Assembly (NCBI RefSeq): GCF_001457795.1
Contig: NZ_LN898211.1
Coordinates: forward strand, 62,001-126,000
Source: Olsenella massiliensis
Lineage (GTDB): Bacteria > Actinomycetota > Coriobacteriia > Coriobacteriales > Atopobiaceae
Length of the DNA stretch: 64,000 nt
Direction of reading: 5' to 3'
In this document: piece by piece, positions 1 to 64,000 of the stretch
Layout of the letters: every line of letters begins with the position of its first letter
Position numbering within the stretch: position 1 is the stretch's first letter
Translations under genes and position numbers: made by a program
Notes under the pieces: model-generated
What the model was told of the DNA's origin: nothing
Databases searched by the model: none
What the model saw: only the letters and a program-made list of their open reading frames with translations

Positions 1-2
1 TT

Positions 3-359
3 CGGGCGATCGAGCTTGGCGAGAGGGGCGTCGCCCGGGTGCTGCGTGACGTCTGCGTGGGCTGCGGCCTCTGCGTGCGCGCCTGCCCGCAGGGCGTCAT
101 CGCGCTGGCGCCTCGTGACGCGACGATTCTCCCCTTGTGCTCCAACCACGAGCCGGGCGCCGTCGCGCGCGCATCCTGCGCGTCCAGCTGCGTCGCCTGC
201 GGCGTCTGCGAGCGCGTCTGCCCCGCTGACGCCATCCACGTCGTCAGCGAGTGCGCCACCTGCGACACGACCGCCTGCATAGCCTGCGGGCTCTGCGCCA
301 CGCGCTGCCCGCGCGGGGTCATCCATGACGCCGACGGCCTTTTGGCGCCCGCATACTAG
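3..359 (+). CDS. RnfB-like polyferredoxin, C-terminal part (5' end outside window)
   Basis: The frame is open from the left edge, so the N-terminus is missing. The visible 118 residues hold three CxxCxxCxxxCP clusters (CVGCGLCVRACP, CVACGVCERVCP, CIACGLCATRCP), each able to hold a [4Fe-4S] cluster. An LCSNHEPG stretch lies between the first two, and this spacing resembles the C-terminus of RnfB. RnfB feeds electrons between ferredoxin and NAD at the membrane Rnf complex. The gene ends 16 bp before the hydroxylase start, so it may be its electron partner. It could instead be the ferredoxin tail of another oxidoreductase, because the diagnostic N-terminus is not visible. Confidence 0.6.
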   Translation, partial: RAIELGERGVARVLRDVCVGCGLCVRACPQGVIALAPRDATILPLCSNHEPGAVARASCASSCVACGVCERVCPADAIHVVSECATCDTTACIACGLCATRCPRGVIHDADGLLAPAY

Positions 360-375
360 GAAGGAGGCGAGACGA

Positions 376-3150
376 TTGGGAACCTATAGCTTCCTGGTGA
401 ACGGCGTCAGGCGCACGACCGACGAGAACAAGTCGCTCCTGCGCTTCCTTCGCGACGACCTCCGCCTGACCTCCGTCAAGGACGGGTGCTCCGAGGGCGC
501 CTGCGGAACCTGCACCGTCGTCGTTGACGGCATCGCCACCAAGGGCTGCGTCATCACGACCAAGCTGGCGGACGGCAGGGAGGTCATGACGCCCGAGGGT
601 CTTGACCCCGCCGAGCAGGAGGCCTTCGTCTATGCCTTCGGCGCCGTCGGCGCCGTGCAGTGCGGCTTCTGCATTCCTGGCATGGTCATGAGCGGGGCGG
701 CCCTCATCCGTCGGAACCCCAGCCCCAGCGAGGACGACGTCAAGACCGCCATCAAGGGCAACGTGTGCCGCTGCACCGGCTACAAGAAGATCATTGAGGG
801 CATCCTGCTCGCCGCCGCCGTGCTGAGAGGCGAGCGCCAGATTGACCCCGGCCTCGAGCGGGGCGACGACTACGGCGTGGGCACGGGGGCCTTCCGCGTG
901 GACGTGCGCCGCAAGGTCCTGGGCTTTGGCGTCTATCCTGACGACGTCACGAGCGAGGACTACCCGGACCTGGCCTACGCCGCCGCCGTGCGCACGAAGT
1001 ATCCCCGCGCCCGCGTCCTTTCCATCGACAGCTCCAAGGCGGAGGCCCTGCCGGGCGTCCTGGGCGTCCTCAGGGCCAAGGACGTGCCGGTGAACCAGGT
1101 GGGCCACATCGTCCAGGACTGGGACGTGCTCATCGCCGAGGGAGACCTCACGCGCTGCATGGGAGATGCGATCTGCCTGGTGGTCGCCGAGGACGAGGCG
1201 ACCCTCGCCAAGGCGAGGCGCCTCGTGAAGGTGACCTACGAGGAGCTTGAGCCCGTCCGCTCCATCGATGAGGCCAAGGCGGCCGGAGCGCCCCTCATCC
1301 ACGACAGCTTCCTCGCCTTTGGCAACGTGGTCCGGCTGCATGACAACGTGTGCCAGAGTCGGCACGTCAAGCGCGGGGACGCGAAGGCCGCCCTCGCCGC
1401 CTCGGCTCACGTGGTGACGGGCAGCTTCGAGACGCCCTTCACCGAGCACGCCTTCCTTGAGCCCGAGTGCGCCGTCGCCTTTCCCTACAAGGACGGCGTG
1501 AGGATCCTCAGCACGGACCAGGGTGCGTACGACACGCGCAAGGAGGTCGCCCACATGCTGGGCTGGGACGACGAGCCCGAGCGCGTCGTGGTGCAGACCA
1601 TGCTGGTCGGGGGCGGCTTCGGCGGCAAGGAGGACGTGAGCGTCCAGCATCTCGCCGCCCTCGCGGCGCTGCGCTTTGGCCGCGCCGTGAAGTGCAAGCT
1701 CACGCGCGGGGAGTCCATCGCCTTCCATCCCAAGCGTCACGCCATGAGGGGCACCTTCACCTTGGGCTGCGACGAGAATGGCCTGCTCACGGGCCTTGAC
1801 TGCGAGATCAACTTTGACACGGGCGCGTACGCCAGCCTCTGCGGCCCCGTCCTCGAGCGCGCCTGCACGCACTCGGTGGGCCCGTACACCTATCAGAACA
1901 CCGACATCCGCGGCTACGGGTACTACACCAACAACCCGCCCGCCGGCGCGTTCAGGGGCTTTGGCGTGTGCCAGAGCGAGTTTGCCCTGGAGTGCCTCAT
2001 GGACGAGCTGGCCGACAAGGTGGGCATCTCGCCCTGGGAGATGCGCTTCAGAAACGCCGTCGAGCCGGGCGACGTCCTGCCTAACGGGCAGGTTGCCGAC
2101 CGCTCCACGGCGCTCAAGGAGACGCTTTTGGCCGTGAGGGACGCCTATGACGCGAACGAGGGCCACTGCGGCCTCGCCTGCGCCATGAAGAACGCCGGCA
2201 CCGGCGTGGGGCTGCCGGACAAGGGCCGCTGCGAGATTCGCGTCGAGGGCGGCAGGGCCGTGGTGTACTCGGCGACCTCGGACATAGGTCAGGGCTGCAA
2301 CACCGTGTTTCTGCAGGACGTCGCCGAGGCGAGCGGCCTGCCCAAGTCGCACATCCTCAACGGCGAGTGCTCGACCGAGGCGGCGCCCGACTCCGGGACC
2401 ACCTCGGGGTCGCGCCAGACGGTCGTCACGGGCGAGGCGGTGCGCGGCGCGGCCTTCCTGCTGCGCGACGCCATGCTTGCCGTCGAGCGGGGCGAGGACG
2501 CTCCTGCGGCGCCCGTGCGCGCCCTGGGAGACGGCCTCGTCGTGACCCTGGAGGGCGGCGAGCCGTACCGGGGGGCGATGGGTGACAGCCTGAGGGCCGG
2601 CAGCCCCGTGCGCCCGGACGACCCCGTGGGCGCCCTCTCCAGGCTCGAGGGGTGCAGCTTCCACTACGAGTACTTCGAGGTCACGGACAAGCTCGGTGCC
2701 GACAAGCCCAATCCCAAGAGCCACATCTGCTACGGCTTTGCCACTCACCTGGTGGTCCTTGACAAGGACCGGCGCGTGAGCGAGGTCTATGCGGCCCATG
2801 ACGCCGGCAAGGTCGTCAATCCCATCGCCATCCAGGGACAGATCGAGGGGGGCGTGCTCATGTCGATGGGCTATGCGCTCACCGAAGACTTTCCGCTGAA
2901 GGACTGCGTTCCCACGGCTCGCTTTGGTACGCTTGGCCTGCTGCGCGCCACCCAGATCCCTGACATTCACGCCATCTACGTCGAGAAGGACGAGCTCCTC
3001 CCCGTCGCGTACGGTGGCAAGGGCATAGGCGAGATCGCCACGATTCCTACGGCCCCGGCCATCAGGAACGCCTACCGTAGGGTGGACGGCGTCGCCCAGT
3101 CGAGGCTTCCGCTCGCCAATACGCCCTACGAGAGAAAGAGGCGCAGATAG
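376..3150 (+). CDS. xdhD: Fused [2Fe-2S]/molybdopterin hydroxylase (selenium-dependent xanthine dehydrogenase, XdhD type)
   Basis: A 924-residue molybdenum hydroxylase with its iron-sulfur and Mo domains in one chain, like E. coli XdhD (956 aa). Residues 1-160 carry the plant-type [2Fe-2S] cysteines (C38, C43, C46, C58) and the second cluster (CGFC...CRCTGY). The rest is the Mo-binding part, with GGGFGGKEDV, GAFRGFGVC and GKGIGEIATIP; the last contains the expected active-site Glu. The start is placed at TTG 376, because AAGGAGG at 361-367 is well spaced for it; an upstream ATG at 325 overlaps the previous gene. The family hydroxylates purines. Dependence on a labile selenium ligand is inferred from the yqeB/yqeC/selD genes downstream. 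There is no in-frame TGA, so no selenocysteine. Confidence 0.88.
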   Translation: MGTYSFLVNGVRRTTDENKSLLRFLRDDLRLTSVKDGCSEGACGTCTVVVDGIATKGCVITTKLADGREVMTPEGLDPAEQEAFVYAFGAVGAVQCGFCIPGMVMSGAALIRRNPSPSEDDVKTAIKGNVCRCTGYKKIIEGILLAAAVLRGERQIDPGLERGDDYGVGTGAFRVDVRRKVLGFGVYPDDVTSEDYPDLAYAAAVRTKYPRARVLSIDSSKAEALPGVLGVLRAKDVPVNQVGHIVQDWDVLIAEGDLTRCMGDAICLVVAEDEATLAKARRLVKVTYEELEPVRSIDEAKAAGAPLIHDSFLAFGNVVRLHDNVCQSRHVKRGDAKAALAASAHVVTGSFETPFTEHAFLEPECAVAFPYKDGVRILSTDQGAYDTRKEVAHMLGWDDEPERVVVQTMLVGGGFGGKEDVSVQHLAALAALRFGRAVKCKLTRGESIAFHPKRHAMRGTFTLGCDENGLLTGLDCEINFDTGAYASLCGPVLERACTHSVGPYTYQNTDIRGYGYYTNNPPAGAFRGFGVCQSEFALECLMDELADKVGISPWEMRFRNAVEPGDVLPNGQVADRSTALKETLLAVRDAYDANEGHCGLACAMKNAGTGVGLPDKGRCEIRVEGGRAVVYSATSDIGQGCNTVFLQDVAEASGLPKSHILNGECSTEAAPDSGTTSGSRQTVVTGEAVRGAAFLLRDAMLAVERGEDAPAAPVRALGDGLVVTLEGGEPYRGAMGDSLRAGSPVRPDDPVGALSRLEGCSFHYEYFEVTDKLGADKPNPKSHICYGFATHLVVLDKDRRVSEVYAAHDAGKVVNPIAIQGQIEGGVLMSMGYALTEDFPLKDCVPTARFGTLGLLRATQIPDIHAIYVEKDELLPVAYGGKGIGEIATIPTAPAIRNAYRRVDGVAQSRLPLANTPYERKRRR

Positions 3151-3246
3151 ACGGTCGTAACCGAGGGCCGCATGCGGCCCGGTCGCACGTGCTTGGAACC
3201 AAGAGAGGTCATGGAGACGCAACATGACGAGAGGGGTGGTCAGGAC

Positions 3247-4758
3247 ATGGGAGAACTCCTGCGGATGGAGGGGGTGGACAAGCGCTTCGGGTCGTTCTAC
3301 GCGAATCGGGGGGTGAACCTTTCCATACGCGAAGGCGAGGTTCACACGCTCCTGGGCGAGAACGGGGCGGGCAAGTCCACGCTGATGAACTGCCTCATCG
3401 GGCTGTACACGCCCGAGGCGGGCAAGATATACATGCATGGCGAGGAGGTGCGCATCAACACCCCGCGCGACGCCGTTGACAGGGGCATCGGCATGGTCCA
3501 TCAGCACTTCATGCTGGTTGACGCCATGACGGGCCTCGAGAACATCATCCTGGGGGACAAGCGCCACGCGTCGCCCCTCCTGCAGCGCGGAGACGACCGC
3601 AAGACCGTCGAGGAGCTCATGGAGCGCTACGGCCTTGAGGTCGACCTTGACGCGCGCATCTCGGACATGTCCATCGGCATGCAGCAGCGCGTCGAGATCC
3701 TGAAGGTGCTCTTCCGCGGCGCGGACCTCCTGATCCTGGACGAGCCCACCGCCGTCCTCACGGACCTTGAGGTGCAGGGGCTCTTTGACATCATGCGCTC
3801 GCTCACCGACGAGGGGAAGTCGATCGTCTTCATCTCGCACAAGATGCGCGAGGTCATGTTCATCTCCGACCGCGTCACGGTCCTGCGCCGCGGCGAGTGC
3901 GTCGACACGCTCGACATCGCCAACACCACCGAGCAGGAGCTCGCCGACCTCATGATCGGCCAGAAGTTCACCGAGAGCAGCTACCGCAAGGTCGAGGCCC
4001 CCGGCGAGGTCAGGCTGTGCCTCAAGAACGTCTGCTACCGTCCCCAGATGAAGCACGGCGGCCTCAGGGACGTGAGCCTCACGCTGCACAAGGGCGAGAT
4101 CCTGGGCGTCGCGGGCATCGACGGCAACGGCCAGACGCCGCTCGCGGAGGTCGTCACGGGCCTTGTCTCGCCCGAATCCGGCGAGGTCATCGGCCCTGAC
4201 GGAAGCAGCATCGCGCTCTTTTCTCCCCAGGCCTTCATCGACGCGGGCATCGGCAACATCCCCGAGGACCGCAACAAGATGGGCCTGGTGGGCGACATGA
4301 CGGTCGCCGAGAACCTGGTCCTCAAGCAGACGGGCAGCGAGCGCTTCTCGGCCGGCCGCGGCGCCTGGCTCAAGATGGACGCCATCCAGCGCTTTGCCGA
4401 CGAGCTGCGCGAGGAAAACGACATCCGCTGCACGTCCGTCAACCAGACGGCCCGCAGCCTCTCGGGCGGCAACCAGCAGAAGGTCATCCTGGCCCGCGAG
4501 CTTGACAGCCACCCGCAGCTTCTCGTGGCGGTCTATCCCACGCGCGGCCTGGACATCGGCGCCACCGGCTTCGTGCACGACCAGATCGTCGCCCAGCGCG
4601 ACGCCGGCTGCTCGGTGCTGCTCATCTCGGCGGACTTCGACGAGGTCCTCAAGCTCTCCGACCGCATCGTCGTCCTCTTTGAGGGGCAGATCATGGGAAC
4701 CTATCCGGGCGCGAACCCTCCCATCAAGGAGATTTCGCTTGCCATGGCAGGAAAGTAG
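3247..4758 (+). CDS. BMP-family nucleoside/purine ABC transporter, double ATPase
   Basis: A 503-residue protein with two ABC modules, as in the NupA/YufO and RbsA-like group. The first module has Walker A GENGAGKST, signature SIGMQQRVEIL and Walker B LLILDEPTAVL. The second has the degenerate P-loop GIDGNGQTPL followed by SGGNQQKVILAREL. It powers import through the two permeases just downstream, with a BMP lipoprotein as receptor. The ATG at 3247 fits the usual family start; an ATG at 3211 is possible, but its Shine-Dalgarno sits only 2 nt away. The neighbouring hydroxylases suggest purine nucleosides or bases as substrate, which is inferred. Confidence 0.9.
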   Translation: MGELLRMEGVDKRFGSFYANRGVNLSIREGEVHTLLGENGAGKSTLMNCLIGLYTPEAGKIYMHGEEVRINTPRDAVDRGIGMVHQHFMLVDAMTGLENIILGDKRHASPLLQRGDDRKTVEELMERYGLEVDLDARISDMSIGMQQRVEILKVLFRGADLLILDEPTAVLTDLEVQGLFDIMRSLTDEGKSIVFISHKMREVMFISDRVTVLRRGECVDTLDIANTTEQELADLMIGQKFTESSYRKVEAPGEVRLCLKNVCYRPQMKHGGLRDVSLTLHKGEILGVAGIDGNGQTPLAEVVTGLVSPESGEVIGPDGSSIALFSPQAFIDAGIGNIPEDRNKMGLVGDMTVAENLVLKQTGSERFSAGRGAWLKMDAIQRFADELREENDIRCTSVNQTARSLSGGNQQKVILARELDSHPQLLVAVYPTRGLDIGATGFVHDQIVAQRDAGCSVLLISADFDEVLKLSDRIVVLFEGQIMGTYPGANPPIKEISLAMAGK

Positions 4759-4771
4759 GGAGGGACGCACG

Positions 4772-5887
4772 TTGGCAAGGAAACTTGACGCCCAGGAGAG
4801 CCGCGAGAGAACGCTCATGATTCTCACGCCGGTCGTCTCCGTGCTGCTGGCGCTCATCATAGGCGCCGTCATCATTGCCGCGCTCGGCAAGAGTCCCCTG
4901 CAGGGCTACGCCGCCATGCTCCAGGGCTCCCTGGGGACGCCGGCGAAGCTCGCCAAGACGCTCGAGCGCGCCTGCCCGCTGATCTTCACGGGCCTCTGCG
5001 CGGTCTTCGCCTACAAGTGCGGCGTGTTCAACCTCGGCGGCGAGGGCCAGTTCATCATGGGCGGGTGCGTGTGCGCCTCGACCATCTTCGGGCTGCATCT
5101 CTCGGGCCCTGCGGGCCTGGTGCTGGGGCTTGTCGCCGGCATCGTCGCCGGCGGGGTCTGGGGCCTGCTGCCGGGCGTCCTCAAGATCACCCGGGGCCTC
5201 AACGAGATGATCACCACGATCATGTTCAACTACATCGCCATGTACTTCATGGAGTTCGTGTTCAAGAACCTCTACTCCGACAACGGCCTGCCCAAGACCG
5301 TCGCCGTGCCCGACTCCTCCCGCCTTCCGGGGGTGCTCGGCACGCACGTGGGCGTGGTGCTCGCCATCCTGCTCGCGATCTTCCTGTGGTACCTGATCTT
5401 TCGCACCTCCTTCGGCTTCAAGATTCGCGCCGTCGGCATGAACCCCGTCGCGTCCAAGGTCAGCGGCTTTCCCGTCCGCAGGCTCGTGCTCCTCACGTTC
5501 ATCATGTCCGGCGCCATCGCGGGCATGGGCGGCGCCGTCGAGCTCATGGGCAAGACGCCCTACCGCCTGGCGGACGGCTTTGGGTCGGGCTTTGGCTTCG
5601 ACGGCGTCGCCATCGCCCTCATCGCCCAGCTCAACCCCATCGCCGCCCTGTTCGTCGCCATCCTGTTCGGCGTGCTGTCCACCGGCGGCACCATGATGCA
5701 GAGCGTCATCGGCGTGCCCACGGCAATCGTGGACATCATTCGCGGCCTCATCATCATCTTCGCCATCGCGGGCATGGCCTTCATCAAGCTCCCGCAGATC
5801 AAGTCCTTCATCGAGTCCAGGCTGACGGGCGGGGCGGGCAAGGGCGCCCCCGCCGACACGCCCAAGAAAACGGAGGTGGAGGCGTAA
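4772..5887 (+). CDS. BMP-family ABC transporter permease 1
   Basis: A 371-residue membrane permease of the BPD_transp_2 family (YufP/NupB-like). Hydrophobic segments begin around residue 18 and run to about 355, ending in a charged tail. The TTG start at 4772 follows GGGAGGG at 4758-4764 and gives a family-like N-terminus; the longer open frame upstream is a shadow of the ATPase gene. The stop overlaps the next start (TAATG), so the two permeases are translationally coupled. The pair forms the channel of the importer. Confidence 0.9.
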   Translation: MARKLDAQESRERTLMILTPVVSVLLALIIGAVIIAALGKSPLQGYAAMLQGSLGTPAKLAKTLERACPLIFTGLCAVFAYKCGVFNLGGEGQFIMGGCVCASTIFGLHLSGPAGLVLGLVAGIVAGGVWGLLPGVLKITRGLNEMITTIMFNYIAMYFMEFVFKNLYSDNGLPKTVAVPDSSRLPGVLGTHVGVVLAILLAIFLWYLIFRTSFGFKIRAVGMNPVASKVSGFPVRRLVLLTFIMSGAIAGMGGAVELMGKTPYRLADGFGSGFGFDGVAIALIAQLNPIAALFVAILFGVLSTGGTMMQSVIGVPTAIVDIIRGLIIIFAIAGMAFIKLPQIKSFIESRLTGGAGKGAPADTPKKTEVEA

Positions 5888-6822
5888 TGGACTTCTTCAT
5901 GGCGTCGCTCCCCACGATTCTTTCCGCCACGACGCTCAGCGCCGTGCCCATCCTGCTGGCGGCCCTCGGGGAGCTCTTCTCGGAGCGGGCCGGCCTGGTC
6001 AACATCGGCCTAGAGGGCATCATGGCCGTCGGCGCCTTCGTCGCCTTCGCCGTGGGCAAGATGACGGGCAACCTATGGCTGGGCCTGGTGGCCGCCATGG
6101 CCGCCGGCGTGCTCGTCAACATGATCTACGGGCTCTGCACGGTCACGCTCTGCTGTGACCAGGTGGTCTGCGGCATGGCGATCAACATCCTCGCCCCGGC
6201 GCTGGCGCTCTTTGGCTACAACCTCTTCGTGGGATCCAACTCGGCCAACGCCACCGGCAGTCTCATGCCCCACATCCAGATTCCGCTCCTCAGCCAGATA
6301 CCCCTCCTCGGCGACCCGGTCTTTGGACAGCAGCTGCTCGCCTACCTCGCGTTCATCCTCGTGCCCCTCATCGGGTACTTCTTCAGGAACTTCCGCGGCG
6401 GCCTCTCGTTCCGCTCGGTGGGCGAAAACCCCCAGGCCGCCGAGACGCTCGGCATCAACGTCGTCCGCATCAAGTACGCTGCCTGCGTTGCTTGTGGGGT
6501 GCTGGCGGGGGCGGGCGGCGCCTTCCTCTCCATCTGCACGACGCCCATCTATATCGACGGCATCGTGATGGGTCGCGGCTTCATCGCGCTGGCGACGGTC
6601 ATCTTCGGTCGCTGGAGCGCGCTGGGCATCATGGCGGCGAGCCTGCTCTTTGGCTTCTTCGACGGGCTCAACGTCGCCCTGCAGGCCCAGTTCAACGCCT
6701 CGCCGGTCATGTTCTTCAAGATGATTCCGTATGCTTTCACGATCGTCGCCCTGGTCTTCTTCGGCTCCCGCCGCGCCGGTCCCAAGGCCAACGGGCAGCC
6801 GTACTATCGGGAGTCCCGCTAG
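5887..6822 (+). CDS. BMP-family ABC transporter permease 2
   Basis: A 311-residue permease of the same superfamily as its neighbour (YufQ/NupC-like). It contains the typical ERAGLVNIGLEGIM motif near residue 35 and SVGENPQAAETLGI near residue 180, both characteristic of RbsC/BMP-type permeases. The ATG start overlaps the preceding stop by one base. It is the last gene before a 169-bp gap with its own promoter-like sequence, so the lipoprotein gene that follows may be transcribed at a higher level, as is usual for solute receptors. Confidence 0.9.
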   Translation: MDFFMASLPTILSATTLSAVPILLAALGELFSERAGLVNIGLEGIMAVGAFVAFAVGKMTGNLWLGLVAAMAAGVLVNMIYGLCTVTLCCDQVVCGMAINILAPALALFGYNLFVGSNSANATGSLMPHIQIPLLSQIPLLGDPVFGQQLLAYLAFILVPLIGYFFRNFRGGLSFRSVGENPQAAETLGINVVRIKYAACVACGVLAGAGGAFLSICTTPIYIDGIVMGRGFIALATVIFGRWSALGIMAASLLFGFFDGLNVALQAQFNASPVMFFKMIPYAFTIVALVFFGSRRAGPKANGQPYYRESR

Positions 6823-6942
6823 GACCCTGACGGCGCTGCGGCCGGGCGGCGGGTTCGTCCGCGGCGCCGTGACAACAGCCATGCGGCGGGGCGCGGGCTC
6901 GCCGCCGGAGACGGGAGGACGGAGTCACTACGAGGCAGCGTG

Positions 6943-6952
6943 TGGTATACCA
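6943..6952. promoter_or_regulatory. 10-bp palindrome upstream of the BMP lipoprotein gene
   Basis: TGGTATACCA is a perfect palindrome 40 bp before the lipoprotein start. It contains a -10-like TATACC/GTATAC, so it could be a promoter, an operator or both. The 8-bp core GGTATACC recurs at 8263-8270 in front of xdhABC. The only other part of the 169-bp gap with a clear role is the AAGGAGG at about 6979. Confidence 0.35.
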
Positions 6953-6991
6953 GCGTTTGTATGTCGGTTTTTCCAGCAAGGAGGAAGCAAC

Positions 6992-8086
6992 ATGAGCAAT
7001 TCCAAGTTCAACAAGAACGTCACCAGGCGCTCCGCGATGGGCCTGTGCCTGGGCGCCGCCTCGATTGCCCTTGCGGGCTGCGGCGGCTCGCCCTCCTCTG
7101 ACGCGGGAGGCTCTTCCTCGGGCTCCGCAAAGCGCAAGGTCGCCATGATCATGAGCGGCACCATCACCGACGGCGGCTGGGACCAGGGTCACTACGAGTC
7201 CCTGAAGAAGGCCATCGAGTCCCATGACGGCTGGGAGATGCTCGAGCCCAAGGAGAACACCGCCGACGCCGACGCCGCCACGGCGGCGCAGAGCTACGTG
7301 GACCAGGACGTCGACCTGATCGTGGGCAACGGCAACCAGTTTGCGTCCGACTGGGCGGAGGTCGTGGCCTCCGCGATCGAGGACCATCCCAACGTCCACT
7401 TCCTCATCACCAACACGGACCCCAAGAGCGAGATGGCGGACTACGCGAACCTCGACAACGTCGAGACGGTCCTTCCTGACTTCACCCAGACCGGCGCCTT
7501 GGCCGGCGTCGTGGCGGGTCTCATGACTGCCACCAAGAGCATCGGCTTCATCGGCGGCATGAAGCTCCCCTCCACCGAGGCCAAGTATGCGGCCTACCTC
7601 GCCGCGGCCCAGAAGGTCAACCCCGGCGTCACGGGCCAGTACAACTTTGAGGCCGGCTTCACCGACGCCTCCCTGGGCACCAAGCTGACCGAGAACTGGA
7701 TCAACTCCAACAACGTCGACGTCATGTGGGGCGACGCCTCCGCCGTGGACAACGGGTCGCGCCAGGCCCTGGCCGCCGCGGGCGCCGACACGCACTTTGA
7801 CATCGCCCAGCCCATCGACATCGTGGGCGACGACCAGCCCACCGTCATCACCTCGACGGTGACCAACTGGAAGATCGACCAGGCCATGGACGAGATCGAG
7901 AAGGGCAGCTTCGGCAAGGGCAACACCATCGTCGCCAACATGGACAACGGCGGCGTGGCCCTGGGCAAGTTCTCGGACAAGGTTCCCCAGGACATCCAGG
8001 CCAAGATCGGCGAGTACGCCGACCAGATCAAGGCGGGGTCGTTCCTGACGGACGCCGAGATCGACGCCATCAAGAAGACGCTGTAG
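6992..8086 (+). CDS. BMP-family substrate-binding lipoprotein
   Basis: A 364-residue periplasmic-binding-type receptor (Bmp/PnrA/Med family). The signal peptide carries twin arginines (TRRS, residues 11-14) and a lipobox LAGC with the lipidated Cys at 30, followed by a Ser/Gly-rich linker to about residue 48. Mature-domain motifs include GGWDQGHYE and DQDVDLIVGNGNQF. AAGGAGG at 6979 sets the start. Characterised BMP-family receptors bind purine nucleosides, and the purine genes around it make that the best guess here. It ends the transporter operon, just before a strong terminator. Confidence 0.92.
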   Translation: MSNSKFNKNVTRRSAMGLCLGAASIALAGCGGSPSSDAGGSSSGSAKRKVAMIMSGTITDGGWDQGHYESLKKAIESHDGWEMLEPKENTADADAATAAQSYVDQDVDLIVGNGNQFASDWAEVVASAIEDHPNVHFLITNTDPKSEMADYANLDNVETVLPDFTQTGALAGVVAGLMTATKSIGFIGGMKLPSTEAKYAAYLAAAQKVNPGVTGQYNFEAGFTDASLGTKLTENWINSNNVDVMWGDASAVDNGSRQALAAAGADTHFDIAQPIDIVGDDQPTVITSTVTNWKIDQAMDEIEKGSFGKGNTIVANMDNGGVALGKFSDKVPQDIQAKIGEYADQIKAGSFLTDAEIDAIKKTL

Positions 8087-8134
8087 GGGGAAGGTCACCC
8101 ACGGCGCGCACGCGCCATGCGCGAACACGAATCG

Positions 8135-8172
8135 CCGGCGCCTCCCGGGCATAAAGGGGGGCGCCGGTTTTT
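8135..8172 (+). terminator. Intrinsic terminator of the transporter operon
   Basis: CCGGCGCC (8135-8142) pairs perfectly with GGCGCCGG (8160-8167), extended inward by CCC/GGG, and five T follow immediately. It lies 48 bp after the lipoprotein stop. Confidence 0.85.
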
Positions 8173-8683
8173 GCGTCCATCCACGCCGCGGCGGCGTGCG
8201 GCGCCTGCGACAGACGCCCGCGCGCTGCCCTCCGCCGGCACTGCGGCATTCCGCCGCACTTCGGTATACCCTGCCAGATATAACGAAAAGTAATACAACA
8301 AAAAAATTTGTATGCCACTAACGGTTTGTTTGATACCGCACAAGCTGCGAGCTTCATCGGCGTTTTCGTTACCTGATACCATCAGGTCTGACAACCAGTG
8401 AGTGTTGGCGGGAATGCAGAGCTGTCAGTTCAACCACGGGCCCCTCGCATGCTGCGTGCGGCCTCTGGCACCTTCAAGACAGCGTGCAGGTGGTACCAAC
8501 GGGGGCGGCATCCTCGGGTCGCATGCGTCGTCGGGAGGGGACGAGGCGTTGGGGCACATCCATCACGATACCCCACCTGATCGTGCTGCATCATGGTCGC
8601 GCGCATGCCGGGCGCATCCCCAGGCGCCCGGGGCCCGGCGTGCGGGCACGGGAGATGGCGTGGCATCAGCGAAGGGGTGAGCC
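8173..8683. promoter_or_regulatory. AT-rich regulatory region in front of xdhABC
   Basis: This 511-bp gap holds no convincing gene. Its middle (8270-8340) is AT-rich for this genome. It contains GGTATACC (8263-8270), CTAACGGTTTGTT (8318-8330, shared with the yqeC/yedF region) and a perfect inverted repeat (8371-8387). The last 290 bp before the GGGGTGAG ribosome site of xdhA show nothing recognisable and may be a long leader. Confidence 0.5.
8371..8387. promoter_or_regulatory. Candidate operator, 7-bp inverted repeat
   Basis: ACCTGAT and ATCAGGT flank ACC as a perfect 7-3-7 inverted repeat, the size of a dimeric helix-turn-helix repressor site. It follows the AT-rich promoter zone of xdhABC. 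The regulator is not identifiable from this window. Confidence 0.45.
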
Positions 8684-11026
8684 ATGAAGAAGTTGAGAGA
8701 GGTGGGCAGGTCGGTCGTGCGCGTGGATGCGCGCGACAAGGTGACCGGTCGTGCCATGTACGCCGACGACCTCTGCCCCAAGCCGTGCCTTGAGGCGCGC
8801 ATCCTGCACGCGACGATAGGCAACGGACTCGTCAAGTCCATAGACGTCTCCAAGGCGCGCGAGGTGCCCGGCGTCGTCGCCGTGTACACCTGCTTCGACG
8901 TGCCCGACATCACCTATCCCGTGGCGGGGCATCCGTGGTACGCGGCGTCCAAGGCCGAAAAGCGCGACGTGGCCGACCGCAAGCTGCTCGATGCGCGCGT
9001 GCGTCTCTATGGCGACAACATCGCCGTCGTCGTGGCCGAGGACACCGTCGCCTGCGACAGGGGCCTCGCCAAGATCGAGGTCGAGTATGAGGAGTGGCCC
9101 GTCGTCTATGACCCCAAGGAGTCTCTCAAGGGCACCGAGCATCCCGTCCAGGACCGGAGGCCCGACAACCTCGTGGCCCACACGCTGGCCGAGACCAGCA
9201 AGGAGAAGCTCGCCGAGCTGGGCTATGCCAGCGTTGACGAGGCCCTTGCGGACCCGTGCCACCATCACGTCTCGATTCACGTCGAGAGCGCGGAGCAGTC
9301 CCAGGTGCACATCGAGACCTGCGTGTCCTTCTGCTACGGCGAGTCGGGCAGGATCGTCTGCGTCTCGTCCACCCAGATCCCCCACATCTGCCGCCGCGTC
9401 ATAGGCCAGGCGCTGGGCATCCCCTGGGGCGACGTCCGCGTGATCAAGCCCTACATCGGCGGCGGGTTCGGCACCAAGCAGGACATCCACTACGAGCCCC
9501 TCAACGCCTGGATCTGCCAGCAGCTGGGCGGCGCCTGCGTGCGCCTGGAGCTCAGCCGCGAGGAGCTGTTCTTTGCCACGAGCGGTCGCCAGCCCAAGAC
9601 GTTCGAGGTCGAGGCGACCGTCGATGACGACATGAACCTCCGCGCCCGCTCCATCCTGGCCTACTCCAACACGGGCGGCTACATTCACCACGGTCACGCC
9701 CTGGTGCTCAACTCGGTCAACTCCTTCCGCTGGCTGTACCACACGCAGGAGGACGTCATCCGCTGCGAGGCCTACACGGTCTACACCAACGGCCCCCACA
9801 CCGGTGCCATGCGCGCCTATGGCGTGCCCGAGGGCAACTGGGCCGCCGAGTGCCTCATGGGCGACATCGCCTATGACCGGGGGTGGGACGGCGTCGAGTT
9901 TCGCATGAAGAACGCCATCAGGCAGGGCTTCGTCGACGAGTTCTCGCCGGGCAACTACATCTCGTCGCGCAGCAACGGCCTGGCGGAGTGCGTCGAGAAG
10001 GGCAAGCGCTACATCGGCTGGGACGAGCACAAGGCGACCTACGCCAACGAGACGGGCCCGATTCGTCATGGCGTGGGCGTGTCCCTCTTCGTGTACAAGA
10101 CGGCCGTCGCCCCCTTCGCGCTCGAGACGGCCACGGCGTCCATGACGCTCAACCAGGACGGCTCCATCCAGCTCCAGATGGGCGCCACCGAGATCGGCCA
10201 GGGTGCCGACACCGTCTTCTCGCAGATGGCCGCCGAGGCCGTAGGCGTTGACACCGAGGACGTCCACATCGTCTCCCAGCAGGACACGGACGTCACGCCC
10301 TATGACTCCGGCGCCTACGCCTCGCGCCAGACCTACGTCTCGGGCACGGCGGTCAAGCAGACGGGCCAGGTGCTGCGCCAGAAGATCCTGGACTTTGCCC
10401 GCTTTCTGCACCCCGACGCCCAGGGCGAGCTTGACCTGCGCGACCACATGATCGTGGACGTGGTGGGCAACAAGGTCTGCGACCTTTGCGAGCTGGCGCT
10501 CGAGGCCTACTACAACATGGATCACAACGACCAGCTTCACGCCCACGAGACCGTCAACGTCCATACCAACGCCCTCGCCGTGGGCTGCACCTTCGCCGAG
10601 GTCACGGTGGACATGCCGCTGGGCCAGGTCACCGTCGACAGGATCATCAACGTGCAGGACAACGGTCGCCTCATCAACCCCAAGACCGTCGAGCAGCAGG
10701 TGCACGGCGGCATGTCGCAGTCCATCGGCTACGGGCTCTACGAGGAGCTGCTGGTGGACGAGAGGACGGGCCGCTGTCGCAACAACAACCTGCTCGACTA
10801 CAAGATTCCCACCACCATGGACCTGCCCGACCTCGAGGCGCAGTTTGTCGAGACGGACGAGCCCACCGCCCCCTACGGCAACAAGGCCGTGGGCGAGACG
10901 CCGACCATCTCCCCGGCGGCCGCCATCCGCGACGCCATCCTGGACGCGACGGGCGTCAAGTTCTACCACGAGCCGATGACCCCCCAGCGCCTCTTCGAGG
11001 GGTTCAGGAAGGAGGGACTCGTCTGA
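8684..11026 (+). CDS. xdhA: Xanthine dehydrogenase molybdopterin-binding subunit
   Basis: A 780-residue Mo-binding subunit of the xanthine dehydrogenase family (E. coli XdhA is 752 aa). The a/b hammerhead domain starts at VRVDARDKVTGRAMYADD near residue 12. Mo-cofactor contacts include GGGFGTKQDIHYE, GAMRAYGVPEG and a C-terminal GNKAVGETPTISPAA, where the Glu is the expected catalytic base. AAGGGGTGAG precedes the ATG. The stop overlaps the next start (TGATG), followed by the FAD and Fe-S subunits, so this is a three-subunit enzyme separate from the fused one at the left of the window. Hydroxylation of hypoxanthine or xanthine is the likely reaction. Confidence 0.92.
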   Translation: MKKLREVGRSVVRVDARDKVTGRAMYADDLCPKPCLEARILHATIGNGLVKSIDVSKAREVPGVVAVYTCFDVPDITYPVAGHPWYAASKAEKRDVADRKLLDARVRLYGDNIAVVVAEDTVACDRGLAKIEVEYEEWPVVYDPKESLKGTEHPVQDRRPDNLVAHTLAETSKEKLAELGYASVDEALADPCHHHVSIHVESAEQSQVHIETCVSFCYGESGRIVCVSSTQIPHICRRVIGQALGIPWGDVRVIKPYIGGGFGTKQDIHYEPLNAWICQQLGGACVRLELSREELFFATSGRQPKTFEVEATVDDDMNLRARSILAYSNTGGYIHHGHALVLNSVNSFRWLYHTQEDVIRCEAYTVYTNGPHTGAMRAYGVPEGNWAAECLMGDIAYDRGWDGVEFRMKNAIRQGFVDEFSPGNYISSRSNGLAECVEKGKRYIGWDEHKATYANETGPIRHGVGVSLFVYKTAVAPFALETATASMTLNQDGSIQLQMGATEIGQGADTVFSQMAAEAVGVDTEDVHIVSQQDTDVTPYDSGAYASRQTYVSGTAVKQTGQVLRQKILDFARFLHPDAQGELDLRDHMIVDVVGNKVCDLCELALEAYYNMDHNDQLHAHETVNVHTNALAVGCTFAEVTVDMPLGQVTVDRIINVQDNGRLINPKTVEQQVHGGMSQSIGYGLYEELLVDERTGRCRNNNLLDYKIPTTMDLPDLEAQFVETDEPTAPYGNKAVGETPTISPAAAIRDAILDATGVKFYHEPMTPQRLFEGFRKEGLV

Positions 11027-11907
11027 TGTACGACATCGAGTACCTGCACGAGGCCACGAGCGTCGAGGACGCCGTCCAGGTCCTGGCCCGCGACTCCCAG
11101 GCTCGCGTCATCGCCGGCGGCACCGACCTTCTGGTCAAGAACCGCGACGGCAAGTTTCCCGCCGCCCACCTCGTCTCGATCCATGAGCTTCACGACGAGC
11201 TCGACGGCGTCACGCTGGCCGACGACGGCACCGTCGAGATCGGCCCCATCACCTGGTTCCATCATGTGACCACGAGCCCCGTCATCCAGGCGACGGTCCC
11301 CACGCTGGGCGACGCCTGCGACACCCCCGGCGGCCCGCAGCTGCGCGTCTCGGGCACGATCGGCGGCAACGTGTGCAACGCGGCCACCTCGGCCGACACC
11401 GCCTCCACGCTGTATGCCTACGGCGCCCTGCTGGACGTGAGGAGCGTCCGCGGCGAGCGCACGATCCCCATCGAGGAGTGGTATGCCGGGCCCGGCAAAT
11501 CAACGCTGGCCCAGGACGAGCTGCTTGTGAGGATTCGGATCCCCAAGGACCACTATGAGGGGTTCACGGGCCACTACTTCAAGTACGGCAAGCGGCGCGC
11601 GCTTGAGATCGCGACGTTGGGCTGCTGCTGCCTCGTCAAGCTCTCCGCCGACAAGACGCTGGTGGACGACATCCGCCTCGCCTTTGGCGTCGCCGGCCCC
11701 ACGCCCCTGCGCGCCCTCAAGGCCGAGGAGGCCGTCCGCGGCCTGCCCCTCGCAAAGGCCGTGGAGGCGATAGGGGCGCTGGCTCAGGCCGACACCCATC
11801 CCCGTGACAGCTGGCGCGCCTCCAAGGCGTTTCGCCTGCAGCTGATCGGCGAGATGTCCAGGCGCTCGTTGGTGGCGGCGGCGCGCAAGGGAGGGGCGAC
11901 GCTATGA
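11026..11907 (+). CDS. xdhB: Xanthine dehydrogenase FAD-binding subunit
   Basis: A 293-residue subunit of the CO-dehydrogenase/xanthine-dehydrogenase FAD family. VIAGGTDLLVKNRDG (near residue 28) is the FAD pyrophosphate loop, and LRVSGTIGGNVCNAATSAD near residue 105 is the second FAD contact. It passes electrons from the Fe-S subunit to an acceptor. The start overlaps the stop of the Mo subunit by one base and its own stop lies inside the start region of the Fe-S subunit, so all three are translationally coupled. Confidence 0.93.
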   Translation: MYDIEYLHEATSVEDAVQVLARDSQARVIAGGTDLLVKNRDGKFPAAHLVSIHELHDELDGVTLADDGTVEIGPITWFHHVTTSPVIQATVPTLGDACDTPGGPQLRVSGTIGGNVCNAATSADTASTLYAYGALLDVRSVRGERTIPIEEWYAGPGKSTLAQDELLVRIRIPKDHYEGFTGHYFKYGKRRALEIATLGCCCLVKLSADKTLVDDIRLAFGVAGPTPLRALKAEEAVRGLPLAKAVEAIGALAQADTHPRDSWRASKAFRLQLIGEMSRRSLVAAARKGGATL

Positions 11908-12416
11908 TGGACATGAGAATTCTCACGTGCACGGTCAACGGCAAGAAGGTCCAGGTGGGCTACGACCCCCGCGAGTCCCTGCTTGACACGTTGCGCAACC
12001 GCCTTCATCTTACGAGCGTCAAGCGAGGCTGCGAGGTGGGGGAGTGCGGCGCCTGCACCGTCCTCGTGGACGGCGTCGCCACCGACACCTGCCTCTATCT
12101 GACGCAATGGGCGCAGGGCAAGGACATCCTCACGGTGGAGGGCCTCGCCGCCCCTGACGGGACGCTCGACCCCGTGCAGCAGGCCTTCGTGGACGAGTTT
12201 GCCGTCCAGTGCGGCTTCTGCATACCTGGGCTCATCATGAGCACGGAGGAGATCGTCCGCACGGGCAGGACGTACAGCCGCGACGAGCTGCGCAAGCTCC
12301 TCTCGGGCCATCTGTGCCGCTGCACCGGCTACCAGGACGTCATGAACGCCGTCGAGAAGGCCGTCAACTGGTGCGTCGAGCACGGATACTCAGACCAGGC
12401 CGGTGCTCGGGCCTAG
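11904..12416 (+). CDS. xdhC: Xanthine dehydrogenase [2Fe-2S] subunit
   Basis: A 170-residue subunit with two [2Fe-2S] domains. The plant-type cluster is in CEVGECGACTVLVDG, with a further Cys in DTCLYL. The helical-domain cluster is CGFCIPG...CRCTGY. Length and motifs match E. coli XdhC (159 aa). ATG occurs at 11904 and again at 11907; the first overlaps the FAD-subunit stop. It shuttles electrons from the Mo centre to FAD. Confidence 0.93.
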   Translation: MMDMRILTCTVNGKKVQVGYDPRESLLDTLRNRLHLTSVKRGCEVGECGACTVLVDGVATDTCLYLTQWAQGKDILTVEGLAAPDGTLDPVQQAFVDEFAVQCGFCIPGLIMSTEEIVRTGRTYSRDELRKLLSGHLCRCTGYQDVMNAVEKAVNWCVEHGYSDQAGARA

Positions 12417-12495
12417 CTGGCAGGGTCAGGCGCCTCCTCGCGGAGCGTCCGCGTCGCGGGAGGGTCGGTCGGCGTTGACAGGAAAGGACCGCATC

Positions 12496-14328
12496 GTGCG
12501 CAACACGTTCTGCAAGATGCCCCTATGGGAGTGCAATCGAACCCTCATCAAGGTGGCCCAGGGGCAACAGCCTGCCGACCTCGTGATTCGCCATGCGCGG
12601 CTCGTGAGCGTCACGACTCACGAGGTTCTGGAGGACACGGACGTCGCCATCGCGTGCGGCCGCGTCGCCTACCTGGGCATTGCCCCGCACACCGCAGAGC
12701 ATTGCATCGGCGAGGGCACCACGGTCATCGACGCCGCCGGCTCCTTTGTGGCTCCCGGCTTCATGGACGGGCACGTTCATGTGGAGAGCTCCATGGTGGG
12801 CGTGGACGAGTACGCCCGCGCGGTCGTGCCTCACGGAACGACGGGCATCTATTGGGACCCCCACGAGCTCTGCAACGTCACGGGTCTTGAGGGCGTGGCC
12901 GAGGTCATCAAGGTCGCCGAGAGCGTGCCCCTGAAGGCCATGGTCACCACGCCGTCCTGCGTCCCCGCCGTTCCCGGCTTCGAGGACACCGGCGCAAAGG
13001 TCACGGTGGACGGCGTCAGAGCGTCCATGGGCTGGGACGCCGTCGTGGGGCTGGGCGAGATGATGAACTACCCCGGCATCCTCTCCTGCCAGGACGACGT
13101 CGTCCAGGAGGTCAACGAGACCCTCAGGAGCGGACGTAGCGTCACCGGTCACTACAGCGTCTGCGAGACCGACCGCGGCCTCAACGCCTATGTGGCCTCG
13201 GGCGTCTCGTCCTGCCACGAGTCCGTCCGCGCCGAGGACGTCCTGGCCAAGCTGCGTCTGGGCATGTGCGCCCAGATTCGCGAGGGGTCCGCCTGGCAGA
13301 ACCTGCACGACCTGGCCCCCGCCGTGGCGGACGGCTCGATCGACACGCGCCTATGCAACCTCGTCTCGGACGACAACCACCCCAACACGCTTGTCACAGA
13401 AGGCCATCTCGACCGCATCCTGCGCATGGCCGTGCGCGAGGGCATCGATCCCGTCACGGCCATCCAGATGGTCACGATCAACGTCGCCACCTACTTCCAG
13501 ATGGGCGCGGACATGGGCTCCATCACGCCCGGAAAATGCGCGGACCTCGTCTTCATCGAGGACCTCAAGGATTTTCGCGTCACGCGCACCGTCATTGACG
13601 GCGAGGTCGTCGCCGAGGACGGGGCGGCCCTCTTCGAGGCGGGCGGGCATCCCTATCCCGCCTGGATGTGCGACACCATGCATGTTGCGGCGGACATCAG
13701 CGAGAAGGCCTTCGTCATCCCGGCGACCGACGAGGACGGCCATGCGCTCAAGGGCGACACGGCCCTCGTGCGGGCCATGGTCGTGTCGCCCGGGTCCACG
13801 ATCACCGAGCAGGTGCGCGTCGAGGTGCCCGTCAAGGACGGCGCGCTCACGGCCGACCCGGCGCAGGACCTGCTCAAGGCCTTCGTCTTTGAGCGCCACC
13901 ACGCCACCGGCAGCTTTGCCTACGGGTTCGTGCGGGGGTTTGGCATCCATGGCGCGCTTGCGCAGACCGTCGCCCATGACGCCCACAACCTCCTGGTCGT
14001 GGGCGACAACGACGCCGACATGGCCCTGGCGGCCCGCACGCTCGTCGAGGCGGGCGGCGGCGAGGTCGCCGTTCAGGACGGGAAGGTCCTGGGCCTGGTG
14101 AGGCTCCCCATCTGCGGCCTCATGAGCCCCGAGCGCGTGGAGAGGGTGGCCGCCGACGTGGATGCGATCGAGGGCGCGTGGGCGGACATGGGCTGCACCA
14201 TGCCCTCGCCATTCATGACGATGGGCCTGCTGTCGCTGGCGTGCATTCCCAGCCTGCGCCTGACCAACCGCGGCTACGTGAACACTGACAGCTTTCGGCT
14301 TGAGCCCGTGCTGGTGCGGGACGAGTAG
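12496..14328 (+). CDS. ade: Adenine deaminase
   Basis: A 610-residue amidohydrolase of the bacterial adenine deaminase family (E. coli Ade 588 aa). It converts adenine to hypoxanthine plus ammonia, which feeds the xanthine dehydrogenases just upstream. Seen are GFMDGHVHVESSM (metal-binding HxH, near residue 92), VSDDNHPNTL and the C-terminal HDAHNLLVVGDND. The start is taken as GTG 12496 because AGGAAAGGA lies 7 nt upstream; the longer frame to 12403 overlaps xdhC. The gene ends facing the next one, which runs on the other strand. Confidence 0.92.
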   Translation: MRNTFCKMPLWECNRTLIKVAQGQQPADLVIRHARLVSVTTHEVLEDTDVAIACGRVAYLGIAPHTAEHCIGEGTTVIDAAGSFVAPGFMDGHVHVESSMVGVDEYARAVVPHGTTGIYWDPHELCNVTGLEGVAEVIKVAESVPLKAMVTTPSCVPAVPGFEDTGAKVTVDGVRASMGWDAVVGLGEMMNYPGILSCQDDVVQEVNETLRSGRSVTGHYSVCETDRGLNAYVASGVSSCHESVRAEDVLAKLRLGMCAQIREGSAWQNLHDLAPAVADGSIDTRLCNLVSDDNHPNTLVTEGHLDRILRMAVREGIDPVTAIQMVTINVATYFQMGADMGSITPGKCADLVFIEDLKDFRVTRTVIDGEVVAEDGAALFEAGGHPYPAWMCDTMHVAADISEKAFVIPATDEDGHALKGDTALVRAMVVSPGSTITEQVRVEVPVKDGALTADPAQDLLKAFVFERHHATGSFAYGFVRGFGIHGALAQTVAHDAHNLLVVGDNDADMALAARTLVEAGGGEVAVQDGKVLGLVRLPICGLMSPERVERVAADVDAIEGAWADMGCTMPSPFMTMGLLSLACIPSLRLTNRGYVNTDSFRLEPVLVRDE

Positions 14329-14344
14329 GGCGGGCCCGTCTCGC

Positions 14345-14369
14345 GACCCTCGGCCACGGGGCCGGGGTC
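14345..14369. terminator. GC hairpin between convergent genes
   Basis: GACCC-CGGCC pairs with GGCCG-GGGTC around a short loop, between the end of adenine deaminase and the end of the opposing hypothetical gene. There is no clear T run, so termination is only suggested by position. Confidence 0.3.
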
Positions 14370-14847
14370 ACCAGCTGATGATGATGGTGCTGTCGTCGCG
14401 ATGGGCGTTGCCGCCCTCGGCGTCGATCGAGGCCTCGGTCCCCGTCCGGACCTCAAAGCCCAGGCGTCGCAGGGTGCGGATGAAATGCACCAGCTGTGCG
14501 TTGTACTCGTTGAGCAGGCGCATCTGCTGCAGGGGGCTGATGAGCGTCTGCTCGCGCCCGTAGATGATGTCGCTCATGGCGTCGGCCACGCGCATGTTGC
14601 TGTTGGCCAGCAGGTCGTTGTAGAAGGAGTTGCCGCTTCCCTGGCCGTCGTTCTCGCCGGGGGCAAACTTCACGGTGAGCGATCGGCGCCCGTACGTCGC
14701 ATACATGCGCACGCGGGTGTTCGTCTGCCCGACGGCGTTTTTCATGGCCCACTTCAGGGCGTTGCCCGAGAGCGTGTCGGCCTCCGCGACCTCGCGGCCG
14801 GGCTGGGCCGCCTCGGCGATCTGGGCCGCCTCTTCCGCCTTGATCAT
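14368..14847 (-). CDS. Conserved-looking hypothetical protein (159 aa)
   Basis: Family not recognised. The protein has an acidic, Ala/Glu-rich N-terminus (residues 1-25), a middle with MYATYGRRSLTVKF and a C-terminal helical part LLNEYNAQLVHFIRTL, then a Thr/Ser-rich end. There is no signal peptide, membrane segment or Cys cluster, so it should be a small soluble cytoplasmic protein. The ATG at 14847 is preceded on the minus strand by AAAGGA at a good distance; the longer open frame to 15282 is probably not translated. It lies between adenine deaminase and the double-cubane protein, on the same strand as the latter and about 190 bp downstream, so it may share its transcript. Confidence 0.7.
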   Translation of the reverse strand: MIKAEEAAQIAEAAQPGREVAEADTLSGNALKWAMKNAVGQTNTRVRMYATYGRRSLTVKFAPGENDGQGSGNSFYNDLLANSNMRVADAMSDIIYGREQTLISPLQQMRLLNEYNAQLVHFIRTLRRLGFEVRTGTEASIDAEGGNAHRDDSTIIISW

Positions 14848-15035
14848 GCCTGTCCTTTCGTCGTGGCAGCGAGGGGGTCGCAGCCCGACGGGGGGCTGCG
14901 ACCGTTCGTCGTCGTCCGCTAGCATACGACATCTTACGCGGCGCGACTCGACATGACGGGGCCGCCCGACACGCGACGACGCGTCCCAGGCGGCCCTGAC
15001 CTCGCTTTGCGCCGCCGTGCGTGGCGGCGGCGTCC

Positions 15036-16328
15036 CTACAGCATCTCGATGAAGGCCTCGACGCGGGTCTTCAGCTGCCCCTCGTCCTGCCCCGAGTAGT
15101 CGGTCGTTATGTGCATGAAGGGGATGCCCGCCTTTTCTGCGGCCTCCTCCATGCCAAAGGACTCCTGCTCGTAGATCGTGCAAAACTGCAGCGCGCAGTC
15201 GATGATGCCGTCCGCGTGCAGCTCCTTGGCCATGCGCACGACGTCCTCCTCGCGCCCGTGGTTGGGCGTGAAGATGGCGCACTGGATGTTGAGGTAGCGG
15301 TCCGCGATGTCATCGAGCATCTCGTCCACGGTGGCGCCCGTCTCGGGCACCAGGTCCTTGTAGTAGCGGCTGCCCGTGCAGTACTCCTCGCCCACGACGA
15401 CGGCCCCAGCCTTCTCGATCATGTTGAAGAGCTTCCAGTTGGGCACGGCCATGGGCGTGCCCGTGTAGAGGATGCGCTTGGCGCCCTTGGGGGCGACGCC
15501 CTCGCCGTCCTTGACCCTGCCCTCGCACTCGGCCGCCATCTCGTTGATGGCGCCGGTGAGGCGCGCGGAGTCGTCCATGAAGGCCGCCTGCACGGTGAGC
15601 AGCGAGTCAAGGCCCGAGATGGGCGTGGGGTCCGCGGCGCGCGTGGCCGAGAGGCGCTGGAGGGCCCGGCGCTTGTCGTTGGCGAGCTTGATGGCGGCGC
15701 GCAGGCTCTCGGCCGTGATCTTCTGGCCGGTCTCCTGCTCGATGCGCGCGGCGAGACGGCGCAGCTCGTTGCGCCACATCTGCCGGGTCTCGTCGGTGCG
15801 CACGTGCGGCACGTCTATGACGAAGGTGTTCTTGAGCTTGCCAAACTGCTCATAGGCCTTCTTCTTGCCGTCGCAGGTGTTCTCTCCAACCACCAGGTCG
15901 GCGCTCTCGATGTAGGGGCACACCCTTCCCAGCTTGAAGCCCATGAAGCCCTTGATGAGCGGGCAGGTGTTGCGCGGGACGTGCTTCTCGGCCTCGGCGG
16001 GGGCCCAGTCGGCGCCGGCGCACAGCCCCACCTCGACGGCTCCTGCGGCGGTGATGATCTCCTCGGGAACGTAGAGGCAGAAGCTGCCGATGACCTTCTT
16101 GGGCCGGGGCGAGCCGTCGCCCTGGGGGTCAACGAGCTCGCGAATGCGTCCCGAGTGCAGGTTGGTGGCCACGCCGTCAAGGTAGGCGGTGGACGCGGGA
16201 CGGTTTTCCTGCGTGAGGTACATGCTGCTGTACATCTGCCCGACGGCCTCAAGCAGGCCGTCATGCGCCTCGACGTCCATGTCAAGGCCCTCCCACATGC
16301 TTCGGTAGTCGTAGTCCTGCTCGCTCAT
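15036..16328 (-). CDS. 2-hydroxyacyl-CoA dehydratase / double-cubane-cluster-type reductase subunit
   Basis: A 430-residue member of the HgdB/BcrB/YjiM family. Clustered cysteines at 84, 103, 122, 137 and 152, with PEEIITAAGAVEV, NTCPLIKG and GENTCDGKKKAYE, match the Fe-S-binding core. More cysteines occur in EEYCTG and DCALQFC. Classical dehydratases and benzoyl-CoA reductases use two different subunits. A single gene beside an activator instead fits the homodimeric double-cubane-cluster proteins, which use ATP-driven electrons for very difficult reductions. ATG 16328 is preceded by GAGGAG; the upstream extension to 16427 is unlikely. It is divergent from its activator gene over a shared palindromic site. 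The substrate is unknown. Confidence 0.88.
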   Translation of the reverse strand: MSEQDYDYRSMWEGLDMDVEAHDGLLEAVGQMYSSMYLTQENRPASTAYLDGVATNLHSGRIRELVDPQGDGSPRPKKVIGSFCLYVPEEIITAAGAVEVGLCAGADWAPAEAEKHVPRNTCPLIKGFMGFKLGRVCPYIESADLVVGENTCDGKKKAYEQFGKLKNTFVIDVPHVRTDETRQMWRNELRRLAARIEQETGQKITAESLRAAIKLANDKRRALQRLSATRAADPTPISGLDSLLTVQAAFMDDSARLTGAINEMAAECEGRVKDGEGVAPKGAKRILYTGTPMAVPNWKLFNMIEKAGAVVVGEEYCTGSRYYKDLVPETGATVDEMLDDIADRYLNIQCAIFTPNHGREEDVVRMAKELHADGIIDCALQFCTIYEQESFGMEEAAEKAGIPFMHITTDYSGQDEGQLKTRVEAFIEML

Positions 16329-16428
16329 GACGCTCCTCTCCCGTGCCATCCTCTCCCGCGCGGCCCTCTTCCGCGCAGGCGACGTTCCGTCGGCCGTCGG
16401 CCGTCGGCCCGTCCACCGACGCCGCACC

Positions 16429-16450
16429 GCTATAGCTCACGAACTATAAC
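16429..16450. promoter_or_regulatory. Palindromic operator, copy 1 (double-cubane pair)
   Basis: GCTATAGCT-cacg-AACTATAAC, an inverted repeat with 9-bp arms (7 of 9 paired) and a 4-bp spacer, between the two divergent genes. A TATAAT box at 16464-16469 for the activator gene lies just downstream, so the site covers its -35 region. The same site, with perfect arms, is found at 32011-32032 between yqeC and yedF. Confidence 0.65.
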
Positions 16451-16517
16451 GATGGGTGGGTCGTATAATTACAAAAAATAAGGTTAAAAAACAAACGATT
16501 CGTTAGACGGGGGCATC

Positions 16518-17261
16518 ATGCAGGCGATTGGAATCGACGTCGGCTCGACGGCCACGAAGCTCGCAATCGTGCGGGACGGCGAGCTGAGATTTACCCACGT
16601 CATGCCCACCGGCTTCAGCGGGGCGCAGGCGGCCGAGACGGCGCGGTCGCTCCTTCTCGAGCGGGGTCTCCTCACGCGGGACGCCCGCGTCGTGGCGACG
16701 GGGTACGGGCGCGTCGCCGTTCCCTACGCCGACAAGGTCGTCACGGAGATCGGCTGCCACGGCAGGGGGTCCGCTTACCTCTTTGGGCCCGACGGCGTGG
16801 TCGTTGACGTGGGCGGCCAGGACACCAAGGTCATCCAGCTGGCGGACGGGCGCGTCAGGCGCTTTGTGATGAACGACAAGTGCTCCGCCGGGACGGGCAA
16901 GTTCCTCGAGGTCATGGCCACGCGCATGGGGGTCACCCAGGAGCGCCTGAGCGAGCTTGCGGCACGGGGAGAGGGCGCGACCATCTCGAGCATGTGCACG
17001 GTCTTTGCCGAGTCCGAGGTCATCTCGCTCGTGGGTCGCGGCGAGCCTCTGGAGAATATAGCCCATGCGGTCATCGAGTCGGTCGCGGGCCGCGTCGCGG
17101 CGCTGGCCCGTCAGCTTGACGGAAGCCCGCGTCTGCTCACCGGGGGCCTGTGCGACAACGCCTACGTGGTCGCGCGCATCGGTGCGGCCCTGGGCTGCGA
17201 GTTGCGCACCTGCCCCGAGGCACGCTTCGCCGGGGCCATCGGCGCCGCCATGCTCGCCTAG
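16518..17261 (+). CDS. ATP-dependent [4Fe-4S] activator of the double-cubane protein (BadF/BadG/BcrA/BcrD family)
   Basis: A 247-residue ASKHA-fold ATPase. GIDVGSTATKLA (residues 5-16) is the phosphate-1 motif and VVVDVGGQDTKVI (near 95) the second. C122 in NDKCSAGTGKF and C160 in SSMCTVFAESEV are placed like the two cysteines that bridge one [4Fe-4S] cluster across the dimer in HgdC. The protein uses ATP hydrolysis to push one low-potential electron into its partner. GGGGG lies before ATG 16518 and TATAAT at 16464. It faces the partner gene across 190 bp that contain the palindromic operator. Confidence 0.93.
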   Translation: MQAIGIDVGSTATKLAIVRDGELRFTHVMPTGFSGAQAAETARSLLLERGLLTRDARVVATGYGRVAVPYADKVVTEIGCHGRGSAYLFGPDGVVVDVGGQDTKVIQLADGRVRRFVMNDKCSAGTGKFLEVMATRMGVTQERLSELAARGEGATISSMCTVFAESEVISLVGRGEPLENIAHAVIESVAGRVAALARQLDGSPRLLTGGLCDNAYVVARIGAALGCELRTCPEARFAGAIGAAMLA

Positions 17262-17486
17262 ATCGCCCGCGCCCAGGCGTCGTTTGGCGGCGGACCATAC
17301 GCATGAGCACGACCCGCGTGCCGCGGCGTCATGCGGTCCGCGGCGTCACGCAAGACGGCATCCCCCGCTCCCGCGCAGGGCAAGCTCTTCCTGCGCCATG
17401 TGAGACGGCATCCTCTCTCCCCATGCGGCAGCTGAACCGTTCGGCGCCAAGTACCTACCCTTTGCGCGCACAGTTCGTGAACCCCC

Positions 17487-17558
17487 TTGCGCCCCGGATC
17501 TCAGGGCGTATATTGGAAGAGCCAAACAAAAAGTTTGACTTACGAACATAAAGTAAGT
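17487..17558 (+). promoter_or_regulatory. Promoter and inverted repeats upstream of ygeX
   Basis: TTGCGC (17487-17492) and TATATT (17509-17514) are spaced by 16 bp. Just downstream lie CAAAC-N5-GTTTG (17523-17537) and ACTTAC-N9-GTAAGT (17538-17558), possible operator sites at or after the start of transcription. The rest of the 335-bp gap (17262-17486) shows nothing recognisable. Confidence 0.5.
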
Positions 17559-17596
17559 TATTCAAGGTCGGCAGCTATCTTGAAGGGGGAATGGCA

Positions 17597-18811
17597 ATGG
17601 ATCCGGCAATCGAATGGGTCACCAACGGCATGCCCAAGAGCGAGGATGCGAACCTGCCCGTCATGTCGCTCGACAACGTCGCCACGGCGCGGGCGTTTCA
17701 TGGGAGCTTCCCGCAGTATGCCGTCACGCCGCTGGCCAACCTGGCCGGCATGGCGCAGGACCTGGGCCTGGGCGGCCTGTACGTCAAGGACGAGAGCTAC
17801 CGCTTTGGCCTGAACGCCTTCAAGGTCCTGGGCGGCTCGTTTGCCATGGCGCGCTACATCGCCGAGGAGACCGGCAGGGACGTGCGCGAGACGACCTTTG
17901 ACTACCTCACGTCCGACCAGCTGCAGCGTGACTTTGGCCATGCGACGTTCTTCACGGCCACCGACGGCAACCACGGTCGCGGCGTGGCCTGGGCCGCCAG
18001 GCGCCTGGGGCAGAAGGCCGTGGTGCACATGCCCAAGGGCTCCACGCGGACGCGCTTCGACAACATCGCCAAGGAGGGCGCCGAGGTCACGATCGAGGAG
18101 CTCAACTACGACGACTGCGTCCGCCTGGCCGCCAAGGAGGCGGGCCAGACCGAGCACGGCGTGATCGTGCAGGACACGGCCTGGGAGGGCTACGAGAAGA
18201 TTCCGTCCTGGATCATGCAGGGGTACGGCACCATGGCCGCGGAGGCCGCCGAGCAGCTGAGGCAGCTCGAGGTCAACCGTCCCACGCACGTGTTCGTGCA
18301 GGCCGGCGTGGGCTCGCTCGCCAGTGCCATGGTGGGCTACTTTGCCAACCTCTTCCCCAGCTGCCCCCCGCGCTTCGTCATCATGGAGGCACGGGCCGCC
18401 GACTGTCTGTACAGGGGCGCCCTCGCCGCTGACGGCGACCCGCGCGTCGTGGGCGGCGACCTTCAGACCATCATGGCCGGCCTCGCGTGCGGCGAGCCCA
18501 ACACCATCGGCTGGGACATCCTGCGCAACCATGCCGACGCCTTCCTCTCCTGCCCGGACTGGGTCGCCGCAAAGGGCATGAGGATGCTCGCCGCCCCCGT
18601 CAAGGGCGACCCCGCCGTGACCTCCGGCGAGTCCGGCGCGGTGGGCATGGGAGCCGTCGCCGCCCTCATGCGCGACGCCCGCTACGCCGAGCTGCGCGAC
18701 GCCCTTGGGCTGGGCCGCGACTCGCAGGTCCTGCTCTTCTCGACCGAGGGGGACACCGACCCCGTTCGCTACCGCGACGTGGTCTGGGACGGCGCCTGGG
18801 CAAGCAAGTAG
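17597..18811 (+). CDS. ygeX: Diaminopropionate ammonia-lyase
   Basis: A 404-residue PLP enzyme of the YgeX family (E. coli 398 aa), which splits 2,3-diaminopropionate into pyruvate and two ammonia. The PLP-binding Lys is in [13 protein letters not shown] near residue 76; [13 protein letters not shown] is the substrate/phosphate loop and [11 protein letters not shown] the glycine-rich PLP-phosphate site. ATG 17597 is chosen over 17591 because AAGGGGGA ends at 17590. It heads the ygeX-ygeY-ygeW-carbamate kinase series. In the gut-bacterial purine clusters such genes handle nitrogen-rich products of ring opening. Confidence 0.92.
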
Positions 18812-18884
18812 GTCGGCACGCCCCCGCGGGCGCGACCGCACCGCAGGGCGGGCAAGGATTCGTGACACGACGTTGGAGGAACGC

Positions 18885-20267
18885 ATGAAGAATCTCGACT
18901 ACGACAAGATCAAGAAGGCCGCGGCGGACTACGGCGAGGACATGACCCGCTTCCTGCGCGCCATGATCTCGCATCCCAGCGAGAGCTGCGAGGAGAGGGA
19001 GGTCGTCGCCTGCATCGAAAAGGAGATGAGGCGCCTCGACTTTGACGAGGTCAAGGTTGACGGCCTGGGCAACGTCATGGGCTTCATGGGCGAGGGGGAC
19101 AAGATCCTCTGCATGGACGGCCACATCGACACGGTGGGCATCGGCAACCGCGACAACTGGGAGGCGGACCCCTACGAGGGCTATGAGACCGAGGAGCTCA
19201 TCTACGGCCGCGGCGGCTCCGACCAGGAGGGCGGCGTCTGCTCCGCCGTCTATGCCGCCAAGATGATGAAGGACCTCGACCTCATCCCCGAGGGCTACAA
19301 GATCATGGTCGTCGGCACGGTCCAGGAGGAGGACTGCGACGGCATGTGCTGGCAGTACATCTACAACAAGGACGGCATCAAGCCCGAGTTCGTCATCTCC
19401 ACCGAGCCCACCGACGGCGGCATCTACCGCGGCCATCGCGGTCGCATGGAGATCAGGGTTGACGTGCGCGGCGTCTCCTGTCACGGCTCGGCTCCCGACC
19501 GCGGCGACAACGCCATCTACAAGATGGCCGACATCATCGCCGACGTCCGGGCCCTCAACAACAACGGATGCGACGAGTCCACGGACATCAAGGGCCTCGT
19601 CAAGATGCTCGACCCCGCGTACAACCCCGACCACTTCGAGGACGCCCGCTTCCTGGGTCGCGGCACCTGCACCGTCTCGCAGGTCTTCTTCACGAGCCCG
19701 AGCCGCTGCGCCGTGGCCGACTCCTGCGCCATCTCCATCGACCGCCGCATGACGGCGGGTGAGACCTGGGAGTCCTGCCTTGAGGAGGTCCGCAGCCTTC
19801 CTGCCGTCAAGAAGTACGGCGACGACGTGAAGGTCTCCATGTACATGTACGACCGTCCCTCCTGGACCGGCGAGGTCTACCAGACGGAGTGCTACTTCCC
19901 CACCTGGATCAACAAGGAGTCCGCGCCGCACGTCAAGGCCCTCGTCGAGGCCCACAAGGCCCTCTTCGGCGACGAGCGCATCGGCTGCGAGCCCTCCATG
20001 GACAAGCGCGCCGGCCGCCCGCTCGTCGACAAGTGGACCTTCTCCACGAACTGCGTCGCCATCCAGGGCCGCTACGGCATCCCCTGCGTGGGCTTCGGGC
20101 CCGGCGCCGAGTCTCAGGCGCACGCTCCCAACGAGATCACCTACAAGCAGGACCTCGTGACCTGCGCGGCGCTCTACACCGCGGCGCTCAACCTCTATGA
20201 CGGCTCCGCCGCCTCAAGCGACGCGACCGAGTTTCGCGCAGGGCTCACCACCAACGACATCAAGTAG
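18885..20267 (+). CDS. ygeY: M20-family peptidase/deacylase YgeY
   Basis: A 460-residue metal-dependent amidohydrolase of the M20 family. [11 protein letters not shown] (near residue 80) and [10 protein letters not shown] supply the metal-binding His and Asp, VQEEDCDG the catalytic Glu pair, and [12 protein letters not shown] the lid His. Good Shine-Dalgarno TTGGAGGA lies before ATG 18885. It is somewhat longer than E. coli YgeY (about 400 aa), mostly at the C-terminus. It probably removes an acyl or carbamoyl group from a purine-ring fragment before YgeX; that order is inferred from cluster composition. Confidence 0.9.
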
Positions 20268-20279
20268 ACCAGGCTTTGC

Positions 20280-20307
20280 GGGCGCCCGTCGCCGACGGCG
20301 GGCGCCC
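20280..20307. other. Intergenic GC hairpin between ygeY and ygeW
   Basis: GGGCGCCCG (20280-20288) and CGGGCGCCC (20299-20307) form a perfect 9-bp stem with a 10-nt loop, 13 bp after the ygeY stop. No T run follows, so it is more likely an RNA-stability or processing hairpin than a terminator. Confidence 0.5.
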
Positions 20308-20342
20308 TGACGCTGACGACCCATCAACGGGAGGGGAACCAC

Positions 20343-21545
20343 ATGGACCGCACGTTTGACGCCTACCTCGAGGAGCTTGGCAAGCTCGACTTCTCCGACA
20401 TGTTCAACAACGACTTCCTGCACACCTGGGACAAGACCACCGACGAGCTCAGGGCCCTGTACCTTGTCGCGGACGCCCTGCGCAACCTGCGCGAGCGCAA
20501 CATCTCCACGCGCATCTTCGACTCCGGCCTCGCGGTCTCCAACTTCCGCGACAACTCCACGCGCACGCGCTTCTCGTTTGCCTCGGGCACCAACCTGCTC
20601 GGCCTGCAGCAGCAGGACCTCGACGAGAGCAAGTCCCAGGTGGCCCACGGCGAGACCGTGCGCGAGACCGCGACGATGATCAGCTTCATGGCCGACGTCA
20701 TCGGCATCCGCGACGACAAGTTCATCGGCGAGGGTGACGCGTACATGAGGGAGGTTGCCTCGTCCGTCGAGGAGTCCTGGCGCGACGGCATCCTGGACCA
20801 CCGCCCCACGCTCGTCTCGCTGCAGTCCGACTCGGACCATCCCACGCAGTCCTCGGCCGACCTTCTCTACCTCATCAACGAGTTTGGCGGACTTGACGAG
20901 CTCAGGGGCAAGAAGGTTGCCGTCACCTGGGCCTACTCGCCCTCGTATGGCAAGCCCCTCAGCTGCCCGCAGTCGCTCATCATGCTGCTCACGCGCTTTG
21001 GCATGAACGTGTCTTTGGCCCACCCCGAGGGCTACGACCTCATGCCCGAGCTCGTGGAGCGCGCGGGCGCCTACGCTGCCGAGTCGGGCGCGACGTTCAC
21101 GAAGGGCACCGACATGGCCGCCGCCTTCGAGGGCGCCGACATCGTCATCCCCAAGAGCTGGGCGCCCTATGCCGCCATGGAGAAGCGCACCAAGCTGTAC
21201 GCCGCAGGCGACGCCAAGGGCATCGACGAGCTCGAGCAGCAGCTGCTGGCTCAGAACGCGACGCACCAGGACTGGTGCTGCACCCGAGAGCTCATGGAAA
21301 AGACCGCCAACGGCCAGGACACCATCTACATGCACCCGCTGCCCGCCGACATCAACGGCGTCTCCTGCGAGCACGGCGAGGTCGAGAGCGAGGTCTTTGA
21401 CGCCCATCGCGAGGGCCTGTACAAGGAGGCCAGCTACAAGCCGTACGCCGTGGCCGCCATGATCTTCCTGCAAAAGGTCAAGGATCCCAAGGCCATGCTC
21501 AAGGCCCTCGAGGAGCGCGGGGTCGCCCGCTGGGTGAGCGAGTAG
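20343..21545 (+). CDS. ygeW: Knotted carbamoyltransferase YgeW
   Basis: A 400-residue member of the aspartate/ornithine carbamoyltransferase superfamily, YgeW branch (E. coli 396 aa). The carbamoyl-phosphate loop STRTR lies in DNSTRTRFSFASG near residue 75, and MHPLPADINGVSCEHGE is the second conserved site. It likely runs in the catabolic direction, splitting a carbamoylated product to carbamoyl phosphate, which the next gene (carbamate kinase, 13 bp downstream) turns into ATP. The physiological acceptor is not settled for this family. GGGAGGGG precedes the ATG. Confidence 0.92.
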   Translation: MDRTFDAYLEELGKLDFSDMFNNDFLHTWDKTTDELRALYLVADALRNLRERNISTRIFDSGLAVSNFRDNSTRTRFSFASGTNLLGLQQQDLDESKSQVAHGETVRETATMISFMADVIGIRDDKFIGEGDAYMREVASSVEESWRDGILDHRPTLVSLQSDSDHPTQSSADLLYLINEFGGLDELRGKKVAVTWAYSPSYGKPLSCPQSLIMLLTRFGMNVSLAHPEGYDLMPELVERAGAYAAESGATFTKGTDMAAAFEGADIVIPKSWAPYAAMEKRTKLYAAGDAKGIDELEQQLLAQNATHQDWCCTRELMEKTANGQDTIYMHPLPADINGVSCEHGEVESEVFDAHREGLYKEASYKPYAVAAMIFLQKVKDPKAMLKALEERGVARWVSE

Positions 21546-21558
21546 GGGCGAGGCGAGC

Positions 21559-22500
21559 ATGTCTGACACGATCGTCGTCGCCCTGGGCGGCAACGCCCTG
21601 GGCAAGGACCTTCCCGGGCAGATGGCGGCCGTTCGCCGCACCGCCAGGTCCATCGCGGACTTGGCGGAGGCGGGCAACGACGTCGTGGTCGTGCACGGCA
21701 ACGGCCCTCAGGTGGGCATGATCCAGGAGGCCATGACGCAGCTCACGAGGTCTGACCCCGCGCGCTACGCCCCCTGCCCCCTCTCCGTCTGCGTCGCCAT
21801 GAGCCAGGGCTACATTGGCTACGACCTGCAGAACGCCATCCGCGAGGAGCTTGCGAACCGCGGCGTCCGACGCGGCGTCACGACGGTGCTCACGCAGGTC
21901 GAGGTTGACCGGAATGACGAGGCCTTTGGGCGTCCCACCAAGCCCATCGGCGCGTTCATGTCAAAGGACGAGGCGGACGCCCTGGTGAGGGACCGCGGAT
22001 GTCACGTGGTCGAGGACGCGGGCCGCGGCTGGCGGCAGGTCGTCGCTTCGCCGTCGCCCGTCTCCATCGTCGAGCTTGACACGATCCGCTCCCTCGTCGC
22101 CGCGCGGCACGTGGTCATCGCCTGCGGCGGGGGTGGCGTGCCCGTCTGTCGCGCCGAGGGAAACCATCTCAAGGGCGTCCCGGCGGTCATCGACAAGGAC
22201 TTCGCCGCGGCGCGCCTTGCGGAACAGCTTGACGCGCGCGAGCTCATCATCCTCACGGCGGTCGAGAAGGTCGCCGTCCACTTTGGCAGGCCAGATGAGC
22301 GCTGGCTGGACGACCTGGGACCCGAGGAGGCGCAGGGCTACATCGCCTCGGGCGAGTTTGCGCCCGGCTCCATGCTTCCCAAGGTCCAGGCCGCGCTGCA
22401 GTTTGCCTGCTCGGGCGTCGGGAAAAGCTCGCTCATCACCGAGCTCGACCGGGCGGCCGAGGGAATCGCCGGCAAGACGGGAACAAGGATTCATAGCTAG
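21559..22500 (+). CDS. yqeA: Carbamate kinase
   Basis: A 313-residue amino-acid-kinase-fold enzyme that makes ATP from carbamoyl phosphate and ADP. VALGGNALGKDL (near residue 7), VVHGNGPQVGMI (near 50) and VIACGGGGVPV (near 187) are the nucleotide and carbamate sites. It directly follows ygeW, completing an energy-yielding step of the purine route. The symbol follows the E. coli gene of the same cluster; arcC would fit equally on sequence. Confidence 0.93.
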   Translation: MSDTIVVALGGNALGKDLPGQMAAVRRTARSIADLAEAGNDVVVVHGNGPQVGMIQEAMTQLTRSDPARYAPCPLSVCVAMSQGYIGYDLQNAIREELANRGVRRGVTTVLTQVEVDRNDEAFGRPTKPIGAFMSKDEADALVRDRGCHVVEDAGRGWRQVVASPSPVSIVELDTIRSLVAARHVVIACGGGGVPVCRAEGNHLKGVPAVIDKDFAAARLAEQLDARELIILTAVEKVAVHFGRPDERWLDDLGPEEAQGYIASGEFAPGSMLPKVQAALQFACSGVGKSSLITELDRAAEGIAGKTGTRIHS

Positions 22501-22573
22501 TCATAGCGTCGCCGCGGGCCGGGCCCAGGCTCCAAGGGACCGACCCGCGGCCCGATGACGGGAGGCGATGCCC

Positions 22574-23539
22574 ATGGGTCCAGGCACGGTGACGTACCTC
22601 GCCGACGAGGGGGGCGGGCGCATATTTGGCCCCGGCCCCTATCGCCTGCTCAAGAAGGTTGACGAGTGCGGGAGCCTCTCGGCCGCGGCGCGCTCCATGG
22701 GCATGAGCTACTCGAAGGCCCTCCGCATCCTCAAGAGGGCGGAGGAGGGGCTGGGCGAGCGGCTCGTCGAGCGGCGCATCGGCGGCGAGAGCGGAGGCAG
22801 CTCGTCCCTCTCCGCAGCCGGGCGGCTGCTGATGCGCCGCTTCGAGCTGTGGAACGAGGCCTGCTCGGCCGCCGCGCGCACGTCGTTTGCGAGCGCCTTC
22901 GCCGGGACCCAGCAGGTGGCGCGCCTGGGCTGCGTGGTCATGGCGTCGGGCCTGGCCCGACGCTTTGGCAGGCAGAAGCTCATGGAGCCCCTTGACGGAA
23001 CGCCCATGCTGGCGCGGGTGCTCGACGCGCTGGGGGACCCTCGCGTGGAGACGGTGGTGACGACCCGCGACCCCCGAGTGCGCGCCCTCTGCGAGGGTCG
23101 GGGCGTGCGTTGCGTCCTGCACGACGGCGAGCGGAGGAGCGACTCGGTACGCGAGGGCATGCGAGCCTTAGGAGAGCGCGCCGGCTACCTCTTCGTCTCG
23201 GGCGACCAGCCCCTCGTCTCGGCGACGAGCGTCTCGGCCGTCGTTGACGAGCACGTCCGCCATCCGAGCGCCATCGTGAGACTGGCGTGGAAGGACGAGC
23301 CGGGCGCCCCCGTGCTGTTTCCCGGCGTCTTCAGGGAGGCGCTGCTTGGGCTTGAGGGCAGCCAGGGCGGTCTTGCGATCTTGAGGAGAAGCCCGGACCT
23401 TGCCGCGACGGTGCGCCTGGTCCAGGCGTCGTCGCCGGGCGAGTTGATGGACGTTGACACGCAGGACGACCTCGCGCGGGTGAGGGAGGCTCTTGACGCC
23501 GCCCAGCGCGCGCAGGACCCTGCGACAGGAGGGGAGTGA
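22574..23539 (+). CDS. Fusion of ModE-like winged-helix domain and MocA/YgfJ nucleotidyltransferase
   Basis: A 321-residue two-domain protein. Residues 1-105 resemble the ModE/LysR-type winged helix: GPYRLLKKVDECGSLSAAARSMGMSY is followed by a basic wing. From about residue 115 comes a MobA-like NTP-transferase domain: VVMASGLARRFGRQKL, VSGDQPLV and DVDTQDDL. MocA/YgfJ proteins attach CMP to molybdopterin for xanthine-dehydrogenase-type enzymes, so this domain fits the hydroxylases here. The N-terminal domain suggests DNA or molybdate binding. ATG 22574 is better spaced from GGAGG (22561-22565) than ATG 22568. Its stop lies 5 bp before the hydantoinase start. Confidence 0.85.
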   Translation: MGPGTVTYLADEGGGRIFGPGPYRLLKKVDECGSLSAAARSMGMSYSKALRILKRAEEGLGERLVERRIGGESGGSSSLSAAGRLLMRRFELWNEACSAAARTSFASAFAGTQQVARLGCVVMASGLARRFGRQKLMEPLDGTPMLARVLDALGDPRVETVVTTRDPRVRALCEGRGVRCVLHDGERRSDSVREGMRALGERAGYLFVSGDQPLVSATSVSAVVDEHVRHPSAIVRLAWKDEPGAPVLFPGVFREALLGLEGSQGGLAILRRSPDLAATVRLVQASSPGELMDVDTQDDLARVREALDAAQRAQDPATGGE

Positions 23540-23544
23540 GGCCC

Positions 23545-24921
23545 ATGGCAACAAGGGACGTGATACGCGGGGGATCCCTGGTGCTTCCCGAGGGGCTGGT
23601 CCAGGGTGACCTCGTGATGGAGGGCTCGACCATCTCGGCCGTGGTGCCGGGCGGCGTCGGTGACGACGTCCTGGAGGGCGCGCGGTGCCATGACGCGAGC
23701 GGCTGCTACGTCTTTCCGGGGTTCATAGACGCCCACACCCACCTGCAGTGCTGGACGGGCATGGACTGGACGGCTGACAGCTTTGAGACGGGCACGCGCG
23801 CCGCGGCGTGCGGCGGAACCACGACGGTCGTTGACTATGCGACCCAGGACAAGGGCATGACCATGCCGCAGGCGCTCCAGGAGTGGCAGCGCCGCGCCGA
23901 AGGGTGCTGCGCGACGGACTACGCCTTCCACATGGCCATCGCCGACTGGAACGACCGGACCAGGAGCGACCTCCCGTCCCTGCGCGAGGCGGGGGTGTGC
24001 TCGTTCAAGACCTATTTTGCCTATGACCACCTGCGTCTGGATGACGCGCAGACGCTCAAGGTGCTGGAGGGCCTCGCGCCCCTGGGGGCCACGCTCTGCG
24101 TCCACTGCGAAAACGGCACGCTGGTCAACGCCCTGCAGGAGCGCGCCATCGCCTCGGGCGTCACCGGGCCCGAGGGGCATCCCCTGAGCAGGCCCGACGT
24201 CTGCGAGGCGGAGGCCGTCGCGCGGCTCCTCATGATCGCGCACCTGGCGGGAGACGCCCGGGTGAACGTCGTGCACCTTTCCACGAGGCTGGGGCTTGAG
24301 GTCATCCGCGCCGCCAAGGCGCGCGGGCAGAGGAACGTCTTCGTGGAGACCTGCCCCCAGTACCTGCTGCTGGACGAGACCCGCTATCTGGAGCCCAACT
24401 TCGGCGGCGCCAAGTACGTCATGAGCCCCCCGCTGAGGAGCGCGTCCGACCGTGCCGCGCTTCGCGAGGCGGTGGCCGCGGGCGAGATCGACACCATATC
24501 CACGGACCACTGCTCCTTCAACCTCATGGGCCAGAAGGACCGCGGTCGTGAGGACTTCCGCAAGATCCCCAACGGCGGCCCCGGCATAGAGCACCGGCCG
24601 GCGCTCGTCATGACCGCCTTCGCGGACGTGCTTGGCCCCCGCGAGCTCTGCCGGCTCCTTTCCGAGAACCAGGCTCGCGTGTTTGGCATGTACCCGCGCA
24701 AGGGCGTCTTGGCCGTGGGTTCCGACGCGGACGTCTGCGTGTGGGACCCTGCGCGGCGCTGGACGATCAGTGCGCACGACCAGCACCAGAACGTTGACTA
24801 CACGCCGTATGAGGGCATGGTCTGCCGGGGTCGCGCCCGCCTGGTGTTCGTCGGCGGCACGCTCGTCGCGCGCGACGGCGAGCCCACGGACGCCACGCCG
24901 GGAAGGTACGTGAGAAGGTAG
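23545..24921 (+). CDS. hyuA: D-hydantoinase/dihydropyrimidinase family hydrolase
   Basis: A 458-residue cyclic amidohydrolase (E. coli HyuA/YgeZ 461 aa). GFIDAHTHLQ (near residue 58) gives the first metal ligands, SFKTYFAY (near 155) the carboxylated Lys, and later HCENG, HLST and TDHCSF complete the site. The family opens hydantoin-like rings; in the purine cluster it probably opens a ring of a uric-acid-derived intermediate. AGGAGGGG (23527-23534) favours ATG 23545 over the GTG at 23536. It belongs with the preceding fusion gene. Confidence 0.9.
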   Translation: MATRDVIRGGSLVLPEGLVQGDLVMEGSTISAVVPGGVGDDVLEGARCHDASGCYVFPGFIDAHTHLQCWTGMDWTADSFETGTRAAACGGTTTVVDYATQDKGMTMPQALQEWQRRAEGCCATDYAFHMAIADWNDRTRSDLPSLREAGVCSFKTYFAYDHLRLDDAQTLKVLEGLAPLGATLCVHCENGTLVNALQERAIASGVTGPEGHPLSRPDVCEAEAVARLLMIAHLAGDARVNVVHLSTRLGLEVIRAAKARGQRNVFVETCPQYLLLDETRYLEPNFGGAKYVMSPPLRSASDRAALREAVAAGEIDTISTDHCSFNLMGQKDRGREDFRKIPNGGPGIEHRPALVMTAFADVLGPRELCRLLSENQARVFGMYPRKGVLAVGSDADVCVWDPARRWTISAHDQHQNVDYTPYEGMVCRGRARLVFVGGTLVARDGEPTDATPGRYVRR

Positions 24922-24950
24922 CTCCGCACGAAGGCGGCGCCATCGCGCGC

Positions 24951-25013
24951 GGGTGCCGCGACGGAGGGCACGCGCGCCACGACAGAGGGCACGGGTGCCG
25001 CGACAGAGGGCAC
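24951..25013. repeat. Three tandem 21-bp repeats
   Basis: Units at 24951-24971, 24972-24992 and 24993-25013. Units 1 and 3 differ at one position (GGGTGCCGCGAC[G/A]GAGGGCAC) and unit 2 at a few. They fill most of the gap between the hydantoinase and ridA genes. The short frames across them have no initiation signals, so a non-coding tandem duplication is the simplest reading. Confidence 0.8.
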
Positions 25014-25088
25014 GACCCCCAGCGATGGGGAGACATAGCAACATGAGGGAAGGCCGCAATCGCGGCCGCGCACAGAAAGGAAGCAAGC

Positions 25089-25475
25089 ATGCCCATCTTC
25101 GCAATCAAGACCGACAAGGCGCCTGCGGCCCTCGGGCCCTACTCCGCCGGCACCGTCGCCACGGGCCAGACGATGCACGTGTCGGGCCAGCTCGGCATCG
25201 ACCCCGCCACGGGCGACCTGGCGGGCGAGGGCGTCGAGGAGCAGACGCGCCAGAGCCTCGCGAACGTCAAGGCCATCCTCGAGGCGGCGGGCGCGAGCAT
25301 GGCTGACGTCGCCGAGACCGAGGTCCTTCTTGCCGACATCGCCGACTTTGCGGCCATGAACAAGGTGTACGGGGAGTTCTTCGCCGAGCCCTACCCCGCG
25401 CGCGCCGCCTTCCAGGTTGCCGCCCTTCCCAAGCCGGGCGCCAAGGTCGAGATCAAGGCCATCGCGCATCGCTAG
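25089..25475 (+). CDS. ridA: RidA/YjgF family imine deaminase
   Basis: A 128-residue RidA protein, usual length. GPYSAG (near residue 18), SGQLGIDP and YPARAAFQV, with the conserved Arg for substrate carboxylate, are typical of the active RidA group that hydrolyses enamine/imine intermediates to keto acids and ammonia. YgeX is a PLP lyase that releases aminoacrylate-type intermediates, so RidA at the end of this run makes metabolic sense. AAAGGAAG precedes the ATG. It is the last gene of the purine island before the repeat/adhesin insertion. Confidence 0.95.
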
Positions 25476-25553
25476 GGCATCCGACGGAGCGTCGCCGCAG
25501 CCAAGACGGCCTGCGGCTGCCGTGCGGGCGTTCCCGATCGTAGCAATCGACGA

Positions 25554-25578
25554 AGGCCGGGGGGTCGTCCCCCGGCCT
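25554..25578 (+). terminator. Hairpin downstream of ridA
   Basis: AGGCCGGGGG (25554-25563) pairs perfectly with CCCCCGGCCT (25569-25578) around a 5-nt loop; CGCTCTTTC follows. It probably terminates the purine operon. The same hairpin follows the adhesin gene (30717-30743), as part of the duplicated flank. Confidence 0.65.
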
Positions 25579-25682
25579 CGCTCTTTCACGCCTCTATGTA
25601 CCGCTGTCTTCGGGCGGGCGCGCGGCTCGTCCGCGCCGGCGTCTGCGCCGCTCTCCTGGGCTTGAGCGCCGCGATGAGCCGT

Positions 25683-26010
25683 ACCTATACGTTTGAGAGA
25701 TACGACCTGCCGCGCCTATACGTTTGAGAGCGACGCCGCCACGCACCTATGAGTTTGAGAAGCCGGAGGCGCATACCTATAGGTTTGAGTGCCGCGGCGT
25801 GTCGCACCTATAGGTTTGAGAGGCCGGAGGAGACAGACCTATAGGTTTGAGGAATTGCCACGGCGTTTGCCCAGGTGGGAATTCCCCTTTTTCCTCAAGC
25901 CTATAGCTCTGCGCGGGAGAGGCCCTCAAACCTATAGGAACCGGTGGGAACCCGCGCGCGTCGTCCGCAAACCTATAGGAACCCGCGCGCGGCACCCGCA
26001 GGCCTATAGG
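25683..26010. repeat. Phased palindrome array A (CCTATAGG every 31 bp)
   Basis: CCTATAGG-like octamers start at 25684, 25715, 25746, 25776, 25807, 25838, 25900, 25931, 25972 and 26003. Steps are 31, 31, 30, 31, 31, 62, 31, 41, 31. Left of a central core (about 25850-25895) each octamer is followed by TTTGAG; to the right each is preceded by CTCAAA or a similar sequence. The array is therefore two opposed arms around the core GGCGTTTGCCCAGG...CCTTTTTCCTCAA. Spacers between octamers vary. Confidence 0.9.
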
Positions 26011-26128
26011 AGTGCCCCCGGCGCCAGGCCGGAGACCCCCGCGGCAGGCCCGGGCGGCTCGCGGCGCGCGGGAAGGCCCCCCGAAGACCTCCCCATTCGC
26101 CGCATGGCGGCAAAACTCGACCGACACC

Positions 26129-26143
26129 TTAATAGTTTATTAA
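26129..26143. promoter_or_regulatory. AT-rich inverted repeat upstream of the adhesin
   Basis: TTAATA-GTT-TATTAA, a perfect 6-3-6 inverted repeat in an AT-rich patch immediately right of the duplicated flank and 113 bp before the adhesin start. It is probably part of the adhesin promoter or an operator. Confidence 0.35.
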
Positions 26144-26256
26144 AGTGACTGCTCGTGCGTATCAGATGCGCTATCGTCGTTCCGGTATGTGCCGGGTCCC
26201 CAATGAGGGTCTGACGGTTGAGCGAGATGACATCCGCGCGGAGAGGGGATAGCGCC

Positions 26257-29200
26257 ATGCAAGCCGAGGAGCCCAAATTGTTGAGGAAGGCATCGAGAGG
26301 CCTTCTTAGTGCGCTTCGCACGAGAGTGGGAATGTCCTTTGCGGCCGCCCTTCTTGTGGCGGCAGGTGCGACGCTTCCCGCCCTTGCGGCACCGACGGAG
26401 GCTCCGGGACAGTCGGAAACGTCTGTGGCTGCGGACGGCGCCCTTCCCTCGAGCGGCGCTGACGTCGTGGACGAAGCCGCGCCTTTGGAGGCCTCCGCCC
26501 CCTCTGTGCCCGCCCCGGCGGCAGCGCGCTCACCGCAGGTTTCCGTCTCTCTTGATGCCCACTGGAGCAACGCCGTCGATGCCAGCGTCAAGGATTACCA
26601 CTACAACGGCAGCGACCTGAGCCATATCTATCTGACTCCCCAGGACAACGCCCAAAAGACGGCGGGACTCGCCCTGAGCGCTCATGTAGTCAGCGACACC
26701 GTGTCCGTCTGGAAGCCCGGCACCATCAGGATCACGCTGCCCTCCCGGCTCTTCTCGTCCTGGGCGGGGGACGCAAACGTCAATGCCAGGCAGAACACGA
26801 GCATTACATACGATGACCAGTTGAGCTGGAGTTTCGCGCAGGCTCCCGCCCAACCCGCCGGCTCCCAGTACAACTACACGGACAACGGCGACGGAACGAT
26901 AACCCTGACGAACTTTGCAGACGTGGCAGGAAGCAACACTCTGGACTTTGGGCTGTCGTACACCTACCGCCCGAGCTTCGTGAAGGTCGGCCCTGACGGC
27001 ACCATCGCCAACCAGCAGTACCAGGTCACCTATCAGCTCGACAGCGACGGCGACGGAACGTTTGACGCGAGCGAGACCACGACGAGGGCGCTTTTGGTCG
27101 ACCTTACGACCAGCCTCAGGCAGGGAAGGCTGGAATACGAGATCTCGAGCCTCAACCAAGCGGACGGCGACGCCTTTCTCGCGTGGCAGCCGAGCTGGGG
27201 AGCGAGGCCGGTCGACGCAAGCGACTACTTCTATGTCGTGTGGCACGCCCAGTATCAGCCCGGACGCGGCACGTCCATCGGCACGTACGCCACCTTCAAG
27301 GACACGGGGTCCCAGGGCGAGTTCGTAGGCATGTACAGCTGGGCGTGGCGCGGCTCCGGCGAGCCGGGAATAAAGGCATACCCGGGCATCGGCGGGGGCA
27401 AAAACGGCGCCTACGTCAATGTCGACAACGACTGGACCGTGGCGGCTGTCGTCGGCGAGCAGCGCGCCACCGAGAGCAGCCTTGAGGTCAGGGATGATGT
27501 TTACCCCACGCCCCGGCACGTCTTCGTCCTCAAGCGATACCCGCGCTCGATGCTCGAGGAGGCCATGAAGAACGGCACGGACGTGACCGTGAGCGACAGC
27601 TTCTCGGTGGACGAGAAGGCCTACGACGGCCAGTCGTACGCCCTTGCGGCAGACGCGCAGAAGACGCTCCACTTTTCCAAGGGCGAGGGAAGCTTTGGCC
27701 TTTACAACAGGAATTCGGCCCTGATGAACTATGAGTCCGGAAGGACCTTCCTGCTTGACGGCAACCCCGTGAGGCTCCAGAGTCCTGCATGGGGCGGGCC
27801 TTCCGCGCCCAGCTTCCATCTTGAGAGCGCCTTGGCCACGGCTCCCGCCGCCCTATGGAACGAAGAGAGCGGCAGCTTTGATGTTGCGCCGTGGCAGCTT
27901 AGATATGAGCAGGGGGCGCCATACTATTCACAGGACGTCGCCAGCGGTACGAGCACCGCCTCCCAATGGGAGAAGCTCTCTGCCCTTGATGACGCAGACT
28001 ATTTCTACCGCGGCTTCTCAGTGAGCTTTGCCGCCCATGGGGCTCTCAACACCCCCATCGGCGCGATGGCCGACCCTGCGGAGGACACCGCCCCCTTGAG
28101 CGTGTCCGTCTACATTCGCAAGGCCGGCAGCACGGAGTGGACGCAGTTTGCCACCGTCACCAAGACGAACAAAACGTATGCCGCCGTGGACATGTCGGGG
28201 ACGCCGCTTGCCACGTACGAAGACGGCGGTGACGCAGACACACCAGGGCGCGGCATCACGCTCTACCAGCTTCCCGCCGACGTGGCCGGCATTCGCTACG
28301 AGGCATCTGACCTGAGCGCGTACGCCATGGACCTGAGCGACAAGACCTCGATGATGTTGAGGCCCACCGCACACCTCAAGGGATTGCTCCAAGCTGCAAA
28401 GGACGCGGGAAGCGCGAGCTATGTGACTCAGATTGCGACTCAGAGCATCAACGGCACCCAGACGGGCATCTCGACGGGGCAGAATCTGGGCACCGCCACC
28501 TATCGCCTTTCCGACCTGCGCCTCTCCTCAAACATCTGGAAGACTGCGGCGGCACCAAAGGACGTCGAGGACTGTCCCGAGGGCGAGTACGAGGAGAGCA
28601 AAATCTGGGTGTCGGCATCAAACTCCATTTCGAGTCACGAGCAGCCGGATGTGACGGGCGACCCCCAGAAGGACAACGAGCTGTTCAGAGGGTACGTCTT
28701 TGCGAAGGGGGAGTTCGTCGACCTTCTGCCCGCCGGCACCACCGTTGACCCCAAGAGCGTCGCCGTGAACCTCAACGGCACGTATCACTGGTACACGAGC
28801 AGCGATCCAAAGGCCAAATTACCCAAGGTCACCGACGTGCGCGTCTCGTTTGAGTCCAACTACCAGGAATCCGGCATGACGCTCATGCGCGTGTCCTACG
28901 CGATGCCGCAGGAGGTCCTGGATAGCATTCACCGCGCGGACACCTATACCGTCTCCTTGACCTACAAGCTGCGAAACAGCTACACCAACATCAAGGACAG
29001 GGGCCTCACTCTGGTGAACTCGGCGGGCTTCATCAACAGGAACCCAAACGCCCCCACGAGCTTTGCCCCTGGGAATAGCATCAAGACGCCTGACAACCTG
29101 AGCTTTGGCAGGTTCTTCTCTCAAATAGAGAAGAAGGACCCTGACACTACGATGTATGCGCAGACGACGGTGAACTACAGGCCGGTGGACATTCACTCCT

Positions 29201-30618
29201 CGGGTCTGTACCTCCAGGTGGCGAGCGACGAGGAAGGAACATATGCGTCACAGGCAAGCATCCTTGGTGGCAGGGGTTACAGCTACCGCATGAGCTATGA
29301 GCTCGAGAAGAAGACCCGTGCAGACAGGCTGGTCCTTTGCGACGTGTTCGAGAGGGGCAACTCGGATGCCGACTCCATGTGGCAGGGCAGCTTCAAGCGT
29401 CTGGACGTGAGCGCCCTCGAGGCGAAGCCGCAGTACGGGGACCCCAGCGACACCCTCAAGCCGGTCGTGTACTACTCGACGAAGCTCACAAGCGACAAGG
29501 ACCTGCCATCAGAGGGGCCGGACCTCTCGGACGCGTCAGTCTGGAGCACGGAGCTTCCCAAGGACAAGGACGGCAACGACGACCCATCCCAGGTCACCGC
29601 GATCGCCATCGACTGCACGAAGACTGACAAGGGCAACGATTTCATCCTGGACCAGGGCTTGTCCCTGAGCGCCTTTGCCTACTTCGACGGCCCGACCGAC
29701 AAGTCGCTTGCCGGCACGTCGGCGGTCAATCGCCTGAACATGTACGCTCGCACCTTCATGGGGACCTCTGCCCCACCGGAGGCACGCGTCAAGCTCGAAC
29801 AGGCGTCTGCCGGCGTCACGGTAGGCTTCGACACGATTGACGTGACGGCGAAGAAGACCTGGAATGACAAGCTTGACCCGCAGAAGGCAAGCGAGGTGTC
29901 CCTTCAGCTCATGAGGAAGACCGCGACCGAGCAGGATTTCAGCGCCGTGGGAGAGCCCGTCACCACGCAAGGGCTCTCGTACACGTGGAGGGACCAGGAC
30001 GAGAAGGACCCCCAGGGCAACCCCTACCAGTACAAGGTCAGCGAGCTCAACGTCCCCGAACAGTACGAGGTCACCTACGACGACGGGACCGCGCGGGGCA
30101 ACGCGTACGCGTTTGGCATAACGAACACGCTGCGCACCGTTGACGTCTCTGCGGCGAAGTCCTGGTCGGGCGGCGCCGACGCCGATCACGGGGAGGTGCG
30201 GCTCCAGCTCCTGAGATCCGTTGGCGGCGAAGCTCCCGAGGCGGTCGGCAAGCCGGTGGAGACCGAGGGTCTCTCCGTCGTGTGGAAGGGCGTGCCCGAG
30301 CTAGACCAGCAGGGCCGCGCGTACGTCTACTCCGTGGCCGAGCTCTCAACGTCGGGCGAGCCCCTCGCCGCGGGGGACATGCGCGGCGACTACCGCGTGT
30401 CCTACGGCGTCGCGGATGACGGCACTCTTACGGTGACAAACGAGTTCGTTGCCCCGTCCACGCCCGATACGCCCACTCCCGAGCCTCCGACGCCCAAGGC
30501 GGATGTCGCTCTGCCCCGTACGGGCGACGAGGGGCCGATTGCCCTCCTAGCCCTTGCGGCCGCCGGCGTCGCGCTTGGGCTTGCGGGTCTCCTGGCGAGC
30601 AAGAGCAGCGAGAGCTAG
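26257..30618 (+). CDS. Large LPXTG-anchored surface protein with CNA-B repeats
   Basis: A 1453-residue cell-wall protein. Residues 1-45 form a signal peptide ending LPALA. A long extracellular region of unrecognised fold follows. Two CNA-B-type beta domains (about 1190-1290 and 1290-1395) each open with VDV/IDV..KSW or KTW and end near TVTNEF or FGITNT. The end is a Pro-rich linker, LPRTG at 1419-1423, a hydrophobic stretch and a short polar tail. Sortase would anchor it to peptidoglycan; adhesion or pilus-like function is inferred. ATG 26257 is supported by GAGAGGGG at 26241-26248; in-frame starts at 26218 and 26227 are weaker. Base usage is more relaxed than in its neighbours, and the gene sits alone between long direct repeats. 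Confidence 0.92.
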   Translation: MQAEEPKLLRKASRGLLSALRTRVGMSFAAALLVAAGATLPALAAPTEAPGQSETSVAADGALPSSGADVVDEAAPLEASAPSVPAPAAARSPQVSVSLDAHWSNAVDASVKDYHYNGSDLSHIYLTPQDNAQKTAGLALSAHVVSDTVSVWKPGTIRITLPSRLFSSWAGDANVNARQNTSITYDDQLSWSFAQAPAQPAGSQYNYTDNGDGTITLTNFADVAGSNTLDFGLSYTYRPSFVKVGPDGTIANQQYQVTYQLDSDGDGTFDASETTTRALLVDLTTSLRQGRLEYEISSLNQADGDAFLAWQPSWGARPVDASDYFYVVWHAQYQPGRGTSIGTYATFKDTGSQGEFVGMYSWAWRGSGEPGIKAYPGIGGGKNGAYVNVDNDWTVAAVVGEQRATESSLEVRDDVYPTPRHVFVLKRYPRSMLEEAMKNGTDVTVSDSFSVDEKAYDGQSYALAADAQKTLHFSKGEGSFGLYNRNSALMNYESGRTFLLDGNPVRLQSPAWGGPSAPSFHLESALATAPAALWNEESGSFDVAPWQLRYEQGAPYYSQDVASGTSTASQWEKLSALDDADYFYRGFSVSFAAHGALNTPIGAMADPAEDTAPLSVSVYIRKAGSTEWTQFATVTKTNKTYAAVDMSGTPLATYEDGGDADTPGRGITLYQLPADVAGIRYEASDLSAYAMDLSDKTSMMLRPTAHLKGLLQAAKDAGSASYVTQIATQSINGTQTGISTGQNLGTATYRLSDLRLSSNIWKTAAAPKDVEDCPEGEYEESKIWVSASNSISSHEQPDVTGDPQKDNELFRGYVFAKGEFVDLLPAGTTVDPKSVAVNLNGTYHWYTSSDPKAKLPKVTDVRVSFESNYQESGMTLMRVSYAMPQEVLDSIHRADTYTVSLTYKLRNSYTNIKDRGLTLVNSAGFINRNPNAPTSFAPGNSIKTPDNLSFGRFFSQIEKKDPDTTMYAQTTVNYRPVDIHSSGLYLQVASDEEGTYASQASILGGRGYSYRMSYELEKKTRADRLVLCDVFERGNSDADSMWQGSFKRLDVSALEAKPQYGDPSDTLKPVVYYSTKLTSDKDLPSEGPDLSDASVWSTELPKDKDGNDDPSQVTAIAIDCTKTDKGNDFILDQGLSLSAFAYFDGPTDKSLAGTSAVNRLNMYARTFMGTSAPPEARVKLEQASAGVTVGFDTIDVTAKKTWNDKLDPQKASEVSLQLMRKTATEQDFSAVGEPVTTQGLSYTWRDQDEKDPQGNPYQYKVSELNVPEQYEVTYDDGTARGNAYAFGITNTLRTVDVSAAKSWSGGADADHGEVRLQLLRSVGGEAPEAVGKPVETEGLSVVWKGVPELDQQGRAYVYSVAELSTSGEPLAAGDMRGDYRVSYGVADDGTLTVTNEFVAPSTPDTPTPEPPTPKADVALPRTGDEGPIALLALAAAGVALGLAGLLASKSSES

Positions 30619-30716
30619 CCGTTGCGCGCCGACGGATCGCTGACGTCGGCGACGCGCGCCATGAGCGGGAGGCCGCAGCGCTGCCGTGCGGGCGTTCCCG
30701 ATCGTAGCGCTTGACG

Positions 30717-30743
30717 GAGGCCGGGGGGGTCACCCCCGGCCTC
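30717..30743 (+). terminator. Hairpin downstream of the adhesin gene
   Basis: GAGGCCGGGGG (30717-30727) pairs perfectly with CCCCCGGCCTC (30733-30743), 5-nt loop, followed by GCCCTTG. It is the duplicate of the hairpin after ridA. Confidence 0.6.
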
Positions 30744-30846
30744 GCCCTTGCACGCCCCTATGTACCGCCGTCTTCGGGCGGGCGCGCGGCTCGTCCGTGC
30801 CGGTTTCGGTGCCGTCTCCCCGGGCCTGAGGTCCGCGGCGTGCCGC

Positions 30847-31113
30847 ACCTATACGTTTGAGAGCGGTGCCGCCGCGCACCTATACGTTTGAGAGGCCGGA
30901 GGAGACAGACCTATAGGCTTGAGGAATTGTCGCGGCGTTTGCCCAGGTAGAAATTCTCCTTTTTCCTCAAACCTATAGCTCTGCACGGGAGAGGCCCGCA
31001 AACTTATAGGAACCCACACGCGGGACCCGCAAACCTATTGGAACCCGCGCGCGGCGCTCGCGAGCCTATAGGAACCGGTAGGAATCGGTGCGCAGCACCC
31101 GCAGACCTATGGG
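30847..31113. repeat. Phased palindrome array B
   Basis: Octamers start at 30848, 30879, 30910, 30972, 31003, 31034, 31065 and 31106, giving steps of 31, 31, 62, 31, 31, 31, 41. Orientation is the same as array A: TTTGAG or CTTGAG arms left, CAAAC-type arms right. The central core is nearly identical (GGCGTTTGCCCAGG, CCTTTTTCCTCAAACC). Several octamers are degenerate (CTTATAGG, CCTATTGG) but keep their positions. Confidence 0.9.
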
Positions 31114-31269
31114 GATGCCCCCCGGCGCCAGGCCGGAGACCCCCGCCGCAGGCCCGGGCGGCTCGCGTCACGCGGGAAGGCCTCCCCATCCGTCGCATGG
31201 CGGTCAAGGTTGATCGCATCCTCAGAGTCGGCCCTGCGGTCACCCGCGGTCACGTGCCGCGCGAACACG

Positions 31270-31965
31270 TCACCCCAGAAGAGAGACGCCCATCACGCGG
31301 GGGATGCGGGCACCTGCGTCGGTGACGCTGAGGAGTCGTGCGAGCTCCTCGCCAAACCGGGCGGCCTCGTCCCTGCGTCCCTCGCCGTCGCATTGATTCA
31401 CCAGCACGACGTCCGGCGTGACCACCCCCTGCTCCATCTCCCACGCGAGGTGTCGAGCCATGAGCTCGGGCGTCGCGACATCGCCGCCGTCCACCCCCAG
31501 CCGCTCGCAGATAAGCTGAGGCCTGTGCACGACCTCGGCAATGCGTCTGCCAAACCCGCTCGCACCCACGAGAAGGATGGTTCTTCGCGTCGTTGCGGGC
31601 ACGTTGGGCTCCCAGTCCGCGTGCGCCTTGAGGGGCCGCCCATGAGCGCCGTCGGCTTCCACGAGGACGTAGTCGGCCCGCCTCGCCAGCTCCGCGACGG
31701 AAAGTGACGGCGCGGCGAGCTTGCCCTCCCGCCCCGGTGCCCCCACGCAGACGACCCGAGATGACCTCAGGCCCTCCTCGACGGACTGCGCGTCGCCGTC
31801 CGTGACGAGGGGCATGTTGTCAAAGGGAAGGATGTGGGTGGACGTGGTGAGGATGACGGAACCCGGCAGCTCGTGGGCGAGCCGTGCAAGCAGCGACGTC
31901 TTTCCGCCGCTGCCCACCACTGACGTGACGCCCGGCGCCACTCGCAGCGACCTATATAAATTCAT
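31270..31965 (-). CDS. yqeC: Selenium cofactor maturation protein YqeC
   Basis: A 231-residue P-loop protein of the YqeC family, found with selenium-dependent molybdenum hydroxylases. The Walker A-like GSGGKTSLLARL is at about residues 18-29, YVLVEADGAHGRPLKAH in the middle is the family hallmark, and VLVNQCDGEGR follows. Exact chemistry is unknown; it is thought to act in inserting the labile selenium ligand. ATG 31965 has only a weak ribosome site. It is divergent from yedF across a palindromic operator, and a TATACT on its strand (31987-31992) could be its -10. Confidence 0.9.
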   Translation of the reverse strand: MNLYRSLRVAPGVTSVVGSGGKTSLLARLAHELPGSVILTTSTHILPFDNMPLVTDGDAQSVEEGLRSSRVVCVGAPGREGKLAAPSLSVAELARRADYVLVEADGAHGRPLKAHADWEPNVPATTRRTILLVGASGFGRRIAEVVHRPQLICERLGVDGGDVATPELMARHLAWEMEQGVVTPDVVLVNQCDGEGRRDEAARFGEELARLLSVTDAGARIPRVMGVSLLG

Positions 31966-32010
31966 AAGGTTACCTAACTGTTTGTTAGTATATGGTAAGT
32001 GAGCGACACC

Positions 32011-32032
32011 GTTATAGTTCTGTAACTATAAC
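32011..32032. promoter_or_regulatory. Palindromic operator, copy 2 (yqeC/yedF)
   Basis: GTTATAGTT-ctgt-AACTATAAC, a perfect 9-bp inverted repeat with a 4-bp spacer. It lies in the divergent promoter region of yqeC and yedF and matches the site at 16429-16450. CTAACTGTTTGTT (31974-31986), seen also before xdhABC, is nearby. Confidence 0.75.
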
Positions 32033-32085
32033 AATCAGCCACTGCCGGCGTGACGCTGGTTCCCGGCACAAGGAGGGGATGTCAC

Positions 32086-32697
32086 ATGCATATCGATGCG
32101 AGAAACCTAGCCTGTCCCCGTCCCGTCGTCCTCGCCCTTGAGGCCCTGCCCAAGCTCAAGCCGGGCGAGAGCCTTGACATCCTGGTCAACGACGACGTCG
32201 CCTCGGCCAACCTCACACGCCTCGCCGCAGAGAAGGGCTGTGCGCTGACGACGGTCGCGCAGGGCCAGGAGACGACCCTCACCCTCACGCCGAACGCCCC
32301 CGTCGAGCAGAGCGCCTCCGCGTCGGCCGAGGCCGCCGGCTTCTGCGAGATTCCCGGTCGTGGCGACGCCGTGATCGTGGTTGACGCCGACACCATGGGA
32401 CGCGGCAGCGAGGAGCTTGGACGCATCCTGGTCAAGGGGCTCCTGTACGCCCTGGCCCATCAGGATCAGGTGCCGCGCCTGGCGCTCTTCTACAACGGCG
32501 GCGCGCACCTCACCTGCGAGGGGAGCGAGTCTCTGGACGACATCCGCGAGCTCGAGGCGCGCGGGACCCAGATTCTGACCTGCGGCACCTGCCTTGACTT
32601 TTATGGCATCCGCGAGCGGCTCGCCGTGGGCGGCGTGACGAACCTCTACGAGATCGCCAAGGTCTTTGCCGAGAACCCCGGCGTGACGGTGCTCTAG
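32086..32697 (+). CDS. yedF: Selenium metabolism protein YedF (TusA-like + DsrE-like)
   Basis: A 203-residue two-domain protein. Residues 1-72 are a SirA/TusA-like domain with the CPxP motif (NLACPRPVV, Cys near 10), which in the family carries sulfur or selenium. The second part (about 90-203) is DsrE-like, with VVDADTMGRGSEELG and LTCGTCLDFYGI. The family marks bacteria with SelD and selenium-dependent hydroxylases and probably carries selenium between donor and acceptor. AGGAGGGG (32071-32078) sets ATG 32086. It is the first gene of the + strand block that runs to mogA. Confidence 0.92.
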   Translation: MHIDARNLACPRPVVLALEALPKLKPGESLDILVNDDVASANLTRLAAEKGCALTTVAQGQETTLTLTPNAPVEQSASASAEAAGFCEIPGRGDAVIVVDADTMGRGSEELGRILVKGLLYALAHQDQVPRLALFYNGGAHLTCEGSESLDDIRELEARGTQILTCGTCLDFYGIRERLAVGGVTNLYEIAKVFAENPGVTVL

Positions 32698-32716
32698 GGC
32701 GCGTCGGGCTGTCGCC

Positions 32717-33913
32717 ATGCATCCGCAGAGCCAACGTCGGGTCTATCTGAACTGCGCCGCAACCTCCGTCGTGCGGCCTCCTTGCGTCACGGAGGCGGTC
32801 GTGCGCGCCCTGGGGTCGCTCGGCAGCTCCGGACGCGGGGCGGGCGGGTGCGAGCTGGGAGCGGCCCGCGCCGTCATGGTCGCGCGCGAACGCGTCTGCC
32901 GGCTCTTCAACGGGGTCCGGCCCGAGCGCGTCGTCATGTGCGCCAACGCGACGATGGCGCTCAACCTGGCCATCCTGGGCACAGTGAGGCCGGGCGACCA
33001 CGTGGTCGCGACGGCGTGGGACCACAACTCCGTGCTGCGGCCCCTCTTTGCCCTGCGCGACGAGAGGGGAGTCAGCCTGGACGTCGTCGGCGCGGACGAG
33101 CGCGGCGCACTGGACCTTGACGAGCTGGCTCGCCTCGTGACGCCGGGAACGCGGCTGGTGACCTGCACCCATGCCTCCAACCTCACCGGCGACGTGTGCG
33201 ACGTCGGTGCCGTCGCGCGCATAGCCCACGATGCCGGCGCGCTTCTGCTGGTGGACTGCGCCCAGACGGCGGGTGCGCGTCCCGTTGACATGCAGGCTCT
33301 TGGCGCCGATCTGCTCGCGTTCACCGGGCACAAGGCGCTCATGGCGCCTCAGGGCACCGGCGGCCTGATCGCAAGGCCCGGCGTCGAGGTCATGCCCACG
33401 CTGCGCGGCGGCACGGGCGTGCGTTCGTTTGACGAAGGGATGCCTGAGGCCTGGCCCGAGCACCTTGAGGCGGGCACGCTGAACGCCCATGGCATCGCGG
33501 GCCTCTCCGCCGCGCTGGCATGGCTTGACGACCTTGGCGTCGAGCGGGTGCATCGTCACGACCTCGCCCTGGTGCGTCGCTTTGCAAAGGGCGTGCGCTC
33601 CCTGGAAGGCTGCACGCTGTATGGTGGCCTGCCACGCGACCTCGCGCTGCTTGACGGCAGCCGGCCGGAACGGGACCATGCGCCCGTGCTCGCCCTGAAC
33701 GTGAGGGGATGGGAGTCGTCGGCGCTCGCCCTGGCGCTCGAGGAGCGCCACGGCATCTCGGTCAGGGCGGGCGCCCACTGCGCGCCGCTCATGCACCGGG
33801 CTCTCGGCACCTCCAGGACGGGGGCGGTGCGCTTTTCGTTTGGGTGGTTCACGAGCGACCAGGACGTTGACTACGCGCTCGACGCCCTGGGCAGGCTGGC
33901 GAGGGAGGCGTAG
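32717..33913 (+). CDS. Class V aminotransferase (cysteine desulfurase/selenocysteine lyase-like)
   Basis: A 398-residue PLP enzyme of the NifS/Csd fold. The PLP Lys is in FTGHKALMAPQGTGG near residue 205; LVDCAQTAGARPVD supplies the Asp that contacts the PLP ring, and a candidate catalytic Cys is in RAGAHCAPLMH near residue 354. Position among yedF, a DUF3343 protein, yqeB and selD argues that it liberates selenium (or sulfur) from an amino acid for the hydroxylase cofactor. Ordinary Fe-S-cluster desulfurase function cannot be excluded. It starts 20 bp after yedF. Confidence 0.85.
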   Translation: MHPQSQRRVYLNCAATSVVRPPCVTEAVVRALGSLGSSGRGAGGCELGAARAVMVARERVCRLFNGVRPERVVMCANATMALNLAILGTVRPGDHVVATAWDHNSVLRPLFALRDERGVSLDVVGADERGALDLDELARLVTPGTRLVTCTHASNLTGDVCDVGAVARIAHDAGALLLVDCAQTAGARPVDMQALGADLLAFTGHKALMAPQGTGGLIARPGVEVMPTLRGGTGVRSFDEGMPEAWPEHLEAGTLNAHGIAGLSAALAWLDDLGVERVHRHDLALVRRFAKGVRSLEGCTLYGGLPRDLALLDGSRPERDHAPVLALNVRGWESSALALALEERHGISVRAGAHCAPLMHRALGTSRTGAVRFSFGWFTSDQDVDYALDALGRLAREA

Positions 33914-33917
33914 CGCC

Positions 33918-34154
33918 ATGGGACGAAGACTCGAGGCACGGACGGTGGCCGCGTTTGACTCCACGCACGAGGCGCTCGAGGCGGAGCGCATCTGCCGCGA
34001 GCGGGGGGTGGCGGGCCGGCTCATCCCGACGCCCACCGCCATCCGCGCGGACTGCGGGCTGGCCTGGGCCATGCCGCCCGAGGCCCGAGGTGACTTTGAG
34101 GAGGCGGCGCGCCACGGCTTCGTGGTCGCGGGCCTGTACGACCTGGAGCTTTGA
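33918..34154 (+). CDS. DUF3343 small selenium/sulfur-carrier-like protein
   Basis: A 78-residue protein resembling DUF3343. The N-terminal strand-helix TVAAFDSTHEALEAERICRERG precedes IRADCGLAW, whose Cys would be the carrier residue. Such proteins are found beside yedF-type and SelD genes and are proposed to ferry persulfide or perselenide. It starts 5 bp after the aminotransferase stop and ends 13 bp before yqeB, suggesting a hand-over chain: lyase, carrier, then SelD/YqeB. Confidence 0.8.
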   Translation: MGRRLEARTVAAFDSTHEALEAERICRERGVAGRLIPTPTAIRADCGLAWAMPPEARGDFEEAARHGFVVAGLYDLEL

Positions 34155-34167
34155 GGAGGTGGCAGGG

Positions 34168-34974
34168 ATGCTGGTGGTTGTACGAGGCGCGGGTGACCTT
34201 GCGACCGGCATAGCGATTCGGCTGCACCGTGCGGGATGCGACGTGATCATGCTGGACGTGGCCGTGCCCACGGCGGTTCGTCGGACCGTGAGCTTCTCCG
34301 AGGCCGTCCGCCTGGGCGAGGCGACGGTCGAGGACGTGGTTGCCCGCCGGTGCGCGGACGTGAGGCAGGCGCGTGCGACCGTGCGCGCGGGTGACGTCGC
34401 GGTGCTGGTTGACGGCGAGGGTGCCTGCATCGCCGCCCTTGCCCCCGACGTCCTGGTGGACGCCATCATCGCCAAGCGCAACGTCGGCACCACCAAGGAC
34501 ATGGCTCCCATCGTCATCGGCGTGGGGCCCGGCTTTCACGCGGGGCACGACTCCTCGGCGGACTGCCATGCCGCCATCGAGACAAAGCGCGGCCATTACC
34601 TGGGGCGCGTGATCTATGACGGCACGCCCATCCCCAACACGGGCGTGCCGGGCTTCGTCGGCGGGCACGCCGCCGACCGCGTCCTGCGCGCCCCCGCGGC
34701 CGGGAGCTTCAAGCCGCTCATGAGCATAGGCGACACGGTGAGGCAGGGCGACCTTGTCGCCACCGTTGACGGCACGCCGCTTCTCGCCACGATAGACGGC
34801 GTGCTCAGGGGGCTGCTCCAGGAGGGCGTCCCCGTGGTCGAGGGCATGAAGTCGGGCGACATCGACCCGCGCTGCAAGCGGGGGCACTGCTTCTCGTGCT
34901 CGGACAAGGCCCGCGCCGTCGCAGGCGGCGTGCTCGAGGCCGTCGCGGGCCTGTCGGGAAGGCTCAGGGGGTAG
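34168..34974 (+). CDS. yqeB: Selenium-dependent molybdenum hydroxylase system protein YqeB
   Basis: A 268-residue protein of the YqeB family, a marker of the selenium-dependent molybdenum hydroxylase trait. The N-terminus VVVRGAGDLATGIAIRLHRAG is a Rossmann-like nucleotide loop. DAIIAKRNVGTTKDMAP and VIGVGPGFHAGHDSSADCH follow in the middle, and a Cys-containing CKRGHCFSC lies near the end. GAGGAGGT precedes ATG 34168. Its exact step is not known. It is encoded 4 bp before selD. Confidence 0.93.
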   Translation: MLVVVRGAGDLATGIAIRLHRAGCDVIMLDVAVPTAVRRTVSFSEAVRLGEATVEDVVARRCADVRQARATVRAGDVAVLVDGEGACIAALAPDVLVDAIIAKRNVGTTKDMAPIVIGVGPGFHAGHDSSADCHAAIETKRGHYLGRVIYDGTPIPNTGVPGFVGGHAADRVLRAPAAGSFKPLMSIGDTVRQGDLVATVDGTPLLATIDGVLRGLLQEGVPVVEGMKSGDIDPRCKRGHCFSCSDKARAVAGGVLEAVAGLSGRLRG

Positions 34975-34978
34975 CGCC

Positions 34979-36037
34979 ATGGACGACGTCAGACTCACCA
35001 AGCTTGCCGAGTGCGCGGGCTGCGGGGCCAAGGTGGGCGCCGGCCAGCTCGCCCGCCTGCTCGAGGGCCTGGACGTGCGGCACGACCCCAGGCTGCTCGT
35101 GGGCTTTGACAAGAGCGACGACGCGGCCGTCTATCAGGTCTCCGAGGACGTCGCGATCGTGGCGACCACCGACTTCTTCCCGCCCATCGCCGACGACCCC
35201 TACACCTACGGCGCCATCGCCGCCACGAACGCCCTGTCGGACGTCTATGCCATGGGCGGCGAGCCCAAGGTGGCCCTTAACATCCTGACGGTGCCACAGG
35301 ACATGCCCAAGGAGGTCGTCCACCAGATCCTGCGGGGCGGTTACGAGAAGGTGTACGAGGCGGGCGCCGTCATCGCGGGCGGTCACTCCATCTATGACAG
35401 CGAGCCCAAGTACGGCCTGGCCGTGACCGGCATCGTGGATCCCCGACGGCTGCTCACGAATGCCGGGGCGCGTCCCGGCGACCTGCTCGTGCTCACGAAG
35501 GCCCTCGGTGTGGGCGTCATCACGACGGTGGCCAAGGCGGGACTCGCCTCGCCCGAGGACGTCGAGCGCGCGGAACGCTCGATGCTCACCCTCAACCGCT
35601 ACGCCCGCGACGTCATGGTGCGACACGACATTCATGCCGCCACGGACGTGACCGGCTTCGGGCTGATGGGCCACCTGCTCGAGATGGCCCAGGGCGCGGA
35701 CCTGGACGTCACCCTCGACGTCTGCGCCGTCCCGCTCATGCCCGGCGTGCGCGACTGGGCCCGGCTGGGCCTGCTGCCGGCGGGCATGTATCGCAACCGC
35801 CGCTATGCGCAGGACCAGGTGCAGGCGGAGGGCCTGCCGCTGGACCTGACGGACGTGCTCTTCTCGCCCGAGACCTCCGGCGGCCTGCTGTTGGCCGTCG
35901 CCCCTGCCGACGCCTCGGCGCTCGTGGGCGAGCTCGAGCGGGACGGTCGGGTGCCGTGCGCGCGCGTCATAGGGCGCATGGAGGAGCGCTCGGGCGGACG
36001 GCGCATCCGCCTTACGCAGGGGGGCGAGCGCGCATGA
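34979..36037 (+). CDS. selD: Selenide, water dikinase (selenophosphate synthetase)
   Basis: A 352-residue SelD that makes selenophosphate from selenide and ATP. The active-site loop reads AGCGAKVG: C15 and K18 align with E. coli Cys17 and Lys20, while the second E. coli Cys (19) is Ala here, which is common. Other family motifs are DDAAVYQV, TTDFFPPIADDP, GGHSIYDSEPKYG and ATDVTGFGLMGH. No selA, selB, selC or mnmH is seen in the window, and the neighbours all belong to the molybdenum hydroxylase trait, so this copy probably serves cofactor selenation. Its stop overlaps the next start. Confidence 0.95.
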   Translation: MDDVRLTKLAECAGCGAKVGAGQLARLLEGLDVRHDPRLLVGFDKSDDAAVYQVSEDVAIVATTDFFPPIADDPYTYGAIAATNALSDVYAMGGEPKVALNILTVPQDMPKEVVHQILRGGYEKVYEAGAVIAGGHSIYDSEPKYGLAVTGIVDPRRLLTNAGARPGDLLVLTKALGVGVITTVAKAGLASPEDVERAERSMLTLNRYARDVMVRHDIHAATDVTGFGLMGHLLEMAQGADLDVTLDVCAVPLMPGVRDWARLGLLPAGMYRNRRYAQDQVQAEGLPLDLTDVLFSPETSGGLLLAVAPADASALVGELERDGRVPCARVIGRMEERSGGRRIRLTQGGERA

Positions 36038-37086
36038 TGACGGATTCGAGCGGCACCCTGCGCGACGCCGTCCTCGTCGCCCGCCTGCTACAGGAGGCGC
36101 GTGCGGGGCGCCCCTTCGCCCTGGCCGGCGTCCTGGCAACCCGCGGCTCCATGCCGCGCGGGGCGGGCGCGCGCATGGCGCTCCTCTCGGACGGGAGCTG
36201 GCTGGGCACGGTCGGTGGCGGGCGCGTGGAGCAGATGGCCATGGAACGCTGCCGGGCCGTGCTCGAGGGAATGGCGCCGGGTTCGCTGGAATGGCTGACG
36301 CACGCGAAGACGGGCATGGCCTGCGGGGGAGACGCCCTCCTGTCCGTTCGTCGCTCCCTTGAGCCCGCAGACGAGGCCCGCCTCCTGGCCGACCTCCTTG
36401 AGCGCGGGCGGCAAGATGAGCCATCCGTCATCGACGAGGACTGGTCGGACGAGAGGCGCCCGCGCGTCAGCCTCACGAGCGTCAGGGACGTCGATCCGGG
36501 CGATTTGCGGGCCACGACCGAGCTGCCCCTGTGGGACGAGGCGCGCCGCCGTTACAGCGAGCCCATCGGCGCCGACCCCATGGCCTACGTCTTTGGGGCC
36601 GGGCACGTGGGACAGGCGCTCTGCCCGGTCCTTGCGGGGGTGGGGTTCAGGGTCACCGTCTTTGACGATCGTGCGGAGCTTGCCACGACCGAGCTGTTCC
36701 CGCGCGCGGAGCGCGTGGTGTGCGGCGACTTTGGGCACGTGAGCGAACTCGTGCATGTGACCAGGCGCGACTACGTCGTCGTGATGACCCATGGGCACGT
36801 GGCGGACCTGGAGGTGCTTCGGCAGGTCGCCCCGGCGCAGCCGGCCTACGTGGGCTGCATCGGCAGTCGTGGCAAGGCCGCCTTCGTCCGCAGGACGCTC
36901 GTCGAGCGCGGCGTGAGCGACGTCTGGGCCCAGGCGGTCCACCTGCCCGTGGGCGAGGACATCCTCGCCGTCACCCCCGCCGAGATCGCCATCTCGATCG
37001 CGGCGGAGATGATTCGCTGCCGCGCGGAGCTACGGCCAAGGGAGCTGCGCCCGCATGCGGCGCACGTGAGGAAGGAGGAGCCCTAG
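36034..37086 (+). CDS. XdhC/CoxI-family Mo-enzyme maturation factor
   Basis: A 350-residue protein of the XdhC/CoxI family (not the [2Fe-2S] XdhC of E. coli). The N-terminal part has LATRGSMPRGAGARM and GTVGGGRVEQ, a middle CGGDALL, and the C-terminal Rossmann part AYVFGAGHVGQALCPVL and YVGCIGSRGKAAFVR. In Rhodobacter the homologue binds Mo cofactor, helps sulfurate it and inserts it into xanthine dehydrogenase; here it may do so with selenium. The start overlaps the selD stop by four bases. Confidence 0.92.
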   Translation: MMTDSSGTLRDAVLVARLLQEARAGRPFALAGVLATRGSMPRGAGARMALLSDGSWLGTVGGGRVEQMAMERCRAVLEGMAPGSLEWLTHAKTGMACGGDALLSVRRSLEPADEARLLADLLERGRQDEPSVIDEDWSDERRPRVSLTSVRDVDPGDLRATTELPLWDEARRRYSEPIGADPMAYVFGAGHVGQALCPVLAGVGFRVTVFDDRAELATTELFPRAERVVCGDFGHVSELVHVTRRDYVVVMTHGHVADLEVLRQVAPAQPAYVGCIGSRGKAAFVRRTLVERGVSDVWAQAVHLPVGEDILAVTPAEIAISIAAEMIRCRAELRPRELRPHAAHVRKEEP

Positions 37087-37188
37087 GAGGCACGGCACGC
37101 CTCGAAGCTGCGTCCTGCGACAGGCGTCACGAGCAGGGCGGCGGCCGCTTCACCCAAGGATAGGCAACACCATTTGAAAGGAACCACC

Positions 37189-38061
37189 ATGAACGTTTCG
37201 TCTAGCATCAGCAGGCGCTCATTCGTCGGCACCCTCGTGACGGCGTCCGGCCTCGGCCTTGTCGGCTGCGCCCAGGGCGGCGCGGGCACCAACCCCTCAG
37301 GCGCCGCCTCGTCGAAGGGCGATTCCAGCAAGCTGATCGTGTTTGCGGCCGCCTCGCTCACCGAGGCGCTCACGGCCATCGGCGACCTCTTCAAGGCCTC
37401 CGAGGGCGGGTCCGAGGTCGTCTTCACGTTTGACTCCTCGGGCACCCTCAAGAAGCAGATCGTGGAGGGCGCCCCCTGCGACGTCTTCGTCTCTGCCGCC
37501 CAGAAGCAGATGAACCAGCTGGACGCCAAGTCCGAGAAGGGCAACGAGGGCATCGACCTCGTGGATCACGACACGCGCGTCGACCTGCTCGAGAACAAGG
37601 TCACGCTCTGCGTCCCCAAGGGCAACCCCAAGGGCGTCAGCGGCTTTGCCGACATGGCCGACAAGCTCAAGGCCGGTCAGATTCAGCTCTGCATGGGCAA
37701 CTCCGACGTGCCTGTGGGCCAGTACACCCAGCAGATCCTCGAGCACCTCGGCTTGGACGAGAACGAGCTCGCCCAGGCCGGCCGCATCACCTACGGCTCC
37801 AACGTCAAGGAAGTCACCTCGCAGCTGTCCGAGGCCGCCGTGGACTGCGGCGTCATCTACAAGACGGACGCGCACGCCGCGGGCCTCGAGGTCGTCGAGG
37901 AGGCCGACTCGTCCCTGTGCGGGCGCGTCATCTACCCGGCCGCCGCGCTCAAGGACGCGCCGCAGCCGGAGCTCGCCAAGGCCTTCCTCGCGTTCCTCAA
38001 GACGGCCGACGCCGCCGCGCAGTTCGAGAAGGCCGGCTTCACGCCTCTTGCCACGGCGTAG
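37189..38061 (+). CDS. modA: Molybdate ABC transporter, binding lipoprotein
   Basis: A 290-residue ModA receptor. The signal peptide has SRRSFVGTL (twin-arginine-like) and lipobox LVGC near residue 24. LIVFAAASLTEALTAIG (near 50) and FTFDSSGTLKKQI are the molybdate-binding segments, with SNVKEVTSQL later. GAAAGGA precedes ATG 37189. It begins the modABC set, embedded in the same strand run as the cofactor genes, so molybdate import and cofactor synthesis are encoded together. Confidence 0.94.
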   Translation: MNVSSSISRRSFVGTLVTASGLGLVGCAQGGAGTNPSGAASSKGDSSKLIVFAAASLTEALTAIGDLFKASEGGSEVVFTFDSSGTLKKQIVEGAPCDVFVSAAQKQMNQLDAKSEKGNEGIDLVDHDTRVDLLENKVTLCVPKGNPKGVSGFADMADKLKAGQIQLCMGNSDVPVGQYTQQILEHLGLDENELAQAGRITYGSNVKEVTSQLSEAAVDCGVIYKTDAHAAGLEVVEEADSSLCGRVIYPAAALKDAPQPELAKAFLAFLKTADAAAQFEKAGFTPLATA

Positions 38062-38074
38062 GTCGAGGCCTTCC

Positions 38075-38752
38075 ATGGACTGGTATCCACTTCTCAACTC
38101 ACTCAGGATTGCTGCCCTTTCGACGGCGGTCGTCTATGCGGTGGGTATAGGCCTTGCCAACGTGGTGGCACGCGCCCCGCGCCTCGTGAAGGGTGCGCTG
38201 GACGTGGTCCTCACGCTTCCCCTCGTGCTCCCTCCCACGGTCGTGGGCTATCTCCTGCTCATCGTCCTTGGTCCCCGGCGTCCCGTGGGCGCGTGGTTCA
38301 TGGACGCGTTTGGCGTGAGGCTCACCATGACGTGGTATTCGGCCATCCTGGCGACCGTCGTCGTGAGCTTTCCGCTCATGTACCGCACGGCGCGCGGGGC
38401 CTTCGAGGCGTTTGACGAGACCCTGTCCCAGGCGGGCAGGACGCTCGGCAAGTCCGAGACATGGATCTTCTGGCGCGTCAAGATGCCCTGCTGTCGGCAG
38501 GGCATCGTCGCCGGCGCCGTGCTCGCCTTCGCCCGCGCCCTGGGCGAGTACGGCGCCACGTCCATGATCGCCGGCTATACGCCAGGCATCACGGCGACCG
38601 TCTCCACGACGGTCTATCAGCTCTGGCGCACCGGCGACGACGCCCTGGCGCTCAGGTGGGTCCTGGTGAACCTGGCCATATCGTCGGTCGTGCTTCTCGC
38701 CCTCAACTACCTGAACGCGCGCGTGCGCCCCGCGCAAAGGGGGGCCGTCTGA
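38075..38752 (+). CDS. modB: Molybdate ABC transporter, permease
   Basis: A 225-residue integral membrane permease with about five hydrophobic segments. LPLVLPPTVVGYLLL near residue 50 and the cytoplasmic EAA-type loop (EAFDETLSQAGRTLGKSE, ALGEYGATSMI) are typical of ModB. It forms the channel for ModA-delivered molybdate. The start is 13 bp after modA; the stop overlaps the modC start (TGATG). Confidence 0.94.
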   Translation: MDWYPLLNSLRIAALSTAVVYAVGIGLANVVARAPRLVKGALDVVLTLPLVLPPTVVGYLLLIVLGPRRPVGAWFMDAFGVRLTMTWYSAILATVVVSFPLMYRTARGAFEAFDETLSQAGRTLGKSETWIFWRVKMPCCRQGIVAGAVLAFARALGEYGATSMIAGYTPGITATVSTTVYQLWRTGDDALALRWVLVNLAISSVVLLALNYLNARVRPAQRGAV

Positions 38753-39864
38753 TGGCGCTTGTCGTTGACATCACGAAGGCCCTCTCCGACTTCACGCTGC
38801 GGGTGTCGTTTACGGTCGAGAGCTCGCATGAGGTCGTGGCCCTGCTGGGCGCCTCGGGCTGCGGCAAGTCCATGACGCTCAAGTGCATCGCCGGCATCGA
38901 GCGCCCCGACTGCGGGCGCATCGTGCTGGGCGACCGCGTGCTCTTTGACAGCGAGCGCCGCGTCGACCTTCCGCCGCAGCGGCGGCGCGTGGGCTATCTG
39001 TTCCAAAGCTACGCCCTCTTTCCCACCATGACGGTGCTCGAGAACGTTGCGTGCGGCGCCGTGGGCGCCAGCAAGGGGGAGCGTCTGGCGCGGGCTCGCC
39101 GTGAGCTTGCCGCCATGCGGCTGACGGGCCTTGAGGGGCGCAGGCCGTCATCCCTCTCGGGCGGTCAGCAGCAGCGTTGCGCCATGGCGCGCATCTTGGC
39201 GAGCGACCCGGAGCTCCTCCTTCTGGACGAGCCCTTCTCGGCGCTTGACGAGTATCTGCGCTGGCAGCTTGAGCTCGAGCTCGCTGACACGCTCAAGGGC
39301 TTCGCCGGGGGCGCGGTATACGTGTCCCACAACCGTGACGAGGTCTTTCGCCTGTGCGACACGGTCTGCACGATCACGCGCGGAAGGTCAGAGCCAAAGG
39401 CCACGGTGAAGGAGTTCTTCTCTCGCCCGCGCTCGCTTTCTGCCGCCCTGATCAGCGGCTGCAAGAACGTGAGCCGGGCCCGTCAGGTGGGGCCGGACGC
39501 CTTCGCCTGCGAGGAGTGGGGAATCACGCTGCGCACGTCGTTGCCATGCGACGGCCCCGTGACCCACGTGGGCCTGCGTGCCCACTACCTCGACGTCGCG
39601 CCGGCGGGCGAGAGGGTCCAGGTGCCGACGGGCGAGAGGACCCAGGCGCCGGCGGGCGAGGCCAACTGCGTCTCGTGCGCCGTGGACCGCGTCATCGAGT
39701 CAACGTTTTCCACGATCGTGATGCTGCGCACGCCGGCGGGAGGTCTGCTGCGCCATGAGCTTGACAAGGATCGCTGGCGGTCTTTGGGACGCCCCGCGAA
39801 CGTGCTGGTCCTGGTGAGGCCCGAGCACGTGATGCCGCTGTCCGAGGTGGTGCCAGATGCTTGA
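38752..39864 (+). CDS. modC: Molybdate ABC transporter, ATPase
   Basis: A 370-residue ABC ATPase. Walker A is GASGCGKSMT (near residue 31), signature LSGGQQQRCAMARIL, Walker B ELLLLDEPFSALD, and VSHNRDEVFRL the H-loop. The C-terminal part (about 230-370) is a MOP/TOBE-like regulatory domain. It contains a short repeated insert of the type PxGERxQ (near 285-300), encoded by near-repeats at about 39605-39660. The gene overlaps modB before it and moaA after it. Confidence 0.93.
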   Translation: MALVVDITKALSDFTLRVSFTVESSHEVVALLGASGCGKSMTLKCIAGIERPDCGRIVLGDRVLFDSERRVDLPPQRRRVGYLFQSYALFPTMTVLENVACGAVGASKGERLARARRELAAMRLTGLEGRRPSSLSGGQQQRCAMARILASDPELLLLDEPFSALDEYLRWQLELELADTLKGFAGGAVYVSHNRDEVFRLCDTVCTITRGRSEPKATVKEFFSRPRSLSAALISGCKNVSRARQVGPDAFACEEWGITLRTSLPCDGPVTHVGLRAHYLDVAPAGERVQVPTGERTQAPAGEANCVSCAVDRVIESTFSTIVMLRTPAGGLLRHELDKDRWRSLGRPANVLVLVRPEHVMPLSEVVPDA

Positions 39865-40822
39865 CGAACGGGGGCGAGACATTCGCTACCTGCGCCTCTC
39901 GGTGACGGACCGCTGCAACTGCCGCTGCGTCTACTGCATGCCGGAGGGAGGCGTCCCGCGCCGGGACCACGGCGAGATGGCCACGTTTGAGGAGCTGCGC
40001 GACATCGTGCGGGCGGCGGTGACGCTGGGGGTGCGCAAGGTTCGCGTCACCGGGGGCGAGCCGCTGGTACGCAGGGGCATCGTCAGGCTCGTTCACATGC
40101 TCGCCGAGGTGCCCGGCGTCGAGGAGCTGGCCATGACCACCAACGGCACCCTTCTGGCCCCCCTGGCGGCAGGGCTGCGCGACGCCGGTCTCGACCGTCT
40201 CAACGTGAGCCTGGACACCCTTGACGTGGACCGCTACCGGTCCATGACGCGCTGCGGGTCGCTCGAGAACGCCCTGGCGGGCCTCAGGGCGGCGCGCGAG
40301 GCGGGCTTGGGCCCCACCAAGCTCAACTGCGTCCTTCTGGGGGGCGTCAACGAGAAGGACATCGTCCCGCTCGCCGAGCTCGCCCGTGACGGCGCCGACG
40401 GGGAGCTGGGCGTCGCCAGCGTGCGCTTCATCGAGCTCATGCCCATGGGCGCGTGCGCCTCGTGGCCCAGGGAGCGCTTCGTCTCGGCCGACGTCGTCGT
40501 GGACGAGGTGGCCGGCCTGGTGCCCGCGGGGCAAGACGGGGTGACGCAGCTGTATCGCAAGGAAGGGTGGCGCGGCACCATAGGCCTGATTCGCCCCGTG
40601 AGCCACGGCTTCTGCAAGACCTGCGACCGTATCAGGGTGACGGCTGACGGCATGCTCAAGCCCTGCCTGCACTCGCGCGCGGAGATCTCTCTGCGCGGCC
40701 TCTCGGGTCCCGAGCTCGTCGCGGCCCTGAGGCAGGGAATCGCCGCCAAGCCGGCGCGCCATCACCTGGGCGTGGCCCATGCGAGCGCCACGCCACGAAG
40801 CATGAACCAGATAGGGGGCTGA
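39857..40822 (+). CDS. moaA: GTP 3',8-cyclase
   Basis: A 321-residue radical-SAM enzyme for the first step of molybdopterin synthesis. The SAM cluster motif is CNCRCVYC (CxxxCxxC) near residue 20, GGEPLVR is the SAM-binding strand, and the C-terminal substrate cluster has CKTCDRIRVT with a later Cys in LKPCLHS. The usual final GG is present (QIGG). It overlaps modC by 8 bp and is followed 3 bp later by the moaC fusion. Confidence 0.95.
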   Translation: MLDERGRDIRYLRLSVTDRCNCRCVYCMPEGGVPRRDHGEMATFEELRDIVRAAVTLGVRKVRVTGGEPLVRRGIVRLVHMLAEVPGVEELAMTTNGTLLAPLAAGLRDAGLDRLNVSLDTLDVDRYRSMTRCGSLENALAGLRAAREAGLGPTKLNCVLLGGVNEKDIVPLAELARDGADGELGVASVRFIELMPMGACASWPRERFVSADVVVDEVAGLVPAGQDGVTQLYRKEGWRGTIGLIRPVSHGFCKTCDRIRVTADGMLKPCLHSRAEISLRGLSGPELVAALRQGIAAKPARHHLGVAHASATPRSMNQIGG

Positions 40823-40825
40823 GCC

Positions 40826-41794
40826 ATGGCGCTCACGCACTTTGACGAGGAGGGCCACGCGCGGATGGTGGACGTCTCCCAAAAGCCCAGGACCCAGCGG
40901 GTGGCCCGCGCCGCCGGCAAGGTCCTCATGAACGAGGACACGCTCGCCCTCGTGCGCGCCGGCACCACCAGGAAGGGTGACGTGCTCGGCGTGGCGCAGG
41001 TGGCGGGCATCATGGCGGCCAAGCGCTGCTGGGAGCTCGTCCCGCTGTGCCATCCCGTCGCGCTCACGGGCGTCGAGGTCCGCTGCACGCCCGAGGACGA
41101 CGGCGTGGCCGTGGAGGCGTGGTGCCGCTGCCTGGGCGAGACGGGCGTCGAGATGGAGGCGCTCACGGCGGCGTCCGTCGCCTGCCTGACCATCTACGAC
41201 ATGTGCAAGTCGCACCAGCGCGACATGGTGGTGCGCGACGTCCGCCTGCTCGAGAAGGACGGGGGCAAGTCCGGGCACTTCGTGGCGCCGCCGCGCGAGG
41301 ATCGGCATGGCGTCGCAAAGGGAGCCGCGCCCGGCGTCGCAGGCAGCGTCGTGGCCACCTGCGTCTCGCAGCGGAAGGGCGAGCGCAAGCGCCCCGTCGG
41401 GGAGCTGCGCCTCGTCGTGGGTCTCGGCATAGAGGGAGACGCCCATGCCGGCGCCTGGCACCGGCAGGTCTCGCTCTTGGCGGACGAGTCGGTTGACCGG
41501 ATGCGCGAGGGCGGCGCCGTCCTCGCCGCAGGCGACTTTGCGGAGAACATCCTCACCAGGGGCATCGCCGTCAGGGAGCTGCCGGTGGGGACGACGCTGG
41601 CCGTCGGCGAGGCTCTTCTCGTGGTGACGCAGATAGGTAAGACCTGCCACAACGACTGCGAGATCCGCCGTCTCGTGGGGATGTGCGTCATGCCCACCGA
41701 CGGCGTCTTCTGCGTGGTCGCGCGCGGGGGCGTCGTGCGGGCGGGCGACGCGATACGGGTGCTGGACGAGGGTCCCGAGGCGCCGCGACGCTGA
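40826..41794 (+). CDS. moaC: MoaC fused to a MOSC domain
   Basis: A 322-residue two-domain protein. Residues 1-158 are MoaC (cyclic pyranopterin monophosphate synthase), with [26 protein letters not shown] and the catalytic-region MCKSHQRDM. From about 172 comes a MOSC domain with [24 protein letters not shown] and [12 protein letters not shown], the last carrying Cys residues. MoaC acts with MoaA; MOSC domains handle activated sulfur or selenium for Mo cofactors. The fusion may couple pterin synthesis with chalcogen chemistry. The frame is continuous, without a frameshift. Confidence 0.9.
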
Positions 41795-41818
41795 AGGGCG
41801 ACGGGCAAGGAGGATGAC

Positions 41819-42883
41819 ATGAGGCTGGTCAAGACCGTTGACGCGGTGGGGCACGTGCTCTGCCACGACATGACTCAGATCGTGGTGGGCGGCGAGGGCG
41901 GGCAGGGCCGCTACAAGGGGCCGCGCTTCAGGAAGGGGCATGTGGTCACGGAAGAGGACGTCCCCGTCCTCCTCTCCATGGGCAAGGAGCATCTGTACGT
42001 GTGGGAGCTTGCTGCGGGCATGCTCCACGAGAATGACGCGGCCGAGCGCATGGCCGCCCTGTGCCTGGGCCCCAACACCGTGCGGGCGGGCGCTCCTCGC
42101 GAGGGAAAGATCTCCATCCGCGCGGCCTGCGACGGCGTCCTGCTCGTCAACGCGAAGCGCTTGCGGGCGGTCAACGCGACCGACGAGGTCATGGTGGCCA
42201 CGCGCAAGGGCAACCTTGCCGTGCGCGCGGGCGACGAGCTGGCCGGGACGCGCGTGATTCCCCTGGTCATTCGTGAGGAGCAGGTTGCCGCGGCCGAACG
42301 GGCCGCCCACGGCGAGAGGCTTCTCGCGGTGGAGCCCTTCAAGCTGCGGACGGCCGCCATCATCGCGACGGGCTCCGAGGTCAAGAGCGGCCTCATCGAG
42401 GACAAGTTCACGCCCGTGGTCCAGGCAAAGCTCGCCGCCTTCAACATCCGCTGCACGAGCGTGACGCGGCCGGGCGACGACCCGGATGATCTTGCGGCCG
42501 CCATAGGCGCGGCCCGGCGGGAGGGGGTTGACCTCATCTGCTGCACGGGAGGCATGAGCGTGGACCCTGACGACAACACCCCCGGGGCCATCAGGCGCGC
42601 GGGCGCGCGCATCGTCAGCTACGGCGCCCCGGTCCTGCCCGGCGCCATGATGCTGCTGGGCTACTTTGGCAAGGAGGGCGTCTGTGGGCCCGGCACGCCC
42701 GTCGTGGGCCTGCCCGGCTGCGTCATGTACGCGGCGTCCACGGTGTTTGACCTCGTGCTGCCGCGCATCGCGGCGGGTGTCGAGCTCACCAAGCAGGACT
42801 TTGCCGAGCTGGGGGAGGGAGGGCTCGCCATACGAGGGAGGTTCTCCCTTGCCCCCAACTGCCCGTTTGAGCCAAAGGAGTGA
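41819..42883 (+). CDS. MoeA-like molybdopterin-binding protein
   Basis: A 354-residue protein whose second half (about 175-330) is a MoCF-type molybdopterin-binding domain: AAIIATGSEVKSGLIED, CCTGGMSVDPDDNTP, then a gene-specific PVVGLPGCVMY. The first half resembles the MoeA N-terminal region only loosely (VVTEEDVPVLLSMGKEHLYV). It probably takes part in molybdate insertion or in handing over the finished cofactor; related proteins occur in selenium-hydroxylase clusters. AAGGAGGATGAC precedes the ATG. It ends 2 bp before the mogA start. Confidence 0.8.
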   Translation: MRLVKTVDAVGHVLCHDMTQIVVGGEGGQGRYKGPRFRKGHVVTEEDVPVLLSMGKEHLYVWELAAGMLHENDAAERMAALCLGPNTVRAGAPREGKISIRAACDGVLLVNAKRLRAVNATDEVMVATRKGNLAVRAGDELAGTRVIPLVIREEQVAAAERAAHGERLLAVEPFKLRTAAIIATGSEVKSGLIEDKFTPVVQAKLAAFNIRCTSVTRPGDDPDDLAAAIGAARREGVDLICCTGGMSVDPDDNTPGAIRRAGARIVSYGAPVLPGAMMLLGYFGKEGVCGPGTPVVGLPGCVMYAASTVFDLVLPRIAAGVELTKQDFAELGEGGLAIRGRFSLAPNCPFEPKE

Positions 42884-42885
42884 GG

Positions 42886-43566
42886 ATGCGCGACATCGAT
42901 TCCAAGGCGGGGGACCTTGATGGACGCCAGGCGCGGGAGCACCCCAACGCCGCGGAGCCCCCTGACGAGCCAACATCTCATGGTGAGCCGGGACCCCACG
43001 TCGCGGCGAAGTTCGGTGGCACGGCGACGCCCCTTGCTGGGGCGGGGTCCCATGACGCGGCGCCCAGTCGGCGCCAGACGGCCTCCGTCATCACGGTGAG
43101 CGACCGCTCCTCGCGCGGCAAGAGGGCCGACGCGAGCGGCCCCGCCCTGCGCGCGCTGCTTGAGGCCGAGGGCTATGAGGTGGTCGGGCGCTGCGTCGTT
43201 CCCGACGAGCGCCCGCGGATAGAGGCCGCGATTCGGGGTGAGGCGGCCAAGGACGTGGCTCTCGTGCTCACCACCGGCGGCACGGGACTCTCGCAACGGG
43301 ACGTGACGCCCGAGGCCACGTGCGCCGTCTGCGACCGCCTGGTTCCCGGCATCCCCGAGGCCATGCGTGCCGCCTCGATGGCCATCACGCCGCGCGCCTG
43401 TCTCTCGCGCGCGACGGCCGGCACGCTGGGACGCACCCTGGTGGTCAACCTGCCTGGCAGTCCCAAGGCCGCCTGCGAGAACATACGGGCCGTCATTGGG
43501 CCCATCGGGCATGGGCTGCGCATCCTGCGCGAAGGCCCGGCCGACTGCGCGTCGATGACGTCCTAG
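42886..43566 (+). CDS. mogA: Molybdopterin adenylyltransferase MogA/MoaB with N-terminal extension
   Basis: A 226-residue protein. From about residue 66 it is a standard MogA/MoaB fold (SVITVSDRSSRGKRADASGP, TTGGTGLSQRDVTPEAT, VVNLPGSPKAA), which activates molybdopterin by adenylation. The first 65 residues are polar, rich in Pro, Gly, His and Glu, probably disordered, and absent from typical 160-180-residue relatives. AAAGGAG at 42874-42880 supports the long start at ATG 42886. It is the last gene of the maturation block on this strand. Confidence 0.88.
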   Translation: MRDIDSKAGDLDGRQAREHPNAAEPPDEPTSHGEPGPHVAAKFGGTATPLAGAGSHDAAPSRRQTASVITVSDRSSRGKRADASGPALRALLEAEGYEVVGRCVVPDERPRIEAAIRGEAAKDVALVLTTGGTGLSQRDVTPEATCAVCDRLVPGIPEAMRAASMAITPRACLSRATAGTLGRTLVVNLPGSPKAACENIRAVIGPIGHGLRILREGPADCASMTS

Positions 43567-43623
43567 GCGTCGTCGTCCGCGTCTGCCCTGGTGCGACGTG
43601 TGCTTTGGCGTGGGCGCGGCGGT

Positions 43624-43842
43624 CTAGCCGTGGGTGTAGCTCGTTGCCGCGTGGAGCATGTTGACCTCAGCAAGCTCCAGCTTGCCGTCAATGTAGGGCT
43701 GATACATGGCGTCGATCGACCCCACGCCCATGCTGCAGCCCGAACAGCTGTCGCAGCCGGTGGCGTCCCCGCAGGAAAGCCCTCGGCGCACGATGCGCTC
43801 CCGCTCCTCGCGCGTGGTGTCCTTTATGAGCACGCTTGCCAT
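43624..43842 (-). CDS. Small Cys-rich protein (72 aa)
   Basis: Family not recognised. The protein is charged at the start (IKDTTREERERIVRRG), then has CGDATGCDSCSGC, four cysteines within 13 residues, as in a metal or Fe-S site, and an acidic middle IDGKLELAEVNML. GAGG lies 6 nt before the ATG on the minus strand. It faces the end of mogA across 57 bp and has its own upstream region. The Cys cluster next to selenium/molybdenum genes suggests metal or chalcogen binding, which is only a guess. Confidence 0.7.
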   Translation of the reverse strand: MASVLIKDTTREERERIVRRGLSCGDATGCDSCSGCSMGVGSIDAMYQPYIDGKLELAEVNMLHAATSYTHG

Positions 43843-44262
43843 GATGTGCCTCGTTCCCGGTCATGATGGTTCCTGTGAGGGCTTATACCGTTGACGTGCG
43901 TGAGCTATGCCGAAGATGGCAAACCACATGCCCCTGACCGTCACCCTGGATCCCGCGTCAGGGGTCATCGGGCGGGCGCCTTCTATCCAGAGGCACCGTC
44001 TTGTCCGGCAGAATGTGGAAGGTGCAGGCGCCCATATTCATGTGTCATGAGGCGGGGTCTCAAAAAGTCGGCACAACTCGGTCAAAATAGCCAATTTTTA
44101 CCCTATTTGCCCGAGTAATGCTGACTTGAAGGGAGGTCCCCCTGTAGCGGTAGTATAAATAAGTCATTAATATGCATATTGTTCTTGCTTTCGCCAGAGG
44201 AGCGGCCGGGGCCGGGGGCTTGCGGGCGTCCGTCAGGATCGACCAACGGGAGGTCAGAGATC
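43843..44262. promoter_or_regulatory. Intergenic region between the Cys-rich gene and PPK2
   Basis: The 420-bp gap holds no supported gene. It contains a long inverted repeat (44065-44127) and, right of it, an AT-rich stretch with TATAAA (44154-44159), probably the PPK2 promoter. The left half should carry the promoter of the Cys-rich gene; no clear boxes were found there. Confidence 0.5.
44065..44127. repeat. 25-26-bp near-perfect inverted repeat with 12-nt loop
   Basis: The left arm 44065-44090 starts AAGTCGGCACAACTCGG and ends CAAAATAG. The reverse complement of the right arm 44103-44127 starts AAGTCAGCATTACTCGG and ends CAAATAG. The arms differ at a few positions and one bulge; the loop is CCAATTTTTACC. 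The arms are less GC-rich than the genome. It could be a regulatory stem-loop or a palindromic mobile repeat. Confidence 0.75.
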
Positions 44263-45138
44263 ATGAACATCAAGGATTTTCGCTTTGAGGGCAAGGGCCG
44301 GTTCTCGCTGGACGACGTCAGGACCTCCCTCGACATCGACAAGGACGAGGAGCTCCGGTATGAGGAGCTCACCGCGCAGAACACCCTGCGCATGGGAGAG
44401 CTGCAGGACAAGCTCTATGCCGAAGGCCGCGAGGGGCTCGTGATCCTCCTGCAGGCCATGGACGCGGCCGGCAAGGACTCCACCATCAAGCGCGTTATGA
44501 GCGGCGTCAACCCCCAGGGCGTCGTGGTGCACTCCTTCAAGCAGCCCAGCCAGACCGAGCTCGCCCACGACTACCTGTGGCGTGCCGTCACGCACCTTCC
44601 GCCCCGCGGCTTCATGGGCCTGTTCAACCGCTCGTACTACGAGGACGTCCTCGTGGTGCGCGTGCATGACATCTGGAAGGGCTATGCCATGCCCAAACGC
44701 TGCCTCAACGACGGCAGGGACACCTTCTTCGAGCGGCGCTACAAGCAGATCGCAAACTTTGAGGAGTACCTCTACGACAACGGCTACCGCGTCCTCAAGA
44801 TCTTCCTCAACGTGGGGCTCGACGAGCAGAAGGAGCGCTTTTTGGAGCGCATCGACAACGAGAGGAAGAACTGGAAGTTCTCGGCGGGCGACATCGACGA
44901 GCGCGAGCTGTGGCCTCACTACATGGACGCCTACGAGAGGGCCATCAACGCCACCGCGACGGAGCATGCCCCCTGGTACGTGGTTCCCGCCGACCAGAAG
45001 TGGTTTGCCCGCTGGGTCGTGAGCGAGGCGATCGTGGACGTGCTGGAGCAGATCGACCCTCACTACCCCGAGCTGCCCAAGGAGGCCAAGGACACGTTGG
45101 CGCGGAGTCGCGAGCGGCTAACGGGCGAGGGGCGCTGA
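44263..45138 (+). CDS. ppk2: PPK2-family polyphosphate kinase
   Basis: A 291-residue P-loop kinase of the PPK2 family, which transfers phosphate between polyphosphate and nucleotides. LLQAMDAAGKDSTIKRVM (near residue 63) is Walker A; FNRSYYEDVLVVRVH near 122 and FFERRYKQIANFE near 155 match the family's Walker B and lid regions. GGGAGG precedes ATG 44263. It stands alone, facing the membrane-protein gene. Whether it favours AMP, ADP or GDP cannot be read from the sequence. Confidence 0.93.
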   Translation: MNIKDFRFEGKGRFSLDDVRTSLDIDKDEELRYEELTAQNTLRMGELQDKLYAEGREGLVILLQAMDAAGKDSTIKRVMSGVNPQGVVVHSFKQPSQTELAHDYLWRAVTHLPPRGFMGLFNRSYYEDVLVVRVHDIWKGYAMPKRCLNDGRDTFFERRYKQIANFEEYLYDNGYRVLKIFLNVGLDEQKERFLERIDNERKNWKFSAGDIDERELWPHYMDAYERAINATATEHAPWYVVPADQKWFARWVVSEAIVDVLEQIDPHYPELPKEAKDTLARSRERLTGEGR

Positions 45139-45201
45139 CCGCCGCCACGGCACGGCTGGCCGCCACGCCATGTCGGCCGCGGGGCGCCGTCGGCGTCTCC
45201 G

Positions 45202-45732
45202 TTACCGCAGGCGGCCCTCGACGTCCGCCTTGTAGCCGGCAAAGTTCTTGTCGTTGCCGCTCTCGCGGGCAAAGGCCTCCATCCGTCCCAGCATCGTGCG
45301 CGCCTCGGCAGGGTGCCCGTCCTTGATGAGGGTCTCCACGATCAGCTGAAGAAACTGCAGCTGAAGGTCGGGATCGTGCGCGTCCTTGGCCCAGGCGGCA
45401 TAGTCGCGCATGAGCTGGCGGGGGCTGCGGCTGGCGGCATAGCGCTCGATGATGGGGTTGACGGTCTTCTGGGCGTCCGCGTTCTCGCGCTCCCAGCGCT
45501 GCCTCTGGGTGTGCCGGTAGGCGTAGAAGACGATGACGGCGGCGATGACGGCCGTGAAGATGGGCGCGTAGACGCTGTTAAGGTGCAGGACGAACCGAAG
45601 GACGAGGGTGATGGCAAACACGCCCGCGAACATGATCGCGGTCAGGATGAGCTCGCCCTTGACGTTGGCCCTGCCGCGCTGGGGCGTGCGGCGTCGCATG
45701 TCGGGGTCGGGACGTCTGTCGTTCGCTGCCAT
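45202..45732 (-). CDS. Small membrane protein with two transmembrane segments
   Basis: A 176-residue protein of unknown function. After a basic N-terminus (residues 1-25) come two hydrophobic segments (about 29-48 and 53-70). A cytoplasmic helical part follows, with NPIIERYAASRSPRQLMRDYAAWAKDAHDPDLQLQFLQLIVETL, likely TPR-like or coiled. ATG 45732 has GAGGAG at good spacing; ATG 45738 touches it. It lies 93 bp downstream of purL on the same strand. Confidence 0.75.
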   Translation of the reverse strand: MAANDRRPDPDMRRRTPQRGRANVKGELILTAIMFAGVFAITLVLRFVLHLNSVYAPIFTAVIAAVIVFYAYRHTQRQRWERENADAQKTVNPIIERYAASRSPRQLMRDYAAWAKDAHDPDLQLQFLQLIVETLIKDGHPAEARTMLGRMEAFARESGNDKNFAGYKADVEGRLR

Positions 45733-45825
45733 GCGCATCTCCTCAAGAGGGGCGACGCGCCTCGCGAAGGGCGGGACGCGTCGCGGTCGGCCTCTGCGTG
45801 TTCGGTTGCCCCGTCTGGCGGGCGC

Positions 45826-48800
45826 CTAGCTAAAGTATGCCACGCCTCCCTCGAAGATGGGCTGGTAATGCTCGCCGGGGACGTTCTTGAAGGTGCCGGG
45901 CGTGCTGCGCTCGCTATGTCCCATCTTGCCCAGGACGCGCCCGTCGGGACTCGTCACGGCCTCGATGGCCCAGGCGGATCCGTTGGGGTTGACCGAGAGG
46001 TCCATGGACGGCAGGCCCTGGGCGTCGACGTACTGCGCGGCGATCTGCCCCCTTTCGCCCAGCTCCCTGATCAGAGGCTCAGGTGCCACGAAGCGACCCT
46101 CGCCGTGGCTGACGGCGATGCGGTGAACGTCGCCGACCTCGCAGCGCGACAGCCACGGCGACAGGTTGGAGGACACGCGCGTAAGGACGAGCCTGCTCTG
46201 GTGCCTGCCGATGGCGTTGAAGGTGAGCGTGGCGCAGTCGGCGGTCATGGGCACGATGTCCCCGTACGGCACGAGCCCGAGCTTGACCAGCGCCTGGAAG
46301 CCGTTGCAGATGCCCAGCACGAGGCCGTCGCGGGCCTGCAGCAGGTCGCGTACCGCCTCGGTCACCTGCGGCGCGCGGAAGAAGGCCGTGATGAACTTGG
46401 CCGAGCCGTCGGGCTCGTCCCCGCCGGAGAAGCCGCCCGGGATCATGAGGATCTGGGATTGCGCGATCTCGTCCACGAGGGCCTGGGTGCTCTGGGCGAC
46501 GGAGTCGGGCGTGAGGTTGTTGATCACGAGCGCATGGGCCTCGGCGCCGGCTCGCTCAAAGGCGCGGGCGCTGTCAAACTCGCAGTTGGTGCCGGGAAAG
46601 ACGGGGATGATGACGCGGGGGCGCGCAGTTCTGACGAGCGGAGCGGGCCGGCTGACGTGCCGTCGCGCGACGTCAAAGCTCACCGGCTCCACCGGCTCGC
46701 CGGCCCTGCGATAGGCGAAGACGGGCTCCATCTCTGCCTCCCAGGCCTCCTGCAGGCCGGCGAGGTCGATCGTCTGGCCTGCGACGACCAGTGCGTAGGC
46801 GGCCGTCGTCTCGCCCAGCGCGCGCAGCTCGACGTCGTCGGCGCACGGCGAGGTGACCGTGGCCCCCTCGGCAAGCTCGACCACGAAGCTCCCGTAGGCG
46901 GGTGAGAAGAGCTCGTCCTCGTCAAAGTCGTCCGAGAGGCGCATCCCAAGTTGGTTGCCCACGCACATCTTGAAGAGCGCCTCGGCAAGGCAGCCGTAGC
47001 CCGGCGTCGAGACGGCGAGCGCCCCTCCGGAGCGGATGAGCCCCTCGACGAGCGACATGGCGGAGAGGAGCGACTTGGCCCTAGGCGTGATGCCGTCATC
47101 CAGGTAGGCGGGCCTCACGAGGACGAGCCGATGCCCGGCGCCCTTGAGCTCGGGCGAGGTCACGCACCCCACCGTGCCGAGGGCCGTCGCAAACGACACG
47201 AGGGTGGGCGGCACGTCCAGGTCCTCAAAGGAGCCGCTCATGGAGTCCTTGCCGCCTATGGCTCCCACGCCCAGGTCGCGCTGGGCCATGAGGGCGCCGA
47301 GCAGGGCCGCCACCGGCTTGCCCCAGCGCTCGGGCACGTCGCGCAGGCGCTCAAAGTACTCCTGGAAGGTGAGATAGGCGTCCTCGTGCCCAAAGCCCGT
47401 CGCGACAAGGCGGCACAGGCTCTCTACCACCGCAAGATAGGCGCCCGTGAAGGCGTTCGCGCTCGTGAGGAAGGGGTTGAAGCCCCAGGCCATACCCGAG
47501 CAGGTGGTGGTCTCGCCGTCCGTCGGCAGCTTGGCCGCCATGGCCAGCGCCGGCGTGAGCTGCGTGGCGCCGCCAAAGGGCATGAGCACGCTCGCGGCGC
47601 CGATGGTGGCGTCAAAGCGCTCGGCCAGGCCCTTGTTGGAGGCCACGTTCTTGTCGGTCACGAGCGCCCGCAGGCGCTCCTCGAGCGTGCGTCCCTTCCA
47701 GGCGGGCCGCCAGCTGCCCTGGGCGACCACGTGGACGTCCTGGTGCTTGGGCGCGCCGTTAGAGGAGAGGAAGGCGCGACTCACGTCCACGATGGTGGCG
47801 CCGCGCCAGGTCATCGTGAGGCGGGGCCGCGCGGTGACCTCGGCCACGACCGTGGCCTCGAGGTTCTCCTCGCGGGCGTAGCCCAAAAACTCGTCCACGT
47901 CCTTCGCCGCCAGCGCCACGGCCATGCGCTCCTGGGACTCGCTGATGGCCAGCTCCGTGCCGTCCAGCCCCTCGTATTTCTTGGGGACGCGGTCAAGGTC
48001 TATGGCCAGGCCGTCGGCAAGCTCCCCGATGGCCACGGACACGCCGCCGGCGCCGAAGTCGTTGCAGCGCTTGATGAGGCGGCAGGCGTCCTCGCGACGG
48101 AAGAGCCGCTGGAGCTTGCGCTCCTCGGGCGCGTTGCCCTTCTGGACCTCCGCCCCGTCCTTGGCCAGCGAGTCGACGTTGTGCGCCTTGGAGGAGCCCG
48201 TGGCGCCGCCGATGCCGTCACGGCCGGTGCGCCCGCCCAAAAGGATCACCTTGTCGCCGGGCGCGGGCGTCTCGCGGCGCACGTGGCTGGCGGGCGTGGC
48301 GCCCACGACGGCTCCGATCTCCATGCGCTTGGCGGCGTAGCCCGGGTGGTAGAGCTCGCTGACCTGCCCGGTGGCAAGGCCGATCTGGTTGCCGTAGGAG
48401 GAGTAGCCCTCCGCCGCCGTGGTGACGATCTTGCGCTGGGGGAGCTTGCCGCGCATGGTCTGGCTGACGGGGGCGAGCGGGTCGCCCGCGCCCGTGACGC
48501 GCATGGCCTGATACACGTAGCTCCGTCCGCTCAGGGGGTCGCGGATGGCGCCGCCGATGCAGGTGGCGGCGCCGCCGAAGGGCTCGATCTCGGTGGGATG
48601 GTTGTGCGTCTCGTTCTTGAAGAGGAAGAGCCAGTCCTCGTCCGTCCCGTCAACGTCCACCTTGACCTTGACGGTGCAGGCGTTAATCTCCTCGGACTCG
48701 TCGAGGTTCGCAAGGACGCCCCTCGCCTTGAGCCACTTGGCGCCGATGGTGCCCATGTCCATGAGGCAGACGGGCCTGTCCTCGCGCCCCAGATCGCGCC

Positions 48801-49557
48801 GCATGTCAAGATAGGCGTCAAAGGCTCGCCGCACCGCGGCGTCGTCTATGGTCACCCGCTCGAGCCGGGTGCCAAAGGTGGTGTGGCGGCAGTGGTCGGA
48901 CCAGTAGGTGTCGATCATCTTGATCTCGGTGATCGTGGGAGGGCGCCCCTCGCCCTTGAAGTACTCCTGGCAGAAGCTGACGTCCGCCAGGTCCATGGCA
49001 AGGCCGCGGTCCTTGATGAAGGCGGCGAGCTCGTCCGGCGAGAGGGCGTCAAAGCCGTCGAGTACCTCGACGTCGTCGGGCACGGGGTAGCTCGACTTGA
49101 GCGTGGGGCGCGCGTCGAGGGACGCCTCGCGGGCCTCCACCGGGTTGATGACATAGCCCTTGACGGCGGCGACGTCCTCGGCGGAGAGGTCCCCCTCAAG
49201 GTAATAGAGCGTGGCCGAGGCGACGACGGGGCGCTCGCCCTGGCTGATGAGCTGGATGCACTCGCTGGCCGACGCGGCGCGCTGGTCGAACTGTCCGGGG
49301 AGGAACTCCACGGCGAAGAGCTGGGCGCCGTGCGCGTCGGGCAGCTCGAGGCTCGCGACGTCCGACTGCGGCTCGCTGAAGACGAGGGGCACGCAGCGTC
49401 GGAAGAGCTCCTCGTCGATGCCCTCCACGTCGTAGCGGTTGACGAGGCGCAGGCCCGTCAGCCCGCGTATGCCCAGGACGTCCGCAAGCTCGCGTCTGAG
49501 CTGCCGAGCCTTGACGTCAAAGCCGGGCTTCTTCTCGACATACACGCGTGAGACCAT
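45826..49557 (-). CDS. purL: Phosphoribosylformylglycinamidine synthase, single-chain
   Basis: A 1243-residue FGAM synthase for de novo purine synthesis, in the single-chain form found in many Firmicutes and Coriobacteria. The synthetase half has KNETHNHPTEIEPFGGAATCIGG (near 310) and GGRTGRDGIGGATGSS; the C-terminal 250 residues are a class I glutamine amidotransferase with nucleophile Cys in LGICNGFQ and HGEGRF as the catalytic His/Glu region. It is complete, with no frameshift. The same genome region thus encodes both purine breakdown and synthesis. It is separated from ecfT by about 200 bp. Confidence 0.95.
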   Translation of the reverse strand: MVSRVYVEKKPGFDVKARQLRRELADVLGIRGLTGLRLVNRYDVEGIDEELFRRCVPLVFSEPQSDVASLELPDAHGAQLFAVEFLPGQFDQRAASASECIQLISQGERPVVASATLYYLEGDLSAEDVAAVKGYVINPVEAREASLDARPTLKSSYPVPDDVEVLDGFDALSPDELAAFIKDRGLAMDLADVSFCQEYFKGEGRPPTITEIKMIDTYWSDHCRHTTFGTRLERVTIDDAAVRRAFDAYLDMRRDLGREDRPVCLMDMGTIGAKWLKARGVLANLDESEEINACTVKVKVDVDGTDEDWLFLFKNETHNHPTEIEPFGGAATCIGGAIRDPLSGRSYVYQAMRVTGAGDPLAPVSQTMRGKLPQRKIVTTAAEGYSSYGNQIGLATGQVSELYHPGYAAKRMEIGAVVGATPASHVRRETPAPGDKVILLGGRTGRDGIGGATGSSKAHNVDSLAKDGAEVQKGNAPEERKLQRLFRREDACRLIKRCNDFGAGGVSVAIGELADGLAIDLDRVPKKYEGLDGTELAISESQERMAVALAAKDVDEFLGYAREENLEATVVAEVTARPRLTMTWRGATIVDVSRAFLSSNGAPKHQDVHVVAQGSWRPAWKGRTLEERLRALVTDKNVASNKGLAERFDATIGAASVLMPFGGATQLTPALAMAAKLPTDGETTTCSGMAWGFNPFLTSANAFTGAYLAVVESLCRLVATGFGHEDAYLTFQEYFERLRDVPERWGKPVAALLGALMAQRDLGVGAIGGKDSMSGSFEDLDVPPTLVSFATALGTVGCVTSPELKGAGHRLVLVRPAYLDDGITPRAKSLLSAMSLVEGLIRSGGALAVSTPGYGCLAEALFKMCVGNQLGMRLSDDFDEDELFSPAYGSFVVELAEGATVTSPCADDVELRALGETTAAYALVVAGQTIDLAGLQEAWEAEMEPVFAYRRAGEPVEPVSFDVARRHVSRPAPLVRTARPRVIIPVFPGTNCEFDSARAFERAGAEAHALVINNLTPDSVAQSTQALVDEIAQSQILMIPGGFSGGDEPDGSAKFITAFFRAPQVTEAVRDLLQARDGLVLGICNGFQALVKLGLVPYGDIVPMTADCATLTFNAIGRHQSRLVLTRVSSNLSPWLSRCEVGDVHRIAVSHGEGRFVAPEPLIRELGERGQIAAQYVDAQGLPSMDLSVNPNGSAWAIEAVTSPDGRVLGKMGHSERSTPGTFKNVPGEHYQPIFEGGVAYFS

Positions 49558-49759
49558 GACTGCTTACCTTTCCGTGGGAGGCGATGACGCGCGTCGGCGG
49601 CGCGGGCGTCCGAGGGGGCATCTTAATGATACGGCGTCGAGCACAGAGAGAGGGCCCGGCGTCCCCTGTTGGCAACATGGCGCCCGACGTCCGCCCCGCG
49701 CCGTCTCGCGCTCGCCCCGGCCGGTTCGCACCGGGGCTCGGGCCTCGGCGCGAACTTCC

Positions 49760-50563
49760 TCAGCGTAGCTGTCCCAGGCCCACCAGGGCGACGACGTAGG
49801 CGGCCACGGCGAGCAGCGCGAGCCAGTCGGACCGGCGCATGCGCAGGGGGTGCCAGTGGCTGCGGGTGGCGCCGCCCGCGTAGCAGCGGGCGTCAAGCGC
49901 GCGCGAGAGCCCGTTGGCGTGATGGATCGAGCTGGCCAGAAGCGCGATGAGCATGGGCGCCACGGCCTTGAGGCGCCGGGCGGGCGACCCATCCGAGAGG
50001 GGCGCGCCGCGCAGGGTCTGGGCGTCGAGGATGGCCTGCGCCTCGTCGGCGATCGTGGGAATGAAGCGCAGCATGAGCGAGAAGACCATGGCAAGCTCAT
50101 GCCCCGGCAGGCCCAGTCGCGAGAGGGGGGCGAGCCCGGCGTCAAAGGCGTCCGTGAGCTGCGTGGGGGTGGTCGTGAGGAGCATGAGGGACGATGCGAT
50201 CACGGCGATGACGAGCCTCAGGCTGAAGATCACGGCCACGCGCAGGCCGTCCGTGGTGACGGAGAGCGCTCCCCAGCGCCAGAGCTCGTCTCCCGTCCTG
50301 ATGAAGAGGAGGTTGAAGACGGCGAGCAGCGCAAGGACGATGACGATGGGCCTGATGGACTCGACGAGGCGCGAGACGGGCACCCCCGCCGCGGCGACGA
50401 GCGCCAGGACGCAGGCATAGCCCAGGACGAGCTGCAAGGGGCCGGTGATGAAGAACACGCTCACCATCAGGGCGAGGGCTCCCGTGACCTTGACGCGCGG
50501 GTCAAGGCGGTGGATGGGCGAGCTGCCCGGCAGGTACTGGCCGATGCCCAGCCTAAGCGCCAT
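49760..50563 (-). CDS. ecfT: ECF transporter transmembrane component
   Basis: A 267-residue EcfT/CbiQ-family membrane protein with about five hydrophobic segments. The N-terminus has GQYLPGSSPIHRLDPRVKV, typical of the family, and two coupling motifs follow in the cytoplasmic helices (one is ARCYAGGATRS near residue 225). The start overlaps the stop of the ATPase gene (ATGA). With that ATPase it forms the energizing module for the substrate-binding protein encoded upstream in the same operon. Confidence 0.93.
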   Translation of the reverse strand: MALRLGIGQYLPGSSPIHRLDPRVKVTGALALMVSVFFITGPLQLVLGYACVLALVAAAGVPVSRLVESIRPIVIVLALLAVFNLLFIRTGDELWRWGALSVTTDGLRVAVIFSLRLVIAVIASSLMLLTTTPTQLTDAFDAGLAPLSRLGLPGHELAMVFSLMLRFIPTIADEAQAILDAQTLRGAPLSDGSPARRLKAVAPMLIALLASSIHHANGLSRALDARCYAGGATRSHWHPLRMRRSDWLALLAVAAYVVALVGLGQLR

Positions 50564-52368
50564 CAGCGCTCGCCCCCTTTTTCGACGCCACGCGGCCTGG
50601 CCGCGCGTCCCAGGCCGCAGGCCACGGAGCGGGCGAGCTCGTCCATGGTGAGGGGTCCGTCCGCACAGCTGACGCCCTCCTCGCGCAACCTGCGCGCCCA
50701 CAGCATCGACGTGGGGATGCCCAGGCCGGACTCGCGCAGCAGCGCCTCGTTCTGGTACGAGAACACCTCGCGCGGCGAGCCGTGCATCATGACGCGGGAC
50801 TGGTCGAGCACGACGACCTCGTCGGCGCGCACCGCGATCTCGCGCGAGTGGGTCACCTGCACCACGGTCACGCCCCGCCTGTTGAGCTCGCGCAGGATGC
50901 TCATGATTCGCTCGCGACTGTGCGGGTCGAGCCCGGCCGTGGGCTCGTCCATGATGAGGATGGCGGGCCGCATGGCAAGGACGCCGGCGATGGCGCACAT
51001 CCGCTGCTGCCCGCCCGACAGCTCAAAGGGGGAGCTTGCGGCAAGCTCGGCAAGGCCCACCTGCTCGAGCGCGCCCTCTGCGCGCCTGCGCGCCTCGGTC
51101 GTGTCGAGGCCCAGGTTCCGGGGGCCAAAGCTCACGTCCTCCAGGACGGTCTCGGCGAAGAGCTGGCGTTCGGGACGCTGCATCACGTAGCCCAGCCTGC
51201 TCAGGAGCTCGCGGCGCCGGGACCGGTCCGCAGTGTCGATGCCGTCGATGACGATGCGACCGGCGTCAGGCCTCTCGAGGGAGCAGAGCAGGCGCAGCAG
51301 GGTCGACTTGCCCGATCCCGTCTGGCCGATGACGGCGGTGGTGCGGCCCCGCGCAAACGCCAGCGTCACGTCGTCAAGGGCGGGGCGCGAGCCCTGCGAG
51401 GCGTCTCGGTATGAGAAGCTCACGCCGTCAAGGGCGATGACGGGGTCCGTCTTTTCGGCCGCAAAGTCGCAGGACGCCTGCGGGGGCGGCGGCATCGTGC
51501 AGCTGAGGGAGCGCGACATCCGCGCGAGGTCCGCCAGCAGGCTGTCGTCATCGCAGGTCCAGGTTACGTCAACGCCCAGCTCGGACAGGCGCGTCGCAAG
51601 GCGCGCCGTCCAGGGCTCGCGCAGCCCCAGGGCCCGCAGCTCCTCCTGACGGGCAAAGACCTCGCGAGGGGCGCCCTCCAGGGCGATCCGCCCGTGCAGC
51701 ATGACGATGACGCGGTCGGCGGCGAGGGCCTCCTCCATGAAGTGCGTGATGTGGACGATGGTCGTGCCCGTCTCCCTCAGACGGTCCATCACCTTGAGGA
51801 TGGAGCGTCTGCCGCGCACGTCCAGCAGGGCCCCCGGCTCGTCGAGCACGAGCAGGGCCGGCTCCATGGCCAGGGCGCCGGCGATGGCCACGCGCTGCTT
51901 CTGTCCGCCCGAGAGGCGCGTGGGGTCGGCCTGGGCGTAGTCCTCCATGGCCACGCGATGGAGCTCCCGGGCGACCCGCCGCCCGATCTCCTCGGAGGGG
52001 ACGCCGAGGTTCTCCGGGCCAAAGGCCACGTCCTCCTCGACCACGGAGGTCACGATCTGGTCGTCGGGGTTCTGGAACACGAGGCCCAGGCTCCTGCGCG
52101 CGCGCCGGTAGGCCTCCACGTCCACCCTGCCGTCGTCCAGGACGCGCTCGCCGGCGAGCGCGACCGTGCCCTCGTCGGGCGCGAGCAGGCCTGCCAGGAC
52201 GCCCGCGAGCGTGGACTTGCCCGAGCCGTTGGGACCCAGGACGCAGACCCTCTCGCCGCGCCGAAGCGTCAGGGAGACGTCGTTGAGGGCGCGCACGCCG
52301 CCCTCGTAGAGCAGGGTGGCGTGCGCGATGCGGGCAAGGGGGTCGTGTGTGACGGGCGCGGGTTTCAT
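50563..52368 (-). CDS. ecfA: ECF transporter, fused double ATPase
   Basis: A 601-residue protein with two complete ABC ATPase modules in one chain, equivalent to EcfA1 plus EcfA2. Module 1: GPNGSGKST, LSGGQKQRVAIAGAL, LLVLDEPGALLD (Gly where Thr is usual). Module 2 from about 315: GQTGSGKSTLL, LSGGQQRMCAIAGVL, ILIMDEPTAGLD. It drives uptake of the vitamin bound by the S component. It sits between ecfT and ribU on the minus strand. Confidence 0.94.
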   Translation of the reverse strand: MKPAPVTHDPLARIAHATLLYEGGVRALNDVSLTLRRGERVCVLGPNGSGKSTLAGVLAGLLAPDEGTVALAGERVLDDGRVDVEAYRRARRSLGLVFQNPDDQIVTSVVEEDVAFGPENLGVPSEEIGRRVARELHRVAMEDYAQADPTRLSGGQKQRVAIAGALAMEPALLVLDEPGALLDVRGRRSILKVMDRLRETGTTIVHITHFMEEALAADRVIVMLHGRIALEGAPREVFARQEELRALGLREPWTARLATRLSELGVDVTWTCDDDSLLADLARMSRSLSCTMPPPPQASCDFAAEKTDPVIALDGVSFSYRDASQGSRPALDDVTLAFARGRTTAVIGQTGSGKSTLLRLLCSLERPDAGRIVIDGIDTADRSRRRELLSRLGYVMQRPERQLFAETVLEDVSFGPRNLGLDTTEARRRAEGALEQVGLAELAASSPFELSGGQQRMCAIAGVLAMRPAILIMDEPTAGLDPHSRERIMSILRELNRRGVTVVQVTHSREIAVRADEVVVLDQSRVMMHGSPREVFSYQNEALLRESGLGIPTSMLWARRLREEGVSCADGPLTMDELARSVACGLGRAARPRGVEKGGER

Positions 52369-52412
52369 GTGAGGCGGACCGTTCGTTTCGGGTCGGGCGT
52401 CCCTGCCGTGGG

Positions 52413-52997
52413 CTAGTTGCCGAGGGCCTTGATGACGGGCTTGTAGACGATGCCCGTCACGACGCAGTTGATGGCGATCTTGGCGAGGTTGAAGGGCAGG
52501 AGGGCCGGCACGACGAGGCCCAGGACGGCGTCGGTGGGCATGCCGGTGTAGAAGGGGGTCACGATGACGTTGCCCACGACGCAGGCGACGATGCAGACCA
52601 CGGCTCCCACGACCATGCCGACGACGGCGCCCCGGTAGGTGGTGTCACGCTGGTAGATGAGGGCGGCGGGCATGACGAGCGAGAAGGTGGCGAGGACCGC
52701 CATGATGACGCCGTAGACGCCGCTTGCGGTGGCAAGGTGCACGAGGTAGGGAATCACGGACACCACGGCGCCCGTGGCAGGCCCAAAGGCGAAGCCGGCG
52801 ATGAGCGCGACGATGCCCGAGGGGTCGTACTTGAGCCAGCCCACGTTCGGCAGGATCGGAAACTCAAGAAACAGCGTCGCGATGGCGGCCACCGCGCAGA
52901 AGAGCGCCGTGACGGCGATGCGCTTCGTTGACCAGCCGTTGGCCTGGTCTGTCGTGGAGTGGGTGTCGTGACGCATGACGGTAGTGCTGCGTGCCAT
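52413..52997 (-). CDS. ribU: Riboflavin ECF transporter S component
   Basis: A 194-residue membrane protein with about six hydrophobic segments. LEFPILPNVGWLKYDPSG in the first third is characteristic of RibU, and an FMN riboswitch lies directly upstream, which fixes the substrate as riboflavin/FMN. The start is ATG 52997 behind GGAGG; the in-frame ATG at 53018 lies inside the riboswitch's conserved 3' end. First gene of the ribU-ecfA-ecfT operon. Confidence 0.94.
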   Translation of the reverse strand: MARSTTVMRHDTHSTTDQANGWSTKRIAVTALFCAVAAIATLFLEFPILPNVGWLKYDPSGIVALIAGFAFGPATGAVVSVIPYLVHLATASGVYGVIMAVLATFSLVMPAALIYQRDTTYRGAVVGMVVGAVVCIVACVVGNVIVTPFYTGMPTDAVLGLVVPALLPFNLAKIAINCVVTGIVYKPVIKALGN

Positions 52998-53011
52998 GAT
53001 GGCCTCCGTTT

Positions 53012-53153
53012 CTTCCATCCGGACTGTGACCGTTGGTCCTGGAATCTCACCAGGTCAACCGCTCTTTTCTGTGCGGTTCGCGGACTTGCGCGCAACACGG
53101 TGCCGCACGCTTACCGCCAGTGGGGACTTTCACCCCGCCCTGAAACTGCGTTG
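53012..53153 (-). ncRNA. FMN riboswitch (RFN element)
   Basis: On the minus strand the conserved blocks appear in order: AGGGCGGGGTGAAAGTCCCC, ACTGGCGGTA, a variable P3-P4 part with CCGCGAACCGC-like pairing, GGTGAGATTCC and CAGTCCGGATGGAAGA. These match the FMN aptamer consensus. The closing P1 strand is followed within about 15 nt by the GGAGG and ATG of ribU, so ligand binding could hide the ribosome site. Confidence 0.95.
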
Positions 53154-53156
53154 CCA

Positions 53157-53184
53157 ACTATAGCACGAGACGGCGGGGAGGCAA
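53157..53184 (-). promoter_or_regulatory. Promoter of the riboswitch-ribU operon
   Basis: On the minus strand, TTGCCT (53179-53184) and TATAGT (53157-53162) are 16 bp apart. The expected transcription start is at the first bases of the riboswitch. Confidence 0.6.
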
Positions 53185-53377
53185 CAAGGACATGGGTCAG
53201 CGGTCCGATACCGACTCGCAAACAGCGACGCCCCGCGAGGGGGTGCGAACGGATGCGAACGAACGCGCCTCCGGCCCCCTCTTCGCGGGCCCGGCCCCTC
53301 GGCTGTTGGTATACTGCAAGCAGACGTGCGCAGGGCCTGCCCCGCACGACGGACCGATCGAGGGGAGTGACACGGGC

Positions 53378-54325
53378 ATGAATCAGGGCGCGCTCACGGG
53401 CTCGCAGGACGTTCCGGACCACTTGCGGGAGCTCACCTGGAAGCTTCGCAGCATCGTGGGGGAGGACAACGTCGCGACCGACGAGCCCATGAGCAGGCAC
53501 ACCACCTTCGAGGTTGGTGGCCCCGCCGACCTCTTCGTGACGCCGGACGACGTGGACGAGCTGCGCGAGGCCGTCGAGGCCTGCAAGCTCGCCAACACGG
53601 CCTTCTTCGTCCTGGGCTGCGGCAGCGACCTGCTCGTGTCGGACGAGGGGTACCGCGGCGTCATCATCGGCTGCACCGACGGCCTCGTCAACGTGACGAC
53701 TGACGGCGAGCGCATCGTGTGCCAGGCGGGCGTGCCCCTGCGCGAGGCGTCCGAGATGGCCTGCGAGCTGGGCCTGACGGGCCTGGAGTTTGCCTGCGGC
53801 ATCCCGGGTTCCGTGGGGGGCGCCTGCTTCATGAACGCCGGAGCCTACGACGGCTGCGTCGCCGACGTCCTCGAGTCCGTGTGGTGTCTGCTGCCCGACG
53901 GCTCGCTGCGCACCTTCTCGGTGGACGAGATGAACATGGGCTATCGCAAGAGTCGCGTGCGCGACGAGGGGCTCGTGGTCCTCTCGGCCACCTTCCGGCT
54001 GCGCGAGGGCGACCAGGACCGGATTCGCGCCAAGATGGATGACTTCACGCGCCGCCGCGAGGAGAAACAGCCCCTCGAGCTGCCGAGCGCCGGCTCCACC
54101 TTCAAGCGCCCGGAGGGCCACTTTGCCGGCAAGCTCATCACCGACGCGGGCCTCAAGGGCTTCTGCGTGGGCGGGGCGGGCGTCTCGACCAAGCATGCCG
54201 GCTTCGTCGTCAACAACGGCGGCGCCACCGCGGCGGACGTCCATGCGGTCATCGAGCACGTCCAGGACGAGGTCGAGCGCCAGTTTGGCGTGCGCCTTGA
54301 GCCCGAGGTCCGCTTCCTGGGCTAG
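53378..54325 (+). CDS. murB: UDP-N-acetylenolpyruvoylglucosamine reductase
   Basis: A 315-residue type II MurB of the short form. HTTFEVGGPADLFV (near residue 40), LGCGSDLLVSDEG (near 78), GIPGSVGGACFMNAGAYDG (near 140) and SAGSTFKRPEG are FAD- and substrate-binding motifs; the final catalytic Glu is in LEPEVRFLG. It makes UDP-MurNAc for peptidoglycan. GGGGAG precedes ATG 53378, and TATACT at 53310-53315 is a probable -10. Confidence 0.95.
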   Translation: MNQGALTGSQDVPDHLRELTWKLRSIVGEDNVATDEPMSRHTTFEVGGPADLFVTPDDVDELREAVEACKLANTAFFVLGCGSDLLVSDEGYRGVIIGCTDGLVNVTTDGERIVCQAGVPLREASEMACELGLTGLEFACGIPGSVGGACFMNAGAYDGCVADVLESVWCLLPDGSLRTFSVDEMNMGYRKSRVRDEGLVVLSATFRLREGDQDRIRAKMDDFTRRREEKQPLELPSAGSTFKRPEGHFAGKLITDAGLKGFCVGGAGVSTKHAGFVVNNGGATAADVHAVIEHVQDEVERQFGVRLEPEVRFLG

Positions 54326-54393
54326 TTGCCACCTGCCGGGGCGTCGCCTGCGCCTGGTAGCGACGGATGGGGAGGCCTCCCCGCGCGCGGATT

Positions 54394-54783
54394 CCTATGG
54401 GTTTACGAGCGCTGCGCGTGGGTTCCTATAGGTTTGCGGGTCTCGCGCGCGAATTCCTATAGGTTCCTATAGGCTCGCGGACGACACGCACGGATTCCTA
54501 TAAGTTTGAGAGTCCCGCGCGCGAATCCCTATAGGTTTGAGGGCCTCTCCCGTGCAGAGCTATAGGCTTGAGGAAAAAGGGGAATTCCTACCTGGGAAAA
54601 CGCCGTGGTGATTCCTCAAACCTATAGGTCTGTCTCCTTCGGCCTCTCAAACCTATAGGTGCGTGGCGGCACCGCCCTCAAACGTATAGGTGCGTGGCGG
54701 CACCGCCATCAAACCTATAGGTGAGCGGCGGTGCTGCCTTCAAACTTATAGGCGCGGCAGGTCGCGGCACTCAAAGCTATAGG
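54394..54783. repeat. Phased palindrome array C (inverted relative to A and B)
   Basis: Octamers start at 54394, 54425, 54456, 54466, 54497, 54528, 54559, 54621, 54652, 54683, 54714, 54745 and 54776, giving steps of 31, 31, 10, 31, 31, 31, 62, then 31 five times. The central core (about 54570-54615) is the reverse complement of the core of A and B. GCGACGGATGGGGAGGCC at its left matches, inverted, the right end of flank B. It lies between the convergent ends of murB and the next gene. No gene is supported within this 513-bp gap (54326-54838). Confidence 0.9.
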
Positions 54784-54838
54784 TACCTGCCGGGCCGCGA
54801 GCGGGCGGTCCGTCCGTCGCCCATGCGACGCCCTCTCG

Positions 54839-55954
54839 CTACAGGTCGTCGTGGGCCGCGTCAAGCCCGGCGAACACCAGGGCCAACGCGTCAAAGTCAC
54901 TCGGGGCGTCGCTCATGGCCACGACCACGTAGGGCCTGGGCCCCGCAAAGACCACGCCGGCGTCCACGGTTGCGGGTGCGGCGCCCAAAGCGCCGTGGCT
55001 GGGATACCATCCGGCCTTACCCCAGCTGTCGTAGAGCGGCCCCACGGCCATGGCCAGGGGCGACTCGCCGCGCCTGGCAAACAGTGACGCCAGATAGTTG
55101 GCGCCGTCCGTGCCGCTCGAGAGGTACTCGTTCATGTGCTCCCAGATGCGCGCCAGCTGGCGGGCCGTGACATAGGGATAGTAGTAGGTCGTGTAGGGGT
55201 TGGTGCCCCCGAAGCCCGTGGTGTCAAAGCCAAAGCCCCTGAGCCAGGTCCCCAGGATGCTCTCGCCAAAGCGTCGGTGCAGCGTGCGGAACGCGTCGTT
55301 GTCGGAGCTCAGGATGAGGCTCTGCGCCAGGTCCGAGACGGACGCGCCGTCCACCCGCCCCGTCTCTACCATGGTCTCGTAGATGGCCACGAGGTAGGGA
55401 CCCTTGATGCTGCTGGCGGGATAGCGCGACACGTCCGGCTGGTAGCTGAGCGTGGCCCCGGAGCTGAGGTCCTTGAGGTAGAAGCTCACGGAGTACCCTC
55501 GGTCCTCCAGGGCCCCCACGGCCTGGGTGAGCTTGGCGTAGCCGTCGCTTGATGACAGGGCGTCGCTGCCGCCGTCCGCATCGATGGCGGCCCTGATGGG
55601 GCGCACCTCGCCGGGAAGCTGGTCCGCGAGAGTCGCGGGGCCGTCCGTCTGCCCCGGCTGCGCAGCGCCGTCGGTCTCCGAGCCGTCCGGCATGCCGTCC
55701 GCGCCCGTCGTCGTGTCAGAGGACGCGCCGCCGTCAAAAGCGGGCTCCCGCGCCGCAGGATTCGCGTCGCCCGCAGCGGGGCGTCCCTGCGGCTGGCGTG
55801 GCAAAAGGGGAATGACGCCCTGCGTCACGCCCGCGACGACGAGCATGGCGGCCAGCGCGAGGAGCGCCCCCGTCACCGCGAGGCCCGTCGCCGACCGCCG
55901 CCGCGTGCGCCGAGGCGCGGCGTGCTTGCCCTGCGTGACATCATCTTGTCCCAT
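54839..55954 (-). CDS. Secreted serine hydrolase of class A beta-lactamase fold (1)
   Basis: A 371-residue exported protein. A basic stretch and one hydrophobic segment (about 26-50) form a signal anchor; a Pro/Gly/Asp-rich linker follows to about 120. The catalytic domain has SxxK in YPASSIKGPYL, SDN in ILSSDNDAF and a KAG (where KTG is usual) in WGKAGWYPS. It may be a penicillin-interacting or cell-wall amidase/peptidase rather than an antibiotic-resistance enzyme; no Glu166 motif was confidently placed. GGGGAGG precedes ATG 55954. A paralogue is encoded just upstream. Confidence 0.82.
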   Translation of the reverse strand: MGQDDVTQGKHAAPRRTRRRSATGLAVTGALLALAAMLVVAGVTQGVIPLLPRQPQGRPAAGDANPAAREPAFDGGASSDTTTGADGMPDGSETDGAAQPGQTDGPATLADQLPGEVRPIRAAIDADGGSDALSSSDGYAKLTQAVGALEDRGYSVSFYLKDLSSGATLSYQPDVSRYPASSIKGPYLVAIYETMVETGRVDGASVSDLAQSLILSSDNDAFRTLHRRFGESILGTWLRGFGFDTTGFGGTNPYTTYYYPYVTARQLARIWEHMNEYLSSGTDGANYLASLFARRGESPLAMAVGPLYDSWGKAGWYPSHGALGAAPATVDAGVVFAGPRPYVVVAMSDAPSDFDALALVFAGLDAAHDDL

Positions 55955-56049
55955 GTTCGGGCCTCCCCGCCCTCGTGTGTGGCCGTCCGCGTCGCCCATG
56001 CCGCCGCGTCCGTCTCGCGTCGTGCGTCTTCAGCCTTGGCCAGGGGCGC

Positions 56050-57183
56050 TCAGCCCCCGCAGACATAGTCGTCGAGCGCCTTTACGAGTGGCTTCAGCGC
56101 CTCCAGGTCCTCGGAGGAGTCCGACATCACGGCGACGACGTAGGACCTGCCGTCGTCGCCCGGGCGCACCACCACGCCCGCGTCGTTGGCCGCGGGAGAG
56201 ACGCCCTGCTCCTCCGTGAGGGGAAACCATCCGGCCTTGGACAGCGTGATGACGGAGTCGTCGTCCTCGTCACCCAGGGCGTCCTTGATGGGGCTGCGCT
56301 CGCGCTGCTCAAAGAAGGACCTCAGGGTCGCGCTCGCGCCCCTGCCGCTCGAAAGGTAGCGCCAGATGGCCTCCCAGGCCTCGCGCAGCTGCTCGGGCGT
56401 GCTTTGGGGATAGCGCTGGTCAACGTACTCCTTGCGGGTGCCGTAAGCTCCCATCCCCATGCCGGCGGCGTCCAGCCAGCTGGCAAAGAACTCGGTCCCG
56501 TACTGGCTGCGCAGACTTCCGTACGAGGCGTTGTCCGACCACATGACGGCGGCCTGGGCGCGCTCCTCCACATCCGACAGGGGCACCTGGCCGGTGTCCA
56601 CGAGCTGTTGGAAGAGGGCGCAGACATAGAGGCCCTTGATGCTGCTCGCGGTGTAGTAGCTCGTGTTGGTCCTGAAGCCCATGGTCATGTTGCCGTCAAG
56701 CGTCCTGAGGTCGAGGCTCACGTTGATGCCCTTGTCGGAGAGGCCCCTCAGCGCCTCGACGACGGGGTCGAGACGACTCTCGTCGATGCCCCTGAGCGAG
56801 CTCGTGACATGAAGCCGGGCGGACCCCACGTCAATGTCGGCCGACGTGGCGGAGGCGCTGGCCGTGACCTGGCTGGCGCTGTCGGCGGCGGCGGGTTGCG
56901 CAGCCTGGGGCGGCGGGGGAGAGGCGCAGCCCCGCACCAGAGCCGCGATGCCGAGCGCGAGGGCAAGGGCCGCGAGGGCCACCGTGACGGCGAGGGCCGC
57001 GACAACGTGACGGCGCGCCCGTCCGCCCCGCCGACGCAGCCGTCGCGCCAGGCGCCAGACCCTGCGCGCCGCGAGAATGGGAAACGTGACGACGTCGGCG
57101 AGGATGGCCGAGAGGTCAACCTCCCGGCGGCCCCTCGGGCGGGGGCCGTCGTCGGGTCGGCGCCTTCCTTGCCTCGCAGGCAC
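56050..57183 (-). CDS. Secreted serine hydrolase of class A beta-lactamase fold (2)
   Basis: A 377-residue paralogue of the downstream gene. A long Arg-rich cytoplasmic start is followed by one hydrophobic segment (about 65-88) and Cys-Ala-Ser, then a low-complexity linker. SxxK is in YYTASSIKGLYV, SDN in VMWSDNASYG and KAG in LSKAGWFPL. The start is uncertain: GTG 57183, 8 bp after the UPF0210 stop, is the best in-frame choice, without a strong ribosome site; an ATG at 57303 would overlap the upstream gene by 113 bp. The two genes look like a tandem duplication. Confidence 0.75.
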   Translation of the reverse strand: MPARQGRRRPDDGPRPRGRREVDLSAILADVVTFPILAARRVWRLARRLRRRGGRARRHVVAALAVTVALAALALALGIAALVRGCASPPPPQAAQPAAADSASQVTASASATSADIDVGSARLHVTSSLRGIDESRLDPVVEALRGLSDKGINVSLDLRTLDGNMTMGFRTNTSYYTASSIKGLYVCALFQQLVDTGQVPLSDVEERAQAAVMWSDNASYGSLRSQYGTEFFASWLDAAGMGMGAYGTRKEYVDQRYPQSTPEQLREAWEAIWRYLSSGRGASATLRSFFEQRERSPIKDALGDEDDDSVITLSKAGWFPLTEEQGVSPAANDAGVVVRPGDDGRSYVVAVMSDSSEDLEALKPLVKALDDYVCGG

Positions 57184-57190
57184 GACCGAC

Positions 57191-58555
57191 TCAGTTCTTG
57201 AGCGAGTTGAGGGGGGCGGGGAAGCGCCCGCCGCGCCGGGCGAAGACCGTGCCCGCGTGCCGGTTGACGGGCATGACCGGCGCGCTGCCAAAGAGGCCGC
57301 CAAACTCGAGGGTGTCGCCCTCGGCGTGACCGATGGCGGGGATCAGGCGCACGGCCGTGGTCTTGGCATTGATGACGCCGATGGCCATCTCGTCGGCGAT
57401 GATGCCCGCGATGGCCTCCACCGGCGTGTCGCCCGGGATGGCGATCATGTCAAGGCCCACCGAGCAGACGCAGGTCATGGCCTCGAGCTTCTCCAGCGAG
57501 AGGGCCCCGTCCTGGGCGGCGCGAATCATGCCCGCGTCCTCGGACACCGGGATGAACGCGCCCGAGAGGCCGCCCACGCTCGAGCTGGCCATGACGCCGC
57601 CCTTCTTGACGCAGTCGTTGAGCAGGGCGAGCGCGCAGGTGGTGCCGGGCCCGCCGCACTCGCCCACGCCGATGGTCTCGAGGATCTTGGCGACGGAGTC
57701 CCCCGCCGCAGGCGTGGGGGCCAGCGAGAGGTCCACGATGCCCTTCTCGACGCCCAGCCGTCGCGCCGCCTCGCGGCTCATGAGCTCGCCGGCCCGCGTG
57801 ATCTTGAAGGCGGTCTTCTTGATCTGCTCGGCCACCTGCATGAGGTCGGCGTCGGCCGAGAGCTCCCCGAGGGCGGCGGCCATGACGCCGGGGCCCGAGA
57901 CCCCCACGTTGATCACGGCGTCGCGCTCGCCGGGGCCATGGATGGCGCCGGCCATGAAGGGGGAGTCCTCGACCATGTTGGCAAACACGACGAGCTTGGC
58001 GGCCCCGTAGCAGTCCGTGTCGGTGGTCAGGCGAGCCGCCTCGATCATCTTCTGGGCCATGAGCAGGACGGCGTCCATGTTGATGCCCGCGCGCAGGCTG
58101 GCGACGTTGACGCTGGAGCAGACGCGGGTGGTGCCGGCGAGCGCCTCGGGAATGGAGTCTATGAGGCGCCGGTCGGCGTTGCCCATGCCCTTCTGGACGA
58201 GGGCCGAGTAGCCGCCCATGAAGTCGACGCCGAGCGCCTCCGCGGCGCGATCCATGGCATGGGCCAGCGGCGTGGGGTCCGCGTCGGGGCAGGCTGCGGC
58301 CAGCAGCGCCATGGGCGTCACGGATACGCGCCTGTTGGCGATGGGGATGCCGTACTCGCGCTCGAGGTCCGCCGCCACGTCCACCAGGCCCTCGGCGGTG
58401 CGGGTTATGCGGTCATAGACCTTGGCGCACATGCGCGACATGCTCTCGTCGGCGCAGCCGAACAGCGAGATGCCCATGGTGATGGTGCGCAGGTCAAGGT
58501 TGTGCTGCGAGACCATCGCATTGGTCTCCGCCGCCTCGTCGGGGGTGATTGCCAT
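57191..58555 (-). CDS. UPF0210/DUF711 family protein (PFL-like)
   Basis: A 454-residue cytoplasmic protein of the UPF0210 family, usual length about 450. Recognisable parts are [18 protein letters not shown] near the start, [30 protein letters not shown] and a C-terminal [12 protein letters not shown]. Structurally the family resembles pyruvate formate-lyase barrels, but it has no demonstrated reaction, and the glycyl-radical signature is absent. In other bacteria an ACT-domain partner (UPF0237) is usually adjacent; none is seen here. GAGGA precedes ATG 58555. Confidence 0.9.
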
Positions 58556-58692
58556 GCTCGTCCTCACGTCGTCCTTCGTTGGGATGACACCCATGCTAGC
58601 GCAAGGGGCAGCGGGCGACGACGGCGTTTACCTGCCTGCCAACTGTGACGGCTGCTGCCAACTGTGACGGGACGCCAGCCGCGAGGCGCGCG

Positions 58693-59733
58693 TCACGCGA
58701 GCCCAAAGGCCCAGGCGATGCGCAGCAGGTAGGGGTGGCCCGGCGCGTAGACGGGCTGGGGGAAGTTCCTGTGATGCGGCGCGTCCGGGTAGAACTGGGG
58801 CTCCAGGGCGATGCCCCCAAAGGCGCCGTACCGCGCGCCGGCCTTGCCCCGGGCGTCAAGGCCGCCGCCGGTGTAGAGCTGAAGGCCCGGGGCGTCGGTG
58901 AAGAGCTCCATGGTGATGCCCGTCTCGTCCCCCACCAGGGTCGCCGCCCGCTCGACGCGCTCGCCGTTGTCAAGGCAGAAGTTGGTGTCGTAGCCCTGGG
59001 GAAGGTCAAGGAGACGCGTGGAAAGGACGGTGGGCTCGCGCAGGTCGTAGGCGGTCCCCTCCACGGGCTCGACGCGCCCGGTGGGGATGAGCTCGTCGTC
59101 GGTCGGCGTGTAGGCGCACGCGTCCAGGCTCAGACGATGGCCGAGCGCCGAGCCGCCCGCGTGCCCGTTGAGGTTCCAGTAGGCGTGGCTCGTGAGGTTG
59201 ACGATGGTGGTGCGCGACACCTCCGCGCGCAGGGTGAGCTCCAGGCGGTTGTCAAGACGCAAGGCGTAGGTTGCCGTCACGCGGGCCGAGCCCGGGAATC
59301 CCTGGTCACCGTCACGGCTGGTGAGCCCCAGGCACACCGACGAGCTGCCGTCGGACAGGGTCGCGGGCTCCGACACCACGTCCCAGGCGCGTTCGCGCCA
59401 CACGTGGGGGCCCGAGTGGAGGTTATGCGCGCCGTGCGTCTTGGCAAGGCGGTGCGTGGTCCCCCCGAGCTCAAAGCTCGCCCCGGCGATGCGGTTGGCG
59501 TTGCGGCCGATGACGGCGCCGAGCGAGCCGCCGTGGCTCAAATAGCCGTGGGCGTCGTCATAGCCCAGCGTGACGTCGGTGACGCCGCCGTTGCCGTTGG
59601 GCACGGACACCTCCTGGAGGATGGCGCCCAGGGTCGTCACCGAGACGCGCATGCCGCCCTCGTTCTCCAGCGTCAGGAGGCGCACCTCTTGACCGTCCCG
59701 CGCGCTTCCAAAGCTCCTGGCATGGGCAGACAT
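58693..59733 (-). CDS. galM: Aldose 1-epimerase
   Basis: A 346-residue mutarotase. HGAHNLHSGPHVWRERAWDV holds the substrate His, SHAYWNLNGH (near residue 175) the catalytic His, and ALEPQFYPDAPHHRNFP the catalytic Glu. It interconverts alpha and beta anomers of galactose or glucose. GAGAGGAG precedes ATG 59733. It stands alone; no sugar operon is adjacent, so its sugar cannot be told from context. Confidence 0.93.
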   Translation of the reverse strand: MSAHARSFGSARDGQEVRLLTLENEGGMRVSVTTLGAILQEVSVPNGNGGVTDVTLGYDDAHGYLSHGGSLGAVIGRNANRIAGASFELGGTTHRLAKTHGAHNLHSGPHVWRERAWDVVSEPATLSDGSSSVCLGLTSRDGDQGFPGSARVTATYALRLDNRLELTLRAEVSRTTIVNLTSHAYWNLNGHAGGSALGHRLSLDACAYTPTDDELIPTGRVEPVEGTAYDLREPTVLSTRLLDLPQGYDTNFCLDNGERVERAATLVGDETGITMELFTDAPGLQLYTGGGLDARGKAGARYGAFGGIALEPQFYPDAPHHRNFPQPVYAPGHPYLLRIAWAFGLA

Positions 59734-60030
59734 GAGGTCTCCTCTCCCCGGCGCCGCCGCTGGCCGGCCCGCGGACGGCTCAGTGCGACCTTATGAGATG
59801 CTAGCATGCGACCGATGCGTTGGGAGACGACCCATCGTCAGGAGGCGGGCGACCCGCCGCCCTGCGTCTGGCGCCGTCCGGCGAAGGGGAGAAAGCGGGC
59901 AGGCCGCCCCAAGGCGCGTCCCCGCTTTTTTGACGCATTCGCGCACCCGGTGCCGTCTCGTAGCACAATGTCAACGGAAGCGTCCGACATGACGGCGGGC
60001 TTGGCTGCCCGCCGGGGGAAAGAGGGCACG
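59734..60030. promoter_or_regulatory. Divergent intergenic region galM/aminotransferase
   Basis: A 297-bp divergent gap that must hold two promoters. A possible minus-strand or shared -10 lies in the less GC-rich part near 59800. Frames open from 59806 continue into the aminotransferase but have no ribosome site. No repeat or riboswitch was recognised. Confidence 0.35.
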
Positions 60031-61191
60031 ATGCGGTTTTCCAAAAGGGTCGACCTGTTTGGCGACGAGGTCTTTGCGTACTTCAACCAAAGGCGCCGCG
60101 AGCTTGAGGCCGAGGGGCGCACGGTGTTTGACCTCTCGGTGGGCACGCCGGACTTCGACACGCCCGCCCACATCAAGCAGGCGCTGGTGGACGCCTCGAA
60201 GGACGACGCCAACTGGAAGTACTCCCTGCACGACAAGGACGAGCTCCTCCAGGCCGTCTGCGCCTACTACGAGAGGCGCTACCAGGTGTCGGGCATCACG
60301 CCCGACATGGTCATGAGCTGTCGGGGCACCCAGGAGGGCATGCAGTACGTGTGCGCCGCGCTGGCGGACCCCGGCGACGTCGCCCTCATTCCCGACCCCT
60401 GCTATCCGGTGTTTAGGGCGGGCACGCTCCTCGCGGGCGCCACGCCCCACTACTACCCCCTCACCGAGGAGAACGGCTTTCTGCCCGACGTCACGACCAT
60501 TCCCGACGACGTGGCGGACCGCGCGGCGTACATGATCGTCTCGCTGCCCGCCAATCCCGTGGGGTCGGTGGGCACGCCCGAGCTCTACCGGCAGATCATC
60601 GACTTTGCCAAGGCCCACGACATCGTGGTCGTTCACGACAACGCCTACTCCGACGTCGTCTTCGACGGCCCGCGCGGCGGGTCCTTCCTCGACTATCCCG
60701 GCGCTCTCGACGTGGGCGTGGAGTTTCTCTCGCTGTCCAAGTCCTTTGACGTCACGGGCGTGCGCCTGTCGTTTCTGGTGGGGTGCCCCGACGTCGTCGC
60801 CGCGACGCGCAAGCTTCGCAGCCAGGTGGACTTTGGCATGTTCTTCGTGGAGCAGGACGTCGCCATCGCCTGCCTCACGGGGCCGCTTGACGGCGTGGAG
60901 CGCCAGCGCCTTGCCTATCAGGAGCGCCGCGACGCGCTCTGCGACGGCCTCGAGGCCCTGGGCTGGGAGCGGCCCAACTGCCACGGCACGCTCTTCGTGT
61001 GGGCCAAGCTCCCGGGCGGGCGCACGGACTCCTCGGCCTTCACGATGGAGCTCATGGAGAAGAGCGGCGTCATCGTGACGCCGGGATCCAGCTTCGGACC
61101 TCATGGTGAGGGGTACGTCCGCTTTGCCCTCGTGCTGCCGCCCGACAAGATTCGCGAGGCAGTGAGGGCCATCGGCGCGGCGGGCCTCTAG
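60031..61191 (+). CDS. Class I/II PLP-dependent aminotransferase
   Basis: A 386-residue fold-type I aminotransferase, similar to LL-diaminopimelate and aspartate-family enzymes. DLSVGTPDFDTPAHIKQAL near residue 35, the cofactor contacts SCRGTQEGMQ and IPDPCYPVF, SLPANPVGSVG, and the PLP Lys in SLSKSFDVTGVRLSF near 235 are all present. The exact substrate is not certain; LL-diaminopimelate aminotransferase is a reasonable candidate. AAAGAGGG precedes ATG 60031. The TrpF-like gene follows 24 bp later. Confidence 0.88.
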   Translation: MRFSKRVDLFGDEVFAYFNQRRRELEAEGRTVFDLSVGTPDFDTPAHIKQALVDASKDDANWKYSLHDKDELLQAVCAYYERRYQVSGITPDMVMSCRGTQEGMQYVCAALADPGDVALIPDPCYPVFRAGTLLAGATPHYYPLTEENGFLPDVTTIPDDVADRAAYMIVSLPANPVGSVGTPELYRQIIDFAKAHDIVVVHDNAYSDVVFDGPRGGSFLDYPGALDVGVEFLSLSKSFDVTGVRLSFLVGCPDVVAATRKLRSQVDFGMFFVEQDVAIACLTGPLDGVERQRLAYQERRDALCDGLEALGWERPNCHGTLFVWAKLPGGRTDSSAFTMELMEKSGVIVTPGSSFGPHGEGYVRFALVLPPDKIREAVRAIGAAGL

Positions 61192-61215
61192 GGGCCCTCG
61201 ACGAGGGAGGCGCAC

Positions 61216-61887
61216 ATGCTGGGACGCAGGACCACCACCATCATCACGCACGACGTCCTGTACAGCCAGGATCCCTACGCGCGGGTCATGCTCAGCGGCA
61301 TGAGCCGTCGCGAGGACGTCGCGGCCGTCAACGCAGCCGCCCCCGACCTCTGCGGGTTCACAGTCAACTGGCCAAGCTCGCCGCGCAGCGTCGACCGCGA
61401 CCAGCTCAAGGAGCTCGTGAGGGCGCTTGACCCCACCATCCCCGCCGTGGGCGTCTTCTATGACCAGCCGCTTGGGTTCGTGGCCGAGCTGTCCGACGAG
61501 ATGCTCGACGTCATCCAGCTTCAGGGCACGGAGGGCAACCCCTACATCACCTTTCTGCGCGAGCTCGTGGACATACCCATCATCCAGGCCATCTCCCTGC
61601 GCAATCGCAAGGACGTGGAGCGGGCCAACGCGAGCATCGCGGACCTCGTCCTGCTCTGTGGGGGGTGGGGCACGGGCGTCGCCTTTGACTGGGCGCTCGC
61701 CCGCGAGGTCGCGCGACCGTACGTCCTGGCGGGCGGCATCAGCGCACAGAACGTCGGCCGGGCGGCACAGGAGCTTGCGCCCTGGGGCTTTGACATGAAC
61801 AGCTCCCTTGAGACCAACCGCGAGAAGGACCCCGCCAAGATGGTCGCCGCCGTGGCGGCGGTCAGGGCGCTGTCGTCGCGGAGATAG
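61216..61887 (+). CDS. TrpF-like barrel protein with altered active site
   Basis: A 223-residue protein resembling phosphoribosylanthranilate isomerase along its length: PSSPRSVDRDQLKELV, GVFYDQPLGFV, DVIQLQGTEG and LAGGISAQNV. It has a 20-residue N-terminal extension. The catalytic Cys of KxCG is Ser (LSGM, S27), and the Asp expected before the GGTGxxFDW loop is Cys (LLCGGWGTGVAFDW, C148). No other trp gene is near; it follows the aminotransferase. It may be a TrpF-derived enzyme or binding protein with another role. Confidence 0.75.
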   Translation: MLGRRTTTIITHDVLYSQDPYARVMLSGMSRREDVAAVNAAAPDLCGFTVNWPSSPRSVDRDQLKELVRALDPTIPAVGVFYDQPLGFVAELSDEMLDVIQLQGTEGNPYITFLRELVDIPIIQAISLRNRKDVERANASIADLVLLCGGWGTGVAFDWALAREVARPYVLAGGISAQNVGRAAQELAPWGFDMNSSLETNREKDPAKMVAAVAAVRALSSRR

Positions 61888-62039
61888 TCGGCCCCGAAGG
61901 CGGCCGGCCCCGAAGACGCGCCTTCGCATATTGTTACGTTCGTGCAAATCGCCGCGCGCTCACGCCCGCGGGATGCCTCGCACATGGGATAGTGCCCCCA
62001 AGCCGACCGTCGGGGCCGGCTTCGAGCGAAACGGACGGC

Positions 62040-62192
62040 ATGATGGGTCATAGCGCCTGGGCACACAAGGAGGTTACGCGCGCCGCTGCGGCCGCGTCCC
62101 TTGTCGTGCCGACGGGTGTCGCCCGCGCCCTCGCGTCCATCGCTCCCACCTCTGAGATTATTTCGCCCCTCGCGGGCCTCCTCCTAGCGTAG
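62040..62192 (+). CDS. Possible branched-chain leader peptide upstream of leuA
   Basis: A 50-codon frame (ATG 62040 or 62043) in the 416-bp leader before leuA. It ends SEIISPLAGLLLA, with tandem Ile codons ATT ATT and tandem Leu codons CTC CTC CTA just before the stop. ATT and CTA are rare in this GC-rich window. This is what an attenuation leader for leucine/isoleucine genes looks like. Against it: the ribosome site is poor and no clear terminator hairpin with a T run follows. The remaining gap (61888-62039 and 62193-62303) shows nothing else recognisable. Confidence 0.35.
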   Translation: MMGHSAWAHKEVTRAAAAASLVVPTGVARALASIAPTSEIISPLAGLLLA

Positions 62193-62303
62193 GCGTGCTG
62201 GCCTAAGGGTCCGGCTCCTTGTCGACACCCCGTCATGCGCGCCGTTCTTCATCGCAACGCAGCATCGCCCCCTTGCACGAAGACGCGACCGGAGGAGAGA
62301 GAC

Positions 62304-63839
62304 ATGACCCGCAAGATAGCCATCTTTGACACCACGCTGCGCGACGGCGAGCAGTCGCCGGGCGCCTCCATGAACACCGAGGAGAAGCTCGTCATAGCCC
62401 AGCAGCTCCTGCGCCTGCACGTTGACGTCATCGAGGCGGGCTTTCCCGTCTCGAGCCCCGGCGACTTTCGCTCCGTCCAGGAGATTGGGCGCCTGGCGGG
62501 CGACGACGCCGTCGTCGTGGGCCTGACCCGCGCCGTCGAGAGGGACATCGACCGCGCCGCGGAGGCCCTGAGCACCGCGAGGCGCCCGCGCATCCACACG
62601 GGTCTGGGCGTCTCGCCCCAGCATTTGGCCGAGAAGCTGCGCATAGGCGAGGACGAGTGCGTCGAGCGGGCCGTCCACTGCGTGCGCTACGCCAAGCGCT
62701 ACGTGCAAGACGTCGAGTTCTACGCCGAGGACGCCGGCCGTGCCGACCAGGCCTTCCTCGAGCGCGTGATCCAGGCCGTCGTCAGGGCGGGCGCCACGGT
62801 CGTCAACATCCCCGACACCACCGGCTACCAGCTGCCCGACGACTTCGGGCGTCGCATCAGGGGCCTCGCCGACAACGTCTGCGGCATCGAGGACGTGACC
62901 ATATCGGTCCACACCCACAACGACCTGGGCATGGCCACCGCGCTGGCCCTCGCGGGCGTCAAGAACGGCGCCCGACAGGTCGAGTGCACCATCAACGGCC
63001 TGGGGGAGCGGGCGGGCAACACCGCCCTCGAGGAGGTCGTCATGGCGCTCAGGATGCATGGCGAGGAGCTTGACGGGCACACCGACGTCGTGACCACCGA
63101 GCTCACCCGCGCCTCGCGCCTCGTGAGCCGCATCACGGGCATGCAGGTGCAGGCCAACAAGGCCATCGTCGGCGCCAACGCGTTCGCGCATTCCTCGGGC
63201 ATCCACCAGGACGGCGTCCTCAAGGCCCGCGACACCTACGAGATCATCGATCCCGCCGACGTCGGCGCGGCGGGTTCCGAGATCGTGCTCTCGGCCCGCT
63301 CGGGCCGCGCCGCTTTGCGCCACCGTCTGGGAGAGCTGGGCCACAGCTTTGACGATCAGGACTTTGATGAGGTGTACCAGCGCTTCCTTGAGATTGCCGA
63401 CCAGAAGAAGGAGGTCTTTGACGAGGATCTCGAGTCCATGGTGCAGGAGCGCGACCGCGAGACCAGGGCCGTCTACGTGCTCGACGCCCTGCAGGTGTCG
63501 TGCGGCGACCCCCTCGTGCCCACCGCCACCGCGACCGTCACGGACGAGACGGGCGCGACCCGCGTGACGTGCGCCACGGGAACCGGCCCGGTTGACGCCG
63601 CCTACCGGGCCATCGACCAGGTCGTCACGGTCCACGGCGATCTCCAGGAGTTCTCGGTCAAGTCGGTGACGCGCGGCATCGACGCCATCGGCGAGGTCAC
63701 CGTGCGCGTGCAGGCCGACGACGGCACGCCGTTCACGGGACGCGGCGCCGACAACGACATCGTCGTCTCGTCCGCCAAGGCGTACGTCAACGCCATCAAC
63801 CGCATGATCTTGACCGCACGCTCAAGGCAGGAGGCGTAG
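62304..63839 (+). CDS. leuA: 2-isopropylmalate synthase
   Basis: A 511-residue LeuA, full length with C-terminal regulatory domain. [16 protein letters not shown] (residues 7-22), [14 protein letters not shown] (metal His pair, near 200), [14 protein letters not shown] and SGIHQDG are the catalytic motifs; from about 385 the regulatory domain would bind leucine. It condenses acetyl-CoA with 2-oxoisovalerate. GGAGGAGAGAG precedes ATG 62304. ilvB starts 2 bp after its stop, so leucine and common branched-chain steps are co-transcribed. Confidence 0.95.
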
Positions 63840-63841
63840 GG

Positions 63842-64000
63842 ATGGCCGGGGGCGCAGAAAAAACGAGAGAGCTCACGGGGGCGCAGGTCCTGGTAAGGAC
63901 CCTCATCGACCAAGGGGTGGACACCGTCTTCGGCTACCCGGGCGGCACGGTGCTCGAGATCTTTGACGTGCTCATGGACCACGCCGACCAGCTGCGTCTG
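63842..64000 (+). CDS. ilvB: Acetolactate synthase large subunit, 5' part (runs off window)
   Basis: Only the first 53 codons are inside the window. [31 protein letters not shown] is the start of the thiamine-diphosphate-binding domain of acetohydroxyacid synthase, including the catalytic Glu region further on. The ATG lies 2 bp after the leuA stop behind GGAGGCG. Homology to other ThDP enzymes is possible from this fragment alone, but the leuA context supports ilvB. Confidence 0.88.

Follow-up and report, generated by a model that had tools for sequence, protein, structure and literature searches.

Within the 64,000-nucleotide stretch of Olsenella massiliensis DNA that we analysed (the window; contig positions 62,001 to 126,000), two divergent genes encode a double-cubane cluster protein (DCCP) and its ATPase activase inside an island of purine, selenium and molybdenum genes. 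We put at roughly 55% the probability that this pair, as an ATP-driven low-potential electron-transfer enzyme, serves the selenium/molybdenum module that builds selenium-dependent molybdenum hydroxylases for the purine pathway. A provisional link between DCCPs and selenium has already been published; the dyad in the promoter shared by the DCCP and activase genes is new here.

Identity of the DCCP and its activase

The initial annotation described a single 430-aa HgdB/BcrB-type protein with clustered cysteines and an HgdC-type activator carrying C122 and C160, and profile searches bear out both descriptions. The gene at 15036..16328 on the reverse strand (ATG at 16328, 430 aa) encodes a double-cubane-cluster reductase of the long subtype, with scores of 468 bits for NF040772 (cut-off 350) and 406 bits for PF06050. 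Over residues 7-430 it aligns, at 431 bits, with the solved DCCP structures 6ENO and 7YYL. Eight cysteines (C84, C103, C122, C137, C152, C317, C350 and C383) are invariant in an alignment of 16 sequences, and each appears to lie opposite a cysteine of 6ENO when the alignment is read by eye. Judged from the sequence by its score, single subunit and conserved cysteines, the protein is a member of the DCCP family. It is the sole PF06050 match of the genome (97% complete), in which no second partner subunit was found. The activase gene (16518..17261, forward strand, 247 aa) scored 235 bits against TIGR00241 (cut-off 125), its C122 and C160 stand opposite cysteines of 1HUX, and it also matches 7YYL_E; this score and the two cluster cysteines assign it to the 2-hydroxyacyl-CoA dehydratase activase family.

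The closest solved relatives, 6ENO and (with its activase) 7YYL, both from Carboxydothermus, share with the Olsenella pair the aligned region, a single catalytic subunit, the conserved cysteines and an activase partner. Unlike them, the Olsenella pair lies in a purine/selenium/molybdenum island, with divergent genes and predicted ModE-type control. E. coli YjiM also scores above the DCCP family cut-off and has an activase gene (yjiL) beside it; however, it is shorter (383 codons, from its coordinates), no selenium gene adjoins yjiM-yjiL, and no molybdenum or purine genes are annotated nearby. Benzoyl-CoA reductases and 2-hydroxyacyl-CoA dehydratases resemble the pair in superfamily and activase type, but they combine two distinct catalytic subunits and act on a CoA substrate (PMC11971306). 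In contrast, a single gene is present here, and its product falls below the cut-offs of their subunit models: NF052456 (105 bits against 700), TIGR03190 (86 against 454), TIGR02263 (65 against 421) and TIGR03191 (27 against 449).

A purine, selenium and molybdenum island surrounds the pair

The pair had been placed between ade/xdhABC and ygeX, and this placement holds. On one side are a selenium-dependent xanthine dehydrogenase (325..3150, forward; TIGR03311 1114 bits, cut-off 830), xdhA, xdhB and xdhC (8684..12416, forward; NF043082, NF043083 and NF043084 above cut-off) and ade. On the other are ygeX, ygeY, ygeW, arcC, a gene for an HTH-MocA fusion and hyuA (17591..24921, forward), which make up the lower uric-acid pathway. 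Since the DCCP and activase genes are divergent, the DCCP gene is not co-operonic with ygeX. The remark that ssnA and ygfK are not in the window is literally true but reflects an edge effect: both genes (contig 57362-58690 and 58809-61787) lie about 0.2 kb to the left of the window start at contig 62001, as confirmed on the DNA. YgfK, SsnA, YgeW, YgeY and YgeX are thus present above cut-off together with a HyuA-type hydantoinase, as counterparts of the reductive uric acid pathway described for E. coli (XdhD-YgfK-SsnA-HyuA-YgeW-YgeY-YgeX; PMC12507026, available in part). The accessible portion of that paper does not name a DCCP pair and contains neither "double-cubane" nor "2-hydroxyacyl".

Further along the forward strand lies a set of selenium genes. 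These are yedF (32050..32697; TIGR03527 178 bits, cut-off 110), a class V aminotransferase gene (32717..33913), yqeB for the accessory protein of selenium-dependent molybdenum hydroxylases (33955..34974; TIGR03309 339 bits, cut-off 220) and selD for selenide water dikinase, without an in-frame stop (34979..36037; TIGR00476 399 bits, cut-off 125). The aminotransferase, above cut-off for PF00266, resembles selenocysteine lyases and cysteine desulfurases but is below cut-off for TIGR01977 (344 bits against 377) and NF040779, SclA (307 against 525). No selB match was found in the genome (97% complete). Judged on these three genes, the presence of selD and yqeB and the absence of selB correspond to the trait of selenium-dependent molybdenum hydroxylases without selenocysteine, and with no selB match these hydroxylases are the only selenium use visible in this genome. 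The selenium loci of Slackia heliotrinireducens offer a similar set: Lin et al. (2015; PMC5322559) give a STRING table in which an activase and a 2-hydroxyglutaryl-CoA dehydratase subunit are listed together with YedF, Sec lyase and SelD, although that table also has SelA and SelB, unlike the Olsenella genome with its missing selB match. We found no discussion of the pair in the portion of the paper at hand.

A ModE-type dyad in the shared promoter

The promoter shared by the DCCP and activase genes contains a dyad of the type CGTTAT-N12-ATAACG, which resembles in form the ModE operator of E. coli modA. This dyad, CGCTATAGCTCACGAACTATAACG, occupies 16428..16451, 100 bp before the DCCP gene and 66 bp before the activase gene. 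Similar dyads precede yedF-selD-modABC (CGTTATAGTTCTGTAACTATAACA, 32010..32033), xdhA (CGGTATACCCTGCCAGATATAACG, 8262..8285, 398 bp upstream) and ssnA. Each dyad in the window has one mismatch at the N12 spacing, and the E. coli modA region has an exact match, presumably the ModE operator itself. Upstream of ygeX, no dyad better than three mismatches was found, and a search for a motif common to ygeX and the pair yielded, besides that three-mismatch dyad, only a few G+C-rich 14-mers at two mismatches (6 vs. 0.95 expected from simple shuffles); a common motif was set aside.

At up to one mismatch, the N12 form matched 31 times in 1.13 Mb. Twenty shuffles gave 0-2 matches apiece, and the spacings N10, N11, N13 and N14 gave 0, 2, 1 and 2; 15 of the 31 matches precede DCCP/activase genes. 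Among the 52 Coriobacteriia DCCP genomes, which include several close kin among the dyad-bearing ones, the dyad precedes these genes in 12 at up to one mismatch and in 20 at up to two, leaving 32 without it. At the latter threshold, the spacings N9, N10, N11, N13, N14 and N15 gave only 0, 0, 1, 0, 1 and 1 genomes. Beyond the family set, 118 DCCP loci showed no such enrichment (four N12 matches vs. 4, 2, 3 and 0 at N10, N11, N13 and N14), and E. coli yjiM has no dyad. For both reasons we rejected the dyad as a general feature of DCCP genes.

By the form of these operators, the pair, yedF and xdhA are predicted to belong to a ModE regulon. The candidate reader of the dyad is encoded at 22568..23539 on the forward strand, where a ModE-like/LysR-type HTH is fused to a MobA/MocA-like nucleotidyltransferase (PF00126 and PF12804 above cut-off); it is below cut-off for the ModE model TIGR00637 (62 bits against 98.5) and for TIGR03310 (104 against 186). 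A ModE-like protein would bind the dyad and, with molybdate as a possible signal, may switch the pair on or off.

DCCP genes accompany selenium genes more widely than purine genes

Among the 101 family genomes, DCCP genes occur in 30 of the 56 that carry ygeX and in 2 of the 45 that do not, so the co-occurrence check proposed in the initial annotation, which would count against a purine role if the pair were as common without purine genes, does not do so within the family. Outside the family set the check in essence goes against that role: 44 of 45 DCCP genomes lack ygeX, only one having it, and selD is present in 41 of the 45 (a figure without a matched baseline of DCCP-free genomes) and not seen in the other four. 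Even within the family, the co-occurrence is no proof of either a purine or a selenium role, because ygeX, ygfK, yedF, selD and yqeB largely travel together. The only DCCP genome of the family set that clearly separates the two kinds of marker, G046, has DCCP, selD and selB, with ygeX, ygfK, ssnA and yqeB not above cut-off. Two others, G024 and G095, each miss one marker, but their assemblies are fragmented.

Within the family, selD and yedF are found in 31 of 32 DCCP genomes, yedF or selD lies within 5 kb of the DCCP gene in 16 of the 32, and all seven selB-bearing genomes have a DCCP. Of 14 control genomes, the two with a DCCP match, E. coli and M. jannaschii, were also the two that matched selD and selB. 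At the level of loci, selD, yedF or the lyase-like gene adjoins DCCP at 19 of 35 Coriobacteriia loci, and selD or yedF at 9 of 45 others; ygeX or xdh genes are adjacent at 11 of the 35. At 73 DCCP loci in the phylum of Desulfofustis, selD is present at 12 and yedF at 15 (0.3-0.7 expected per single-copy gene), and adjacency to yedF or selD recurs across several phyla. Nevertheless, 26 of the 57 selD-bearing family genomes have no DCCP, and thus a DCCP is not required for selenium use.

Proposed function and alternatives

By analogy with the solved relatives, the ATPase activator would charge the double-cubane protein, and the pair is probably co-expressed with the selenium/molybdenum module. 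The likeliest step would be to reduce a selenium species, whether Se0, selenite or a perselenide carried by YedF or by the lyase-like protein, and so to yield the selenide used by SelD. Alternatively, the pair might supply the reduction when selenium is placed onto molybdenum with YqeB. More tentatively, and here we lean towards doubt, the pair could be a dedicated selenium/molybdenum cofactor reductase whose nitrogenase-like, ATP-driven electrons produce selenide, or load selenium onto molybdenum, for the enzymes with which gut anaerobes consume urate, with a ModE-type molybdate switch controlling the pair together with the module. No selenium activity of a DCCP was found in the literature examined.

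That the pair is a generic anaerobic reductase of azide, hydrazine or similar small toxicants, located in the island by chance, is rather unlikely. Reduction of acetylene, hydrazine and azide by DCCPs has been reported, though its relevance is unclear (PMC11971306), and many selD-bearing family genomes do without a DCCP, as given above; however, adjacency to selD and yedF is repeated in several phyla far above chance, and the pair shares an exact-spacing dyad with selenium and molybdenum genes. We consider it unlikely, too, that the pair cleaves C-Se bonds and so salvages selenium from methylated or organic forms. DCCP genes do occur in gene clusters for which a role in methyl-selenide salvage has been proposed, and have been called provisionally linked to selenium (PMC10418091), but in the subset of the window's frames whose proteins were scanned we recognised neither a corrinoid gene nor a methyltransferase gene.

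Slightly less credible still, though it would keep a weaker form of the initial proposal, is the pair as the low-potential electron donor of the molybdenum urate reductase (XdhD/XdhAC type), whose physiological donor is described as undiscovered. The predicted ModE-type control common to the pair, xdhA and ssnA would fit such a role, yet DCCP is missing from 23 of the 52 family genomes with both ygeX and ygfK, nearly all DCCP genomes outside the family set lack ygeX, and NADH is reported for E. coli XdhD-YgfM (PMC12990295, in its accessible part). Finally, the initial proposal that the pair opens or reduces the purine ring, dearomatizing uric acid, xanthine or yanthine as benzoyl-CoA reductase does its own ring, is very improbable: its superfamily resemblance, the adjacent ygeX or xdh genes, the ygeX found in 30 of the 32 DCCP genomes of the family and the ModE-type box shared with xdhA and ssnA are outweighed by the single PF06050 gene, by those 23 of 52 family genomes that have ygeX and ygfK but no DCCP, by a distribution that outside the family set does not follow purine genes, and by YgfK and SsnA, which carry out the dearomatizing step in the published pathway (PMC12507026 and PMC12990295, both seen in part) and are encoded just outside the window.

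What double-cubane proteins do in nature has been called unclear (PMC11971306), and genome comparison here corrects the reading of one such pair as a purine-ring opener in favor of a probable service to the selenium/molybdenum module. This genome offers a clean test case, with a single DCCP, no selB match and selenium apparently used for molybdenum hydroxylases only, beside the degradation of urate, a compound relevant to gout. Should the pair prove necessary in this setting, growth experiments could test both a role for the DCCP family and a reductive step still missing from bacterial selenium use.

The DCCP, its activase and the surrounding gene island

The gene for the DCCP (double-cubane-cluster protein; 15036-16328, minus strand, 430 aa, ATG start) matches NF040772, double-cubane-cluster-containing anaerobic reductase, at 468 bits (cut-off 350), and the solved DCCP 6ENO/7YYL aligns with residues 7-430 of its product at 431 bits. 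Eight of its cysteines are invariant across 16 aligned sequences. The divergent gene at 16518-17261 (plus strand) encodes its ATPase activator, or activase (TIGR00241, 235 bits, cut-off 125), with cysteines of 1HUX aligned opposite C122 and C160. The DCCP falls far under the cut-offs of the models for two-subunit benzoyl-CoA reductase and 2-hydroxyacyl-CoA dehydratase, and with no second PF06050 match in its genome, it is a DCCP of one subunit rather than a two-subunit enzyme. Tandem pairs of a long and a short DCCP paralogue, sharing about 40% identity, occur at other loci (L194, L199, L206, and L056-L058 of Collinsella) and possibly form heterodimers.

Left of the pair lie a selenium-dependent XDH, a B6/PnrA-like ABC importer that may take up purines or nucleosides (3172-8086, after the selenium-dependent XDH and before xdhA), xdhABC, and ade, and right of it lie ygeX, ygeY, ygeW, arcC, an HTH-MocA fusion, and hyuA. 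Beyond hyuA, the island continues rightward with yedF, a selenocysteine-lyase-like aminotransferase, yqeB, selD, an XdhC-type factor, modABC, moaA, and moaC. The fusion (22568-23539, within the ygeX-hyuA run) joins a ModE/LysR-type HTH to a MobA/MocA-like nucleotidyltransferase, i.e., a regulator to a Mo-cofactor maturation enzyme. An open frame without a Pfam or NCBIfam match (14453-14932, minus strand) separates ade from the DCCP gene, and genes for PPK2 (polyphosphate kinase 2; 44179-45138) and a RidA-type protein (Ribonuc_L-PSP; 25089-25475) are in or near the island. The initial annotation listed ssnA and ygfK as absent, which is correct for the window but not for the genome, as a check on the DNA placed ssnA (contig 57362-58690) and ygfK (contig 58809-61787) to the left of the window start at 62001.

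Distribution and neighbourhoods of the DCCP

Within a set of 101 Atopobiaceae genomes (this genome and 100 sampled from the family, completeness 90% or higher), a match being a score over the curated cut-off, we found DCCP in 32, ygeX in 56, ygfK in 54, ssnA in 51, yedF in 57, selD in 57, yqeB in 56, and selB in 7. Purine and selenium markers both accompany the DCCP, with ygfK in 30 and selD and yedF each in 31 of the 32 DCCP genomes. The association has a Fisher P of 7e-8 for ygeX and 3e-9 for selD, both uncorrected for kinship, and the set barely separates the two traits. The family data nevertheless lean to selenium, because one genome (G046) has DCCP, selD, and selB, lacks any yqeB match, and has none of ygeX, ygfK, and ssnA over cut-off, and because DCCP is present in 7/7 selB genomes. 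Since DCCP is missing from 23 of the 52 genomes that have both ygeX and ygfK and from 26 of the 57 with selD, neither trait requires the pair. An in-frame TGA was seen in the selD of eight genomes (G004, G020, G027, G030, G044, G046, G060, and G079), likely denoting a selenocysteine SelD, and the family's seven selB genomes are all among these eight; the window selD has no in-frame stop.

A scan of genome contigs with the DCCP alignment gave 547 loci, of which the best 80 were named, 45 of them outside the family set (L075-L119). The co-occurrence of the pair with purine genes, proposed in the initial annotation as a check, holds inside the family (ygeX in 30/32 DCCP genomes) but not outside, where among these best 80 of 547 loci a whole-genome search found ygeX in 1/45 genomes. 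There selD was present in 41/45, a count with no matched DCCP-free baseline; the 4/45 in which selD had no match count against a selenium link, as does E. coli yjiML, which has no selenium gene nearby. Of 14 control genomes, E. coli and M. jannaschii each have DCCP, selD, and selB, and the other 12 have none of the three. DCCP was also found in 75/197 genomes of the phylum of Desulfofustis glycolicus.

Gene neighbourhoods were compared among the same best 80 of 547 loci. Of the 35 from Coriobacteriia (L040-L074, covering up to 10 kb to either side), 19 carry selD, yedF, or a lyase-like gene near the DCCP (one, L072, also with more distant XDH-type genes), another 11 carry ygeX, ygeY, or close xdh homologues, and the remaining 5 carry genes of neither group. 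Among the 45 non-Coriobacteriia loci, selD or yedF is near the DCCP in 9 and ygeX, ygeY, ygeW, and ssnA in none, with one 39% ygfK-like match (L110). The nearest yedF or selD lies within 5 kb of the DCCP in 16/32 family DCCP genomes, and ygeX in 9/32. In 73 DCCP stretches from the Desulfofustis phylum, selD occurs in 12 and yedF in 15 (union 22, at least 80 bits), where chance would give 0.3-0.7 for a single-copy gene; purine-type matches are few, with xdh-like genes at 3 loci, a single locus with hyuA and ygeW (26-27%), and another with ssnA (28%). In the DCCP tree, the window sequence belongs to a 13-member group of Atopobiaceae-type sequences (support 93/99, not starred), of which 12 are in a purine context and one, recorded as Parafannyhessea umbonata (L049), is beside yedF, the lyase, and selD. 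As its sister (L050), another strain so named, has its DCCP by ygeX, placement by ygeX looks like a local rearrangement inside a combined island.

A ModE-type dyad between the two genes

The DCCP/activase intergenic region holds the inverted repeat CGCTATAGCTCACGAACTATAACG at 16428-16451. Its 22-bp core occurs without mismatch at two window sites, here and before yedF (32011), and is absent from 100 shuffles even at 3 mismatches, a test that speaks for the likeness of the two sites from which the core was written and is not an independent prediction. The broader form of the dyad, CGTTAT-N12-ATAACG, has an exact match just before E. coli modA, a site we take to be the ModE operator.

Across the window and 55 Coriobacteriia loci (1.13 Mb, at most 1 mismatch), spacing 12 gave 31 matches, compared with 0, 2, 1, and 2 for spacings 10, 11, 13, and 14 and with 0-2 in each of 20 shuffles. 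Fifteen of the 31 (12/26 after removing duplicate stretches) lie within 350 bp before DCCP or activase. By genome, the dyad is present in 12/52 Coriobacteriia DCCP genomes at up to 1 mismatch and 20/52 at up to 2, several being close kin, while spacings 9, 10, 11, 13, 14, and 15 occur in 0, 0, 1, 0, 1, and 1 of the 52 at up to 2 mismatches. Further sites precede yedF, yqeB, and xdh-containing runs. A one-mismatch dyad about 183 bp before this genome's own ssnA (positions 656-679 of L193, the locus left of the window) suggests that the ssnA-ygfK run belongs to the same predicted ModE-type regulon; the best fit before ygeX has 3 mismatches. The HTH of the 22568-23539 fusion, which scores below the ModE model cut-off, is a candidate reader of the dyad. 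Outside the family set, spacing 12 gave 4 matches across 118 DCCP loci, no more than spacing 10, and the dyad is therefore a lineage feature. Two Desulfofustis-phylum loci that also hold DCCP have one-mismatch dyads (L163:13012 and L166:10837) about 2 kb before xdhBCA-like genes.

Interpretation

The best reading is that the pair is part of a selenium/molybdenum module, here serving purine molybdenum enzymes. Given its gene context and the family's low-potential, ATP-driven character, the pair likely supplies SelD with selenide by reducing a selenium species or, on the same grounds, acts reductively during selenation of the molybdenum cofactor. In the text available to us, the preprint PMC10418091 has a dicubane cluster protein "provisionally linked to selenium metabolism", and Lin et al. 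2015 (PMC5322559) list, without discussion there, a Slackia activase and 2-hydroxyglutaryl-CoA dehydratase subunit with YedF, Sec lyase, and SelD. Reduction of acetylene, hydrazine, and azide by DCCPs is described in PMC11971306, which calls the physiological relevance unclear. Among the top-ranked results of the open-licence literature, we found no report of a DCCP in a purine cluster or under ModE.

It is possible, if less likely, that the pair donates electrons to urate reductase. The reductive step on a purine proposed in the initial annotation is not supported, as the published reductive uric acid pathway has a ring reductase without the pair: in PMC12507026 and PMC12990295, XdhD forms yanthine, which YgfK dearomatizes, ring opening falls to SsnA and HyuA, and the last steps fall to YgeW, YgeY, and YgeX; ygfK is present in this genome. 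"Double-cubane" and "2-hydroxyacyl" occur zero times in PMC12507026.

For the selenium/molybdenum module, the profile search gave no selB match in this genome. Judged on selB, the organism's selenium use would therefore be of the "orphan SelD" type, a term used in the accessible text of PMC2276186, and would be confined to molybdenum hydroxylases.
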